Source: a virus. From it: a stretch of DNA of 49,136 nt. The translations under genes were made by a program, and so were the position numbers. A model generated the notes under the pieces. It worked only from the letters and a program-made list of their open reading frames with translations. It did not search any database and was not told the origin of the DNA. Of the stretch, positions 1 through 49,136 are shown one piece after another (positions within the stretch are counted from its first letter, which is position 1; the number at the start of each line of letters is the position of its first letter). The stretch covers positions 1 to 49,136 of IMG/VR virus record IMGVR_UViG_3300047560_000929; one strand, 5' to 3'.

Positions 1-2
1 AA

Positions 3-362
3 TTCCATAATAATGGTAAAGAGGCGTATATAGTCGGTCATGCTAAGAATCCTGATAGTGAAGGTTCTTTGATTAGTACACGACTTAACATTCTCAGAGA
101 GCTTCAGCTTTATGAAGATATGATGTTAACTTCGTTTGAGTATTACAAAGAGACTGGCAAATTTCCTTGGGAGTTTATTGGTTTTCTTCCTCAAGATACA
201 ACAAAAGAACTCGATGCCATTAATAATGGTAAGATGCTTCATTATACGATGGATGAGTTGGTTGAGCTTCAAAGGATAGAGCAAAACAGCCTATTGAGTA
301 ATTCCATTGGTGTTGATTATGATGAGTGTGAGTATGATGAAGAGGAACAGGAAGCTGCCTGA
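3..362 (+). CDS. C-terminal part of an unidentified phage protein (cut by window edge)
   Basis: The frame is open from the first complete codon at position 3 to the TGA at 360-362, so this is the 3' end of a gene that begins outside the window. An internal TTG at 69 could be mistaken for a start, but the upstream codons read as ordinary protein. The visible 119 residues are hydrophilic and end in a strongly acidic tail (DECEYDEEEQEAA). I do not recognise a family. A hairpin follows directly at 372-400, consistent with the end of a transcription unit. Confidence 0.7.
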   Translation, partial: FHNNGKEAYIVGHAKNPDSEGSLISTRLNILRELQLYEDMMLTSFEYYKETGKFPWEFIGFLPQDTTKELDAINNGKMLHYTMDELVELQRIEQNSLLSNSIGVDYDECEYDEEEQEAA

Positions 363-371
363 TTAAAAAAA

Positions 372-400
372 GAAAGGTCGGAATTTGTTTCCGACCTTTC
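372..400 (+). terminator. Hairpin terminator-like element
   Basis: A 12-bp perfect stem (372-383 with 389-400) with a 5-base loop lies 10 bases after the stop of the first gene. There is no T tract on the plus side, but a run of A precedes it, so it would have a T tract if read on the minus strand. Confidence 0.55.
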
Positions 401-459
401 ATCATATGTAACAAATTCTGTTACGCGCCTGGTGCATACCAGCTATGCAAAAATAATGG

Positions 460-488
460 TTGTCAGGTGCGCCAAATCCTCCTATAAT
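460..488 (+). promoter_or_regulatory. Sigma70-type promoter (TTGTCA-N17-TATAAT)
   Basis: TTGTCA at 460-465 and TATAAT at 483-488 are separated by exactly 17 bases, 27 bases upstream of the CobT-like gene start. Confidence 0.75.
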
Positions 489-515
489 GGTCTCAATTAA
501 TCGAGCGAGGATCTT

Positions 516-2699
516 ATGTCTCAATCCAAATCACTTCTAGCTAAACTACTGGCTACGGAAAATATCTCAATTCAGCGGGATGCTTCGGCTGAAACCGCTT
601 CTTTTGATATTAAGTCCCGTGTCCTTATCCTTCCCGTGTGGCAAAATATCTCCAATGACCTTGAAGACATGTTGGTCGTTCATGAGGTGGGCCACGCCCT
701 TGATACTCCTGCTGATGGCTGGATGAAAGGCATGGAAAGTATCGCAGAGAAAATCTGCGGTAACAAAAACGATGATACACTGTCGGCTGTCAAAGGCTTT
801 CTCAATGTCATCGAAGATGCCCGTATTGATAAACGTCAAAAGCGCCGTTATCCTGGCTCGCGCCGTAACTATCTGATCGGCTACAAAGAATTGATCGACC
901 GTGACTTCTTTGGCACGGCGAACCGTGAGGTTAATTCTTACTCTTTCATTGACCGCGTGAACATGTATTTCAAAGGCGGCTTCAATGCAGGTATCAAGTT
1001 CTCGTCTGAGGAAATGCCTTTCGTCAAGCGTATTGAGGCCGCTGAAACCTTCGATGAGGTTGTTGAAATCACCGAAGCCGTCTTCCAGTATGCGAAGAAC
1101 AAAGGTGAAGAACAGCAACAGAATATGGAAACTTTGAAGATTGGTCGACCTTCTGATGAAGGTGATGAAGGAGATGATTTCGCTTGGATCGATGATGAAG
1201 ATGATGAAGATTTTCCCGTTGATGGTCTAGACGAAGATGAAGATTTTCCGACCAATAATACCTCTTCGTCTATGCGTGGTGAAGGTGACATTGAAGCCGA
1301 GTCGGACGAAAAGCCTAAAAACTCTCAGTCTGGTTCTTCAAACGAAGGCGAATATGTTCCTGAATCTGAGACTGACAATGCTTGGCAGAAGAAGATGAAC
1401 CAGCTTTTGGCCAATGACAAGACCAAATATAACTATGTCACTGTGCCTAAGGTTAACATCAAAAATATACTGAGCGACTACAAAGAATTTCTTGCTCAGA
1501 ACAAGAAAGCTTATTTCTCAGAGAAAGGCTTTGATGATCCTGCCAGCTGGATCACCACGGTCCGTAATGATATGGTGAAGTATCGCAATGAAGACAATGC
1601 GACAATCTCTTTCATGGTGAAAGAATTTGAAATGAAGAAGTCTGCGGACATCTTCTCTCGCATTTCGATTGCTAAGACTGGTGTGATTGACACGAACAAG
1701 ATTTATTCGTATAAATACAACGAAGACATCTTCCGTCGTCAGTCTATCATTCCTGAAGGCAAGAACCACGGCTTCGTCATGGTGCTTGATTGGTCTGGTT
1801 CTATGAGCGGTAACATCAAAGAAACCGTCAAGCAACTGATCAGCCTGACCTCGTTCTGCAAACGGACTCAGATCCCTTTTGAAGTGTATATCTTCCGCGA
1901 CCGTAATGGTTATGAATACAGCCAACGCGGTGAGTGCTTTGATAGCCAGATCGGTGATATTAAACTCGAAAACTTCACTATGCGAAATATCCTTTCATCT
2001 CGCATGAAGGCTAATGAGTTGATCGAAGCTTACACTATGCTCTGGGCCATGGCTCGTTCACCTACCAAGTGTGATATTATGGGTGGCACGCCTCTCAATC
2101 AGGCTATTGTGGCTACAGAAGAGATCGTTAATCGTTTCAAGGCTTCTAGCAAGGCTCAGATCGTCAACGTGATCTTCCTGACCGATGGTGAGTCAAATCA
2201 GATCAGTGGTATACAAGGTATGCAGATCACCAAATACCATGATTATTTCACCAAGGCCGTCAACAAATACATCCTTCAAGACAAAGAAACTGGTAAAGAA
2301 TACCACTTCAATGCTGATACGATGTATGGTGAAGAAGTCACCGTCAACCTGTTGAAGCGTTTGAAAGATCGTACCGGTGTGAACCTGATCGGCTTCTATC
2401 TGTATGATTATTCGGCCTATAATCGGCTTCAGAGCCAGTTCTTCGGATACAATGTTGATCCGAAGTTTTCTGAAACGATGCGTAAATTCTGGAGTGAAAA
2501 CAAGTTTGTTCCTGTGCAATCTCGTGGCTATGATGATTACTACATCATCAATACCTCGGCTATGAAAGATACGGAAAACAACCTGAGTGTTGATTCCAAC
2601 ATGTCGAAGTCGAAGATTACAAAGGAATTTATGAAGTTTTCGAACAAAAAGTCCGTAAACCGCATCCTTTTGAAGCGGTTCATCGATAAGGTGGCTTGA
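516..2699 (+). CDS. CobT-like VWA-domain protein with HExxH motif
   Basis: 727 residues. An HEVGH zinc-peptidase-like motif lies at residues 56-60, a very acidic low-complexity linker at about 211-275, and a C-terminal von Willebrand A domain with a complete MIDAS-type DWSGSMS near residue 425, GGTPL near 528 and FLTDGES near 555. This resembles the CobT/CoxE-type partner of CobS/MoxR AAA+ ATPases, and the next gene is such an ATPase, so the two probably form a chaperone-like complex. The pair is known from T4-like cyanophages and rhizobial phages, where the function is unproven; cobaltochelatase activity cannot be assumed. The ATG is preceded by GCGAGGA. The TGA stop overlaps the -35 box of the next promoter. 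Confidence 0.85.
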   Translation: MSQSKSLLAKLLATENISIQRDASAETASFDIKSRVLILPVWQNISNDLEDMLVVHEVGHALDTPADGWMKGMESIAEKICGNKNDDTLSAVKGFLNVIEDARIDKRQKRRYPGSRRNYLIGYKELIDRDFFGTANREVNSYSFIDRVNMYFKGGFNAGIKFSSEEMPFVKRIEAAETFDEVVEITEAVFQYAKNKGEEQQQNMETLKIGRPSDEGDEGDDFAWIDDEDDEDFPVDGLDEDEDFPTNNTSSSMRGEGDIEAESDEKPKNSQSGSSNEGEYVPESETDNAWQKKMNQLLANDKTKYNYVTVPKVNIKNILSDYKEFLAQNKKAYFSEKGFDDPASWITTVRNDMVKYRNEDNATISFMVKEFEMKKSADIFSRISIAKTGVIDTNKIYSYKYNEDIFRRQSIIPEGKNHGFVMVLDWSGSMSGNIKETVKQLISLTSFCKRTQIPFEVYIFRDRNGYEYSQRGECFDSQIGDIKLENFTMRNILSSRMKANELIEAYTMLWAMARSPTKCDIMGGTPLNQAIVATEEIVNRFKASSKAQIVNVIFLTDGESNQISGIQGMQITKYHDYFTKAVNKYILQDKETGKEYHFNADTMYGEEVTVNLLKRLKDRTGVNLIGFYLYDYSAYNRLQSQFFGYNVDPKFSETMRKFWSENKFVPVQSRGYDDYYIINTSAMKDTENNLSVDSNMSKSKITKEFMKFSNKKSVNRILLKRFIDKVA

Positions 2700-2710
2700 C
2701 AAAAGCCACC
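2690..2710 (+). other. 8-bp hairpin overlapping stop codon and -35 box
   Basis: GGTGGCTT (2690-2697) pairs with AAGCCACC (2703-2710). The stem covers the last codons of the VWA gene and the TTGACA of the following promoter, so it may attenuate readthrough. There is no T tract. Confidence 0.4.
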
Positions 2711-2724
2711 TGATATCCTATAAT
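2696..2724 (+). promoter_or_regulatory. Perfect consensus promoter (TTGACA-N17-TATAAT)
   Basis: TTGACA at 2696-2701 and TATAAT at 2719-2724 with a 17-base spacer, in the short gap before the AAA+ gene. Confidence 0.85.
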
Positions 2725-2761
2725 CCATCCATAATGATGATGAAACAAGGAAGTGACCGAA

Positions 2762-3928
2762 ATGCCTAAGACTGTTGACCGTATGCAGTTTCTCTCTGCC
2801 GTTCAAGACAAGTATGATGACATCCAGACCATCACTCGCCAGCAGGTCAAGGCTGTCTGTGCTGAGTATGCTTTGGATTATCCTAATTGGCTTGTGAATG
2901 ATGTTAAGCGCCGTGTTGGTCGCGGTGTCTATCGCCTGTTTGATCAGGCCACACCTGTTACTAAACCCGTTCGTGTTTCAACTCCTGAGACCGCTGTAGC
3001 AATGGCTGTCGCGGCTGTCCAACTCAATACGGCTGCGCCCGTTGACCTTGTGCCTGAAAAGGCAAACGGTTATGTTCCCTTTGGTAACTACGCCGATGTC
3101 CGCCAGATTATCAAGTCTGGTAAATATTATCCCATGTATATCACTGGTTTGTCTGGCAACGGTAAGACCATGATGATCGAACAGGTCTGCGCCCAAGAAA
3201 AGCGCGAGATGGTCCGTGTCAATATCACCATCGAAACGGACGAAGATGACCTGATCGGTGGCTTCCGCCTGATCGATGGTCGTACCGTGTGGCAGAATGG
3301 TCCTGTCGTTGTTGCGATGGAACGTGGTGCTGTCCTGCTCCTTGACGAGGTCGACCTTGGTTCTAACAAGCTTATGTGCTTGCAGCCTGTTCTTGAAGGC
3401 AAGCCTGTCTATCTCAAAAAGATCAACAAGGTGATCACGCCTCATCCCGGTTTCAATATCGTGGCTACAGCAAACACCAAGGGCAAAGGCTCTGAAGATG
3501 GCCGCTTCATCGGTACCAACGTGATGAACGAAGCGTTTCTTGAGCGTTTCTCTATCACGATGGAACAAGAATATCCTTCTGCTAAGGTCGAACAGAAGAT
3601 CCTGAACAATGTTCTTGGTGCTTCTGGTGTTGCTGATCCTGCTTTCACTGATAAGCTTGTCCAGTGGGCCGATGTTATTCGTAAGTCCTTTTACGAAGGT
3701 GCCGTGTCTGAAATCATTTCGACTCGCCGTCTTGTCCACATCTGCGAAGCCTTTGTGATCTTTGGTCAGAACCGCGAAAAGGCAATTCAACTCTGCCTGA
3801 ACCGTTTCGATGTTGACACTAAGAACTCGTTCCTCGATCTTTACAAGAAGCTTGATGAAACGATCAATCCTGTTCCCGCAGGAACACCTACTGCTCAGGC
3901 CCCTTCTGATGCAGAAATCGCCTTCTGA
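2762..3928 (+). CDS. CobS/MoxR-type AAA+ ATPase
   Basis: 388 residues from the ATG at 2762, which has AAGGAAG 8 bases upstream; an in-frame GTG at 2753 is too close to that ribosome site. The N-terminal ~100 residues are a separate, probably winged-helix or linker, region. The AAA+ core has Walker A (GLSGNGKT), Walker B (VLLLDEVDLG) and a sensor region (IVATANTKGKG), the pattern of CobS/MoxR ATPases. It almost certainly works with the VWA protein upstream. It has its own consensus promoter, so it can be expressed independently. The ATPase assignment is firm; the substrate is unknown. Confidence 0.9.
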   Translation: MPKTVDRMQFLSAVQDKYDDIQTITRQQVKAVCAEYALDYPNWLVNDVKRRVGRGVYRLFDQATPVTKPVRVSTPETAVAMAVAAVQLNTAAPVDLVPEKANGYVPFGNYADVRQIIKSGKYYPMYITGLSGNGKTMMIEQVCAQEKREMVRVNITIETDEDDLIGGFRLIDGRTVWQNGPVVVAMERGAVLLLDEVDLGSNKLMCLQPVLEGKPVYLKKINKVITPHPGFNIVATANTKGKGSEDGRFIGTNVMNEAFLERFSITMEQEYPSAKVEQKILNNVLGASGVADPAFTDKLVQWADVIRKSFYEGAVSEIISTRRLVHICEAFVIFGQNREKAIQLCLNRFDVDTKNSFLDLYKKLDETINPVPAGTPTAQAPSDAEIAF

Positions 3929-3930
3929 TA

Positions 3931-3959
3931 TTGACAGAGGGTGATACCTCTGTTATAAT
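3931..3959 (+). promoter_or_regulatory. Perfect consensus promoter (TTGACA-N17-TATAAT)
   Basis: TTGACA at 3931-3936 starts 2 bases after the stop of the AAA+ gene; TATAAT is at 3954-3959. The hairpin at 3960-3998 starts immediately after the -10 box. Confidence 0.85.
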
Positions 3960-4002
3960 GCTCCACGATGGTACTTCGGTCACTTACCATCGTGGAGCTT
4001 TT
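3960..4002 (+). terminator. Strong 14-bp hairpin followed by TTTT
   Basis: Bases 3960-3973 pair perfectly with 3985-3998 around an 11-base loop, followed by four T. It looks like a rho-independent terminator for the CobS/CobT unit. Because the promoter just upstream would start transcription at about 3966, the same bases may also form the 5' end of the next mRNA. Confidence 0.75.
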
Positions 4003-4041
4003 CACACATAAACAGTGACTTTTCATTATGGAGAAAATAGT

Positions 4042-4254
4042 ATGTCTCAGCTTTCTAAGGTCGCGAAGCATCTTCGCCGTAACTCTACTGGTGCTGGCAT
4101 TTCTGCCAAGAAGCTTGCCAATCTTGCACATGTTCCTGTTGAGTCCGTCTACAAGCGCATCTATGACCTTCGCACTCTCGAAGGCAAGACCATTTACAGC
4201 AACTATCGCACTGTAAAGGGTCAGCGCAAGATGTTCTATCGTATTGCTGCCTAA
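4042..4254 (+). CDS. Small winged-helix-like protein
   Basis: 70 residues, basic. The predicted order is helix, helix (ISAKKLANLA), recognition-like helix (VESVYKRIYDLRTLEG) and a beta-wing (KTIYSNYRTV...KMFYRIAA), the layout of a winged helix-turn-helix. I infer a DNA-binding role; no specific family is recognised. The ATG at 4042 has GGAG 8 bases upstream; a GTG at 4015 has no ribosome site. The gene stands alone between two terminators with its own consensus promoter, which suits a highly expressed early regulator. Confidence 0.75.
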   Translation: MSQLSKVAKHLRRNSTGAGISAKKLANLAHVPVESVYKRIYDLRTLEGKTIYSNYRTVKGQRKMFYRIAA

Positions 4255-4273
4255 GTTTTAGTAAAACGCTAAG

Positions 4274-4305
4274 AAGGGTGCTATATATCTGTAGCACCCT
4301 TTTCT
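4274..4305 (+). terminator. Rho-independent terminator
   Basis: A 10-bp stem (4274-4283 with 4292-4301, core AGGGTGCTA) closes an 8-base loop and runs into TTTCT. It ends the small winged-helix gene. Confidence 0.85.
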
Positions 4306-4318
4306 ATTATGGAGCATA

Positions 4319-5140
4319 ATGATGGATCTAACAATTAATATAAGTGATTTGAGAAAGAACAAGTTATTCATCGCCACACCAATGTATGGTGGTCAGTGTA
4401 GTGGATTGTATATGAAGGCCTGTTTAGACCTTCAAGGCATGTGCGCTCAGTATGGCATTGAAGCCCGCTTCTCTTTTCTTTTCAACGAAAGCTTAATCAC
4501 ACGCGCTCGCAACTATCTTGTTGATGAGTTTATTCGTTCTGATTATACCCACCTCCTTTTCATCGACTCAGACATTCACTTCAATCCACAAGATGTTTTT
4601 GCTCTCCTTGCTCTCGATAAAGATATTATTGGTGGGCCTTATCCAAAGAAGTCTATCAACTGGCGTGGTGTCTTTGCTGCATCTAAGAGGGTGATCGAAG
4701 ATCCAAAGATTGATACTGATAAGTTTGAGCCAGGTGAACTTGAAGGTGTGACAGGCGATTATGTTTTCAATCCTGTTCCTGGCACCAAGAATTTCAAAGT
4801 TACAGAACCACTTGAAGTTATGGAAATTGGTACAGGTTTCATGATGGTCAAGCGTCAGGTCTTCGATAAGTTTAAAGAAGAATATCCACACTTGAACTAT
4901 AAGCCTGATCATATGGGTCAACAGAACTTCGATGGCAGCCGATATATTCATGCCTTCTTTGATACTGTTATTGATCCTGAAAGCCATCGCTATCTGTCAG
5001 AAGACTATATGTTCTGTCAATACTGGCGTGCGATTGGTGGTCAGGTGTGGTTGTGCCCGTGGATGAGAACTCAGCATATTGGCACATATGCTTTCAACGG
5101 CGACATGCCTAAGATTGCGGCTCTAACTGGAAATCTCTAA
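4319..5140 (+). CDS. Glycosyltransferase-like protein (GT-A fold)
   Basis: 273 residues. A beta-strand start (LFIATPMYGG), a region rich in polar contacts (SLITRARNYLV) and LLFIDSDIHF with a DxD-type motif are typical of GT-A glycosyltransferases found in T4-like phages. ATG codons at 4319 and 4322 both follow GGAG; the second has the better spacing. The stop overlaps the next ATG by one base, so it is co-translated with the dNMP kinase. The donor and acceptor are unknown. Confidence 0.7.
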   Translation: MMDLTINISDLRKNKLFIATPMYGGQCSGLYMKACLDLQGMCAQYGIEARFSFLFNESLITRARNYLVDEFIRSDYTHLLFIDSDIHFNPQDVFALLALDKDIIGGPYPKKSINWRGVFAASKRVIEDPKIDTDKFEPGELEGVTGDYVFNPVPGTKNFKVTEPLEVMEIGTGFMMVKRQVFDKFKEEYPHLNYKPDHMGQQNFDGSRYIHAFFDTVIDPESHRYLSEDYMFCQYWRAIGGQVWLCPWMRTQHIGTYAFNGDMPKIAALTGNL

Positions 5141-5808
5141 TGATTATTGGTCTTGTTGGTTTTGCCGGTTCTGGTAAAGGAACCGTAGGTGATATTCTTG
5201 TTGAGACTTATGACTACAGCAAGTTATCATTTGCAGATGCCGTCAAGGATGCAACCTCGGCCATTTTTGGATGGCCGAGGAATCTTCTTGAAGGTGATAC
5301 TGATGCCTCTAGAACCTTTCGTGAAAAGAAAGATGATTTCTGGAGCGAACGATTTGGTTATGATGTAACACCTAGATATATGCTCCAGTTGATGGGAACG
5401 GAAGCTGGTCGTGATGTGTTTCATCAAGACCTTTGGGTGCATACCGTTGAACGCCGTATTGCATATAAGCAAGAATGGGAATTTGAAACCAACTTCGTAA
5501 TTCCTGATGTTCGCTTTCCAAATGAGATTGATGCCATTCGCAAGATGGGTGGTATTGTAATCCGTGTTAAACGTGGAGATGAACCTGAATGGTATCATAC
5601 AGCACTTTCAGATAATAGAAGTGAATGTGAGCCAAAAGTGTCACAAATGTCAATACATTATTCATCAATCCACTATTCTGAATGGGCATGGATTGGCCAA
5701 AAGTTTGATGGTTACATTATGAATGATCATGACATAAAAGAACTGCACGAAAGTGTCAGCTTGCTATTGCAAACCTGCAAGAATTATGATAGTATTGAAA
5801 ATCTCTAA
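5140..5808 (+). CDS. 1: Deoxynucleoside monophosphate kinase (T4 gp1-like)
   Basis: 222 residues. It begins with a P-loop (GFAGSGKGT) and continues with the gp1-type region (KLSFADAVKDATSAIFGW, then RYMLQLMGTEAGRD and VIPDVRFPNEIDAI). T4 gp1 phosphorylates dNMPs, including hydroxymethyl-dCMP, to feed DNA synthesis. Its position directly before the clamp gene fits a nucleotide-supply role. Start and stop each overlap their neighbours by one base. Confidence 0.88.
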   Translation: MIIGLVGFAGSGKGTVGDILVETYDYSKLSFADAVKDATSAIFGWPRNLLEGDTDASRTFREKKDDFWSERFGYDVTPRYMLQLMGTEAGRDVFHQDLWVHTVERRIAYKQEWEFETNFVIPDVRFPNEIDAIRKMGGIVIRVKRGDEPEWYHTALSDNRSECEPKVSQMSIHYSSIHYSEWAWIGQKFDGYIMNDHDIKELHESVSLLLQTCKNYDSIENL

Positions 5809-5825
5809 TGAAAGAGGAGTATATT

Positions 5826-6488
5826 ATGAAGCTGAATGAGAATACACTTACCGTCTTGAAGAACTTTGCCTCTATCAATAGCGGCTTGGTTATCCGCAAA
5901 GGCAAGGTTCAAAGGACAATTTCGCCTGATGAGACTGTTTTGGCCGAAGCCTCACTTGAAGATGACTTCCCTGAAATCTTCGGTATCTATGAGCTTACCA
6001 ATTTCCTTGGTAATGTCACTACGCTCTCCAATCCTGATATGAGCTTTAGTGATAAGAGTGTGGTTATTAAGGATGGCGACCTTGAGTTGAACTATTTCTC
6101 TTGTTCAACAAATCTAATCACATCTCCGCCTGAAGGCAAGGAGCTTGTGATGAGTGATCCTACCGCAACCTTCACTATCACCAATTCAAACCTTCAGAAG
6201 ATCCTTCGACTGTCGGCTATGAATGAGCTTACGCATCTTTCTATTCTTGGTAAGAACGGCAAGATTTCACTTCGCGCCAATGAGTTGAAGAATGATACTT
6301 CAAACTCCGTCTCTATTGAGGTTGGTGAGTATGAAGGTGATGACTTCAAGGCCTCTCTGAAGGTTGACAACATCAAGGTCATTCCTGATGATTACACTGT
6401 CAACATCAAGGTTGGTCGTTTCACTCACTGGGTTAACAAGAACAACACCCTCAAGTATTTCATCGCCTTCGAAAAGGACAAGAAGTAA
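5826..6488 (+). CDS. 45: Sliding clamp, DNA polymerase processivity factor (T4 gp45)
   Basis: 220 residues, the usual size of gp45 (228 in T4). It has the repeated clamp fold, with the characteristic KNFASINSGLVIRKG start and a mid region (DDFPEIFGIYELTNFLG) shared with gp45 proteins. The ATG at 5826 has AGAGGAG 6 bases upstream; the ATG at 5808 overlaps the previous stop but lacks that signal. In T4 the clamp tethers the polymerase and also activates late transcription together with gp33 and gp55, which makes the TATAAATA motifs in this window plausible late promoters. Confidence 0.92.
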   Translation: MKLNENTLTVLKNFASINSGLVIRKGKVQRTISPDETVLAEASLEDDFPEIFGIYELTNFLGNVTTLSNPDMSFSDKSVVIKDGDLELNYFSCSTNLITSPPEGKELVMSDPTATFTITNSNLQKILRLSAMNELTHLSILGKNGKISLRANELKNDTSNSVSIEVGEYEGDDFKASLKVDNIKVIPDDYTVNIKVGRFTHWVNKNNTLKYFIAFEKDKK

Positions 6489-6778
6489 TGTCTGGCATTG
6501 GTCACAATAAGCATTTCGTTTCGCCTGTCTCACTCTCAAACGAAGAGAAGAAGAAGCTTCGCGATTGCATCCATGCTCTGAATGATTCCATGACCCGTGT
6601 GGCTGGTGAGCGTGACTTGCAGAAGGAAGCTATCAACGAAATCTTTGATGAAATTGGAGTTGATAAGAAGCTTGTCCGTAAGATGGCTAAAGCCTATTAC
6701 CTTGCCAATTATAACTCGATGGTTGAAGAAGAGAAGAACTTCCAAGACTTCTATGATGCTATCATCAAAGGTCCTTGA
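6488..6778 (+). CDS. DsbA-like small DNA-binding protein
   Basis: 96 residues, mostly helical and charged. The C-terminal half (EIFDEIGVDKKLVRKMAKAY...QDFYDAI) lines up from memory with T4 DsbA, a small double-stranded-DNA-binding protein that stimulates late transcription (DELGVDGKMFNRLLALY...VELYDAV). An alternative is a GapR/DUF2312-like helical protein, common in alphaproteobacteria. It sits between clamp and clamp-loader genes with one-base overlaps. Confidence 0.55.
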   Translation: MSGIGHNKHFVSPVSLSNEEKKKLRDCIHALNDSMTRVAGERDLQKEAINEIFDEIGVDKKLVRKMAKAYYLANYNSMVEEEKNFQDFYDAIIKGP

Positions 6779-6981
6779 TGAGCAATGAACGATTGGAAAG
6801 AATGAAAGAAATCATGAGGCCTATTGACAGGCAGATCATGTTGTGCGATGATAGAAACGATCTATTCTTGCTTGCTTCGGCTATGATGATAACATCCAAG
6901 AATATCTTCAAGAACTTTCTTGGTAAAGAAGGCGCTCTTGAAATTCTAGAAAAGGTCATAAAGGATCTTGATGATGAGTGA
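6778..6981 (+). CDS. Hypothetical small helical protein
   Basis: 67 residues from the ATG at 6778 (a TTG is one codon upstream), overlapping the previous stop by one base. It has charged ends and a central hydrophobic helix (LFLLASAMMITSKNIFKNFL). No family recognised. The position between a DsbA-like protein and gp44 suggests a replication or late-transcription accessory role, but that is context only. Confidence 0.65.
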   Translation: MSNERLERMKEIMRPIDRQIMLCDDRNDLFLLASAMMITSKNIFKNFLGKEGALEILEKVIKDLDDE

Positions 6982-7912
6982 TGAATTTCTTTGGGTCGAA
7001 AAGTATCGGCCCAAGACTGTATCTGACTGTATTCTTCCTGATCGTATCAAGAAGGTCTTTCAGAGTTATGTAGACAATAGTTCTATACCTAATCTAATGC
7101 TCACTGGTTCTGCTGGCGTTGGTAAAACCACGATAGCCAAAGCTATGTGTGAACAGCTAGGTATCAACTATATGTTTATCAACTCGTCAGAGGAAAGAGG
7201 CATCGGCGTTCTTCGTGGTAAGATCATGAACTATGCCTCTACTGTTTCTCTGGCAGGAGGTCGTAAGGTTATTATCCTTGATGAGGCCGATTATCTTACA
7301 CCTGATATGCAGGCTGCTTTGAGAGGTGCAATCGAAGAGTTCTCCGAAAATTGTTCTTTCATCTTTACCTGTAACTTTAAGAGCCGTCTTATTGAGGCTC
7401 TACACTCCCGTTGTTCTGTCATTGACTTCAGGCTTGCACCAGATGAAAAGCCTAGAATGGCAGCACAGCTATTTACTAGACTTTCTGTCATTCTAAACAA
7501 AGAAGGTATAGAATATGATAAGCAGGTTCTTATCAAGATTGTCGAGAAGTTTTTCCCAGATTATCGCAGAACACTCAATGAGCTTCAGCGGTATTCCTCT
7601 ACTGGGTCTATTGATGCTGGTACTCTGGCTCAGATTACAGACATAAGAAATGTGGCTGAGCTTGCTGGCTTCTTAAAGGCTGGTAACTTCTCTGACATGA
7701 GAAAGTGGGTTGTCACAAACTCTGATGTTGAGCCTGCAAGGATCTATCGTAAGATTTATGATAGCCTTTATGAATACTTCAAGCCTGAATCCATACCTCA
7801 GGCTGTGGTGATCCTTGCAAAGTATCAGTATCAATCCGCTTTCGTGGCTGACCATGAGGTTAATCTTGTGGCTTGTTTGACTGAAATGATGGTTGACTGT
7901 GAGTATGTCTAG
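6971..7912 (+). CDS. 44: Clamp loader ATPase subunit (T4 gp44)
   Basis: 313 residues from the ATG at 6971; 6974 is also possible (AAGGA at 6961-6965). AAA+ clamp-loader features are complete: EKYRP at the N-terminus, Walker A (GSAGVGKTT), Walker B (VIILDEAD), sensor 1 region (FTCNFKSR) and the SRC arginine-finger motif (HSRCSVI). With gp62 it loads gp45 onto primer-template junctions. T4 gp44 is 319 residues, so the length fits. Confidence 0.93.
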   Translation: MMSDEFLWVEKYRPKTVSDCILPDRIKKVFQSYVDNSSIPNLMLTGSAGVGKTTIAKAMCEQLGINYMFINSSEERGIGVLRGKIMNYASTVSLAGGRKVIILDEADYLTPDMQAALRGAIEEFSENCSFIFTCNFKSRLIEALHSRCSVIDFRLAPDEKPRMAAQLFTRLSVILNKEGIEYDKQVLIKIVEKFFPDYRRTLNELQRYSSTGSIDAGTLAQITDIRNVAELAGFLKAGNFSDMRKWVVTNSDVEPARIYRKIYDSLYEYFKPESIPQAVVILAKYQYQSAFVADHEVNLVACLTEMMVDCEYV

Positions 7913-8135
7913 AAACTGGAATAGGCCTTCTATTAAGACCTATAATAAGAAAACTTCACACTGGCATTGGAATGAAGTTTCACCAGAAAATCGTAAACAT
8001 GAACAGATGGTAAAATCTTTTTTAGAGAGTAATGATGGACCTATTCAAAGACACGATACCCTCAATCCTTCAGACGAAGAAAGAGGTAATCACACAAGAA
8101 AACGAAGGGGATTATGTCCCCTTCGTCGTCAATAA
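7905..8135 (+). CDS. Possible small basic protein bridging gp44 and gp62
   Basis: 76 residues from the ATG at 7905. It fills the ~120 bases between gp44 and gp62 that are otherwise uncoded, then overlaps the first ~100 bases of gp62 in another frame. Composition is very polar (RNWNRPSIKTYNKKTSHWHW and a basic C-terminus). It could be a real overlapping gene or just a spacer ORF. Confidence 0.35.
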   Translation: MSRNWNRPSIKTYNKKTSHWHWNEVSPENRKHEQMVKSFLESNDGPIQRHDTLNPSDEERGNHTRKRRGLCPLRRQ

Positions 8136-8457
8136 AGCTTTATCTTTCCACAAAGACTGCGTTCTTTTCGCTAATGAAATGAACCTGCGACCCAATACCG
8201 ATGGCCTCCTTCAATACCACTATTTGCTAAATACCATACGGGGTTACAAACGACCTTTCCAGAAATGGCAGAAAAAAGATAAGATCGAAAACATAGAGCT
8301 TCTCAAAGAGTTCTATAGCTGCTCAAATGAAAAGGCTGAGGTTTTTTTGTCACTTCTATCGGATGAACAAATGAATGAAATAAAAAGAAAATTAGATAAA
8401 GGTGGCTTGAATGGTAAATCTAGAAGAACTGGTAGAGGTAACGCTAACGGAACCTGA
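8032..8457 (+). CDS. 62: Clamp loader small subunit (T4 gp62)
   Basis: 141 residues, shorter than T4 gp62 (187). The start (MMDLFKDTIPSI) resembles T4 MSLFKDDIQ, and VVNKALSFHKDCVLFANEMNL with a later YHYLLNTIRGYKRPFQKW block matches the gp62 core. Its position between gp44 and RegA is the conserved T4 order 45-44-62-regA. It forms the 4:1 complex with gp44. The end overlaps regA by 47 bases. Confidence 0.85.
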   Translation: MMDLFKDTIPSILQTKKEVITQENEGDYVPFVVNKALSFHKDCVLFANEMNLRPNTDGLLQYHYLLNTIRGYKRPFQKWQKKDKIENIELLKEFYSCSNEKAEVFLSLLSDEQMNEIKRKLDKGGLNGKSRRTGRGNANGT

Positions 8458-8815
8458 TGACTTTTTAAAGATCAGAGAAACCCTGTCTCGCATAGGTGTG
8501 GCCTCAAAGAAAGACAAGACGTTGTACCAGTCTTGTCATATCCTCCATAAAAGAGGTAAGTATTATGTGGTACACTTCAAACAATTATTCCTTTTAGATG
8601 GTAAGAAATCAGACTTCTCGGATGAAGATAGAGGTCGATTGAATACCATCGCAAATCTTTTGGAAGAATGGAATCTTCTCAAGCTTGTAGACGCTGATAA
8701 GAGCCAAGATCCAATATCACCTCTCAGCCATATCAAGATAATTCCTTTTAAAGAAAAAGACGAATGGAACCTTGTGACTAAATATAATATAGGTAAGAAG
8801 CGCAGGGAAGACTAA
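8411..8815 (+). CDS. regA: RegA translational repressor
   Basis: 134 residues. Near-identical blocks to T4 RegA are easy to see: EPDDFLKIRETLSRIGVA, KDKTLYQSCHILHKRGKYY and a C-terminal EWNLVTKYNIGK. RegA binds the ribosome-binding regions of early phage mRNAs, including those of gp44, gp45 and its own message, and represses translation. AU-rich start regions here are plausible targets, but no binding site can be assigned from sequence alone. Confidence 0.95.
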   Translation: MVNLEELVEVTLTEPDDFLKIRETLSRIGVASKKDKTLYQSCHILHKRGKYYVVHFKQLFLLDGKKSDFSDEDRGRLNTIANLLEEWNLLKLVDADKSQDPISPLSHIKIIPFKEKDEWNLVTKYNIGKKRRED

Positions 8816-10158
8816 TGGCTCAGTTTCGCAAGGACACCAATCAGTATTTACCACAAGAAAAAACAATCTTTGAAGTTGTTATGCTGGCTGACCAGTATGG
8901 TAATGTGATTGGACCTGCGAACCCATCTGGTATGGCTGTTGATGCTTTTGGTAGAGCTAGAGTTTCTAATCCTGTCACATTATTCGATTCTTTCCATAGA
9001 TACCAGGATAACGGTAAATTAAGCACGGCCAACTCAGCTATAGGCAGCACATATTCACACGATGCAAACTCATCTTCAATCTTACTAAACGTCACAACAG
9101 CAAACAATTCTTATGTCTATCGTGAATCGAATAAAGTATTTGCATATCAACCAGGCAAATCTTTACAAGTTCTTCAGACATTTGTGATGGCACCAGCGCA
9201 GACAGGCCTGCGCCAGAGATATGGCTATTTTGGAGCAGATAATGGTTTCTTCTTGGAGCAAGATGGTCATAACGTATATTTCGTAAGAAGATCGAAGTCT
9301 ACAGGTACAGTTGTAGAAACTCGCGTTGCACAAGCCGACTGGAACCACGATACTTTAGATGGCTCAAATGTAGGTGGATGGACACAATCACCTGGTTCAC
9401 AAGTAAATTCTAATCCTTCTGGATTAACTCTAGACCTATCTAAAGCACAAATTCTTTTCCATGATATTGAATGGCTTGGTGTTGGTTCTGTTCGTATGGG
9501 ATTTGTTATTAACGGTCAGCTAATACATTGCCACACATGGCATCATGCTAATCTAGCCAATACGACATATATGACAACGGCTTGTTTGCCTCTTCGTTGT
9601 GAGATACAAAATACAGCAAATACAGGTAACGCCAGTTCTCTTAGAGTTATTTGTTCTACCGTAATATCAGAAGGTGGTTATCAGTTAGTAGGTAACCCAA
9701 AAGCCGTTGGTCAATTACCAAACACATCATACACTCTAGCAACAGCTGGTGTTTTTTATCCTGTAGCGGCTATTCGCTTGAAATCGGAAAAAGCTGACGC
9801 TATTGTTATACCAACTAACTTCAGTGTTCTTGGTTTAACAGGCAATGGTACACGCATTGCGTATAGATTGATGAAAGGTGATGTAACCGGTGGTACATGG
9901 GTTGATTACGGCTCGGATTCGGCTGTCCAATATAATCTAACCGGCACAGGTGTTTCTAACACCACAACATTCGTTAATGGTTATGGATATGTCGCACAGC
10001 AAGGTAGCGGCCCAGGAACTCTTAACGCAAACGATTTTAGATTGCAGCTAGAAAGAAATAGCTTTACAGGCACGAATACGGCTGTTATACTTGCTGTCGC
10101 AGGTTATGGTAATAATGATACTTGTATCGGTTCACTTGATTGGGAAGAAATAAACTAA
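8815..10158 (+). CDS. Putative virion protein of a family seen in T4-like marine and rhizobial phages
   Basis: 447 residues, rich in N, S, T and G with many predicted beta strands and no membrane segment. It contains a segment (AFGRARVSNPVTLFDSFHRY) that I associate with structural proteins of unknown position in cyanophages and related myoviruses. It could be a tail-fibre, spike or head-decoration protein. It starts on the stop of regA (TAATG). Placement among replication genes is unusual for a structural gene but occurs in these phages. Confidence 0.55.
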   Translation: MAQFRKDTNQYLPQEKTIFEVVMLADQYGNVIGPANPSGMAVDAFGRARVSNPVTLFDSFHRYQDNGKLSTANSAIGSTYSHDANSSSILLNVTTANNSYVYRESNKVFAYQPGKSLQVLQTFVMAPAQTGLRQRYGYFGADNGFFLEQDGHNVYFVRRSKSTGTVVETRVAQADWNHDTLDGSNVGGWTQSPGSQVNSNPSGLTLDLSKAQILFHDIEWLGVGSVRMGFVINGQLIHCHTWHHANLANTTYMTTACLPLRCEIQNTANTGNASSLRVICSTVISEGGYQLVGNPKAVGQLPNTSYTLATAGVFYPVAAIRLKSEKADAIVIPTNFSVLGLTGNGTRIAYRLMKGDVTGGTWVDYGSDSAVQYNLTGTGVSNTTTFVNGYGYVAQQGSGPGTLNANDFRLQLERNSFTGTNTAVILAVAGYGNNDTCIGSLDWEEIN

Positions 10159-10176
10159 CATATAATGGAGTATATT

Positions 10177-10713
10177 ATGACACAGTTGAAAGTTTACAAG
10201 ACGCATCCAGATGTGGTTCTTCCCACGTTTGGCACAGAACAGGCCGCTTGCTTTGACATAGCTTTTCAGCATCATGGTAAAGGTGAATATGCTGGATATA
10301 ACAGTTTCAATGCACCATTTACCAGACAGTTTTTGATATTGACAGGTCAGATGGTATTGATGCCAGGTGACCGTATCATGGTACCAACAGGCCTAATCTT
10401 TGATATTCCAGAAGGTCATTCGCTTCGTATTCATCCTAGGTCAGGTCTGTCATATAAGCAAGGTCTGGTTCTCGCAAATATGGAAGCTGTAATTGATTCC
10501 GATTATTTTCATGAGACGTTTGTTTTGCTCACCAACTATTCTGATAATTCGATCTATATCTCTAGTGGTGACCGTATCGCACAGGCTGAATTGGTCCAGC
10601 AGTTGAAGTATGAAATTATAGAAACAGAAGAAGCGCCTACTCAAAAGACTGACCGAGTTGGTGGTCTAGGCTCAACAGGAGTTAAAAAGAAGAAGAATGC
10701 CAGCAGCACATAG
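10177..10713 (+). CDS. dut: dUTPase (dUTP diphosphatase)
   Basis: 178 residues from the ATG at 10177 (GGAG 6 bases upstream). All five trimeric dUTPase motifs are present: ACFDI (1), HPRSGLSYK (2), AVIDSDYFHE with the catalytic Asp (3), GDRIAQAEL (4) and RVGGLGSTG (5). It hydrolyses dUTP to dUMP and pyrophosphate, keeping uracil out of DNA. An insertion of about 20 residues follows motif 1 compared with short bacterial enzymes. Confidence 0.95.
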   Translation: MTQLKVYKTHPDVVLPTFGTEQAACFDIAFQHHGKGEYAGYNSFNAPFTRQFLILTGQMVLMPGDRIMVPTGLIFDIPEGHSLRIHPRSGLSYKQGLVLANMEAVIDSDYFHETFVLLTNYSDNSIYISSGDRIAQAELVQQLKYEIIETEEAPTQKTDRVGGLGSTGVKKKKNASST

Positions 10714-10981
10714 ACATGGTGACAGTAGAATTTGTGGTGCAACCACGGTTGTGAGTGGTCAAAGCACCGTATATGTGAATGGCAAACTTTGGGCCGTTGC
10801 TGGAGATGGTAACAGCCATGGTGGCGGCGCCCTTTCACCTAGTGGTTCAACCATCGAAATAAACGGTAAAAAGATAATCGTCAATGCACCAGATAGTGCA
10901 TCTGCGGATTCACTCTGCCCAATTCCACCACATTGTGGTCCTTCAACATCAGCCGGTAGTGGTGATGTTTTTGCCTATTGA
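10697..10981 (+). CDS. PAAR-domain spike-tip protein (T4 gp5.4-like)
   Basis: 94 residues, overlapping dut by 17 bases. It begins MPAAHRHGDSRICGATTVV, with a His/Cys set suited to metal binding, and continues with short Gly/Ser-rich beta repeats ending in another Cys/His group (CPIPPHCG). PAAR proteins cap the central tail spike of contractile tails and sharpen it for membrane puncture. This is good evidence for a myovirus-type tail. Confidence 0.88.
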   Translation: MPAAHRHGDSRICGATTVVSGQSTVYVNGKLWAVAGDGNSHGGGALSPSGSTIEINGKKIIVNAPDSASADSLCPIPPHCGPSTSAGSGDVFAY

Positions 10982-11008
10982 CAATGTAAGTATTTTGTGA
11001 TATAAATA
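10978..11008 (+). promoter_or_regulatory. Composite promoter: TTGACA-N17-TATAAA within a TATAAATA late-type motif
   Basis: TTGACA at 10978-10983, a 17-base spacer, then TATAAATA at 11001-11008. The second element serves both as a sigma70 -10 and as a T4-type late box. It lies 64 bases upstream of the hsp20 start. Confidence 0.65.
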
Positions 11009-11071
11009 GAAGTAACCTCGCCAAACGGGAGGTTGAAATTAAATCTAACTTGCTTAAAAGGAGTTAAAGAT

Positions 11072-11557
11072 ATGAATACAATCAATAAAGTTCCCTATTT
11101 CGATCCATTTTCTTTCCCTGATCTCACAAAGTCTGCTATTGGCTTTGATGATGTAGTTAAGAAGATCAATCAGATCACAGAAACCCTACCAAAGATTCCT
11201 ACTTATCCTCCATATAACATCCGTAAGGTTGAAGAGAATAAGTATGTTATCGAAGTTGCTGTTGCTGGCTTCGGTAGTCAAGACATTGAGGTAGAGATCG
11301 AAGACGGCACCCTTATCATCAAGGGTAATGTAAGTGCTTCTTCATATCCTGCAACCGAATATATCTTCAAGGGTATTGCAGATAGAGCATTTACACGCAA
11401 GTTCTCTCTTGCAGACACGGTCGTTGTTAGAAATGCCGACCTCATGAATGGTATGTTGAAGATCATGCTTGAACGTCTTATCCCAGAAGGTAAGAAGCCA
11501 AAGAAGATCAAGATCAACGAAGGTGAGAAGTCTGAGAAGCAATTCTTGGCTGATTAA
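11072..11557 (+). CDS. hsp20: Small heat-shock protein, Hsp20/alpha-crystallin family
   Basis: 161 residues from the ATG at 11072 (AAAGGAG 8 bases upstream). An alpha-crystallin domain spans about residues 40-145: YNIRKVEENKYVIEVAVAGF, the IEDGTLIIKG strand and a final NGMLKIMLERLIPEG. It acts as an ATP-independent holdase. Hsp20 genes are common in T4-like cyanophages and rhizobial phages and may help virion assembly or protect host proteins. The strong promoter suggests high expression. Confidence 0.93.
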   Translation: MNTINKVPYFDPFSFPDLTKSAIGFDDVVKKINQITETLPKIPTYPPYNIRKVEENKYVIEVAVAGFGSQDIEVEIEDGTLIIKGNVSASSYPATEYIFKGIADRAFTRKFSLADTVVVRNADLMNGMLKIMLERLIPEGKKPKKIKINEGEKSEKQFLAD

Positions 11558-11559
11558 TC

Positions 11560-11727
11560 ATGATGGATTTACTAAACTCCATCCATGAGAAAGTCAAGGA
11601 GTATAAACTTCAAAGACAAGCCGAACATGAATTGTTCCAGCTTACAGATCGTGAACTACAAGACTTAGGTATTAATAGATGCGATATATATCGTGTTGTA
11701 TATAAGGCCTATACGAAAGACAAATAA
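11560..11727 (+). CDS. DUF1127-family small protein
   Basis: 55 residues. The C-terminal half (ELFQLTDRELQDLGINRCDI) is the DUF1127 signature found in many alphaproteobacterial small proteins, some of which act in RNA turnover and phosphate or carbon metabolism. It starts 2 bases after the hsp20 stop and is followed by a hairpin, so it is co-transcribed with hsp20. A DUF1127 protein supports an alphaproteobacterial host. Confidence 0.8.
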   Translation: MMDLLNSIHEKVKEYKLQRQAEHELFQLTDRELQDLGINRCDIYRVVYKAYTKDK

Positions 11728-11730
11728 GTA

Positions 11731-11757
11731 GAGGGGGAGAAATTCCCCTCTTGACTT
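11731..11757 (+). terminator. Short GC hairpin terminator-like element
   Basis: GAGGGG (11731-11736) pairs with CCCCTC (11745-11750), followed by TTGACTTT. It ends the hsp20/DUF1127 unit. TTGACT-N17-TAATAT (11751-11779) overlaps it and could be a weak promoter for the next gene. Confidence 0.5.
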
Positions 11758-11777
11758 TATATGGAGCTTATTGTAAT

Positions 11778-11927
11778 ATGTGGAGACTATGGGCAAAAGC
11801 TCTAGGTGAAAAGCATGGAAAGACCGATAAAGAAGCAGACAAGATCGCATTGATCCGCACTCTAATTATTCTGTGCTATATAATAACGAACATCTTTATT
11901 GTGGCAGGTGTGATAAGGCATTGGTGA
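11778..11927 (+). CDS. Small single-pass membrane protein
   Basis: 49 residues: a charged N-terminal half (MWRLWAKALGEKHGKTDKE) and one transmembrane helix (about residues 28-45, LIILCYIITNIFIVAGVI). The stop TGA overlaps the ATG of the next gene. I recall similar short proteins starting MW(R/K)LWAKALGEK in rhizobial T4-like phages; the function is unknown. Confidence 0.7.
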   Translation: MWRLWAKALGEKHGKTDKEADKIALIRTLIILCYIITNIFIVAGVIRHW

Positions 11928-12691
11928 TGACATATAATTTTGTAGATGGTCCTGTGAAGCCTAAGAAGGCACTCGTAATTACTCCCACTGTAGGTTCTGC
12001 TAAGATCATTAGTGCAATATCTAGTGTGAATAATCAAACCTATCCTAATGTAGAACATCTGATCGTTGTTGATGGGCCAGAATATGAACATAAGTTCTAT
12101 AGCAATTTTGCTTTCAACGAAGACTATCTAAAAACATTCAAGACACATGTATTACCCTACAACACCGGTCATGGTTCGCAAGGTTACTATGGGCATCGCA
12201 TCTATGCGGCTTTTGCTCACCTTGTAGACCATGACTATATCTTTTTCCTTGATGATGATAATTGGTATGAGTCTAATCATGTTGAGACCCTTGTGAAAGT
12301 TCTTGAGCAGAATGATTTTGCATATTCTCTCCGCTCAATTTATGATAAAGACCAAAACTATGTCTGTGATGATAACTGTGAAAGCCTTGGTATGTGGCCA
12401 ATCTTCTTCACACATGAAGATCCACAATATCTAATCGACACATCAGCCTTTGCTTTCCGTCGAGAGTTTTTAATTAAATGCTCACAGTTCTGGCATCATG
12501 GTTGGGGTGGTGATCGTAACTTCTTGTATGCGGTTAAAGATCATTGTAGATGGGATACAAATGGTCAGCATACACTATGCTATCGTCTTGATGGTAATCC
12601 AAACTCAGTGACAGCCGACTTCTTTGAACAAGGTAACGAAATACAATTTAAACATTATAAAGGGAAACTTCCATGGCTAAAGACCTCGTAA
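11927..12691 (+). CDS. Family 2 glycosyltransferase
   Basis: 254 residues from the ATG at 11927, which overlaps the previous TGA; an upstream in-frame CTG/TTG region lies inside the small membrane gene and is rejected. GT-A features: ALVITPTVGSA at the N-terminus, VNNQTYPNVEHLIVVDGPE and FFLDDDNWYE, the DxD-type metal site. First gene of a long glycan cassette. Confidence 0.82.
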   Translation: MTYNFVDGPVKPKKALVITPTVGSAKIISAISSVNNQTYPNVEHLIVVDGPEYEHKFYSNFAFNEDYLKTFKTHVLPYNTGHGSQGYYGHRIYAAFAHLVDHDYIFFLDDDNWYESNHVETLVKVLEQNDFAYSLRSIYDKDQNYVCDDNCESLGMWPIFFTHEDPQYLIDTSAFAFRREFLIKCSQFWHHGWGGDRNFLYAVKDHCRWDTNGQHTLCYRLDGNPNSVTADFFEQGNEIQFKHYKGKLPWLKTS

Positions 12692-13584
12692 TTGGTGCTG
12701 TATCAGATTATAATTTTGACAAGATCGAGACATGGCTAAACTCTCTACAGAGGTCTGGCTATAATGGTAATATTGCTCTTGTTGCATATAACATGTCAGC
12801 CGAGACAGTGAATAAACTTTCTAACCGTGGTATCCAATATATCTTCGGCTTTGAACGTGATTCTGCTGGTAACTTTGTCTATAACAATAAGGCCTTCAGC
12901 ATCATGATTGAACGCTTTATTCATATGTGGTACTTCATCAAGAATATGCAAGAAGATACCGAATATGTAATCACTACAGATGTTCGTGACGTTGTTTTTC
13001 AAACCAACCCTTCTACATGGCTTCGTAGTATGACCGATAAGAAGAGTGTATTCGTTGCTACAGAAAACCTTGTGTATGAGCAAGAACCTTGGGGTAGAAA
13101 CAATCTACTCAATTCATTTGGTCAGTTGATGTATGACCATTTGAAAGATCGACCAATCTATTGTGCCGGCGTTATTGCAGGTAAAAAGCAGGCTATGCTC
13201 GATTTGTTCTTGAATGTGTTTCTACTTTCAAAGAGCGCGCCGGCACATGTTGTTGGTGGCGGTGGGCCTGACCAAGCAGCATTGAATATTACGATTGGTC
13301 TTGAGCAGTTCGCCAAGACTATAGGTTTCATGTGCCCAGAGAATGACTTCGCCATACATGCAGGTACTACACTAGAAGCCATTAAGTCTGGCTCTGGAGA
13401 TATTGGCGCTACATACCTCCGTGATCCATCTGTTCTCGAAACATATGCGCGAAATCTTTTGTTTGCTGAGCCAATCATGAAAGATGGTCTGGTTTGCAAT
13501 AAAGATGGTAAGCCTTATTGCATTGTTCACCAGTATGATCGTGTTAATTCATGGCGTGATTTGATTGATAGGAAATATAGATGA
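12673..13584 (+). CDS. Glycosyltransferase-like protein
   Basis: 303 residues. The pattern is of a nucleotide-diphospho-sugar transferase: LVIGAVSDYNFDKIETWL start, ITTDVRDVVF with a DxxD-type motif, and a C-terminal acceptor region with GGGGPDQAALN. The exact family is unclear. It overlaps its neighbours by 19 and 4 bases, so it is co-translated in the cassette. Confidence 0.68.
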   Translation: MAKDLVIGAVSDYNFDKIETWLNSLQRSGYNGNIALVAYNMSAETVNKLSNRGIQYIFGFERDSAGNFVYNNKAFSIMIERFIHMWYFIKNMQEDTEYVITTDVRDVVFQTNPSTWLRSMTDKKSVFVATENLVYEQEPWGRNNLLNSFGQLMYDHLKDRPIYCAGVIAGKKQAMLDLFLNVFLLSKSAPAHVVGGGGPDQAALNITIGLEQFAKTIGFMCPENDFAIHAGTTLEAIKSGSGDIGATYLRDPSVLETYARNLLFAEPIMKDGLVCNKDGKPYCIVHQYDRVNSWRDLIDRKYR

Positions 13585-14177
13585 CAATTATTTTTACTGA
13601 TACTGATTTTATGACAGTTAGAGAGCTTGAAACTGAGACTGGTTGGCCTCTTGACTGGACTTCCACCAAAGGTCTTAGCCCATACATTAAGAGATTGAAG
13701 GGTGATGTTGTTGGTATTGAAATTGGCACCTGCCGAGCAGAAAGTACCTATCTCATCCTTGATGAATGTCAGAATGTGAAGAAGATTTATACTATCGATC
13801 CTTTCGAATCTTATGAAGATTGGTGTGGTGGTATTGATCAGACTACAATGGATAAGTTTGAGGCTATCGCTAAAGAAAACCTTAGCAAGTTTGGTGATAG
13901 GGTTGAGATGGTCAAGAAATCTTCTGTAGATGCTTTAGATACTTTTGAAGATGGTAAAGCAGATTTCGTATTCATTGATGGTGATCATTCGTATGAAGCC
14001 ACATATAATGATCTCTGCAACTACTATCCTAAACTCCGTGCTGGTGGGCTTTTCTCAGGGCATGACTATAATCTTCATGAGGTAAAGAAGGCTATTGCCG
14101 ACTTCAGAGAGAAGTTTAAGGTTAGAATACCCATTCAGATGTCTATTAACAACGTCTGGTTCTGGTATAAGGCATGA
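13581..14177 (+). CDS. SAM-dependent methyltransferase (class I, Methyltransf_24-like)
   Basis: 198 residues. Motif I reads VVGIEIGTCRAESTYLI, motif II IYTIDPFES, and ADFVFIDGDHSYEATYNDL is typical of the Methyltransf_24/cephalosporin-hydroxylase-like group. It probably methylates a sugar made by the cassette. It overlaps both neighbours by 4 bases (ATGA). Confidence 0.82.
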   Translation: MTIIFTDTDFMTVRELETETGWPLDWTSTKGLSPYIKRLKGDVVGIEIGTCRAESTYLILDECQNVKKIYTIDPFESYEDWCGGIDQTTMDKFEAIAKENLSKFGDRVEMVKKSSVDALDTFEDGKADFVFIDGDHSYEATYNDLCNYYPKLRAGGLFSGHDYNLHEVKKAIADFREKFKVRIPIQMSINNVWFWYKA

Positions 14178-15046
14178 GAGACCTGAAACTAGGGTTTGCC
14201 GATACCTTCGATACGGCTAAGAGGTTCTTCACAGAGACCTTGTCGCAATATTATAATGTGATTCGTGATGACGATGCACCAGATTACCTGATTTTTGGTG
14301 ACAGAAATTTTGGCGAAACGCATTATAGATATACAGAATGTAAAAAGATATTCTACACAGGTGAGAATATCTGGCCTAACTACTTCACATATGATCATGC
14401 AATAAGCTTTGATCATGAGAACTCACCAAAGCACTATCGACTGCCTCTATATGTTCTTGAGATGAAGATGATGACATATGAAGGTTGGACTGATGATTAT
14501 CTTTATCTTGTAAACCGCAAGATAGATGTTGAGCAAGAGTATGCCAACAAGAAGAGGTTCTGCACCTTCGTTCAAAGCAATCCTACCTGTGAGATGCGTA
14601 ATAACTTCTTCAAGTTTCTTGATGGCAAGAAGCGCGTTGACTCCGCGGGCCCGCACCTGAACAATACAGGTTTCATTCTACCTAGAACAGGTATGCACCA
14701 CAAGTTAAACTTCGCCAGAGAAGGTAAGTTTAACATCGCATTTGAGAATGGCTCTCGTAGAGGTTATGCGACTGAAAAAATATTGAATGCCTTCTATTCA
14801 AATACGATACCGATCTATTGGGGTTCTGATAGCATTGGTCGAGAGTTTAACACGAAAGCTTTTATCAACTGCCATGATTATCAGACCTTTGATCAGGTAA
14901 TCGATAGAGTATTTGAGATAGATAATAATAAGAACCTGTATTGTGAGATGTTATCTGAACCTGTATTCAAAAAGAATATACCTAACGAATATACAAATCT
15001 ACACTCTTTCTATAAGTGGTTCGATACTTTTGTTTATGAGGGATAA
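14174..15046 (+). CDS. Family 10 glycosyltransferase (alpha-1,3-fucosyltransferase-like)
   Basis: 290 residues. The C-terminal half carries the hallmark GT10 donor-binding stretch, FNIAFENGSRRGYATEKILN followed by AFYSNTIPIYWGS. The N-terminal half (YLIFGDRNF, KIFYTGENIWPN) matches the acceptor lobe. The usual donor is GDP-fucose, but no fucose-synthesis genes are visible in the window, so the donor would have to come from the host or another phage locus. Confidence 0.87.
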   Translation: MRDLKLGFADTFDTAKRFFTETLSQYYNVIRDDDAPDYLIFGDRNFGETHYRYTECKKIFYTGENIWPNYFTYDHAISFDHENSPKHYRLPLYVLEMKMMTYEGWTDDYLYLVNRKIDVEQEYANKKRFCTFVQSNPTCEMRNNFFKFLDGKKRVDSAGPHLNNTGFILPRTGMHHKLNFAREGKFNIAFENGSRRGYATEKILNAFYSNTIPIYWGSDSIGREFNTKAFINCHDYQTFDQVIDRVFEIDNNKNLYCEMLSEPVFKKNIPNEYTNLHSFYKWFDTFVYEG

Positions 15047-15997
15047 ATGGCAAACATTCTTTTTGTGGTACATCGGTATGTGCCTTTTTCTGGTGGTTCT
15101 GAATACTTTGTGAGAGATATGGCCGAAGAGTGTTTAGCTCGCGGGCATAGAGTTACAGTTCTTGCACATGAGAATAAAGGTGATCAGAACGGTGTTACTG
15201 TCTCATCTGATTATCAGATATTGATGAAAAAGTGGGATCTAATACTTGTTCACGGTGCCGATGTTATCTCACAGAACATCGCACATATCAATGCTTACAC
15301 AATCAAATCTCCTGTAGTCTATATGCTAATCAAGCCTAGCGAATCCGCAGAGGCTATAAATGGTATGAAGCATCACAAGTTCATATCATATTCTACATCA
15401 ATGGACATTGAACACATCAAGGCGCACGGGTATGGGTATCATGTCGATAAGGCTAGAAGAATCCGTCATGGTGTAATACCTGAAACCACCATCTACGAAA
15501 AGAATATGAAGTGTGATGTGCCTATCTGGGTGAGCGCAGGTGGTTATTATCCACATAAGGGTATGGTTGCTCTTGGTCATGCTTTCGAGAACTCTGATGT
15601 TCCTGGTGAATTGCATCTTTATGGATATGCAGAGGGACCAGGCCCTAAGCCAAGCGACAGAGTAAAGGTACATTTTGGTTCACCTCGTGATGAGGTGATG
15701 CACATGATTGCCAATGCTGATGGGTATATCATGAATAGCTATGAAGAAGGATTTGGTCTGGTTCTTCTTGAGGCTATGATGAATAAGACTCCTTGGTTTG
15801 CCAGAAACATTGCAGGCGCGGCTGATATGAAGCAGTATGGTCATGTCTATGAGAATGAAAAAGAGCTAATGGAGATGTTGAAGTCATATGTAAGAGTTGA
15901 CAAAGACATTGAAGATGCTTATAATTACGCAATGTCAAATCATACTATCGTGAATACGGTAAATGATATTGAAGATATTTTGTGGGGATTGATATGA
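15047..15997 (+). CDS. Family 4 glycosyltransferase
   Basis: 316 residues, GT-B fold. The N-terminal domain begins ILFVVHRYVPFSGGSEYFV, typical of GT4. The C-terminal domain has WVSAGGYYPHKG and the EX7E-type motif EEGFGLVLLEAM. The protein is shorter than most GT4 enzymes. A perfect promoter lies in its last 100 bases. Confidence 0.85.
   Translation: MANILFVVHRYVPFSGGSEYFVRDMAEECLARGHRVTVLAHENKGDQNGVTVSSDYQILMKKWDLILVHGADVISQNIAHINAYTIKSPVVYMLIKPSESAEAINGMKHHKFISYSTSMDIEHIKAHGYGYHVDKARRIRHGVIPETTIYEKNMKCDVPIWVSAGGYYPHKGMVALGHAFENSDVPGELHLYGYAEGPGPKPSDRVKVHFGSPRDEVMHMIANADGYIMNSYEEGFGLVLLEAMMNKTPWFARNIAGAADMKQYGHVYENEKELMEMLKSYVRVDKDIEDAYNYAMSNHTIVNTVNDIEDILWGLI
15897..15925 (+). promoter_or_regulatory. 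Perfect consensus promoter inside a coding region
   Basis: TTGACA (15897-15902), 17-base spacer, TATAAT (15920-15925), about 70 bases before the next gene start. It could drive the second half of the glycan cassette separately. Confidence 0.6.
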
Positions 15998-17247
15998 ATG
16001 TAGCAGTAATTGGTGCTGGTGGGCACGTTGGTTTTCCATTCTCTTTGGTTGTGGCCAATGCTGGTCACAAGGTTTATGGTATCGAAATAAACGAGAGACT
16101 TTGTTATGAGCTAAACTGTGGTATCATTCCATATATTGAGAATGGCGCAGACAAGATATTTGATGGTCTACTAGAGAGCGGCAAGCTTCACTTTACACCA
16201 GATTCTTCTGAGGTGTATGATTGTGATGTTGTCGCTATTATGATTGGTACTCCTGTTGATGGTGAAGGTAATCCAAGGCTTGATGATATTCTAGATTATG
16301 TGAGGTTTGATTTATCTTCTAATATGAAAGAAGGTCAGCTTGTTATTCTCCGTTCTACTGTATCACCTGGCACAACTGAGATCATCAAGAGAGAGCTTGA
16401 GAAATTCACCGAAATGAAAGAAGGTGAAGACTTCTATCTCGTATTCTGCCCTGAGCGTGTGGCGCAGGCCCACGGTATTGAAGAATCAAAGAAGTTTCCG
16501 CAACTGGTTGGCGCTTTCTCTGAAACCTCATTTAAGAAGGCCGAGACTTTCTTCAAGACCTTTGTTGAGACTGAATGTTTCTATCTTACACCTCGTGAGG
16601 CTGAGGTTGGTAAGCTGATTACCAATATGTACCGTTACATTAACTTTGCTCTTGCTAATGAGTTCTTCATGATTGCAGATAAGCAGGGTGTGGATATCCA
16701 TAAGGTAATCGCAGCGGCTAATCATGGCTATAACCGTATGGGTGTTCCTCTGCCTGGTCCTAATGTTGGTGGTCCTTGCCTGTTCAAGGACGGTAAGTTT
16801 TTACTCACCGATATTCACTTTGCAGACCTCATTCAGACCAGCTTCCATATCAATGAAGGTATGCCTGATTATGTTTTCAATCGTATTAAGGGTATGAATC
16901 CTAACATACAAAAAGTTCTGATACTCGGTCTAGCTTTCAAGGCTGATTGTGATGATACGAGAAATAGCTTGTCATATAAGCTTATCAAGGTATGTAAGAA
17001 GAATGGTGTTGAGCATGAGGCTATTGATCCTTATGTTGCTGGCTATAACTTCAACCTAGATGAACTGTGTGACAAAGCTGAATATGATGCCGTTATTCTA
17101 ATGACACCACATAAGAAGTTCAAGGATGAATATGCTAAGTATATCGGTGGCCTGAGAGATGATTGTCTGATCGTTGACATTTGGAAATCTTGGGACATTA
17201 GCAAAAATTCTTATAATGGAATCTATAGAGTGGGAGATATAGCATGA
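15994..17247 (+). CDS. UDP-glucose/UDP-ManNAc-type nucleotide-sugar dehydrogenase
   Basis: 417 residues from the ATG at 15994 (GGGGA 6 bases upstream). It has a Rossmann motif (VIGAGGHVGFP), MIGTPVDGEG and SPGTTE segments, VFCPERVAQ, and the catalytic Cys region GGPCLFKDG. This is the UDPGDH superfamily; the wording is closer to WecC/WbpA than to Ugd. It oxidises C6 of a nucleotide sugar to a uronic acid, giving an acidic sugar donor for the cassette. Confidence 0.88.
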   Translation: MNVAVIGAGGHVGFPFSLVVANAGHKVYGIEINERLCYELNCGIIPYIENGADKIFDGLLESGKLHFTPDSSEVYDCDVVAIMIGTPVDGEGNPRLDDILDYVRFDLSSNMKEGQLVILRSTVSPGTTEIIKRELEKFTEMKEGEDFYLVFCPERVAQAHGIEESKKFPQLVGAFSETSFKKAETFFKTFVETECFYLTPREAEVGKLITNMYRYINFALANEFFMIADKQGVDIHKVIAAANHGYNRMGVPLPGPNVGGPCLFKDGKFLLTDIHFADLIQTSFHINEGMPDYVFNRIKGMNPNIQKVLILGLAFKADCDDTRNSLSYKLIKVCKKNGVEHEAIDPYVAGYNFNLDELCDKAEYDAVILMTPHKKFKDEYAKYIGGLRDDCLIVDIWKSWDISKNSYNGIYRVGDIA

Positions 17248-18233
17248 GGGTTCTCGTTACCGGTTCTGAAGGCAGCCTCATGCAGGCTGTAATACCAAAA
17301 CTAATCGATCAGGAATATGAAGTTGTTGGTGTTGACAACCTTGTTCGCTATGGTGAAAGGCTTGGTCGTGCTGGTGAAAATTATACTTTTGTGAAAGGTG
17401 ATTTGACTGATAGAGACTTTGTTAGCGTTCTTATGCGAGAACACAAGCCTCATCTTATCATTCAAGCGGCCGCTCGCATCTATGGCATAGGAGGTTTCAA
17501 TAGATATTGTGCTGACATTCTTGGGGAAGATATTACTCTACATAATAATATTCTTAAATCTGCTATTGATAATGGCGTCGAAAGAGTAGCCTATATTTCA
17601 TCTAGTATGGTCTACGAAAAGTGTGTGCAAGATGTGAATGTGCCTGTGACAGAAGATATGCCATTTGAGAATCTTGCTCCATTCACTGATTATGGTCTGA
17701 GCAAGTTTACTGGTGAGAGATTGTCTATGGCTTTCTCCAAGCAGTATGGTTTGGAATATACAATCTGGCGACCTTTCAATATTATTACACCATACGAGCG
17801 TTCTGAAGGTGAGATTGGAACATCACACGTTTTTGCCGACTTCATTAAGAACATTGTTCTGAATAAGTTGACTACCTTGCCTATCATTGGTGATGGATCT
17901 CAGATCAGATGCTTTACATGGATTGATGATGTGGCTGATGCTATTGCTTATCATTCATTTGATGAGATGACGCGCAATGAAATCTTCAATCTTGGTAATC
18001 CAGAACCAATTAGAATGACAAAGCTTGCTGAAATCATTCATGAGGAAGCTATGGAAATGGGACTGATACAGCCTTCTACTCTTGACTTTAAGACAGTTAG
18101 AAAGTATAATGATGATGTTTTGGTTCGTATTCCTAACGTGAATAAAGCCGATCTATATTTTGGCTGGAGAGCTGAAAGATCGGTAAGAGATAGTGTTAGG
18201 GAATGCCTGAGAGGTATTGCTAATGAATTATAA
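17244..18233 (+). CDS. NAD-dependent nucleotide-sugar epimerase/dehydratase (extended SDR)
   Basis: 329 residues. The Rossmann start is VLVTGSEGSLMQ (the usual TGxxGxxG is degenerate after the first glycines). Catalytic Ser in SSSMVYE, YGLSK supplies Tyr and Lys, and RPFNIITPYE is the substrate-loop motif. It works on a nucleotide sugar; epimerase, dehydratase or reductase cannot be decided here. Confidence 0.83.
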   Translation: MRVLVTGSEGSLMQAVIPKLIDQEYEVVGVDNLVRYGERLGRAGENYTFVKGDLTDRDFVSVLMREHKPHLIIQAAARIYGIGGFNRYCADILGEDITLHNNILKSAIDNGVERVAYISSSMVYEKCVQDVNVPVTEDMPFENLAPFTDYGLSKFTGERLSMAFSKQYGLEYTIWRPFNIITPYERSEGEIGTSHVFADFIKNIVLNKLTTLPIIGDGSQIRCFTWIDDVADAIAYHSFDEMTRNEIFNLGNPEPIRMTKLAEIIHEEAMEMGLIQPSTLDFKTVRKYNDDVLVRIPNVNKADLYFGWRAERSVRDSVRECLRGIANEL

Positions 18234-18807
18234 TTTTGTTCAAAGCGATAAGATAATTATAGATATTGGTTCAGGCCCACATCCAAAGCCTGATGCTACA
18301 GTTCTTATGGATGTTCACGAATGGCCTGGTGTAAGCGTCAAGCACGATCTTCATAACCTACCATATCCATTTCCTGATAATCATGCTGACAAAATTTATC
18401 TGGGCGATGTGATTGAACATCTTGTCTATCTGGCTGCACCACTAGTTCTCAAAGAGATACATCGTATTCTAAAGCCTGGTACTTATGTTGAGATTACTTG
18501 CCCAGATATGCTTTGGATCATGGAGCGTATTGTAAAGGGTGATTGGAAAGAAAAGACAGAAGGTATGGACTGGCTAAACATTCACGAAGATCCATGGGAT
18601 AATGCTATGGACTATATGTATGGCGGCTGGAGACATCCAGAAGAATTTAAAATTCCTGGTATGGGCCACATAAACGGTTTCTCTGAACAGTCTCTAACAA
18701 AGATGCTGCTTGATGCTGGCTTTGATAAGGTTGAGAGAGTACCAGATGAAAGAAACCCTGAAGGTGGTAGAGATGCTGTCCTCAAATTGCTTGCATGGAA
18801 AAATTAA
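18223..18807 (+). CDS. SAM-dependent methyltransferase (Methyltransf_11-like)
   Basis: 194 residues from the ATG at 18223 (an in-frame TTG lies two codons upstream). IIIDIGSGPHPKPDA is motif I, ADKIYLGDVIEHL and EIHRILKPGTYVEI are motifs II/III. Likely a sugar methyltransferase of the cassette. It overlaps the epimerase by 11 bases and the carbamoyltransferase by 1. Confidence 0.82.
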   Translation: MNYNFVQSDKIIIDIGSGPHPKPDATVLMDVHEWPGVSVKHDLHNLPYPFPDNHADKIYLGDVIEHLVYLAAPLVLKEIHRILKPGTYVEITCPDMLWIMERIVKGDWKEKTEGMDWLNIHEDPWDNAMDYMYGGWRHPEEFKIPGMGHINGFSEQSLTKMLLDAGFDKVERVPDERNPEGGRDAVLKLLAWKN

Positions 18808-20423
18808 TGTGGATTGAAACACCAGAACTATCTAAAAATCTACCAAACTTAGCCATACATGGGTCACATAATGCCTCTGTTGTTGTTGAAATTGGTGGTG
18901 AGATACTTGAAATCATAGAGTTCGAAAGGTTCTTCAATCAAAAGAACATTGGGTATTGCCAGTATATGGTGGCAGGTTCGCGTAAGTATGCGGCCGAATT
19001 GATACTTAAATATATCGAAAACAAATATAGTATATTCCAATTTGATAAGGTTCTGCACCAGCATTGCGAATCAAACGATGATGTGTTCACAACCGAAGTT
19101 CAGAAATACGAATACTATAAATTATTTCCTGCAAACGAATATCATGAGATGAAGCATCACGAGGCTCATGCCGCTGGTGCTTTCTATCAATCACCATATG
19201 ATGATGCTATAGCTGTATCATTCGATGGTGGTGGTAATGATGGTTTCTTTAACATCTATCGCTGTAATAGGGAAAATGGTCTAGCTCTTATCGAAAAGTT
19301 TGATATTGACCTTGGTTTTCCATATATGGTCTTTGGTGATTATATCAAAGATATTCGTAGAGAACCATCATTATCAATAGGTAATCTTGTTTATGCTGGT
19401 AAGATACTTGGCTATCAGTCATATGGTCAATGTGTACCTGAATGGTATGATGCTTTCAAAGAGTTTTATCTAGCCAAACCTAGAGGTCCTACCTATGAAA
19501 GTCTACTCGACATTCTAGGTGAAAAGATTGGTCTAAAGTTTGATGGTGATAATCGCTTCGAAGGTGAGACAGCTTATAATGTAGCTGCTACCTCACAAAA
19601 AGTATTTGAAGACCTGTTCTTTGAAATTGCTGGCATGATACTATATAAGTATCAACTACCAATCTGTCTTGCTGGTGGTTGTGCTTTGAATATTGTTCTC
19701 AATACTAGAATTAGAAATGAGTTAAAACTGCCAGTCTTTGTTGGGCCTGCACCTAGTGATTGTGGTATTGCCACAGGCATGATGCTACATTGTTTGAAGC
19801 CAACTGTGCAATATGATGTTTCATATCTAGGTATACCGGCTGTTGATAAGTATATGCTGCCTAGAGAGATTGAAAAGAGGCGAGGTGAACGTGTATCTGT
19901 TGATTGTATAGTCAACGATCTATATGCCGATAAGATTATTGGTGTTGTTCAATCTAACTCTGAGCATGGGCCTCGTGCGCTCGGCAACCGTAGCATTATC
20001 TGTTCACCTCTCAATCCTAATATGAAAGACATATTGAACGCTAAGGTCAAAGACAGAGAGTTTTATAGGCCATTTGCACCTATCGTTAAGTTAGAAAATG
20101 TGTCAGAATATTTCGAATGGAATGAAAGCAGTGAGTTCATGTCTTTCTGCCCAAAAGTAAAAGATAAGTATAGAGATGTTCTACCATCAATCACTCACGT
20201 TGATGGTACAGCTAGGGTTCAGACCATTACTGAAAAGAAGAACCCATTGCTATATCGTATGCTAACTCTTTTTGAAGAAAGAACCGGTGTTGGTGTTCTT
20301 ATCAACACAAGCTTTAATCTGAACGGTAAACCTATTCTATCATCTTATGCTGATGCCTTTGAGGTGTTTGATAAGACGCAGATGGATTGCCTATATCTTG
20401 ATGGATTCTATTTTACAAAATGA
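18807..20423 (+). CDS. O-carbamoyltransferase, NodU/CmcH/TobZ family
   Basis: 538 residues from the ATG at 18807 (TAATG); an ATG at 18795 is possible. The N-terminal Kae1-like domain carries GSHNAS and the metal-binding KHHEAHAAGAFY; DGGGNDG and GGCALN follow; the C-terminal YrdC-like region has HGPRALGNRSI and LINTSFNLNGKPI. The family forms carbamoyl-adenylate from carbamoyl phosphate and ATP and transfers the carbamoyl group to a sugar hydroxyl, as on Nod factors and tobramycin. A carbamoylated glycan is the inferred product. Confidence 0.9.
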   Translation: MWIETPELSKNLPNLAIHGSHNASVVVEIGGEILEIIEFERFFNQKNIGYCQYMVAGSRKYAAELILKYIENKYSIFQFDKVLHQHCESNDDVFTTEVQKYEYYKLFPANEYHEMKHHEAHAAGAFYQSPYDDAIAVSFDGGGNDGFFNIYRCNRENGLALIEKFDIDLGFPYMVFGDYIKDIRREPSLSIGNLVYAGKILGYQSYGQCVPEWYDAFKEFYLAKPRGPTYESLLDILGEKIGLKFDGDNRFEGETAYNVAATSQKVFEDLFFEIAGMILYKYQLPICLAGGCALNIVLNTRIRNELKLPVFVGPAPSDCGIATGMMLHCLKPTVQYDVSYLGIPAVDKYMLPREIEKRRGERVSVDCIVNDLYADKIIGVVQSNSEHGPRALGNRSIICSPLNPNMKDILNAKVKDREFYRPFAPIVKLENVSEYFEWNESSEFMSFCPKVKDKYRDVLPSITHVDGTARVQTITEKKNPLLYRMLTLFEERTGVGVLINTSFNLNGKPILSSYADAFEVFDKTQMDCLYLDGFYFTK

Positions 20424-22114
20424 AGAAGAACAACTTTACATTAGTGACAGGTCTGTGGGATCTTGGTCGTGATAAGCTTTCTGATTTTGGTCGTTCATTT
20501 GATCATTATCTAGGCTGCTTTGATAAGCTTCTCAGTCTTCCATATAACATAGTTGTGTGGGTACCTGAATCCCTAAACTCTTACATATCTGTTCGTCGCA
20601 GTTCTATGAACACCAGAATCTTCAACAAAGAGCTAGAAGATTTTGAGAAGTGGTTTGAATACTATGACACGGTGCAGAAGATAAGGCAGGATCCTGAATG
20701 GTATAATCAGGCCGATTGGCTATCTAAATCTCCTCAGGCCAAACTGAAGTATTATAATCCTATCGTTATGTCGAAGTTCTTTATGGTGAATGATACGACG
20801 ATACACAATCCTTTTGGTAGTGATTATTTCTTTTGGATTGATGGTGGTCTAACCAATACTGTACCTATCGAAACTATTGCTAATGTAGAGAAGCTGCCTT
20901 GGTATATGAAAGAGATAGACGATAAGTTTTTGTTTCTTTCTTTCCCTTATGAAACTCAAAGCGAGGTTCATGGATTCAAGGCTGATAAGTTCAACGAATA
21001 CTGCGGTGAGAAATCACAGTATGTATGCCGAGGTGGTTTCTTTGGCGGCCATAAGAGTAAAATAAACTCTCTCAATGGTGAATATATCTCATGTATGAAA
21101 TCTTCTCTGAACGAAGGTTTTATGGGCACGGAAGAGAACTATCACACCATACTAGCATATAAGAATCCAGATATTATTCATAGATTTGAATTGGAATCTA
21201 ATGGGTTAGTCTATAAGTTCTTTGAACATCTTGGCACCATCGACAACACCGAGAGAAACAACACAACCATCATACCATACAAGAAGACAAAGAACATAGA
21301 AGATATTAAGACTTCTCTTTATGTTCTGACATATAATAGCCCAGATCAATTCAAGGCTCTTGTAGAATCTTATCTGTATAGTGATCCAGATTTTATTAGT
21401 ATGACGAGAAAGATATTGGTAGACAACTCTACCGATTACTCACACTATCAGAGATACAATGATCTCTGCAAGAAGTATGATTTCGAGCATATCAAGAAAG
21501 AAGAGAATATAGGTATCTGTGGTGGTCGACAGTTTGTGGCCGAACACTTCAATGAATCCGACAGTGAGTATTACATCTTTCTTGAAGATGATATGACATT
21601 ACATACACCTATAACAGCGATATGCGGTCAAGGTTATGAAACATATACCGATCAACTCTATCGCAAATCTCTTGCCATTATACACAAAGAACGATATGAT
21701 TTTCTGAAGCTCACATTCTCTGAGTTTTATGGATCGAATGATGTTCAGTGGGCATGGTATAATATACCTCAGACTATCAGAGATGAATTTTTCCCTGATC
21801 ACCCAAATCTTCCTGAAGAGGGTTTTGGAGATGATGTGCCTAAGATTATACCAACAAAGAAGAAGAGATATAAAGGGCTATCATACTTTGAAGGTGAATA
21901 TTACTACTGTAACTGGCCTCTTTGGGTTTCTCGCGCAGGCAATAGAAAGATATTCTTGGATATAAAATGGAACAGACCATACGAACAAACATGGATGAGC
22001 AACGTCTTTCAGCTTCAGAAGAAAGGCTTAGTGAGATCGGCAGTTTTAGGTTTGAGCCCTATCAATCACGTCCGATTCGACTATTATCCAGCAGAAGATC
22101 GGATAGAATCGTGA
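20420..22114 (+). CDS. Two-domain glycosyltransferase (HtrL/YibB-like plus GT2-like)
   Basis: 564 residues. The first ~280 residues begin FTLVTGLWDLGRDKL and contain YFFWIDGGL, matching HtrL/YibB (WlaTC-like) proteins. From about residue 300 a second domain begins (TSLYVLTYNSPDQFKALVES) with EENIGICGGRQF and the metal site YIFLEDDMTLH of GT2 enzymes. The fusion could add two successive sugars. It overlaps both neighbours by 4 bases. Confidence 0.75.
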   Translation: MKKNNFTLVTGLWDLGRDKLSDFGRSFDHYLGCFDKLLSLPYNIVVWVPESLNSYISVRRSSMNTRIFNKELEDFEKWFEYYDTVQKIRQDPEWYNQADWLSKSPQAKLKYYNPIVMSKFFMVNDTTIHNPFGSDYFFWIDGGLTNTVPIETIANVEKLPWYMKEIDDKFLFLSFPYETQSEVHGFKADKFNEYCGEKSQYVCRGGFFGGHKSKINSLNGEYISCMKSSLNEGFMGTEENYHTILAYKNPDIIHRFELESNGLVYKFFEHLGTIDNTERNNTTIIPYKKTKNIEDIKTSLYVLTYNSPDQFKALVESYLYSDPDFISMTRKILVDNSTDYSHYQRYNDLCKKYDFEHIKKEENIGICGGRQFVAEHFNESDSEYYIFLEDDMTLHTPITAICGQGYETYTDQLYRKSLAIIHKERYDFLKLTFSEFYGSNDVQWAWYNIPQTIRDEFFPDHPNLPEEGFGDDVPKIIPTKKKRYKGLSYFEGEYYYCNWPLWVSRAGNRKIFLDIKWNRPYEQTWMSNVFQLQKKGLVRSAVLGLSPINHVRFDYYPAEDRIES

Positions 22115-22866
22115 AGCATTTCGTCGTGACAGGTGCCAGTGGTTACATTGGTTCTCATATGTGCTATGAATTACGACAGGCTTATCCTGATTGTAAGATT
22201 ACAGCCATAGATATGGTTTTAAAAAACAAATTAGTTCACCTCTACGATGAATTTTATATACACGATCTATCTAAAACACAGATGTCCGTCTTGCATGATA
22301 AACCTGATTGTGTATTTCATTTTGCATCTTTAGCTTCTGTTCCTGAAGGTGAAGAAAATCCATATCTATATTACTATAATAACATTAACAGTTCTATTAA
22401 ATTGATCGATGAAGCCATCTATTATGGTGTTAAAAACTTCATCTTCTCTAGTTCTTGTGCTGTATATGGTTCGGTTAATGGGTTCATAAACGAAAGTGTG
22501 ACCAAGAATCCGCAGAGTGTGTATGCGAAGACTAAGAGTATTGTAGAAGATATACTGCTTGCAGCCGAGTTGAAAGGTGTCAGGCCAGGTATTCTTAGAT
22601 ACTTTAATGCAGCAGGTAGGAATGTTGAGGCTGGACTATACGAAGAACATGAGCCTGAAACACACCTCTTGCCAAATATAATGAAGTCCGATACCATTAA
22701 GATATATGGTAACGATTATAATACTCCAGATGGTACGGCTGTTAGAGACTATATACATGTGGTAGATATATGTCAGGCTCATATCAGAGCATATGAATAT
22801 ATGGAACAGAATGATAAAGGAATTATCTGTAACTTAGGAACAGGTAAAGGGTTCTTGACATTGTGA
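22111..22866 (+). CDS. GalE-like nucleotide-sugar 4-epimerase, frameshifted before its C-terminus
   Basis: 251 residues from the GTG at 22111, which overlaps the previous stop; the longer upstream frame (from 21967) lies wholly inside the previous gene. Rossmann motif VTGASGYIGSH, SSSCAVYG and the catalytic YAKTK are intact, followed by RYFNAAG and AVRDYIHVVDI. The frame stops right after NLGTGKG, where GalE proteins normally have about 60 more residues. Those residues are present in another frame (22851-23030). Either a mutation, a sequencing error or a recoding site; activity is doubtful if the product ends here. Confidence 0.8.
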   Translation: MKHFVVTGASGYIGSHMCYELRQAYPDCKITAIDMVLKNKLVHLYDEFYIHDLSKTQMSVLHDKPDCVFHFASLASVPEGEENPYLYYYNNINSSIKLIDEAIYYGVKNFIFSSSCAVYGSVNGFINESVTKNPQSVYAKTKSIVEDILLAAELKGVRPGILRYFNAAGRNVEAGLYEEHEPETHLLPNIMKSDTIKIYGNDYNTPDGTAVRDYIHVVDICQAHIRAYEYMEQNDKGIICNLGTGKGFLTL

Positions 22867-23030
22867 ATCAAGTTCGCGATCTGACAGGGAAACAAATAGA
22901 TGTTGAATATCACGGAAGAAGAAATGGTGACGTTGACCGTTTGGTATCTGATGTTGGAAGAATGTTGGGCGTATTGACATTTACACCAAAACATGATATA
23001 AAGTCTATAATCAACTCTTTAATGGTATAA
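22851..23030 (+). pseudogene. Out-of-frame C-terminus of the GalE-like epimerase
   Basis: From 22851 a second frame reads VLDIVNQVRDLTGKQIDVEY and later GDVDRLVSDVGRM and LTFTPKHDIKSIINSL, the expected end of a GalE-type epimerase. It has no ribosome site or ATG of its own at its start. Joining needs a -1 shift around GGTAAAGGG (22843-22851). Two residues normally found between KG and VLD seem to be missing, which would fit a 7-base deletion. Confidence 0.75.
22974..23002 (+). promoter_or_regulatory. Consensus promoter (TTGACA-N17-TATAAA)
   Basis: TTGACA (22974-22979) and TATAAA (22997-23002) lie inside the epimerase C-terminal frame, about 60 bases before the next gene. Confidence 0.6.
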
Positions 23031-23033
23031 ATA
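23026..23033 (+). promoter_or_regulatory. T4-type late promoter motif TATAAATA
   Basis: TATAAATA lies 26 bases before the ATG at 23060, with AAAGGAG in between. It overlaps the stop codon of the epimerase remnant. Confidence 0.55.
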
Positions 23034-23059
23034 ATAAGTTAGTCAAAGGAGATAATATA

Positions 23060-23422
23060 ATGGATAATATGTTAATTGGTGGTGGTCTTTTAATTGCATC
23101 GTTAGTGTTTCTATACTATGCTTTCAGAAAGAAGCCAGAAACTAGTGTTAGCGTAACAGTTAACGCAGTAAATGATCAGATTACGGATGCTGTGACACAA
23201 GTTCAGCCTGCAACTGACACAACAACTCAGACAGAAACAACAAAGGTAGAAGAAATGGTAAAGACTGTTCAACCAAAGGCCGAAAAGCCTGCCGCCGCAA
23301 AACCAGCTGCAAAGCCTGCTGCTAAGAAGGCTCCTGCTAAGAAGGCGGCCGCCAAGCCTGCTGCACCTGCTGCACCAGCTAAGAAGCCTGCTGCTAAGAA
23401 GACTCCTGCTAAGAAGGCCTAA
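23060..23422 (+). CDS. Membrane-anchored protein with histone-H1-like tail
   Basis: 120 residues. One transmembrane helix (about 4-21, MLIGGGLLIASLVFLYYAF) is followed by a Thr/Gln/Val-rich linker and a C-terminal tail of about 50 residues made of AAKP/AAKK/APAKK repeats, like bacterial histone-H1-like proteins. The tail is very basic and should bind nucleic acid or acidic lipid. A tRNA gene starts 7 bases downstream. Confidence 0.75.
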   Translation: MDNMLIGGGLLIASLVFLYYAFRKKPETSVSVTVNAVNDQITDAVTQVQPATDTTTQTETTKVEEMVKTVQPKAEKPAAAKPAAKPAAKKAPAKKAAAKPAAPAAPAKKPAAKKTPAKKA

Positions 23423-23428
23423 TAAATC

Positions 23429-23503
23429 GCGGGCGTGGTATAAGGGTTGTGCCCTAGCCTTCCAAGCTAGTGAAGACCAGTTCGAGTCTGGCCGTCCGCT
23501 CCA
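23429..23503 (+). tRNA. tRNA-Gly (TCC)
   Basis: Acceptor GCGGGCG pairs with CGTCCGC, one G-T; anticodon stem CTAGC/GCTAG around CTTCCAA; T loop TTCGAGT; CCA encoded. It sits alone between protein genes, away from the two tRNA arrays. Confidence 0.9.
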
Positions 23504-23515
23504 AAGGAGAAACAC

Positions 23516-23782
23516 ATGCGTAGCATTTTAATTGCAATCAGTGTTTTAGCTATGACCGGATCTGCTCTCGCGGATCCGGTCTATCGACATAGAACACCAC
23601 CTCGTCATCACCATCAGCATAATGTTATGCCTTGGGTTGCAGGTGCTATAGGTCTTGGTGTATTAGGCGCATTGACTTATGATCAGTGGGGTCGCCCTGT
23701 TCGCAGGCGCGAATGTTGGGACGAATATGTTGGTTACGACTATCGTGGTCGACCAATGTATGAGAGAGTGTGTAACTACTAA
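23516..23782 (+). CDS. Secreted glycine-zipper-type small protein
   Basis: 88 residues. A signal peptide (about 1-19, ending ALAD) is followed by a His-rich stretch, a Gly-zipper-like hydrophobic helix (WVAGAIGLGVLGALTY) and a C-terminal Tyr/Arg-rich part with two Cys. It is like small periplasmic proteins common in rhizobia. Function unknown. Confidence 0.75.
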   Translation: MRSILIAISVLAMTGSALADPVYRHRTPPRHHHQHNVMPWVAGAIGLGVLGALTYDQWGRPVRRRECWDEYVGYDYRGRPMYERVCNY

Positions 23783-23796
23783 TCGGAGATTATATT

Positions 23797-23994
23797 ATGT
23801 CAGAAGGTGAAACTAGCTACAAGATTGAAGTTCTCGAAGTAGTCGATAATGAAGATGGATCTTGCCGTGTTGTATTTGATCTCGACCATTCAGCAATCAT
23901 AAAGTTTGCTAAGATCGGTTTGTTGCAGACCTTAATTGATGCTGCAAAGTTGGCTGAATTGCAACACGGTGTAGATACTGATGTAGGATGTTGA
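23797..23994 (+). CDS. Hypothetical small protein
   Basis: 65 residues with an acidic N-terminal beta region (YKIEVLEVVDNEDGSCRVVF) and a C-terminal helix. A ribosome site (CGGAGA) precedes the ATG. No family recognised. It is one base apart from the next gene, so probably co-translated. Confidence 0.7.
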   Translation: MSEGETSYKIEVLEVVDNEDGSCRVVFDLDHSAIIKFAKIGLLQTLIDAAKLAELQHGVDTDVGC

Positions 23995-23995
23995 A

Positions 23996-24673
23996 ATGAA
24001 AGTTTATATTGGTAAGTATCCTCATTGGTGGACAACCCATAACTTTGAAAAGTGGCTTCTCGAAAAGTGTCATAAGAAGCCATACTGGCAGGTTGAAGAT
24101 GAAGAATACACAAGCTTCGACCATGCCGTAGAATGGGCCTGTGATAAGTGGCAGGTTGTTTTAAATGCGACTGTCAACAAGCTATTTCAAAAGCGCAAGA
24201 TCAAGGTGCGAATTGATGAATATGATGTGTGGTCGATGGATCATACTCTCGCACATATCATTCATCCAATGCTAATCAAGTTAAAAGAGCAGAAGCATGG
24301 TAATCCTTGGACAGATGACGAGGATGTACCTGAGCATCTGCGTTCTACCGCGGCGCCGCCTCTGACAGAAGACCAGAAGATGACCGGTAGCACCGATGAC
24401 AACTTTGAAAAGCGTTGGAATTGGATCATGGATGAAATGATCTGGTCATTTGGTACTTTCGTTGATGATGAATGGGATGATCAGTTCTATACTGGTAAAG
24501 CCGACTGGCAATGGAAGAAGATTGAAGAAGGTGATAATAAAGGTCTAAGTCAGATGATTACAGGACCGGATCACACTTACATGATTGATACTGAAGGTTT
24601 GAAAGCCGCCGAGGATCGTCGTATGAATGGTCTTCGCTTGTTCGCTAAGTATTATAGAGCTTTGTGGGATTGA
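23996..24673 (+). CDS. Conserved phage protein of unknown function
   Basis: 225 residues, unusually rich in Trp and acidic residues (MKVYIGKYPHWWTTHNFEKW, EKRWNWIMDEMIWSF). The start resembles a protein seen in several T4-like phages of cyanobacteria and rhizobia. No signal peptide or membrane segment. Function unknown. Confidence 0.75.
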   Translation: MKVYIGKYPHWWTTHNFEKWLLEKCHKKPYWQVEDEEYTSFDHAVEWACDKWQVVLNATVNKLFQKRKIKVRIDEYDVWSMDHTLAHIIHPMLIKLKEQKHGNPWTDDEDVPEHLRSTAAPPLTEDQKMTGSTDDNFEKRWNWIMDEMIWSFGTFVDDEWDDQFYTGKADWQWKKIEEGDNKGLSQMITGPDHTYMIDTEGLKAAEDRRMNGLRLFAKYYRALWD

Positions 24674-24674
24674 T

Positions 24675-24941
24675 ATGATAATCTGTAGCTGTTGTAATAA
24701 GCAACACAAACCAATATTTGAAGATAATGAAACTCAAGGCATAGAATGTTCAGCCGAGATATATTATGATATGTCAGGCAAACTATTGCTCGCAGGTTTC
24801 TACGGCTCAACTGTAGCAGATGGCCATCTGTATGAAGTATTGACAAACACATACAAAGATGGTATCATATGTGATTCCTGTATCAAAGCAGGTCTGGAAA
24901 ACTTTCACTTCAAACTAATCTCAACTGACAACTATTTCTGA
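24675..24941 (+). CDS. Small protein with CxxC pairs
   Basis: 88 residues from the ATG at 24675; a longer reading from 24627 overlaps the previous gene and lacks support. CSCC near the N-terminus and CDSC near residue 70 could hold a zinc ion. The rest is beta-rich. Function unknown. Confidence 0.65.
   Translation: MIICSCCNKQHKPIFEDNETQGIECSAEIYYDMSGKLLLAGFYGSTVADGHLYEVLTNTYKDGIICDSCIKAGLENFHFKLISTDNYF
24840..24868 (+). promoter_or_regulatory. Possible internal promoter (TTGACA-N17-TATCAT)
   Basis: A full -35 box and a five-of-six -10 box at the ideal spacing, about 85 bases upstream of the gene at 24950 that leads into DNA polymerase. Confidence 0.4.
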
Positions 24942-24949
24942 AAGGATAT

Positions 24950-25168
24950 ATGATGACGAAGAATTGGGAACACGGGCTCAAGATTCTTGAGACTCAGTTC
25001 AAACAGCGCGCCTATGATGGTAAGTGGGAACGTATCGCAAGGATCGTTGACTTCGATAACAAGTATACCTACAGCACCGAATCCGGTAGCAAGGTGACTT
25101 TGATCCCTGAGAAGTGGGTCACCCTCGGCGTTTATGACTACATGCTGGAATTTGAAGATGGCATCTAA
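24950..25168 (+). CDS. Hypothetical small protein
   Basis: 72 residues; ATG at 24950 or 24953, with AAAGGA upstream. Mixed alpha/beta sequence with several aromatic residues. It overlaps the following Sm-like gene by 11 bases and belongs to the DNA polymerase transcription unit. No family recognised. Confidence 0.65.
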   Translation: MMTKNWEHGLKILETQFKQRAYDGKWERIARIVDFDNKYTYSTESGSKVTLIPEKWVTLGVYDYMLEFEDGI

Positions 25169-25472
25169 TCTAAAGATCGTAAAACTCATCAATGGGCAAG
25201 AATTGCTGGGTGAGATTGTGGCCGAGACAGACTCTAACATCTCTATTAAGAATCCAGTCCGTGTTGTCACCGTACCGTCAAAGACCTCGCCAAATATGCC
25301 TACTGTTGGCTTTGCACCTTGGGCTGAATGGTCAGAAGAAAAAGACTTTACAATTCACAAGGCCCATGTTATAGTATCAATGAAGCCGATACAGGAGTTT
25401 GTCAATCAGTATAACTCTATGTTTGGTGGCATTGTTGCACCTTCATCTAAACTTATTATGCCAGGATCGTAA
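25158..25472 (+). CDS. Sm/Lsm-like small beta protein
   Basis: 104 residues from the ATG at 25158. The N-terminal half (IVKLINGQELLGEIVAETD followed by SISIKNPVRVV-like strands) has the strand pattern and central Gly of the Sm fold, known from cyanophages and their hosts. RNA binding is possible but not shown. Its stop overlaps the DNA polymerase start (TAATG). Confidence 0.6.
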   Translation: MASNLKIVKLINGQELLGEIVAETDSNISIKNPVRVVTVPSKTSPNMPTVGFAPWAEWSEEKDFTIHKAHVIVSMKPIQEFVNQYNSMFGGIVAPSSKLIMPGS

Positions 25473-28015
25473 TGAAATCTTTCTATACAAATGTTCAGGT
25501 TTATGGTTCTAAAATCCTGTATCGCGGCATAGAAAACGGTAAGAAAATTAGGGGTAGGGTTGAATATAACCCTACTCTTTTTGTTCCTGCAAAAAAGCCA
25601 ACTAAATTCACCACAGTTACGGGTGAGTATGTTGATAGGATTTTGCCAGGTAATATCCGTGATTGTCGTGATTTCGTCAAGCAATATGAGGGCGTAGAGA
25701 ATTTTAGAATCTATGGCAATCAAAAGTATGAATATGCTTTCATAGCTGATCAGCATCCGCAAGATGTTGATTGGGATATGGATCATATTAGCGTATGCAA
25801 TATCGACATCGAGGTTGGTAGCGAGAACGGTTTCCCTGAACCTGATGATGCGAATGAGCCTATCACAGCCATCACATATAAGATGGGTGATAAGTTTATT
25901 GTCTTTGGTTGTGGTGCTTTTAATAATTCTCGCGAAGATGTTCAATATATCAAGTGCCGTGATGAGATCGATCTAATCAAGAGATTTATCGATGAATGGT
26001 CAGGTAACTATCCTGATATTATCACTGGCTGGAACATTAAGCTCTTTGATATTCCCTACATTGTCAATCGCATTAAGAAACTTCTTGGTGAAGATGAAGC
26101 CAAGAGGCTTTCGCCATGGAATGTTTTGAATGAGCGGGAGGTCAACTTTGGGCCTGGTCGCCAATTCAATACATATGTGATGCTTGGCATTTCTGCACTC
26201 GACTATATTGATCTGTATCAGCGATATGCTCCTGAAGGCAAGTCTCAAGAAAACTATAAGCTCGACACTATCGCCAACTCTGAACTTGGTGAGCGAAAGC
26301 TTTCGTATGAAGAGTATGGTAACCTACATACACTCTACAGAGATAACTATCAACTCTTCATCGAGTATAATATCAGAGACGTTGAACTCATCGAACGACT
26401 TGATGATAAGCTTAAACTCATCGAATTGGCACTGACTCTGGCTTATGACAGCAAGACCAACTATGATGATGTGTTCGCGCAGGTACGCATGTGGGATGCT
26501 CTGATCTATAACCATCTGCGTGAAAAGAATATGGTTCTTCCTCCCGTAACGAAGCACCATAAAGAACCTTATGAAGGCGGTCATGTCAAAGAACCTGTGC
26601 CTGGTTATTATAACTGGGTTGCATCGTTCGACTTGAACAGCCTGTATCCACACTTAATCATGCAATATAATATTTCACCTGAAACACTATTGGAGCCAAA
26701 GAACTATGAAAATGCCCATCGTAATGTTATCCTTCGCGGTGTTGATGTTGATCGGCTTCTTAGCCAGTCTATCTCTACAGACGGGTTGGTTGGTTGTACC
26801 TTAACACCTAATGGTCAGTTCTTTAAAACTGACAAGCAAGGTTTTCTTGCTGAAATGATGGAGACTATGTATAATGATCGATCAAAGTATAAGAAGAAAG
26901 CTATCGAAGCGAAGAAAGAACTTGAGACAGAGAAAGATCCATCAAAAAGGTTCGAGATTGAAAAGCGAATTGCTCGTTACAACAATCTACAACTTGCTAA
27001 GAAAGTTTGCCTAAACTCAGCTTACGGTGCTTTGGGTAACGAGTATTTTCGTTTCTTTGACCTTAGACAGGCTGAGGCCATCACCACTGCTGGTCAGTTG
27101 TCTATCCGTTGGATTGAAAAGAAACTGAATGAGTATATGAACAAGATACTTAAAACAGAAGGTGAAGATTATGTCATTGCAGCGGATACGGATTCGATTT
27201 ACCTTAATCTTGATAGATTGGTATGTAAGACTGTTAAAGAAACAAATCCTTCTAGCAGCGCATCAGAAGTCATCGCCTACATGGACAAAATCTGTGAGGC
27301 TAAGATTCAACCATTTATTGATAAGTCTTATGCGGAACTGGCTAATTACGTCCACGCATTTGATCAAAAAATGATAATGAAGCGTGAGGCGCTGGCTGAT
27401 AAGGGTATTTGGACTGCAAAGAAGCGATACATCCTTCGTGTGCATAACAACGAGGGTGTTCAGTATGCTAAGCCAAAACTGAAGGTCATGGGCCTTGAGA
27501 TGATCAAATCATCTACACCAGCGGCTTGTAAAGAGAAACTGTGGGAAGCTATCGAAATCATTTTCAACAAAGATGAAGATGCTATCATAGACTTTATTGA
27601 AAACTTCCGCGATGAGTTTAAGAAGAATGATCCTGTTGACATTGCTTTTCCTCGTGGTGTGAATGGTCTGTTCAAGTTTTCTGATAAAACCACAATCTAT
27701 GGTAAAGGCTGCCCTATTCATGTTCGCGGTTCACTGATCTATAATCATATGATCAGAAAGCTCAAGCTTGAGAAGAAGTATGAGTTTATCAAAGAGGGTG
27801 AAAAGATTAAATTCATTTACCTGAAAGAACCAAATCATGTGCAGAGTAACATAATTTCTTTTGTCAATACTATTCCTCCAGAGTTTGACCTTGAAAGGTA
27901 TATTGATTATGATACTCAGTATGAAAAATCTTTTGTTGAACCGCTAAAGATTATTCTGGATTCTATCGGCTGGAAAAGCGAGCATGTTAGCAGCCTGTCT
28001 GCTTTCTTCAGCTAA
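25472..28015 (+). CDS. 43: DNA polymerase, family B (T4 gp43)
   Basis: 847 residues. The 3'-5' exonuclease domain has Exo I (CNIDIEVGSENG, near 110), Exo II (TGWNIKLFDIPYIV, near 185) and Exo III (YNIRDVELIERL, near 300). The polymerase domain has motif A (SFDLNSLYPHLI, near 388), motif B (KKVCLNSAYGALGN, near 510) and motif C (AADTDSIYL, near 570). It is the replicative enzyme, working with gp44/62 and gp45 encoded upstream. No intein or intron interrupts it. Confidence 0.97.
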   Translation: MKSFYTNVQVYGSKILYRGIENGKKIRGRVEYNPTLFVPAKKPTKFTTVTGEYVDRILPGNIRDCRDFVKQYEGVENFRIYGNQKYEYAFIADQHPQDVDWDMDHISVCNIDIEVGSENGFPEPDDANEPITAITYKMGDKFIVFGCGAFNNSREDVQYIKCRDEIDLIKRFIDEWSGNYPDIITGWNIKLFDIPYIVNRIKKLLGEDEAKRLSPWNVLNEREVNFGPGRQFNTYVMLGISALDYIDLYQRYAPEGKSQENYKLDTIANSELGERKLSYEEYGNLHTLYRDNYQLFIEYNIRDVELIERLDDKLKLIELALTLAYDSKTNYDDVFAQVRMWDALIYNHLREKNMVLPPVTKHHKEPYEGGHVKEPVPGYYNWVASFDLNSLYPHLIMQYNISPETLLEPKNYENAHRNVILRGVDVDRLLSQSISTDGLVGCTLTPNGQFFKTDKQGFLAEMMETMYNDRSKYKKKAIEAKKELETEKDPSKRFEIEKRIARYNNLQLAKKVCLNSAYGALGNEYFRFFDLRQAEAITTAGQLSIRWIEKKLNEYMNKILKTEGEDYVIAADTDSIYLNLDRLVCKTVKETNPSSSASEVIAYMDKICEAKIQPFIDKSYAELANYVHAFDQKMIMKREALADKGIWTAKKRYILRVHNNEGVQYAKPKLKVMGLEMIKSSTPAACKEKLWEAIEIIFNKDEDAIIDFIENFRDEFKKNDPVDIAFPRGVNGLFKFSDKTTIYGKGCPIHVRGSLIYNHMIRKLKLEKKYEFIKEGEKIKFIYLKEPNHVQSNIISFVNTIPPEFDLERYIDYDTQYEKSFVEPLKIILDSIGWKSEHVSSLSAFFS

Positions 28016-28022
28016 ATAGATC

Positions 28023-28799
28023 ATGCACTATCTAGTATTTTTAACAGGTGTGGCTATCTCAACGGTAGCCGCATACTACTCAATCATAGGTCTAACAACT
28101 ATATTTGCCGGCGCCTTCTGGCCTGTGGTTATCATGGGTTCAGTATTGGAGGTCGGCAAATTAGTTTCGGCTTCCTGGCTCTACAATAACTGGAAGTTTG
28201 CTCCTAGGTTTATCAGATATTACCTATCTATTGCAGTGTTTGTCCTCATGCTTATAACAAGTATGGGCATTTTTGGTTTCCTATCTAAAGCTCATATCGA
28301 ACAGAACTTAGCTTTGAATACTGGAGTTGTAGATCAGATACAGGTCATGGATAATAAGATCAGATTTGTTGAAGATTCTATATCAGATTTGGATAAACAA
28401 ATAGCACAGATAGATTCCGCAGTATCCAAACTAAATGATCGTAATCAAGCACAAACATCCTTGAGAGCCGCAGATCAACAAAGAAAGACCAGAACCGATC
28501 TGATCAATAAGAAGCAAGAAGAAATAAAGAAGCTGGCTGATTTTAAATCCGAGAAGATAAAGCTAGAGTCTGAATATAAAAAGGTTGAAGCTGAGATAGG
28601 CCCAATCAAATATGTGGCTGAATTATTATATGATAGTTCAGATCGAAATGTGGTTGACAAAGCCATCAGAATTGTTATAATACTAATTATTTTTGTTTTC
28701 GATCCTTTGGCAATCTTGTTGTTACTTGCTTTCAACATTTCAGTTAACAGAAACAATACACCCGAATTTATGGAGATGAGTGAGGTCAATAATGATTGA
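28023..28799 (+). CDS. Multi-pass membrane protein with coiled-coil loop
   Basis: 258 residues. Three N-terminal membrane segments (about 3-20, 28-45, 66-90), a long charged coiled coil (about 100-200: heptads through MDNKIRFVEDSISDLDKQI) and one C-terminal membrane segment (about 215-240). The layout resembles phage-encoded inner-membrane proteins of unknown role in T4-like cyanophages and pelagiphages. Could be lysis- or exclusion-related; this is a guess. Confidence 0.75.
   Translation: MHYLVFLTGVAISTVAAYYSIIGLTTIFAGAFWPVVIMGSVLEVGKLVSASWLYNNWKFAPRFIRYYLSIAVFVLMLITSMGIFGFLSKAHIEQNLALNTGVVDQIQVMDNKIRFVEDSISDLDKQIAQIDSAVSKLNDRNQAQTSLRAADQQRKTRTDLINKKQEEIKKLADFKSEKIKLESEYKKVEAEIGPIKYVAELLYDSSDRNVVDKAIRIVIILIIFVFDPLAILLLLAFNISVNRNNTPEFMEMSEVNND
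28654..28681 (+). promoter_or_regulatory. Consensus promoter inside coding region (TTGACA-N16-TATAAT)
   Basis: Both hexamers are perfect with a 16-base spacer, in the last 150 bases of the membrane protein gene, upstream of the cupin and uvsX. Confidence 0.6.
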
Positions 28800-29133
28800 A
28801 GAAGTGTTTTGTCGTAGAGATTGGGGCACATGGGAAGTTATCGATAAGGGCCCTTGGTATAAAGTTAAGAGATTAGTTATTGATTCTGGTAAATCAATCT
28901 CATTACAATATCACCTCAAGAGAAGCGAGACTTGGGCCATTACAGCTGGCCTTGGTGAAGTTCGTCTTGATGGTAAAACATTTCAGGTTAAACAAGGTGA
29001 TACCTTTGTAGTACCAATTGGTGCGGTACATAAAATCACCAATACATCAAAACTCCCACTAGTTATAATCGAAGTTCAATGCGGTGAGATCACCGAAGAA
29101 GATGATATTGTAAGACTGGGAGTCAAACCCTAA
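28792..29133 (+). CDS. Cupin protein (mannose-6-phosphate isomerase type II-like)
   Basis: 113 residues from the ATG at 28792 (GAGG upstream). It matches the C-terminal cupin of ManC/mannose-6-phosphate isomerase type [51 protein letters not shown] free-standing cupin could isomerise mannose-6-phosphate and feed GDP-sugar pools; that would suit the GT10 enzyme in the glycan cassette, which uses GDP-fucose as a rule. Confidence 0.85.
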
Positions 29134-29143
29134 GGAGAAACTT

Positions 29144-30196
29144 ATGGATATATTTGCTACACTTATTAAGGAAACAGGCAATGAATACGCGAGCATTGTT
29201 GAAGAAGGCATCGAAGCTGGTGATGTTTCTGGTTTTATTGGAACTGGTAGCTACGCTCTTAATGCTCTACTTTCTGGCTCCATATATGGAGGCCTACCTG
29301 GGAATAAAGTTACCGCTCTAGCTGGTGAGCCATCTACAGGCAAAACCTTCTATGCTATTAACATTTGCCGACAGTTTCTTGAAGATAATCCAAATGGATT
29401 CATTTTCTATTTTGAGTCTGAGTCTGCTATCTCTAAGCAGATGCTAGAGGATCGTGGTGTAGATGTTAAGCGCATGGCTATTATGCCTGTTGCTACAATT
29501 CAAGAGTTTCGTACACAGGCTGTGAAGATCCTTGATAAGTATCTTGAGCAGAAGGGTGAGAAGCTACCTATGCTTTTTGTCCTCGACTCTCTTGGTAATC
29601 TTTCAACTGAAAAAGAAATGCAAGATATTGCGGATGGTAAAGACACCCGTGATATGACACGCGCACAGCTTATTCGTGGTGCTTTTCGTGTTCTTACCTT
29701 GAAGCTTGGTAAGGCTAATGTTCCACTCATTGTCACGAACCACGTTTATGATGTGGTTGGTTCATATGTACCTGTGAAGAAGATGGGTGGTGGTTCTGGT
29801 CTTGAGTATGCCGCATCTGGTATTGTGTTTCTATCTAAGAAGAAAGACAAGACACTTGATGATGAAGATGGTCGCACAGGTTCGGTCATTACAGCACACA
29901 CCAAGAAGTCTCGACTCACCGTTGAGGACAAGAAAGTTGAAACATGGTTGAACTATGCGAATGGCCTAGACAAGTATTATGGTTTGCTTGACTTGGCTGA
30001 GCGTTATGGTATCGCCAAGAAGGTATCAACCAGATATGAATTTCCTGATGGTACAAAGGGCTTCGAAAAAGATATTAAGAAGAACCCTGAAAAGTATTTC
30101 ACACAGGAGATTCTTGATCGTATTGATGAAGGTGCCAAAGAAGAGTTTCTTTACGGTGGTGCTGTTGAGGTAGAAGATATTGATGAGCAATCCTAA
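29144..30196 (+). CDS. uvsX: UvsX recombinase (RecA-like)
   Basis: 350 residues. Core RecA fold: Walker A GEPSTGKT near 62, [10 protein letters not shown], Walker [12 protein letters not shown], and the DNA-binding loop region ending [12 protein letters not shown]. UvsX drives strand exchange in recombination-dependent replication of T4-like phages. AAGGAG precedes the ATG. Length is close to T4 UvsX (391). Confidence 0.93.
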
Positions 30197-30764
30197 CGAA
30201 CTATCTCACTATATCAGATTGTATGAAAACATACTTGAACCTGAATTTTGTGAAAACCTGATCAGCAAGTTTAATGCCACGCAAGATAGACTTATTGATT
30301 TTAAATATGAAGATAAAAGAATTTTCAGAGAAATAAATCTCGTAAAGAACATAGAAATATTTTCAGATGAAATTCAATATCTTGTTTCGAAATTCATGTA
30401 TGTATTAAACTTCTATAAGCAAAATTGTGATGTAGATAAGTACAATCTTTTTCCAAATAAGTATGGGTTCGAAGAACTCAGAATGAAGAAGTACGAGGCT
30501 GGAAGCGGAGATTCTTTTCCACCTCATTGTGATGCAAATAAAACTACAAACTGTAAAAGATTTCTAGTTTTCTTCGCATATCTAAATGATTGTGAGGATG
30601 GCCATACAGAATTTCCTATACTCAATCTAAGCGCAAAGCCTAGGAGAGGTTCTGTGTTGGTTTTTCCTCCCAGTTGGCAATATTTACATAGTGGTAATAG
30701 AGTAGAATCGAACGACAAATATATTGTTGGTAGCTATCTACATTTCGTGGAGGAAGATAAATGA
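30183..30764 (+). CDS. 2-oxoglutarate/Fe(II) oxygenase (prolyl-4-hydroxylase-like)
   Basis: 193 residues from the ATG at 30183. The jelly-roll metal site is visible: PHCDANK (HxD), then a distal His in YLHSGNRV, with a region [18 protein letters not shown] before it, as in P4H-type phage enzymes. It probably hydroxylates a protein or nucleotide; the substrate is unknown. It overlaps uvsX by 14 bases. Confidence 0.82.
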
Positions 30765-31108
30765 TTGAAAAAGGTGATTTTCGGTTTAGAGATGATTTGG
30801 TATCTAAAGAAGATATTCAGACCGTACCAATTGAAATCTTGACAGGGCCTTATAAAAATGTTATATATCGATATGTGAAAGTTTCTGTTAAAGAAAAGGA
30901 TGATGGTGAAGCCGTTGTTCAGTTTTTATATGATCTTTTAGAGATGGGTAAGTTTTCAGAAACAACTCTGAGAAACGACCAAAGGTTCACGAACCATATT
31001 GGTCTCATCCTTAATCACCTTGTACTTGAAGCTGCGGAGGCTGGAACAAATGACGCTGGAGAAAACTATTCTGAAGAACCTGTTGAGCAGCGAGGACTAC
31101 TGCCGTAA
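30761..31108 (+). CDS. Hypothetical protein between uvsX-side genes and gp41
   Basis: 115 residues, acidic, with a predicted beta N-terminus (VPIEILTGPYKNVIYRYVKVSV) and helical C-terminus. Small unknown genes at this place before gp41 are usual in T4-like phages of cyanobacteria. Its last 59 bases overlap the gp41 start. Confidence 0.7.
   Translation: MIEKGDFRFRDDLVSKEDIQTVPIEILTGPYKNVIYRYVKVSVKEKDDGEAVVQFLYDLLEMGKFSETTLRNDQRFTNHIGLILNHLVLEAAEAGTNDAGENYSEEPVEQRGLLP
30839..30867 (+). promoter_or_regulatory. Possible internal promoter (TTGACA-N17-TATATA)
   Basis: A perfect -35 and a five-of-six -10 at 17 bases, about 180 bases upstream of the helicase start. Confidence 0.4.
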
Positions 31109-32426
31109 GGTTCTACCATTCATCAAAGAAGAATATTTCATTGGTGAAGACAAGATACTCTTCTCTCAGATCAACCAGTTTATTGCAGAGTATAATCAGA
31201 GGCCCACAACTGAGTCTCTGATTATCGAAATCGATTCACTCCGTGGTGTTACTGAAGACGAGGCTAAGGCTTGTAAAAACGCCTTGGCTTCTTTTAACTT
31301 TGATGAAAAGTCCAATGAAGATTGGTTGATCAAATCTACAGAAGAGTTCTGTCAAGAAAAAGCCATCTATATTGCGATGACGAAGGCCATCGAAATTATG
31401 AACAACAAAAATGGAGAGCTACAGAAAGGTGCTATCCCGTCTTTGTTGACAGATGCTCTGGCTGTTTCGTTTGATCCTAATATTGGTCATGATTATTTTG
31501 AAAATGCCGATCAGCGTTTTGATTTCTATCATCGTATCGAAGAACGTATACCTTTTGATCTTGACTTCTTTAACAAGATAACCAAGAACGGTCTACCTAA
31601 GAAAACACTAAACATCATCCTTGCCGGCACTGGTGTCGGTAAGTCTCTTGCTATGTGTCATTTCGCTGCGGCCAATATATCAGCAGGCTTTAATGTTCTC
31701 TATATCACAATGGAAATGTCAGAAGAAAAGATCGCCGAACGTATCGATTCTAATCTTTTGAATGTTGACATTGCTGATCTTGAGAAGTTGAGCAAAGATA
31801 TGTATGATAAGAAGATTGAGATTGCGAAAGCAAAAGCTCATGGTAAACTTATCATCAAAGAATATCCAACCGCAGCCGCAGGCTCCAATCATTTCAGGAA
31901 TCTACTCAATGAATTGCGACTTAAGCGTAGTTTTGTACCTAATATCATCTATATTGATTATCTCAATATTTGTGCTAGTAGTCGCATTAAGCCTGGCGGC
32001 GGTGTTAATTCGTACACCTACATCAAATCTATCGCAGAAGAGTTACGAGGGCTGGCTGTGGAATTCAATGTCCCACTCGTCAGTGCTACACAAACAACTA
32101 GAAGCGGATACGCAAGCTCGGATGTCGAACTCACAGACACCTCAGAGTCCTTCGGCCTCCCAGCCACCGCAGACTTGATGTTTGCCTTGAGCACCAATGA
32201 AACTCTAGAACAGTTGAACCAGATCCAAGTGAAGCAGTTGAAGAACCGTTACAATGATCCTACAGCCAACAAAAGATTTGTGGTGGGTATTGACAGAGCG
32301 AAGATGAGGCTGTATGATGTTGAAGCATCAGCACAGGTAGATATTATGGATTCTGGGCAAGAACCTGTGTTTGAAAAAGGTAACTTTAACAATCGTGACA
32401 AATTCAAGAAACTGAAGGTGGTGTGA
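31050..32426 (+). CDS. 41: Replicative DNA helicase, DnaB-like (T4 gp41)
   Basis: 458 residues from the ATG at 31050 (GGAGG upstream); the longer frame from 30999 is an artefact of overlap. RecA-like helicase core with Walker A (LAGTGVGKSLAM), H1a-like ITMEMSEEKIAERID, Walker B (IIYIDYLNIC) and SATQTTRSGY with the conserved Gln/Arg of DnaB helicases. It unwinds the fork 5' to 3' and recruits primase. Confidence 0.92.
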   Translation: MTLEKTILKNLLSSEDYCRKVLPFIKEEYFIGEDKILFSQINQFIAEYNQRPTTESLIIEIDSLRGVTEDEAKACKNALASFNFDEKSNEDWLIKSTEEFCQEKAIYIAMTKAIEIMNNKNGELQKGAIPSLLTDALAVSFDPNIGHDYFENADQRFDFYHRIEERIPFDLDFFNKITKNGLPKKTLNIILAGTGVGKSLAMCHFAAANISAGFNVLYITMEMSEEKIAERIDSNLLNVDIADLEKLSKDMYDKKIEIAKAKAHGKLIIKEYPTAAAGSNHFRNLLNELRLKRSFVPNIIYIDYLNICASSRIKPGGGVNSYTYIKSIAEELRGLAVEFNVPLVSATQTTRSGYASSDVELTDTSESFGLPATADLMFALSTNETLEQLNQIQVKQLKNRYNDPTANKRFVVGIDRAKMRLYDVEASAQVDIMDSGQEPVFEKGNFNNRDKFKKLKVV

Positions 32427-32427
32427 T

Positions 32428-32574
32428 ATGGCTAAAGAATTTATCTTTGAAAGTTTTCGTCAGTTGAAGACGATTGATGAAAAGATTGACTATCTGCGAG
32501 AACTAGCAACACTTAATCATAATCTCAATATCAACATCGAGAACCTTATCAAGGCGTGGGAAGAAGAGCGATGA
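32428..32574 (+). CDS. Small helical protein downstream of gp41
   Basis: 48 residues, all helix-forming and charged (KEFIFESFRQLKTIDEKID). It starts one base after the gp41 stop and overlaps the next gene by 4 bases (ATGA), which supports a real co-translated gene. Confidence 0.65.
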   Translation: MAKEFIFESFRQLKTIDEKIDYLRELATLNHNLNINIENLIKAWEEER

Positions 32575-32804
32575 AGTATGTTATTGCATCTGTGAAAATT
32601 GATAATGATTACCATTGGCAGGTGTTTGAGACTGGCACCAATCAGGTGGTAGGCACCTTCTATTTTGAGGACGAAGCCTATGATCTGGCCATGTTCTATA
32701 ACGAAGGTGGTGGATTCGCAGGATTTACGCCCTCCTTCATGCTCCAGAGTGTAACACCTTCTGTTACAGATGTTAACGACGAATTTACTCGTATTTTCGT
32801 GTAA
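32571..32804 (+). CDS. Hypothetical small protein
   Basis: 77 residues from the ATG at 32571. Beta-rich N-terminus (MKYVIASVKIDNDYHWQVF) and a helix at DEAYDLAMFYNEGG. No family recognised. Last gene of the gp41 unit; a directly repeated element follows 20 bases later. Confidence 0.65.
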   Translation: MKYVIASVKIDNDYHWQVFETGTNQVVGTFYFEDEAYDLAMFYNEGGGFAGFTPSFMLQSVTPSVTDVNDEFTRIFV

Positions 32805-32824
32805 ACCACTGTTGTATTTTTGCC

Positions 32825-32857
32825 ACATTAGACTAAGGTATAACAAGCTTGGCAACA
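32825..32857 (+). repeat. 33-bp direct repeat, copy 1
   Basis: Identical over 33 bases to 33233-33265 (core GACTAAGGTATAACAAGCTT). The similarity continues, diverged, through about 50 more bases that include promoter-like hexamers and the next ATG. Confidence 0.9.
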
Positions 32858-32865
32858 GAAAGTGG

Positions 32866-32893
32866 TTGACTCCACCTCCTGTTCCTTTATGGT
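32866..32893 (+). promoter_or_regulatory. Promoter-like TTGACT-N16-TATGGT after repeat copy 1
   Basis: TTGACT (32866-32871) and TATGGT (32888-32893). The ATG at 32901 is only 7 bases beyond the -10 box, so the mRNA might be leaderless. The same arrangement follows repeat copy 2. Confidence 0.4.
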
Positions 32894-32900
32894 AGCAACC

Positions 32901-33233
32901 ATGATAGTCAAGCGCAAAGCCCGATCCGACCGTAACCACCTGATTTACACTCTCACCGTTGGCAAGAGTGTTTACATTGGTGTTACTTTCGTCCAGGATC
33001 GCTCTCCGAAGCGTTCCCTCAAGCGCCGTTGGCAGAAGCATGTCCGCAGAGCCCTCACCGAAGGGCTAGACTGGAAGCTCTGCCAGGCGATCAGGGAGCA
33101 TGGTCCCGAGTCCTTCGAGGTCCAAGTGGTTGAAATTGTTCGCGGAAAGGCTGAGGCCCACAAGCGCGAACGGGAGCTGATCCGTATTGTCAAGCCGAAG
33201 TTGAATACCGATGTGCGTGTGTCAAAGATTTGA
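32901..33233 (+). CDS. GIY-YIG endonuclease-like protein
   Basis: 110 residues from the ATG at 32901. IYTLTVGKSVYIGVTF gives the GIY-YIG motif in the form YTL...YIG; a basic helix with Arg (SLKRRWQKH) and EHGPESFEVQVVE follow, then Glu/Arg (KRERELIRIVKPKLN) as expected for the catalytic Glu. It is a minimal domain without an obvious DNA-binding extension. Codon third positions are richer in G/C than in the replication genes, hinting at transfer. It lies exactly between two copies of a 33-bp repeat; its stop TGA ends on the first base of copy 2. Confidence 0.82.
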   Translation: MIVKRKARSDRNHLIYTLTVGKSVYIGVTFVQDRSPKRSLKRRWQKHVRRALTEGLDWKLCQAIREHGPESFEVQVVEIVRGKAEAHKRERELIRIVKPKLNTDVRVSKI

Positions 33234-33265
33234 CATTAGACTAAGGTATAACAAGCTTGGCAACA
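33233..33265 (+). repeat. 33-bp direct repeat, copy 2
   Basis: Identical to 32825-32857. With copy 1 it brackets the GIY-YIG gene; the two starts are 408 bases apart. Confidence 0.9.
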
Positions 33266-33273
33266 AATAGTTC

Positions 33274-33301
33274 TTGCATCCACCACCAACTCCTGTATCC
33301 T
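33274..33301 (+). promoter_or_regulatory. Promoter-like TTGCAT-N16-TATCCT after repeat copy 2
   Basis: Matches in position the promoter-like element after copy 1. It would drive the small-gene run from 33332 on. Confidence 0.4.
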
Positions 33302-33331
33302 ACTACCATGATGATTGAGAGAGGTTCTACC

Positions 33332-33538
33332 ATGATCTACGGAAATGTCCTTCAGAAGCGCCAAGCTCAGGCTTCGCAATTACAGGAACTTGTTGAGGCC
33401 TTCATCGCCAAGGGTGGTGAGGTGACCATCGCCAAGCCTGGTCGCAAGGCTGCTAATACCTTCCTTGGTAAGGGTGGTGTTTTTGGTAAGGGTGCTAAGG
33501 CGACCAACCTCAAGAATATGGGCATTTACCTGCGATAA
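33332..33538 (+). CDS. Small basic protein
   Basis: 68 residues from the ATG at 33332, which has GAGAGG 7 bases upstream. An in-frame ATG at 33308 would be used only on a leaderless mRNA. It has an N-terminal helix and a Gly/Lys-rich end (KPGRKAANTFLGKGGVFGKG), which looks nucleic-acid binding. Function unknown. Confidence 0.65.
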   Translation: MIYGNVLQKRQAQASQLQELVEAFIAKGGEVTIAKPGRKAANTFLGKGGVFGKGAKATNLKNMGIYLR

Positions 33539-33549
33539 GGAGATACAGT

Positions 33550-33957
33550 ATGGCTTACATGAACCAAGACCGCAAGGCTCGCCTTGCTCCCGCCGTCAAG
33601 TCTATCCTCAAGCGTTACGGTGTCAAGGGCACTTTGTCCACCGACCTTCGTAGCATCTCACTGAATATCAAGTCTGGCACTCTGGACTTCATAGGTAACT
33701 ATAACGAAACCGTTGGCGCTCAGCCCGGTGGTTTCCGTCTCGGTAGCCCCGCTGAAAAGTCCATTCAGATCAACAACTATTGGTATCGTGATCATTTCTC
33801 CGACAAGGTGATCCGCAAGTTTCTTGAAGAGATCCTTCGTGCTTTGAACGATGGTAACCACGACAATTCGGATATCCAGACCGATTACTTCGACGTTGGT
33901 TGGTATGTCCATGTTAATGTCGGCAAGTGGAATAAGCCCTACGTTTTGGAGGCCTGA
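33550..33957 (+). CDS. Conserved hypothetical protein
   Basis: 135 residues. It starts MAYMNQDRKARLAPAVKSIL and includes INNYWYRDHFSDKVIRKFL and a C-terminal YFDVGWYVHVNVGKW. I have seen similar proteins in phages and plasmids of proteobacteria, without known function. SD AAGGAG precedes the ATG. Confidence 0.75.
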   Translation: MAYMNQDRKARLAPAVKSILKRYGVKGTLSTDLRSISLNIKSGTLDFIGNYNETVGAQPGGFRLGSPAEKSIQINNYWYRDHFSDKVIRKFLEEILRALNDGNHDNSDIQTDYFDVGWYVHVNVGKWNKPYVLEA

Positions 33958-34158
33958 ATGAACCAACTGTTTGATGACGAAGTGCTTCGTGAAATGCAAA
34001 GAACGGAAGCGTACCTAGAAGGATATCGCGCCTATCAGGATGGATTATCAAAATACGATGATAATCCATTCGTAGATGATTATGAAATTGGCGGCGATGA
34101 TTGGCACCTGTACTTCGCATGGCGAGATGGATGGGAATCCGCTGCTTGGGATGATTGA
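33958..34158 (+). CDS. Small protein resembling the RMF/CrpP group
   Basis: 66 residues, acidic. The pattern EGYRAYQDGLSKYDDNPFVDD followed by HLYFAWRDGWESA fits the short GY..G......NPY.......W..GW..A layout of ribosome modulation factor and CrpP-like proteins. If correct it might bind ribosomes or act on a small molecule. It starts immediately after the previous stop. Confidence 0.6.
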   Translation: MNQLFDDEVLREMQRTEAYLEGYRAYQDGLSKYDDNPFVDDYEIGGDDWHLYFAWRDGWESAAWDD

Positions 34159-34169
34159 GGAGTGATGAA

Positions 34170-34349
34170 ATGACCTGTTCTGTGGTATACCTCTTGACCG
34201 CGACCTATCCTGATGGTCGCTCTCTCATTCTTGGTGTATATGCGACCAAGGAGCTTGCGTATATGCGGTCAGAGGAGGTCCGTGTCAACGGTTCGTTCCC
34301 TGAGAATGTCGACCTGTTCGTAACCGAGACCGATGTGATAGGAGCCTAA
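34170..34349 (+). CDS. Hypothetical small protein
   Basis: 59 residues from the ATG at 34170 (GAGGAG 7 bases upstream). Short beta-alpha-beta protein with no recognised family. Confidence 0.6.
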   Translation: MTCSVVYLLTATYPDGRSLILGVYATKELAYMRSEEVRVNGSFPENVDLFVTETDVIGA

Positions 34350-34350
34350 T

Positions 34351-34554
34351 ATGATCAAGTCCACTCTTGCAGCCCTTGCTGGTGTTGGTATTATCACCTT
34401 TATCTTCTTCCTCATTTTTGGTCCTTTCGTGACCATCTGGGGGTTGAATACTCTGTTCAAGCTTGATATACCCTACACTCTGGAGACCTACTTTGCTGTA
34501 GTGGCTCTTAGCATGTTCTTCAATGTTCGGCTTGATACCAAGGGAGATAAGTAA
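34351..34554 (+). CDS. Small membrane protein, two helices
   Basis: 67 residues with two membrane segments (about 6-33 and 43-58) and a charged C-terminus. TAATG overlap with the next, also a membrane protein. Function unknown. Confidence 0.7.
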   Translation: MIKSTLAALAGVGIITFIFFLIFGPFVTIWGLNTLFKLDIPYTLETYFAVVALSMFFNVRLDTKGDK

Positions 34555-34670
34555 TGATGACCACGACCGACCTTCTGATCATGTTTGGTCCCTTGCTGGG
34601 ATTTTCTATTCTTCTTGCCATTATTTTCGGCATCTATTCATACGTTTCTTTTAAGAGAGGATTTGACTAA
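34554..34670 (+). CDS. Very small single-pass membrane protein
   Basis: 38 residues with one membrane helix (about 7-31, MFGPLLGFSILLAIIFGIY) and a short basic tail. Overlaps both neighbours by one base (TAATG), which supports it as a real gene. Confidence 0.65.
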   Translation: MMTTTDLLIMFGPLLGFSILLAIIFGIYSYVSFKRGFD

Positions 34671-35338
34671 TGTATTTTCCGACCATTTGTGTAGATGAGT
34701 TCTTTAGCGATCCATTGGAGGTTCGCAAGTTTGCGCTTTCATTAGAGTTTAATAAGAGCCCTGCAAACGAGAATTGGCCTGGTAAACGCACCAAGCCACT
34801 CTACGATATTGCGCCTGCATATTTTGAAAATTTTGCATCAAAGCTTTTTGCTTTGTTCTATGATTACAGAAAGCAACATATCAGCTGGAATGTTGAGACA
34901 TATTTCCAGATGATTGAGCCCGACGAATATGGTGTATTCAATACCGGCTGGGTGCATCAAGACAATCATCCGATGGCCGGTATTGTATACCTCACTCCAG
35001 ACATGGACGTGGATTGTGGCACTTCTCTCTTTAAACCGAAGGTGCCTGGTTATCGTGAAAAGAACCTGGACATCAAGCGTGAAATGTACACCAAGTTTCA
35101 GCCTGACAAAGCCCAATTTTATCTTGATAAGGTAACAGAAAACAATGATCAGTTTACAAAGGTAGCAGAGTTCAAGAACCAGTTCAACCGACTTGTGGCC
35201 TACAATGCAACTGTTCTCCATGCTGAGAACAAGTTCTACGGTAAAGGCCATGAACCGCGCCTGACGCAGGTGTTCTTTGTGCCATCTATCAATGCAGATT
35301 GGTTCCCTATCCCGTCCTCTAAACAGATCGTGCTATGA
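34670..35338 (+). CDS. 2OG-Fe(II) oxygenase-like protein (DUF6445-like)
   Basis: 222 residues. FPTICVDEFFSDPLEVRKFA start, TGWVHQDNHPMAGIVYL with an HxD pair and a later VLHAENKFYG with the second His, then RLTQVFFV. The pattern fits a 2OG-oxygenase-type jelly roll widespread in cyanophages and T4-like phages. Substrate unknown. Confidence 0.7.
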   Translation: MYFPTICVDEFFSDPLEVRKFALSLEFNKSPANENWPGKRTKPLYDIAPAYFENFASKLFALFYDYRKQHISWNVETYFQMIEPDEYGVFNTGWVHQDNHPMAGIVYLTPDMDVDCGTSLFKPKVPGYREKNLDIKREMYTKFQPDKAQFYLDKVTENNDQFTKVAEFKNQFNRLVAYNATVLHAENKFYGKGHEPRLTQVFFVPSINADWFPIPSSKQIVL

Positions 35339-35535
35339 CAGATTTTTTTAGCAAAGAACCCGAAAAGCTGGTTGCAGAACTGAAAGAAGTGCTGTATGAT
35401 AGGCTTAAAGATGTGAGAAAAGCGGAAGATATGAAGTTCCCGATCAATGATGATTTTGAATTGGGCATCAACTGCCGTTTGGCCAATGAGTCGGTGTGGC
35501 TGCATTGGTTACTGGACAAGATCGAGAGGAGTTGA
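35335..35535 (+). CDS. Hypothetical small acidic/basic helical protein
   Basis: 66 residues, helical with alternating charges, ATGA overlap with the previous gene. No family recognised. Confidence 0.65.
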   Translation: MTDFFSKEPEKLVAELKEVLYDRLKDVRKAEDMKFPINDDFELGINCRLANESVWLHWLLDKIERS

Positions 35536-35560
35536 CAGAATGACTAAGATCGTATATAAT
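35532..35560 (+). promoter_or_regulatory. Perfect consensus hexamers over a start codon (TTGACA-N17-TATAAT)
   Basis: TTGACA at 35532-35537 and TATAAT at 35555-35560 flank the ATG at 35540, so a transcript would begin inside that gene. It may serve the tRNA array downstream or may be fortuitous. Confidence 0.4.
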
Positions 35561-35890
35561 GCTTGCTTTGGTGGTTTTGGTCTTTCTACGAAGGCTATGC
35601 AGCGTTATGCTGAGATCAAGGGCTGGACCTACAAGCTTAATGGTGAGATTGGTAGTTTTCAATTCGACCAGGTCGTGAATGACAAGGGCGAAGAGATTAG
35701 CGACTATGATATTAGTCGCACAGATCCTGCTCTTGTTCAGGTTGTAGAGGAGCTTGGTGAAGAGGCTGATGGTTGGGCCGCAAAGCTTGTCATCTGCGAG
35801 CTTGAACCTGGAACCCGTTATCGCATTGATGAATATGACGGTAACGAAAGTATCGAAACTGAACACGATATTTACTGGCAAATCGCTTGA
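35540..35890 (+). CDS. Conserved phage protein of unknown function
   Basis: 116 residues from the ATG at 35540 (AGAGGAG 8 bases upstream). The N-terminus (MTKIVYNACFGGFGLSTKAM) resembles a protein common in phages of many hosts. The C-terminus (TRYRIDEYDGNESIET) is also conserved there. Function unknown. Confidence 0.75.
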   Translation: MTKIVYNACFGGFGLSTKAMQRYAEIKGWTYKLNGEIGSFQFDQVVNDKGEEISDYDISRTDPALVQVVEELGEEADGWAAKLVICELEPGTRYRIDEYDGNESIETEHDIYWQIA

Positions 35891-35915
35891 CAAACTGAAA
35901 AGCCTACTATATAAT
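35887..35915 (+). promoter_or_regulatory. Perfect consensus promoter of tRNA array 1
   Basis: TTGACA (35887-35892), 17-base spacer, TATAAT (35910-35915). The first tRNA starts 22 bases later. Confidence 0.85.
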
Positions 35916-35937
35916 ACACAAACAATATGAAATTCAC

Positions 35938-36014
35938 GGTCACTTAGCTCAGCCGGATAGAGCAACAGCCTTCTAAGCTGTGGGTCGAGGGTTCGAATCC
36001 TTCAGTGATCGCCA
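35938..36014 (+). tRNA. tRNA-Arg (TCT)
   Basis: Seven-pair acceptor (GGTCACT/AGTGATC), anticodon loop CTTCTAA, T loop TTCGAAT, CCA encoded. Confidence 0.93.
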
Positions 36015-36031
36015 TTCTTTAGAGGATTATA

Positions 36032-36208
36032 ATGAAAAACATTTCACATAAGTTGGATGCTTGGCTCGACAAGAAGAACCCTTGGTTGACTGTCGAGAAT
36101 CCTAATAAGAATGAAACGAATAAGCGTTTTATCAAGGTTCGCGCTAATGAATACTTGGGGCTTCCTGAGCCTAAGAAGGAAAAGAGTAAAGATAAAGAGC
36201 CCGTGTAG
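36032..36208 (+). CDS. Small basic protein ending inside a tRNA gene
   Basis: 58 residues, Lys/Asn-rich (KLDAWLDKKNPWLTVENPNK). AGAGGA precedes the ATG. The TAG stop is bases 8-10 of the downstream tRNA-Leu. Function unknown. Confidence 0.6.
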   Translation: MKNISHKLDAWLDKKNPWLTVENPNKNETNKRFIKVRANEYLGLPEPKKEKSKDKEPV

Positions 36209-36275
36209 GCCAATCGGTAGAGTCGGGAGACTTAAAATCTCCACAGTGTCGGTTCGAGTCCGACCGCGGGCACCA
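36199..36275 (+). tRNA. tRNA-Leu (TAA), short variable loop
   Basis: Acceptor GCCCGTG/CGCGGGC, anticodon stem GGAGA/TCTCC around CTTAAAA, T loop TTCGAGT, CCA encoded. The variable loop is only 5 bases although bacterial tRNA-Leu normally has a long arm, and the D stem pairs poorly. Confidence 0.8.
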
Positions 36276-36279
36276 ATTT

Positions 36280-36355
36280 GTTCCTGTAGCTCAATGGTTA
36301 GAGCCGACCGCTCATAACGGCCTGGTTGGGGGTTCGAGTCCCTCCGGGAACACCA
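36280..36355 (+). tRNA. tRNA with CAT anticodon (Met or Ile2)
   Basis: Acceptor GTTCCTG/CCGGGAAC with full pairing, anticodon loop CTCATAA, T loop TTCGAGT, CCA encoded. Position 11 is C, so it is not an initiator; CAT could also be modified to read AUA. Confidence 0.85.
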
Positions 36356-36470
36356 AGCTATATCGTCTGTAGTGGTTCGAAACGCTACTTTCGAGAATAC
36401 ACCTCAGCCCTGCGCTATCGGGGAATGTTAAAAGACAAGGTGGGGTAAAAGCCCTCAGATAGTGGAGAAT
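36356..36470 (+). ncRNA. Unclassified structured RNA candidate A
   Basis: About 115 bases between two tRNAs with no ORF. Two clear stems: 36369-36374/36383-36388 (GTAGTG/CGCTAC) and 36413-36419/36458-36464 (CGCTATC/GATAGTG), the latter enclosing a GGGGTAAAAGCCC hairpin. Not a cloverleaf. Confidence 0.4.
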
Positions 36471-36472
36471 TT

Positions 36473-36563
36473 GGAAGTGGGTGTTGGTACACGGGAAGGT
36501 CTTATAAACCTTTAGCGCCTGATTAGCGTTTTCCATAGAGTTCGAATCTCTACACTTCTACCA
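36473..36563 (+). tRNA. tRNA-like gene with long variable arm, anticodon TAT
   Basis: Acceptor GGAAGTG/CACTTCT (first pair G-T), anticodon stem AAGGT/ACCTT around CTTATAA, T stem TAGAG/CTCTA with TTCGAAT, CCA encoded. The variable region is about 23 bases, as in Leu/Ser/Tyr tRNAs, but TAT reads Ile AUA. The D arm is short. Confidence 0.65.
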
Positions 36564-36564
36564 C

Positions 36565-36593
36565 TTGACAAGCGTAAAAAGATACTATATACT
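36565..36593 (+). promoter_or_regulatory. Promoter TTGACA-N17-TATACT between tRNAs
   Basis: TTGACA starts one base after the preceding tRNA's CCA. It drives the small gene at 36619 and following tRNAs. Confidence 0.7.
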
Positions 36594-36618
36594 ACCTGTA
36601 ATGATGAGGAGAGAAAAG

Positions 36619-36771
36619 ATGTTCAAGGTAACTTTCGATTACAAAGCAAAGGACGGCTTTCTCACTCAAGGAGAAATGTTCTTTGATACGATGAAGTCTG
36701 CGTTTGAGTGTATAAATACACTATGCAAGAATTTCAAGTTGGTGGGTAAGCCTACTATTGAACGAGTATAA
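36619..36771 (+). CDS. Hypothetical small protein
   Basis: 50 residues from the ATG at 36619 (GAGGAGA upstream): FKVTFDYKAKDGFLTQGEMF and a helical end. Beta-then-alpha layout. No family recognised. Confidence 0.6.
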   Translation: MFKVTFDYKAKDGFLTQGEMFFDTMKSAFECINTLCKNFKLVGKPTIERV

Positions 36772-36778
36772 GAGTTGA

Positions 36779-36869
36779 TGGCAGGCGGCAACGACGGTGG
36801 TGTTGCAGCAGACTGTAAATCTGTTCCCTAAGGGTAACAATGGGGGTTCGAATCCCTCCCTGCCAACCA
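36779..36869 (+). tRNA. tRNA-Tyr (GTA)
   Basis: Acceptor TGGCAGG/CCTGCCA, anticodon loop CTGTAAA, long variable arm, T loop TTCGAAT, CCA encoded. Confidence 0.92.
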
Positions 36870-36873
36870 ATAT

Positions 36874-36950
36874 GGCCCGTGGGTCTGCATGGTGAAGACA
36901 CTCGCCTGTCACGCGAGAAATGAGGGGATCGTTACCCCTACGGGTCGCCA
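36874..36950 (+). tRNA. tRNA-Asp (GTC)
   Basis: Acceptor GGCCCGT/ACGGGTC, anticodon stem CTCGC/GCGAG around CTGTCAC, CCA encoded. The T loop is ATCGTTA, with A54 and T58 instead of T54 and A58. Confidence 0.9.
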
Positions 36951-36955
36951 TTTTT

Positions 36956-37032
36956 GCCTATTGGGAGGTTTTGGCAATCTCGCTGTCCTCATAAGACAGT
37001 TCAAGTTGGTTCGATGCCAACATTAGGCACCA
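36956..37032 (+). tRNA. tRNA with CAT anticodon (Met or Ile2)
   Basis: Acceptor GCCTATT/ATTAGGC with a T-T mismatch at pair 6, anticodon stem CTGTC/GACAG around CTCATAA, T stem GTTGG/CCAAC with TTCGATG, CCA encoded. Confidence 0.82.
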
Positions 37033-37033
37033 T

Positions 37034-37157
37034 GTTTCTACACGGGCATACCGGAGCGTGAGTTATCGGAAAGCTTGCTAGGCTGCTCAGTCCACTTAAC
37101 AGGCCTTAATTAGTGGTGGTGATAGCAGTTAGATAGCCGGTATGTCTTTGTAGAAAC
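37034..37157 (+). ncRNA. Unclassified structured RNA candidate B
   Basis: About 124 bases between tRNAs. Closed by GTTTCTACA/TGTAGAAAC (37034-37042 with 37149-37157) and CATACCGG/CCGGTATG (37047-37054 with 37137-37144), with inner stems CTGCT/AGCAG and CCACT/AGTGG. A multibranch RNA with no ORF. Confidence 0.55.
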
Positions 37158-37159
37158 GT

Positions 37160-37206
37160 GTTATAAAATGTCTATGATTACACTACTATTGTAGACATTT
37201 TATAAC
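37160..37206 (+). repeat. 15-bp perfect inverted repeat
   Basis: Bases 37160-37174 pair perfectly with 37192-37206, loop of 17 bases. AT-rich; lies between structured RNA B and tRNA-Pro. Could be a processing hairpin or a terminator-like stop. Confidence 0.7.
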
Positions 37207-37212
37207 ATTTAA

Positions 37213-37289
<77 letters not shown>

Positions 37290-37293
37290 ATTG

Positions 37294-37369
37294 GCCGCTT
37301 TGGTGAAGGTGGTACTCACGCCTGCCTGAAGAGCAGGAGAACCTGGATCGTAACCGGGAGGCGGCACCA
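37294..37369 (+). tRNA. tRNA-Phe (GAA)
   Basis: Acceptor GCCGCTT/AGGCGGC, anticodon stem CCTGC/GCAGG around CTGAAGA, CCA encoded. T loop ATCGTAA (A54, T58). Confidence 0.9.
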
Positions 37370-37370
37370 C

Positions 37371-37444
37371 ATCGGTGTGATGTAATGGTAACATGACGGT
37401 CTCCAAAACCGTTCTTCTGGGTTCGAGTCCTAGCACCGGTGCCA
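37371..37444 (+). tRNA. tRNA-Trp (CCA)
   Basis: Acceptor ATCGGTG/CACCGGT, anticodon stem ACGGT/ACCGT around CTCCAAA, T loop TTCGAGT, CCA encoded. Confidence 0.9.
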
Positions 37445-37457
37445 TATATAAGAATAC

Positions 37458-37541
37458 GGAGGTATGCGAGCAAGGTGCTCAAACGGTCTTGAAAACCGTG
37501 CCACCGCAAGGTTGATGGTTCGATTCCTTGTACCTCCGCCA
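37458..37541 (+). tRNA. tRNA-Ser (TGA)
   Basis: Acceptor GGAGGTA/TACCTCC, anticodon stem ACGGT/ACCGT around CTTGAAA, long variable arm, T loop TTCGATT, CCA encoded. Confidence 0.92.
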
Positions 37542-37548
37542 AGTTTAT

Positions 37549-37624
37549 TTCTCGGTAGCTCAGTTGGTAGAGCGGGTGACTGTTAATCACTAGGTCCGTG
37601 GTTCGAGCCCACGCCGAGGAGCCA
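37549..37624 (+). tRNA. tRNA-Asn (GTT)
   Basis: Acceptor TTCTCGG/CCGAGGA, anticodon loop CTGTTAA, T stem CGTGG/CCACG, CCA encoded. Confidence 0.92.
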
Positions 37625-37628
37625 AATT

Positions 37629-37704
37629 GGTCCGTTAGCTCAGTGGAAGTAGCAACTCCTTTACACGGAGAAGGTCGGCAGTTCAACCCTGTCACGGACT
37701 ACCA
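37629..37704 (+). tRNA. tRNA-Val (TAC)
   Basis: Acceptor GGTCCGT/ACGGACT, anticodon stem with CTCC/GGAG around TTTACAC, T loop TTCAACC, CCA encoded. Confidence 0.92.
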
Positions 37705-37708
37705 CATC

Positions 37709-37797
37709 GTAATGTATCTGGTCCCAGTCGCCTGGAATGGGATAAAAGTTTGTAGCGAAAGTTGCCCACTACAATGGGACGTTGCCAGATACATTAC
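37709..37797 (+). ncRNA. Unclassified structured RNA candidate C
   Basis: Closed by a 13-bp perfect stem (37709-37721 with 37785-37797). Inside, TCCCA/TGGGA and TTGTAG/CTACAA stack on one side, with a 20-base bulge on the other. CCCA and TGGG can also pair locally, so two folds are possible. Lies between tRNA-Val and tRNA-Lys. Confidence 0.6.
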
Positions 37798-37808
37798 TAC
37801 CATCATAT

Positions 37809-37884
37809 GGACCGTTAGCTCAGTTGGTAGAGCTGCTGACTCTTAATCAGTAGGTCGGGGGTTCGACTCCCTCACGGTCTACCA
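37809..37884 (+). tRNA. tRNA-Lys (CTT)
   Basis: Acceptor GGACCGT/ACGGTCT, anticodon loop CTCTTAA, T stem GGGGG with TTCGACT, CCA encoded. Last of array 1; a minus-strand gene reads into it. Confidence 0.93.
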
Positions 37885-38062
37885 TTTCATTCTCAAAAAT
37901 TTCCTCTTCTTCTATCATATGCTTGGCCTCAATCTCGTCAAGCATATCTTCGATGGTTGATAGGCTATTGTCGATCACATCAAGTCTATCTTGTATATCA
38001 TTTAGTCTTTGATTGTGTATACCGATTTGATCATGTAGCTTGCTGAACAACAAGTTGGTCAT
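37847..38062 (-). CDS. Small coiled-coil protein ending in antisense tRNA-Lys
   Basis: 71 residues, heptad-rich (NQRLNDIQDRLDVIDNSLST). On the minus strand the ATG at 38062 has GGAG 8 bases upstream and AT-rich DNA before it, so the gene is credible. The last ~11 residues (VDREGVEPPTY) are read from the complement of tRNA-Lys, where its TGA stop also lies. Divergent from the curli-like operon. Confidence 0.6.
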   Translation of the reverse strand: MTNLLFSKLHDQIGIHNQRLNDIQDRLDVIDNSLSTIEDMLDEIEAKHMIEEEEIFENEMVDREGVEPPTY

Positions 38063-38106
38063 AAAATATCTCCATTATTATATTGAGAATTATATCTCAA
38101 CGCCGA

Positions 38107-38125
38107 TATTTAGTTCGCTAAATAA
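38107..38125 (+). promoter_or_regulatory. Palindromic late-type motif TATTTAG-TTCG-CTAAATA
   Basis: A 7-bp inverted repeat around TTCG. CTAAATA faces both directions, between the divergent coiled-coil gene and the CsgF-like gene, so one site may serve both as a late promoter. Confidence 0.45.
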
Positions 38126-38147
38126 TCGAGAATTGGAGATCACGGCC

Positions 38148-38585
38148 TTGAGAACATTATTATCTTTCATACTAATTTGTTTTTCATCATTTGCTTTAGC
38201 AAACGATATACAATTTCAATTCAACTCACCTGCATTTAACGGAAGCGGATATACTGCACATGTTACTAGCATCTATCAGCTAGAACAGGCCAACAAACAA
38301 AAGATTAAAGATAATGCGTCTTTAGCCAAAGCTGAAGAGGCCGCTAAAGCTGCATCTGATCCTATTAATCAATTTGTTATGACATTAAATTCGATGGTAT
38401 ATCAGCAACTATCACAGCAAGTAACAAATTCTATTTTTGGTGATGGTGTCGATCATGGCATTATCACTTTTGGTGCGACAACTATTTCATGGCAAAAAAA
38501 CCTCAACGGTACAGTCACAGTCACTACTGTTACTCCAAACGGTAGAACTGAATTGATTGTGCCGAATACTACATTTGTTCAATAA
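38148..38585 (+). CDS. CsgF-like curli assembly factor
   Basis: 145 residues from the TTG at 38148, chosen because it follows TTGGAG and gives a clean signal peptide (RTLLSFILICFSSFALA). The mature start NDIQFQFNSPAFNGSG corresponds to the TFQFRNPNFGGNP of E. coli CsgF, the part that plugs into the CsgG pore. INQFVMTLNSMVYQQL matches the following helix, and the C-terminal strands (GTVTVTTVTPNGRTELI) match the neck. It is predicted to be periplasmic or surface-exposed, and to help a curlin-like substrate leave through CsgG. Confidence 0.82.
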   Translation: MRTLLSFILICFSSFALANDIQFQFNSPAFNGSGYTAHVTSIYQLEQANKQKIKDNASLAKAEEAAKAASDPINQFVMTLNSMVYQQLSQQVTNSIFGDGVDHGIITFGATTISWQKNLNGTVTVTTVTPNGRTELIVPNTTFVQ

Positions 38586-38594
38586 GGTAAGCAC

Positions 38595-39389
38595 ATGAGA
38601 AAGATATTTGCCGCACTATGTTGTCTGGCTCTGGCAGGTTGTGCATCAACATCAAGATACTCTGAAAAAGGTCGAATTGTTGAACAGCCAAAGGTTGTCA
38701 ATCCAGATTTCTTTAAGAGAGAAGAGAACAAAGTTAAACCACCAAAAGATGGTAAGATAACGGTTAGCGTATATAATTTCAAAGACCAGACAGGTCAGAG
38801 AAAACCAAATGATAAGCTGGCTGTGTTCTCCTCTGCGGTGACACAAGCACCTGATGCTTACCTAGTCAAAGCATTGCAAGATGTAGGTGATGGTAAATGG
38901 TTCCGTGTTATTGAGCGTGGTGATATTGACAATCTGATAAAAGAACGACAGCTAATCAAGTCTATGCGTGACCTATATGAAGGTGACAAAGCAAAGCCAC
39001 TTGATCCGTTATTGTTTTCTGGTTTGTTAATTCAAGGTGGTGTAATTGGATATGATTCCAATATACAAAGTGGTGGTGTTGGTGTAAGAGTATTTGGTAT
39101 TGGTCCAAATAGTCAATACAGATCCGACCTTGTCACAGTGAATTTGAGAGTTGTATCGGTAAATACTGGAGAAGTTTTGTTAAGTGTTACTACTACCAAG
39201 ACCATATTGAGTTTTGGTGATAGTGTTAGTGCCCTTAGATTTATTGATGCCGGTACCATGAGTGTAGAAGGCGAGGCTGGATACTCTGTCAATGAGAGTG
39301 TAAATCTGGCCACACAGAGGGCGATAGAGGCTGCTGTTGTTGAAATGGTTAAACAGGGTGAAAAGAAAGGCTTCTGGAAATCCAAATAA
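38595..39389 (+). CDS. CsgG-like outer-membrane lipoprotein secretion channel
   Basis: 264 residues (E. coli CsgG 277). Signal peptide with lipobox LAGC at the end of ALCCLALAGC. The CsgG domain follows: KITVSVYNFKDQTGQRKPND, FRVIERGDIDNLIKERQL, LLFSGLLIQGGVIGYDSN, VTVNLRVVSVNTGEVLLSV. CsgG forms a nonameric pore that exports curli subunits. AAGG precedes the ATG. Confidence 0.92.
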   Translation: MRKIFAALCCLALAGCASTSRYSEKGRIVEQPKVVNPDFFKREENKVKPPKDGKITVSVYNFKDQTGQRKPNDKLAVFSSAVTQAPDAYLVKALQDVGDGKWFRVIERGDIDNLIKERQLIKSMRDLYEGDKAKPLDPLLFSGLLIQGGVIGYDSNIQSGGVGVRVFGIGPNSQYRSDLVTVNLRVVSVNTGEVLLSVTTTKTILSFGDSVSALRFIDAGTMSVEGEAGYSVNESVNLATQRAIEAAVVEMVKQGEKKGFWKSK

Positions 39390-39404
39390 ACAACGGGGGA
39401 ATAA

Positions 39405-40067
39405 ATGAAGAAAATATTACTAGCTATCTTTATGATACTAGCAACTGCGGGCACATGTTTAGCACAGAATACAATTTATCTGAAACAGATTGGTTCATCA
39501 TCAACAATCCTACTTGAACAGTTGGGAAGCAACAATGCTATTGGTTCACCAACGACCTATTCATCAAGCACTGGTGACACCAATGATATTACTGTAAAAC
39601 AAACAGGTAGCAGCAACATCCACAATTTTGCTATACTTGGTTCAGGTAACAAATATAGTTCTATAATCAATGGTGACTCAAACCAATTCACATTGAATTG
39701 TGGTGATGTCATTGTATCTTGTATGAACACTGAAATTGCCGAAACTGTCACAGGCAATCTAAACATAGTGAGTCAGACAATCAAAGGTCAGAATATCAAA
39801 TCAACTCTGGCCATTACTGGTACATCAAACCAGGTTACAACAAGCATATCTCAATCTAATTCAACGAGCAATATCTCCATCACAGGAGATGCGAACAATG
39901 TGAACTCAACTATGAATGCCGTAGGTGGTACAGGCAGCACTCTGGACATTAATATACTTGGTGGCTCAAACACAGTATTAACAACACAGGGTGGTACTAT
40001 TGACAGCACAGTTAAGTTGCAGGTCACTGGCACTTCTAATAATATTACTGTTCATACCGGAAACTAG
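39405..40067 (+). CDS. Secreted curlin-like repeat protein
   Basis: 220 residues. Signal peptide (about 1-21, ending CLAQ). The mature part is low-complexity, N/S/T/G/Q-rich, with imperfect repeats of the curlin type xQxGxxNxxxxxQ: IYLKQIGSSSTILLEQLGSN, ITVKQTGSSNIHNF, then spaced GSGN, GDSN, GTSN, GDANN and GGSN turns. It is the probable substrate of the CsgG channel, an amyloid or beta-helical fibre subunit. Two Cys flank a less regular stretch in the middle. Confidence 0.8.
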   Translation: MKKILLAIFMILATAGTCLAQNTIYLKQIGSSSTILLEQLGSNNAIGSPTTYSSSTGDTNDITVKQTGSSNIHNFAILGSGNKYSSIINGDSNQFTLNCGDVIVSCMNTEIAETVTGNLNIVSQTIKGQNIKSTLAITGTSNQVTTSISQSNSTSNISITGDANNVNSTMNAVGGTGSTLDINILGGSNTVLTTQGGTIDSTVKLQVTGTSNNITVHTGN

Positions 40068-40974
40068 TCTAGCTGAAATAGGCAAAATCCGAACACTTGA
40101 AGGTCCTTCAGTTTCAATCAAGCGAAACAAGGATGTATTAGAAGGCGGTAAAGGCGCAGACATTGAATCGATGGACACCGTAGAGACTAAAAACTCTACG
40201 GTGGATATTTCGTTTAAAGATGATACGAAGGTTATGATCAAAGAGAACTCAAAGCTCTTGATTGATGATTTCGTATTTAATCCTAACCAATCAGGCGGTA
40301 AACTAGGGCTTAAGGTAGGTTTTGGTACGGTCAGATATGCCTCAGGCCAGATTGCACATGCTAATCCACAAGCCGTAGATATTCAGACACCAACTGCTAC
40401 TATTGCGGTTCGTGGTACTGATTTCAATATGACCGTCGATGAGATAGGAAGAAGTCTTGTTGTTCTTGTGCCTAGCTGCCAAGGAACCAGATGTGTGACA
40501 GGTAAGATTGAGGTTACATCACTATCAGGCACAGTGGTACTGGATCAACCATATACAGCCACATATGTTTCACAAGCTACACAAGCACCAATTCAGCCAG
40601 TTAAAATATCAAATATCACCGATAAGCAGATAAATAACTTGCTGATTGTTGCTGTACCAAAAGAAGTGAGAATGGCTCTACATGATAGGGCCGAATCGCA
40701 GAAAGCCAAGCAAGAATCTGATCAAATAGAAAAAGAACAAATATCTATACAGAATAAGAAAGAACAGAAGCAAGAAGCCACACCAGTTATTATTGTAGAG
40801 AAAAAGAATGGTAATACTCTGGCCAGAACTGAGAATGATGTGAATAACTACTTCACTATCGATTTTGGTCAAAATGGTAATGCTTCTATTGAGTTGCAGA
40901 GAAATAAAGAAATTAATTCGGCTAAGATTGGTGATGGTGGATCATCTAGAATAATCATAAGGCAATCGAAATGA
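39991..40974 (+). CDS. FecR-domain secreted protein
   Basis: About 327 residues from a GTG at 39991 (TTG at 40000 also possible). The start lies inside the curlin-like gene; the overlap of 77 bases encodes a signal peptide (LALLIILLFIPETSLA) in another frame. The FecR domain spans about 30-165: SVSIKRNKDVLEGGKG, STVDISFKDDTKVMIKENS, VDIQTPTATIAVRGTDF. A Cys pair (PSCQGTRC) and a Lys/Glu/Gln-rich C-terminal half follow. FecR-domain proteins are paired with CHASE2 cyclases in many alphaproteobacteria, as here. Confidence 0.85.
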   Translation: MVLLTAQLSCRSLALLIILLFIPETSLAEIGKIRTLEGPSVSIKRNKDVLEGGKGADIESMDTVETKNSTVDISFKDDTKVMIKENSKLLIDDFVFNPNQSGGKLGLKVGFGTVRYASGQIAHANPQAVDIQTPTATIAVRGTDFNMTVDEIGRSLVVLVPSCQGTRCVTGKIEVTSLSGTVVLDQPYTATYVSQATQAPIQPVKISNITDKQINNLLIVAVPKEVRMALHDRAESQKAKQESDQIEKEQISIQNKKEQKQEATPVIIVEKKNGNTLARTENDVNNYFTIDFGQNGNASIELQRNKEINSAKIGDGGSSRIIIRQSK

Positions 40975-43043
40975 TGGAAACAATAGGCAAATACCTTACT
41001 AGCACATGGGCAGCTCTTGTTAGCGTTTGCCTTTTGGTGGCTCTCTATGTCTACAATCCAAGCCCTATTCAGACGTTACAGTTGAAGACGTTTGACTATC
41101 TTATCACATCTTTGCCTTCTAAACAATCTAAAGAAGTGGTCATCGTAAACTTTGGTGAGAAATCCGTAGAGAAGTTTGGTCAGTGGCCTTTTGATCGCAG
41201 AGATATAGCTAATACAATTCAGAAGTTGAAAGATAACGGTGCTTTGATGGTCGTAGCACCAATACTCTTTTCAGAAAAGGATAGAGCTGGTCATGACGAT
41301 GAACTCACAAAACAACTCGAAGGTGTTGTCCTCGCCCAAGTCCCAACCACACAAAACAACCGACCAGATAGCGTCCGTCGTGGTTTTGCTGCTATTGGTC
41401 CTATTGACCCTGCCAGTTCTGTGTATCGTTGGCCTGGCGGATTACGACCTCTTGACCAGTATGCCGCCGCTGCCGAAGGAGTTGGTGTGGTCGCAACAGT
41501 TCCTGAGGTGGATGGTGTCGTTCGCCGTATGCCTCTGGTCGTTTCTATTGCAGGTAATCTGTATCCGTCTATACCTCTTGAGTCTATCAGAGTTGCTGCG
41601 GGCGATCCATCCTATCAAATAAAGACGAATGAATTTGGTATTGAGGCTGTAAGAGTACCTGCATTTCCTGCCATTAAAACAGACGAGCGTAGCCGTATAT
41701 GGATGAGTTGGAATAATAAGTTTCAAACATTCGATGCTACAGATGATGATGCAAAGATAGATGGTGACATTAGAGAAAAGATTGTTGTTCTTGGATTGAC
41801 TATCGAAGGTGTGGGCGGCATAATAGCCACACCTCTAGGTGAGAAATGGGCCGGTGAAGTTCAGGCTCAGGCTCTTCAAACTATGGTTGATGGTACTTCT
41901 ATTTCCCGTTCATCAGAATCACGAATACTAGAAGGGATAGCACTAGTAGGAATCCTACTCCTATTGCTTTATATAGTTCCAAAACTGTCTGTAATGTTGA
42001 CGGTGCCAATATATATCACTTTCATTGGTGGATTATCATATGCCTCATACTACTTATTCAAAACCGATTTGCAACTATGGGATGCAAGCTATATCATTCT
42101 TGCTGGCACTTTCGTATATGGGCACCTTGTATTCAATAACTTTGCTCGCGAGTTTAGGCTAAAGCAACAGATCAAGAAACAGTTTGGCACATATCTATCA
42201 CCAGCACTAGTTGAGAAACTTCAGAAGAATCCAGAGCTACTAAAACTAGGTGGTGAAACTCGTGAACTATCAATTATGTTCACAGACGTTCGTGGGTTCA
42301 CTACAATATCAGAACACTATGGTGCAGACGTTCAAGGTCTTACTCAAATCATGAACCGTTATATGACGGCCATGACTGCTAAGATACTTGAGAACAACGG
42401 CACATTAGATAAGTATATTGGTGATGCTCAGATGGCTTTCTGGAACGCACCTCTAGATGATAAGGAACATGCGAAACACGCAGTAAAAACAGCATTGGAG
42501 ATGTTAGGTGACTTGGAAAAATTCAACAGAGAAATTTCTAGTGAAGGTGTTCCTGCTTTTGGTATGGGGCTTGGTATTAATACGGGCAGTGTGGTGGTGG
42601 GAAACATGGGATCTTCTCAAAGATTCGATTATACTTGTCTCGGTGATTCTGTTAACCTTGCATCACGCCTTGAAGGGCAATCAAAGCCCTACCATGTCAA
42701 GCTCGTTATTGGGCAAAGAACATATGAATTAGTGAAAGACGACTATCTATGTCTAGAGCTTGATTGTCTTGCAGTTAAAGGTAAGACAGAGGGTGTAAAC
42801 ATTTACACTATCGTACCTAAGAATGGTCTAAACATAGCATATTCTCGCACACATAAGCAGTTCATTGAAGACTATCGCGCACAGAGATGGGCAAAGTGTG
42901 ACGAGGCCTTCAAATATCTTGAGACCGCATTTGGTGGTGATATGAAAGATTATTATGAAATGATGAAAGAGAGAATAGAGGACTACAGAAAGAATCCTCT
43001 ACCGAGAGATTGGGATGGAATATATCGTACCAACACCAAGTAA
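40971..43043 (+). CDS. CHASE2-domain class III adenylate/guanylate cyclase
   Basis: 690 residues. N-terminal membrane helix (about 12-30), periplasmic CHASE2 sensor domain (about 35-310; FDRRDIANTIQKL and DGVVRRMPLV segments), three membrane helices (about 322-395), then a class III cyclase domain from about 430. Both metal aspartates are present (FTDVRGFT, KYIGDAQMAFW), Lys in LDKYIGD and Asp/Thr in FDYTCLGDSVNLASRLE are as in adenylate cyclases, and Asn/Arg of the transition-state pair are in NLASRLE. The enzyme should therefore be active, more likely making cAMP than cGMP. It overlaps fecR by 4 bases. Confidence 0.93.
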   Translation: MMETIGKYLTSTWAALVSVCLLVALYVYNPSPIQTLQLKTFDYLITSLPSKQSKEVVIVNFGEKSVEKFGQWPFDRRDIANTIQKLKDNGALMVVAPILFSEKDRAGHDDELTKQLEGVVLAQVPTTQNNRPDSVRRGFAAIGPIDPASSVYRWPGGLRPLDQYAAAAEGVGVVATVPEVDGVVRRMPLVVSIAGNLYPSIPLESIRVAAGDPSYQIKTNEFGIEAVRVPAFPAIKTDERSRIWMSWNNKFQTFDATDDDAKIDGDIREKIVVLGLTIEGVGGIIATPLGEKWAGEVQAQALQTMVDGTSISRSSESRILEGIALVGILLLLLYIVPKLSVMLTVPIYITFIGGLSYASYYLFKTDLQLWDASYIILAGTFVYGHLVFNNFAREFRLKQQIKKQFGTYLSPALVEKLQKNPELLKLGGETRELSIMFTDVRGFTTISEHYGADVQGLTQIMNRYMTAMTAKILENNGTLDKYIGDAQMAFWNAPLDDKEHAKHAVKTALEMLGDLEKFNREISSEGVPAFGMGLGINTGSVVVGNMGSSQRFDYTCLGDSVNLASRLEGQSKPYHVKLVIGQRTYELVKDDYLCLELDCLAVKGKTEGVNIYTIVPKNGLNIAYSRTHKQFIEDYRAQRWAKCDEAFKYLETAFGGDMKDYYEMMKERIEDYRKNPLPRDWDGIYRTNTK

Positions 43044-43047
43044 GATA

Positions 43048-43488
43048 TTATTTTTTAGTATCTTTCTTGTCTGGCTGATTGCTGGGTTGTTGCTCTGGGT
43101 TCTTTATGGTAATGTGATCTATTTCGATAGTACTACCATGATGCTTCGCTGCTAGTTCCTCGGCGGCCTTGACTTGTTTCTCAGCCGCTTCTAGTTCTCG
43201 CTTCTGAGCTTTCGAAGCCGTTTCTACGTCATGTAGATGGCGCTCAGACTCAATTTCTTTACCACGCAACTGTAGAACGATGTTGATCTTCTGGTTCAGA
43301 CGAATCAGGTCGTTGTCTAACATACGAATACGATCAATCAAAGCAATAAGAACGGTGTTGGCTTCTGATAGAACAGGTTTAACCTCTACTGTAGCCCACA
43401 CCCACACATAATAAATCAGATAACCCATACCAGCTGCGGCTACTATGGGAAATCCATATTTGTTAATTAGTTCTGCTACATCAGCCAT
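43048..43488 (-). CDS. Holin-like/YvrJ-like small membrane protein with coiled coil
   Basis: 146 residues from the ATG at 43488. One N-terminal membrane helix (KYGFPIVAAAGMGYLIYYVW), a coiled coil with conserved IALIDRIRMLDNDLIRLNQ, and a long charged tail with an acidic/Gln-rich end. It is a paralogue of the gene at 44120 (same GFP-A-A...GY helix and ALDxR...NHDxIR coil). It ends 5 bases from the cyclase stop on the other strand, with no terminator between them. Confidence 0.7.
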   Translation of the reverse strand: MADVAELINKYGFPIVAAAGMGYLIYYVWVWATVEVKPVLSEANTVLIALIDRIRMLDNDLIRLNQKINIVLQLRGKEIESERHLHDVETASKAQKRELEAAEKQVKAAEELAAKHHGSTIEIDHITIKNPEQQPSNQPDKKDTKK

Positions 43489-43585
43489 TTGCAAAATCCA
43501 TTGCTACAAGTAAGACAAGACCAAAACAAATCATAACCATTGCATATACAGTATATGTTATAAGCTTGATTACATCCATAACCAT
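43481..43585 (-). CDS. Very small membrane protein
   Basis: 34 residues (ATG at 43585; 43579 also possible). One membrane helix (YTVYAMVMICFGLVLLVAM). It begins inside the end of the DUF4337-like gene and its TGA overlaps the ATG of the next gene, a translational-coupling arrangement that supports it. Confidence 0.55.
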   Translation of the reverse strand: MVMDVIKLITYTVYAMVMICFGLVLLVAMDFANG

Positions 43586-44106
43586 AGGCCTTGGGTCATC
43601 AATAGAACGCCGATTGCCATAACACCAAAGCTACCCCAGAACATTGCCGAACTCACGGCAACAATAGAGGCGGATACTAAGACAATGGCCATCTGCATCG
43701 TAGAACCAGCGAATGAGATCCATGGAGATTTCTTTTTAGCAAGGTCGCGCTCGGCTTCAAGAGCCTGAGCCTTTGCCATTAGTTCTTTCTTACCTTCGCC
43801 TGTTGCAGGATCAGATTCGTAACGAGCGGCTGTAGCTCTGTGCTGTTCAGCTTTTGCTTTATCGCCACGGGCTGCCGCTTCTTCGGCTGAATTTTCAATT
43901 ACAGTTTGCTTAATTGATTTGGCCTGATAGAATGACCATGTATCATTGGCTTTGATTGTATTAGTGAGAATTGTGCCGCTGAGACCATTGCCAATGTAAG
44001 TATTAAATGCTAGTATTAGCGCAAATACAGAGATCACGAAGCCGGCTTTATCTTTGATAATGGCTTCACGTTCACTTCTAGATAGGGGTTTTGGTGCGTC
44101 CGACAT
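43570..44106 (-). CDS. DUF4337-like membrane protein
   Basis: 178 residues. A helix after a basic head (AGFVISVFALILAFNTY), NDTWSFYQAKSIKQTV, a charged coil region (KAKAEQHRATAARYESDP) and two C-terminal membrane helices. This is the pattern of DUF4337 proteins, found in bacteria and T4-like phages, function unknown. AAGGAG precedes the ATG on the minus strand. Confidence 0.72.
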   Translation of the reverse strand: MSDAPKPLSRSEREAIIKDKAGFVISVFALILAFNTYIGNGLSGTILTNTIKANDTWSFYQAKSIKQTVIENSAEEAAARGDKAKAEQHRATAARYESDPATGEGKKELMAKAQALEAERDLAKKKSPWISFAGSTMQMAIVLVSASIVAVSSAMFWGSFGVMAIGVLLMTQGLWLWM

Positions 44107-44119
44107 GTTTTACTCCTTA

Positions 44120-44401
44120 TTAGTCTCTGCGGGCATCATTCTTACCGTCCGCACGGGCGATACGGTCAACATCAGGCTTCACACCTAACGCATTTGAAAC
44201 GAGTGTATCAATTCTGATAACATCGTGGTTCATCGTTTTAACACGGTTGTCGAGTGCCATGATTATGCCTTTTAGGCCATTGACAGAACTGGTAACACCT
44301 GCTAGAATGAACTTCATTGTTAGGAATACGAAATAGCCGCCTGCACACGCAGCGGCCATAGGAAATCCTACATCAGCAACTAGTTTGAAAAAAGAATCCA
44401 C
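44120..44401 (-). CDS. Holin-like/YvrJ-like small membrane protein (paralogue)
   Basis: 93 residues from a GTG at 44401 (AAGGTG 7 bases upstream). One membrane helix (VGFPMAAACAGGYFVFLTMKF) followed by a coil (IIMALDNRVKTMNHDVIRID) and charged tail. First gene of the minus-strand membrane set; a CTAAATAG box lies about 40 bases upstream. Confidence 0.7.
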   Translation of the reverse strand: MDSFFKLVADVGFPMAAACAGGYFVFLTMKFILAGVTSSVNGLKGIIMALDNRVKTMNHDVIRIDTLVSNALGVKPDVDRIARADGKNDARRD

Positions 44402-44410
44402 GATGACACC

Positions 44411-44439
44411 TTGACATTTGGTTTCGTTTACTATATACT
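44411..44439 (+). promoter_or_regulatory. Promoter TTGACA-N17-TATACT of tRNA array 2
   Basis: Both boxes are in the 50-base divergent gap; the first tRNA starts 13 bases after the -10. Confidence 0.75.
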
Positions 44440-44445
44440 ATTTAG
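44438..44445 (-). promoter_or_regulatory. Late-type motif CTAAATAG (minus strand)
   Basis: Points toward the minus-strand membrane protein set and overlaps the plus-strand -10 box at 44434-44439. Confidence 0.45.
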
Positions 44446-44451
44446 AACATT

Positions 44452-44525
44452 GCTTCCTTAGCTCAATGGGAGAGCAAACGACTGATAATCGTTAGACACT
44501 GGATCGTAACCAGTAGGAAGCACCA
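44452..44525 (+). tRNA. tRNA-Ile (GAT)
   Basis: Acceptor GCTTCCT/AGGAAGC, anticodon loop CTGATAA, CCA encoded. T loop ATCGTAA (A54, T58). Confidence 0.9.
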
Positions 44526-44526
44526 T

Positions 44527-44602
44527 TCGGGGTTAGTTCAATTGGTAGAACTACGGACTTTGAATCCGTGTGTTGGTGGTTCGAGCCCATCACCCCGAGC
44601 CA
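44527..44602 (+). tRNA. tRNA-Gln (TTG)
   Basis: Acceptor TCGGGGT/ACCCCGA, anticodon stem ACGGA/TCCGT around CTTTGAA, T loop TTCGAGC, CCA encoded. Confidence 0.92.
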
Positions 44603-44611
44603 GAGATTTCT

Positions 44612-44687
44612 GGACCCTTAGCTCAATAGGTAGAGCAACGGTCTTTTAAACCGCAGGTCGTGGGTTCGAATCCCGCAGGGTCTACCA
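44612..44687 (+). tRNA. tRNA-Lys (TTT)
   Basis: Acceptor GGACCCT/AGGGTCT, anticodon loop CTTTTAA with CGGT/ACCG, T loop TTCGAAT, CCA encoded. Confidence 0.92.
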
Positions 44688-44692
44688 AATTT

Positions 44693-44770
44693 CCTCCGTT
44701 AGTGTAGCGGTCAAACATACCCGCCTTTCAAGCGCGGAGATCATCGGTTCAAATCCGATACGGAGGACCA
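44693..44770 (+). tRNA. tRNA-Glu (TTC)
   Basis: Acceptor CCTCCGT/ACGGAGG, anticodon loop CTTTCAA, T stem ATCGG/CCGAT, CCA encoded. Confidence 0.9.
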
Positions 44771-44775
44771 AGTAT

Positions 44776-44850
44776 GCCACATTCGTCTATCGGTTAGGAC
44801 ATTAGGTTCTCAACCTAGTAAGAGCGGTTCGATTCCGCTATGTGGTACCA
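44776..44850 (+). tRNA. tRNA-Glu (CTC)
   Basis: Acceptor GCCACAT/ATGTGGT, anticodon loop TTCTCAA, T loop TTCGATT, CCA encoded. Confidence 0.9.
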
Positions 44851-44856
44851 GTATAT

Positions 44857-44930
44857 TGGGGAATAGTTAAGTGGTATAACAGCGGACTCTGACTCCGTTA
44901 TCTGAGGTTCGAATCCTTGTTCCCCAGCCA
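44857..44930 (+). tRNA. tRNA-Gln (CTG)
   Basis: Acceptor TGGGGAA/TTCCCCA, anticodon loop CTCTGAC, T loop TTCGAAT, CCA encoded. Confidence 0.9.
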
Positions 44931-44944
44931 ATCTGAGGTATATC

Positions 44945-45145
44945 ATGCGAAAGAGTAAACTTGCTGACTTGTGGTTCGATGAGTTTGTCGTGAAGAACTT
45001 ATGCGGTCTGTGTGGAAATCATGGCTTCATTGATACCAGAAATAAGGTCAAGTCACCTGCTGGTACTGAATGTGGTGGAGTTTTCTATTGCATATGTCCA
45101 AACGGTAGAGCCCTTAAAAAGCATCAAGTAAAGGTGCCTGAGTAG
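44945..45145 (+). CDS. Small Cys-rich protein ending inside tRNA-Cys
   Basis: 66 residues. CGLCGNHGFIDTRNK and a later C-x-C-P pattern suggest a small zinc site. Rhizobial genomes contain similar proteins. The last 13 bases, with the TAG stop, lie inside tRNA-Cys. Confidence 0.65.
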   Translation: MRKSKLADLWFDEFVVKNLCGLCGNHGFIDTRNKVKSPAGTECGGVFYCICPNGRALKKHQVKVPE

Positions 45146-45207
45146 GATGTTAATGCGCGGGTCTGCAAAACCTTGAGAACCCGGTTAGATTCCGGGAGGC
45201 ACCTCCA
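45133..45207 (+). tRNA. tRNA-Cys (GCA)
   Basis: Acceptor GGTGCCT/AGGCACC, anticodon loop CTGCAAA, CCA encoded. T loop TTAGATT, with A in place of the usual C56. Confidence 0.85.
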
Positions 45208-45221
45208 AAAAAGGATAGAAT

Positions 45222-45371
45222 ATGGTTAAAAGCCCATCTTATGGTGCTGGTAATGTTAATATGAAAGGGAAAAAATACAAGCTCAGGCATTGTAAATGTT
45301 GCTGGTGTCTCGATCTGCGCGACAGAGAACTGAAGAAAGAGCATCTGAAAGAAATGAAAACGGCCAGTTAG
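45222..45371 (+). CDS. Small basic Cys-rich protein ending inside tRNA-Arg
   Basis: 49 residues with a CKCCWC cluster and a charged helix (LDLRDRELKKEHLKEM). AAGGA precedes the ATG. The TAG stop is bases 8-10 of the downstream tRNA-Arg. Confidence 0.6.
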   Translation: MVKSPSYGAGNVNMKGKKYKLRHCKCCWCLDLRDRELKKEHLKEMKTAS

Positions 45372-45438
45372 CTCAACTGGATAGAGCATCGGTCTACGGA
45401 ACCGAGGGTTAAGGGTTCGAATCCTTTACTGGCCGCCA
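45362..45438 (+). tRNA. tRNA-Arg (ACG)
   Basis: Acceptor GGCCAGT/ACTGGCC, anticodon loop CTACGGA with CGGT/ACCG, T loop TTCGAAT, CCA encoded. Confidence 0.92.
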
Positions 45439-45440
45439 TA

Positions 45441-45448
45441 CTAAATAG
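45441..45448 (+). promoter_or_regulatory. Late-type motif CTAAATAG
   Basis: Two bases after the tRNA-Arg CCA, about 80 bases before the RlpA-like gene. Confidence 0.45.
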
Positions 45449-45483
45449 ATATATGTCTATTATTTCAAAACACACCAGGGATG

Positions 45484-45512
45484 CTGGTTATTTTTTTTAA
45501 AATTATAACCAG
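45484..45512 (+). other. Hairpin in the leader of the RlpA-like gene
   Basis: CTGGTTAT pairs with ATAACCAG around a T/A-rich loop, 15 bases before the start codon and just upstream of AAGGA. It could affect translation. Confidence 0.5.
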
Positions 45513-45527
45513 ATCAAGGATAAATCA

Positions 45528-45881
45528 ATGAAAAAAATATTCATTTTATGCTGTGCGGCCGCGCTTGGCGGTTGCTCAGTTTTCAAAGATAGAAATGTAT
45601 ATGAAAAGGAGAAAATGGTAGCAAGCTGGTACATGCACGGAACAAGAACAGCAAGTGGTGAGAAATTCAATCCTGATGGTTTGACAGCAGCACATAAAAC
45701 ATTACCATTTGGAACAAAACTGAGGTTGACATACCGAGACAAAACGATTATAGTGAGAATCAATGATCGTGGTCCATTTTTAAAAGGTAGACATCTAGAC
45801 CTCTCTAGAGGAGCGGCCAAGGCCATAGGATGCTTTGAAAGAGGTGTCTGCGTTTTAGAAGTTGAAAGGTTGACACAATGA
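45528..45881 (+). CDS. rlpA: RlpA-like lipoprotein (double-psi beta-barrel)
   Basis: 117 residues. Signal peptide with lipobox LGGC, then the RlpA barrel: ASWYMHGTRTASGEKF, TAAHKTLPFGTKLRL, VRINDRGPFLKGRHLDLS with the Asp and Arg seen in active RlpA, and a final AAKAIG. Bacterial RlpA is an outer-membrane lytic transglycosylase acting on denuded septal glycan. A role in lysis or envelope remodelling is inferred. It overlaps the next gene by 4 bases. Confidence 0.92.
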   Translation: MKKIFILCCAAALGGCSVFKDRNVYEKEKMVASWYMHGTRTASGEKFNPDGLTAAHKTLPFGTKLRLTYRDKTIIVRINDRGPFLKGRHLDLSRGAAKAIGCFERGVCVLEVERLTQ

Positions 45882-46327
45882 GTAATGATGATCTAGGTGA
45901 AATCATGGAAAACCTGCGCGAAGCTTTTGCTAAGTTGGATGAAGATATGAAGAAGATGGCGGATGAGTGTGATAATGAACTCAAGATTGCCGTCACCAAA
46001 TGGGTGTTCAGAAAGATTGTTGAACATGCTCAAGAAGGTGGTTCTTATCGTTATCTAATCTATGATCGTCTTGGTTTTGGTACGGAGGCCTATGCTCCTC
46101 TTTGTTCTGATGGAATGACCATCTCTAATGAGTTTGATTTAAATCTTAAAGATCAAATCGTAGAGGTTGCCAAAACCGAGGGATATGATAAAATAAAATC
46201 TCTAGTCGGATGTTGTGACGAACCTGGATGTTACGACTATATAAGTTGTGGGTGGCCTACTGAAGATGGTGGTTATCGACAAACTTGCAGCAATCACTAT
46301 CATGGTAAGTTAAAATCGGAGAAGTAA
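45878..46327 (+). CDS. Conserved phage protein with C-terminal Cys/His cluster
   Basis: 149 residues. Helical N-terminus, then a C-terminal zinc-like cluster (CCDEPGCYDYISCGWPTEDG followed by QTCSNHYHG). Similar C-termini occur in phage proteins of unknown function. Co-translated with rlpA. Confidence 0.7.
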   Translation: MSNDDLGEIMENLREAFAKLDEDMKKMADECDNELKIAVTKWVFRKIVEHAQEGGSYRYLIYDRLGFGTEAYAPLCSDGMTISNEFDLNLKDQIVEVAKTEGYDKIKSLVGCCDEPGCYDYISCGWPTEDGGYRQTCSNHYHGKLKSEK

Positions 46328-46328
46328 A

Positions 46329-46859
46329 ATGAAGTTTATCAAGTATTCTATCGTGGCGACTTTTCTCGCTACTTCTGCTATCGCTGCGGATCTTCCTAGT
46401 AAGTCTGCTCCTGTTCCTCCTACTCGTATTGCCGATCCAATGGGTGATACCTCTTGGTATGGTGGTCTTGCTGTTGGTGGTATTTACGGCACTAAGCCTT
46501 GGTATGATGATGTTCGTGTTACCGCTTCTGGTGGTTATGAGTTTGGTAGCTTGGCAAGAGCTGAAGTTACCTACGACTACAAGCACAGTAATCATTCAAA
46601 CAACCGAGCCCACACGTTCATGGGTAACGGAATCGCACAGATGAAGTTGCCTTTCTTTAATGTTGTACCTTATGCTATCGCTGGTGCTGGTTATCGTTTT
46701 GCTGACCTTAAGAATGAAGGTGTTTGGAATGTTGGTGCTGGCCTTCGCTTCGAGTTGAGCCCAAGCATCGATCTTGACGGTCGCTATCGCTATATCTCAG
46801 ACTTTAAGCGCAAGCAGGATGAGAACGTAGTTACACTTGGCGCAAGCTATAAGTTTTAA
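46329..46859 (+). CDS. Outer-membrane beta-barrel protein (Omp25/RopB-like)
   Basis: 176 residues. Signal peptide ending AIAAD followed by LPSKSAPVPP, the ADLP-type start of rhizobial and Brucella Omp25-like porins. Alternating beta strands (ARAEVTYDYKHSN, VVPYAIAGAGYRFADL, IDLDGRYRYISDF) end in the terminal Phe of outer-membrane proteins (ASYKF). It could block phage receptors or modify the envelope. One of the better signs of an alphaproteobacterial host. Confidence 0.85.
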   Translation: MKFIKYSIVATFLATSAIAADLPSKSAPVPPTRIADPMGDTSWYGGLAVGGIYGTKPWYDDVRVTASGGYEFGSLARAEVTYDYKHSNHSNNRAHTFMGNGIAQMKLPFFNVVPYAIAGAGYRFADLKNEGVWNVGAGLRFELSPSIDLDGRYRYISDFKRKQDENVVTLGASYKF

Positions 46860-46873
46860 TAAATAAGAAGTTG

Positions 46874-46954
46874 TTGTGGGTGCAGGGATTAGTCGAACCC
46901 TCTAGGTTGGTCTCTATAAATAGACTCGCAGGGAGCCATGGTTAGCTCCCACAG
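46874..46954 (+). ncRNA. Possible structured RNA or regulatory element D
   Basis: A 7-bp outer stem (46874-46880 with 46948-46954) competes with a local hairpin GGGAGC/GCTCCC (46931-46936 with 46945-46950), and AGGG/ACCCT pairs inside. A TATAAATAG box sits at 46915, so parts may be promoter DNA rather than RNA. Confidence 0.35.
46915..46922 (+). promoter_or_regulatory. T4-type late promoter motif TATAAATA
   Basis: Followed by G and a 36-base gap to tRNA-Thr; could drive tRNA-Thr and the downstream genes. Confidence 0.5.
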
Positions 46955-46958
46955 TTTC

Positions 46959-47034
46959 GCCCGTATAGCTCATCAGGTAGAGCAGTTGATTTGTAATCAT
47001 CAGGTGGTGGGTTCGAGTCCTGCTGCGGGCACCA
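46959..47034 (+). tRNA. tRNA-Thr (TGT)
   Basis: Acceptor GCCCGTA/TGCGGGC, anticodon loop TTTGTAA in a stem with one T-T mismatch, T loop TTCGAGT, CCA encoded. Confidence 0.88.
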
Positions 47035-47048
47035 TTTTATGGAATATC

Positions 47049-47828
47049 ATGACAGAAAATTCATTTTGGTCTGAGACAAAAAAGAAGTTTAATGCTGAAA
47101 CAAATCTTTCCAATTTTAAGAATTGGGATGTTGTAAGATCAGTTCCTATCTATGTTGAGAATGAATTTTCTGAATTGTACGCCAGTGAAGTCACAAATCT
47201 TCTACTAGGAGTTTCTCCATCTATGAGAGACTTATGGTTCAAGGTTTTAAAAGAGCCTTTCTTAGGTCATACGGAAGAATCATATGAAAGGACCAAACGC
47301 AAACTTTTTGGTCATGTAGAATGTTCTTCTTGGACTTTAAAATCGGCACACCACATACTGACCTTTGAGCAAATGTCAAACAAGTCGGTCTATGATTATG
47401 AACAGATAGTGGAGTTCGGTGCTGGTATTGGTGAGACGGCCAGAGTAATAAGAGATTTGAATTTTGAGGGTGATTATTACATCTATGATTTACCCGAAAT
47501 ATCTCGAATCTCAAATTACTATCTGGATGGATGGGCCAAGATTGCACAACATTATAACCAGATCCCGTGGAATAGAAAAACACTATTCATAGGCACATGG
47601 AGTTTATCAGAAGTTCCATTTAATTATAGAAATGAGATTGCGAATTATTTTTATAATCAAGACTTTCTGATCATCTTTCAGAATAGTTGTTTTGATTATG
47701 ACAATTTTAAATACTTTACAGAAGTATTTCCGCATAAATCAAATACTTTCTTTAGACTAAGAAAGCTTTTTGGTTATTCTGATTGGGATTCGGGAAGTTA
47801 TTATCAGTATAGCAGAGTGGAGCAGTAG
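47049..47828 (+). CDS. Putative sugar O-methyltransferase
   Basis: 259 residues from the ATG at 47049. A helical N-terminus, then a Rossmann motif I (QIVEFGAGIGETARVI) and FEGDYYIYDLPEISRISNYY, a pattern of putative sugar O-methyltransferases in phages and bacteria. The TAG stop lies inside the next tRNA. Confidence 0.68.
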   Translation: MTENSFWSETKKKFNAETNLSNFKNWDVVRSVPIYVENEFSELYASEVTNLLLGVSPSMRDLWFKVLKEPFLGHTEESYERTKRKLFGHVECSSWTLKSAHHILTFEQMSNKSVYDYEQIVEFGAGIGETARVIRDLNFEGDYYIYDLPEISRISNYYLDGWAKIAQHYNQIPWNRKTLFIGTWSLSEVPFNYRNEIANYFYNQDFLIIFQNSCFDYDNFKYFTEVFPHKSNTFFRLRKLFGYSDWDSGSYYQYSRVEQ

Positions 47829-47885
47829 TAGCTCGTTTGGCTCATACCCAAAAGGCCGATGGTGCAATTCCATCCTCTGCAACCA
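47811..47885 (+). tRNA. Initiator-like tRNA-fMet (CAT)
   Basis: Complete cloverleaf: acceptor with an unpaired A1-A72 and pairs 2-7 intact; D stem GAGC/GCTC with the A11-T24 pair of bacterial initiators; anticodon stem TTTGG/CCAAA with two of three usual G-C pairs around CTCATAC; T stem GATGG/CCATC; CCA encoded. The D loop is short and the T loop reads TGCAATT. Confidence 0.75.
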
Positions 47886-47887
47886 AT

Positions 47888-48034
47888 TCGATGGGCAGCA
47901 TGGTAGCCGGCTTAGAGACAAGTATCCTCGTTTGATACCTCTGGATTCTAGGCGAGGTCGGGGTGGTAGAAACCACATAACCTTGGTAACCCGTGTGCTG
48001 AAAAGAGGGTCGACACTCGTTCCCATCGATTTTT
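47888..48034 (+). ncRNA. Unclassified structured RNA candidate E with terminator-like end
   Basis: About 145 bases between tRNA and a protein gene. Closed by TCGATGGG/CCCATCGA (47888-47895 with 48022-48029) and followed by TTTTT; next inside is CAGCA/TGCTG (47896-47900 with 47996-48000); hairpins GTATC/GATAC and GTGGT/ACCAC (loop AGAA) lie within. No ORF. Confidence 0.6.
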
Positions 48035-48047
48035 CTTTGAGGTCAAA

Positions 48048-48518
48048 ATGTCTTTTCATATAATCGATAACGCATTATCAGACGATCTTTGTTCATATCT
48101 ACTGAACAAATTTGATTATCATAATGGTGATATTAGATGGTATGATAAAGACTATGACGAGAATATCACTCAGGTTTTGAATATCGTTGGTAGATACTTT
48201 GATTTGAGTGATATCCTCGGTTATGAAATTTGGTGCAATGATTTGAAGCAACATGCTCCTTCATGGCACTACGATAAAGATGAAAAACTATTCAATGAGA
48301 CGGGCCAATTCTCGTTTCCCAAATGTAGCATCGTTTACTATGCGATGATTCACAATCTTGAAGGTGGTGATTTCACCTCAAAAGATTTAAGATTTACACC
48401 TATAACAAATAGATTGGTTGCGTTCTCACCTGGTATAGAACATCATGTGTATCCATATACAGGTATGAGATTTGCAGTAAGCATAAACCCTTGGTCTAAG
48501 AAACCGTCCTCTTATTGA
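48048..48518 (+). CDS. 2OG-Fe(II) oxygenase
   Basis: 156 residues. HxD pair in SWHYDKDEKLF, a Gly/Asp-rich strand EGGDFTSKDLRF, a distal His (GIEHHVYPYTG) and Arg in MRFAVSINPW. Compact jelly-roll oxygenase like those of T4-like cyanophages. GAGG precedes the ATG. Confidence 0.8.
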   Translation: MSFHIIDNALSDDLCSYLLNKFDYHNGDIRWYDKDYDENITQVLNIVGRYFDLSDILGYEIWCNDLKQHAPSWHYDKDEKLFNETGQFSFPKCSIVYYAMIHNLEGGDFTSKDLRFTPITNRLVAFSPGIEHHVYPYTGMRFAVSINPWSKKPSSY

Positions 48519-49084
48519 GGCGGATCACCCTCGAAAAACAAAGCAAATGTGAATCTATATTGTGGTGCTATCTTGGATTGTGGCCTTAATGAATGTGGTA
48601 TGCTACCATCAAAGATAATAACTCTTCCTGGTTTATAGATCGATGTATAGACCACCTCAGAAACATCTTCATTGAAGAACAGCGTTTCGCCGGCCCATTC
48701 TTCTTTCCATGAAGGATTGGCATAATAAAGTAGTGTGGTGTTACGGTGTGGATGAGCAAAATAGGTGTCCGTCGGTGTCGATAGATTGACTGTCGCACCT
48801 ATTGTAGGATGAAGTTTTTTACCTTCGATTAGAGAAAGCATTTTAGGATCTCTGATCTGGTTCAATATGCCGTAGTTCTCAACATCTTTTTCAGAGTATC
48901 TCGAATGTAGATAAACATGAGAAGCGTTGTGCGGATCTTCTTGATCGTTCCATCCAATACCAAAATTAGATTTCATGATAAAAATAAAAGACTGTCTTCT
49001 CCAATCCATCTCGAATACATTGTCAAAGACGTAAATCTTCTTACCTAGGTCAACAGTTATTTCTTTACAGGTTGTGTTTAGCAT
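48512..49084 (-). CDS. 2OG-Fe(II) oxygenase-like protein with HxH variant
   Basis: 190 residues from the ATG at 49084 (GAGG 8 bases upstream); the frame is open to 49120 without a ribosome site. TYFAHPHRNTTLLYYANPSW, WAGETLFF, PGRVIIFDGSIPHSLRPQ and YRFTFALFF are typical of this oxygenase type, except that the usual H-x-D is HPH. Convergent with the previous gene, 7-base overlap. Confidence 0.72.
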   Translation of the reverse strand: MLNTTCKEITVDLGKKIYVFDNVFEMDWRRQSFIFIMKSNFGIGWNDQEDPHNASHVYLHSRYSEKDVENYGILNQIRDPKMLSLIEGKKLHPTIGATVNLSTPTDTYFAHPHRNTTLLYYANPSWKEEWAGETLFFNEDVSEVVYTSIYKPGRVIIFDGSIPHSLRPQSKIAPQYRFTFALFFEGDPPQ

Positions 49085-49106
49085 AAAAAAATCCTCACAA
49101 ACATGG

Positions 49107-49135
49107 TTGACATTCACCATGATAATATATATAAT
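49107..49135 (+). promoter_or_regulatory. Perfect consensus promoter at the window edge
   Basis: TTGACA (49107-49112), 17-base spacer, TATAAT (49130-49135), reading out of the window to the right. Confidence 0.75.
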
Positions 49136-49136
49136 G

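Follow-up and report, generated by a model that had tools for sequence, protein, structure and literature searches.

A complete CHASE2 class III cyclase gene at the end of a phage curli/FecR cassette

The virus record IMGVR_UViG_3300047560_000929, whose full 49,136 nt were analyzed and are called the window here, carries a CHASE2 class III cyclase gene that has a complete active site, is under purifying selection, and is the last gene of a curli/FecR cassette. We favor, at a probability of roughly 0.6, the reading that this gene encodes a membrane adenylyl cyclase acting as the output end of the cassette, which would sense the periplasm and signal by cAMP through a host receptor.

Domains and active site of the cyclase

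The cyclase gene (40971..43043, + strand) encodes 690 amino acids without an internal stop, and the cyclase span of the first-pass annotation (42260-42830), which was made from the DNA letters, falls within this single frame. The protein matches phrog_35576 over its full length (1.2e-215). In Pfam, a CHASE2 domain (residues 21-332; 41031..41966, +; CHASE2, 1.1e-36), predicted to be periplasmic, is followed by three predicted membrane helices (residues 317-338, 341-366, and 373-405; 41919..42185, +), the last of which extends into the linker, and then by the class III catalytic domain (residues 431-613; 42261..42809, +; Guanylate_cyc, 1.7e-20), also recognized by Foldseek. Membrane topology was deduced from hydropathy together with the helices of an AlphaFold2 model of the whole protein (mean pLDDT 87.1, with a weak loop at 547-552). 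The modeled catalytic domain has the class III nucleotidyl cyclase fold and matches Pseudomonas aeruginosa CyaB (3r5g) with a TM-score of 0.89 over the target (Foldseek).

All six catalytic residues are present and align with those of CyaB and Spirulina CyaC (1wc1), which share the catalytic fold with the window protein and, unlike it, derive from cellular adenylyl cyclases. On the + strand these are the metal-binding Asp439 (42285-42287) and Asp485 (42423-42425), the adenine-reading Lys481 (42411-42413) and Thr555 (42633-42635), and the transition-state residues Asn562 (42654-42656) and Arg566 (42666-42668). The two Asp residues with the Asn/Arg pair are those of a class III enzyme, while Lys and Thr as adenine readers define the class IIIb adenylyl cyclases, to which the window protein corresponds. 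Thr at this position is thought to predict bicarbonate stimulation in sAC-like enzymes (PMC3383692). The first-pass annotation had thus read the two metal Asp residues, the Lys and Asp/Thr adenine readers, and the Asn/Arg pair correctly; the loss of a metal or transition-state residue, which it had named as the observation that would speak against it, is not seen in the alignment of the window copy.

Phage relatives were collected from IMG/VR (the best 80 kept per scan, the family being larger) and from GenBank phages, giving a conservation set of 127 phage sequences among the matches listed, i.e., the window and 126 relatives. Asp439, Lys481, and Asp485 are each found in 127 of these 127 sequences, in a sample that favors relatives keeping the Asp485 motif because some of the fetch patterns (DAQMAFWN and MAFWNAP) contain or adjoin it. 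Among the same listed matches, Arg566 is conserved in 125/125 sequences, Asn562 in 124/125 (Ser in phage Melnitz being the sole exception), and Thr555 in 123/126, the exceptions being Melnitz (Asp), HTVC008M (Ser), and one further sequence (Val). Random six-column sets from the conserved cyclase domain equaled the mean identity of the active site in 0.6% of draws. The dN/dS of the cyclase domain was 0.00 to 0.13 in 15 close pairs and, in most pairs, no higher than that of the CHASE2 domain, which is also under purifying selection. Near-invariant catalytic residues in the phage relatives and strong purifying selection on the domain make it probable that the window enzyme is active. The earlier view that the enzyme is catalytic and has not decayed has good support from its sequence, its conservation, and the selection acting on it. 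We also observed that residue 487 (42429-42431), which follows the GDA motif, is Gln in 125 of the 127 phage sequences among the matches listed, versus Ile or Val in bacterial relatives.

The curli/FecR cassette and its surroundings

Five genes on one strand, in the order csgF-csgG-curlin-fecR-cyclase, make up the cassette (window positions 38149-43043). The csgF-like gene (38149..38585, +; Pfam CsgF, 2.6e-13) is listed with a frame beginning at 38040, although its likely start is a TTG near 38149, which would open the signal peptide LRTLLSFILICFSSFALA. It is followed by csgG (38595..39389, +; Pfam CsgG, 1.8e-53), coding for the pore that secretes curli across the outer membrane; the protein has a lipoprotein-type signal (LALAGC) and 50 to 52% identity to the CsgG proteins of HTVC008M and Melnitz. 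The curlin-repeat protein (39405..40067, +; Pfam Curlin_rpt, 1.4e-4) is a candidate fiber subunit, and the DNA repeats of its gene are weak and degenerate. The gene for the FecR-domain protein (39991..40974, +; Pfam FecR, 3.2e-11), in which a signal peptide was read by eye, overlaps both the 3' end of the curlin gene and the 5' end of the cyclase gene.

Linkage was counted in the 76 phage loci, among the matches listed, that have at least 4 kb upstream of the cyclase. The cassette accompanies the cyclase in all 76 of these listed loci, and in 71 of them csgF, csgG, curlin, and fecR are all upstream on the same strand. Of the remaining listed loci, four lack only csgF and have csgG close to or at the end of the locus, and the fifth (L172) carries an inverted cassette adjacent to the cyclase. 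That every locus examined retains an intact cyclase alongside the cassette suggests selection for, among other things, cAMP output.

No histidine kinase was identified near the window csgF on its upstream side, where tRNA genes are found instead; a kinase in this position is universal only in the podophage set of PMC9599517. A search for a cassette promoter found sigma-70-like sites no more often than in shuffled sequence, and the closest T4-type late motif, 1.4 kb upstream, occurs at chance frequency.

The record contains T4-like replication genes, namely, DNA polymerase, gp44 clamp loader, gp45 clamp, RecA-type recombinase, and DnaB-type helicase, and its polymerase is 51 to 52% identical to those of Synechococcus T4-like phages. 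These genes on the same contig, together with the position of the cyclase within one clade of phage cyclases, bear out the earlier description of the gene as phage encoded. ARAGORN found 24 tRNA genes in the record, and large tRNA clusters lie on both sides of the cassette (35938-37884 and 44452-45438). The ARAGORN tRNA SeC (tca) at 44693-44770 (+) is, judging from the anticodon loop, probably a Glu (TTC) tRNA shifted by one base. A surface-glycan cluster at 11873-22866 comprises glycosyltransferases, a GT10 fucosyltransferase, a UDP-glucose dehydrogenase, an epimerase, and a Nol-like carbamoyltransferase.

Downstream of the cyclase, on the opposite strand, is a gene for a small protein (phrog_18771; 43048-43494, -) with one apparent membrane helix, a coiled coil, and no Pfam match, relatives of which occur in 91 phage cyclase loci among the matches listed. 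In some loci (Melnitz and HTVC008M) a gene of this type is located directly upstream of csgF, which is the position of the histidine kinase in podophages (PMC9599517, 2022). The small coiled-coil gene is adjoined by a DUF4337 gene (43570-44106, -), a relative of which was found in 9 of the first 84 sequences compared, with the window and its own sub-locus counted.

Proposed function and alternatives

A single N-terminal helix together with the three later helices would leave CHASE2 facing the periplasm and the catalytic domain facing the cytoplasm, in which a homodimer is predicted to convert ATP to cAMP. CsgG and CsgF would form an outer-membrane pore through which the curlin-repeat protein may pass, and the secreted FecR-domain protein would reside in the periplasm. 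CHASE2 may then read the state of FecR or of the pore and thereby control how much cAMP is made during infection. To act, this cAMP would require a receptor from the host, since a search of 20 related phage records, several of which are fragmentary, found no cNMP-binding domain (PF00027).

The first-pass annotation had proposed that the phage cAMP resets host carbon or envelope regulation. In this explanation, cAMP would act on a CRP-type regulator of the host to reprogram its carbon or envelope genes, and the adjacency of the curli genes would reflect no more than joint transfer. A complete active site is compatible with such a role, as is the absence of a receptor from the 20 phage records, which would make a host receptor the target. 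We nevertheless regard it as unlikely, because the csgF-csgG-curlin-fecR linkage is maintained in every phage locus with enough flank despite divergence to ~41 to 50% identity, and because purifying selection on CHASE2 fits a regulated rather than a constant output. Direct support for a reset of host regulation was not found; the constant neighbors are curli secretion, curlin-repeat, and FecR genes, so that a sensor tied to this apparatus is the better reading. What stands of the first-pass annotation is a phage-encoded and, judging from its residues, catalytic enzyme, and what does not is the free-standing host-control gene, the cassette context having gone unmentioned there. The constant linkage would also suit a cyclase that controls expression of the phage cassette itself, in the way that cAMP acts on the E. 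coli curli genes via CRP and CsgD, a precedent cited in PMC9599517, where self-regulation was proposed for pelagiphages. Neither CsgD nor a CRP-like protein was found with the cassette, however, and the promoter and late-motif searches stayed at shuffle and chance levels, which leaves this idea with a low probability.

Two further explanations concern the enzyme itself. The catalytic domain is matched by PycC models of PADLOC (4.8e-26 at best), as might be expected of a Pycsar-type pyrimidine cyclase or a decoy for a defense system, but these matches span only the shared class III fold, and CyaB matches better (8.8e-33, a rough comparison between different libraries). The Lys/Thr pair is moreover that of ATP-using enzymes, and no effector is found among the neighbors, the gene being flanked by those for FecR and the small coiled-coil protein without a Pfam match. 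We therefore rejected a PycC identity on the basis of substrate residues and gene context and consider it extremely improbable. A sensor or scaffold without catalysis, in which only the fold is kept, might be suspected from the Asn-to-Ser and Thr-to-Asp changes of Melnitz, as some relatives may be weak or dead. For the window copy this is very unlikely, given its six of six residues and a cyclase domain that evolves, in most pairs, under a dN/dS no higher than that of CHASE2.

Within the preferred reading of a periplasm-sensing cyclase at the output end of the cassette, it is tempting to go a step further, to a bacterial FecR-CHASE2 sensor that the phage joined to a curli operon, giving a virus-only circuit in which the building of the pore or amyloid fiber would set cAMP. 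We put this forward as a tentative and rather doubtful conjecture; if true, cAMP could, for example, time lysis or switch the host surface. Phage curli cassettes are common across the ocean and have no proven function, and cAMP offers a simple and directly measurable readout.

Relatives in bacteria and in cultured phages

Nearly all of the best 80 bacterial loci belong to Alphaproteobacteria; their cyclases show 33 to 38% identity at near full length and share the domain order of the window protein. FecR lies directly upstream of the cyclase in at least 22 of the 72 alphaproteobacterial loci with room for it (from the best 80); as the search profile derives from phage FecR, further cases may have escaped it. 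The FecR protein there is often very long. FecR beside a CHASE2 cyclase is thus a bacterial pairing as well. In contrast to the phage genes, the alphaproteobacterial CHASE2 cyclases of these best 80 loci have no csgG or csgF adjoining, and position 555, Thr in phages, is Ser in 73 of the 80. Curli passed our cutoff in 6 of 385 genomes, and none of these six alphaproteobacterial csg loci has both FecR and a cyclase beside it as a ready-made bacterial operon would; with neither gene at these loci, a functional link of curli with the cyclase is apparent in phages alone. In an unrooted tree, the phage sequences all fall on one side with a support of 100, which is compatible with, and does not prove, a single transfer.

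CHASE2 cyclases of Campylobacterota also cluster with a FecR-domain outer-membrane protein (PMC9239204). Sinorhizobium meliloti CHASE2 cyclases raise cAMP in response to a plant protein sensed via an outer-membrane beta-barrel protein (PMC13001267), a system that may serve as a parallel for outer-membrane-linked CHASE2 signaling.

Curli genes in phages were first reported for pelagimyophages (PMC7029224), and in 2022 a pelagiphage study described a phage curli (type VIII secretion) cassette containing FecR and adenylate cyclase and favored an alphaproteobacterial origin (PMC9599517). The window is therefore a further example and not a new kind. The gene order of the pelagiphage cassette (HTVC008M, pelagimyophages, and podophages) is that of the window, although only one curlin gene is recognizable in the window, and fecR is followed by the cyclase without a further curlin gene in between. 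The cyclase of HTVC008M shares 41% identity with the window protein but lacks most of the C-terminal tail and carries the Ser at position 555. The Methylophilales phage Melnitz (MZ577098), whose curli genes were described in PMC9004378 with the cyclase absent from the main text, has the same cassette with the cyclase last and two curlin genes versus one in the window; its cyclase is 45% identical over 96% of the protein, with Asp at the Thr555 position and Ser at that of Asn562. Replacement of the transition-state Asn suggests that activity may not be essential in every member. By their aligned residues, both cultured-phage cyclases are atypical members at the active site, and negative results obtained with them would not speak for the family.

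Literature searches found no match for jumbo phages with curli or for Pycsar active-site residues. The terms "active site," "catalytic," and "CHASE" are absent from the main text of PMC9599517, to which the residue audit and the CHASE2 reading therefore add. What is new here, relative to the known cassettes, is the audit of the active site, the Thr of phages where the sampled Alphaproteobacteria mostly have Ser, and the atypical nature of the cultured-phage versions.
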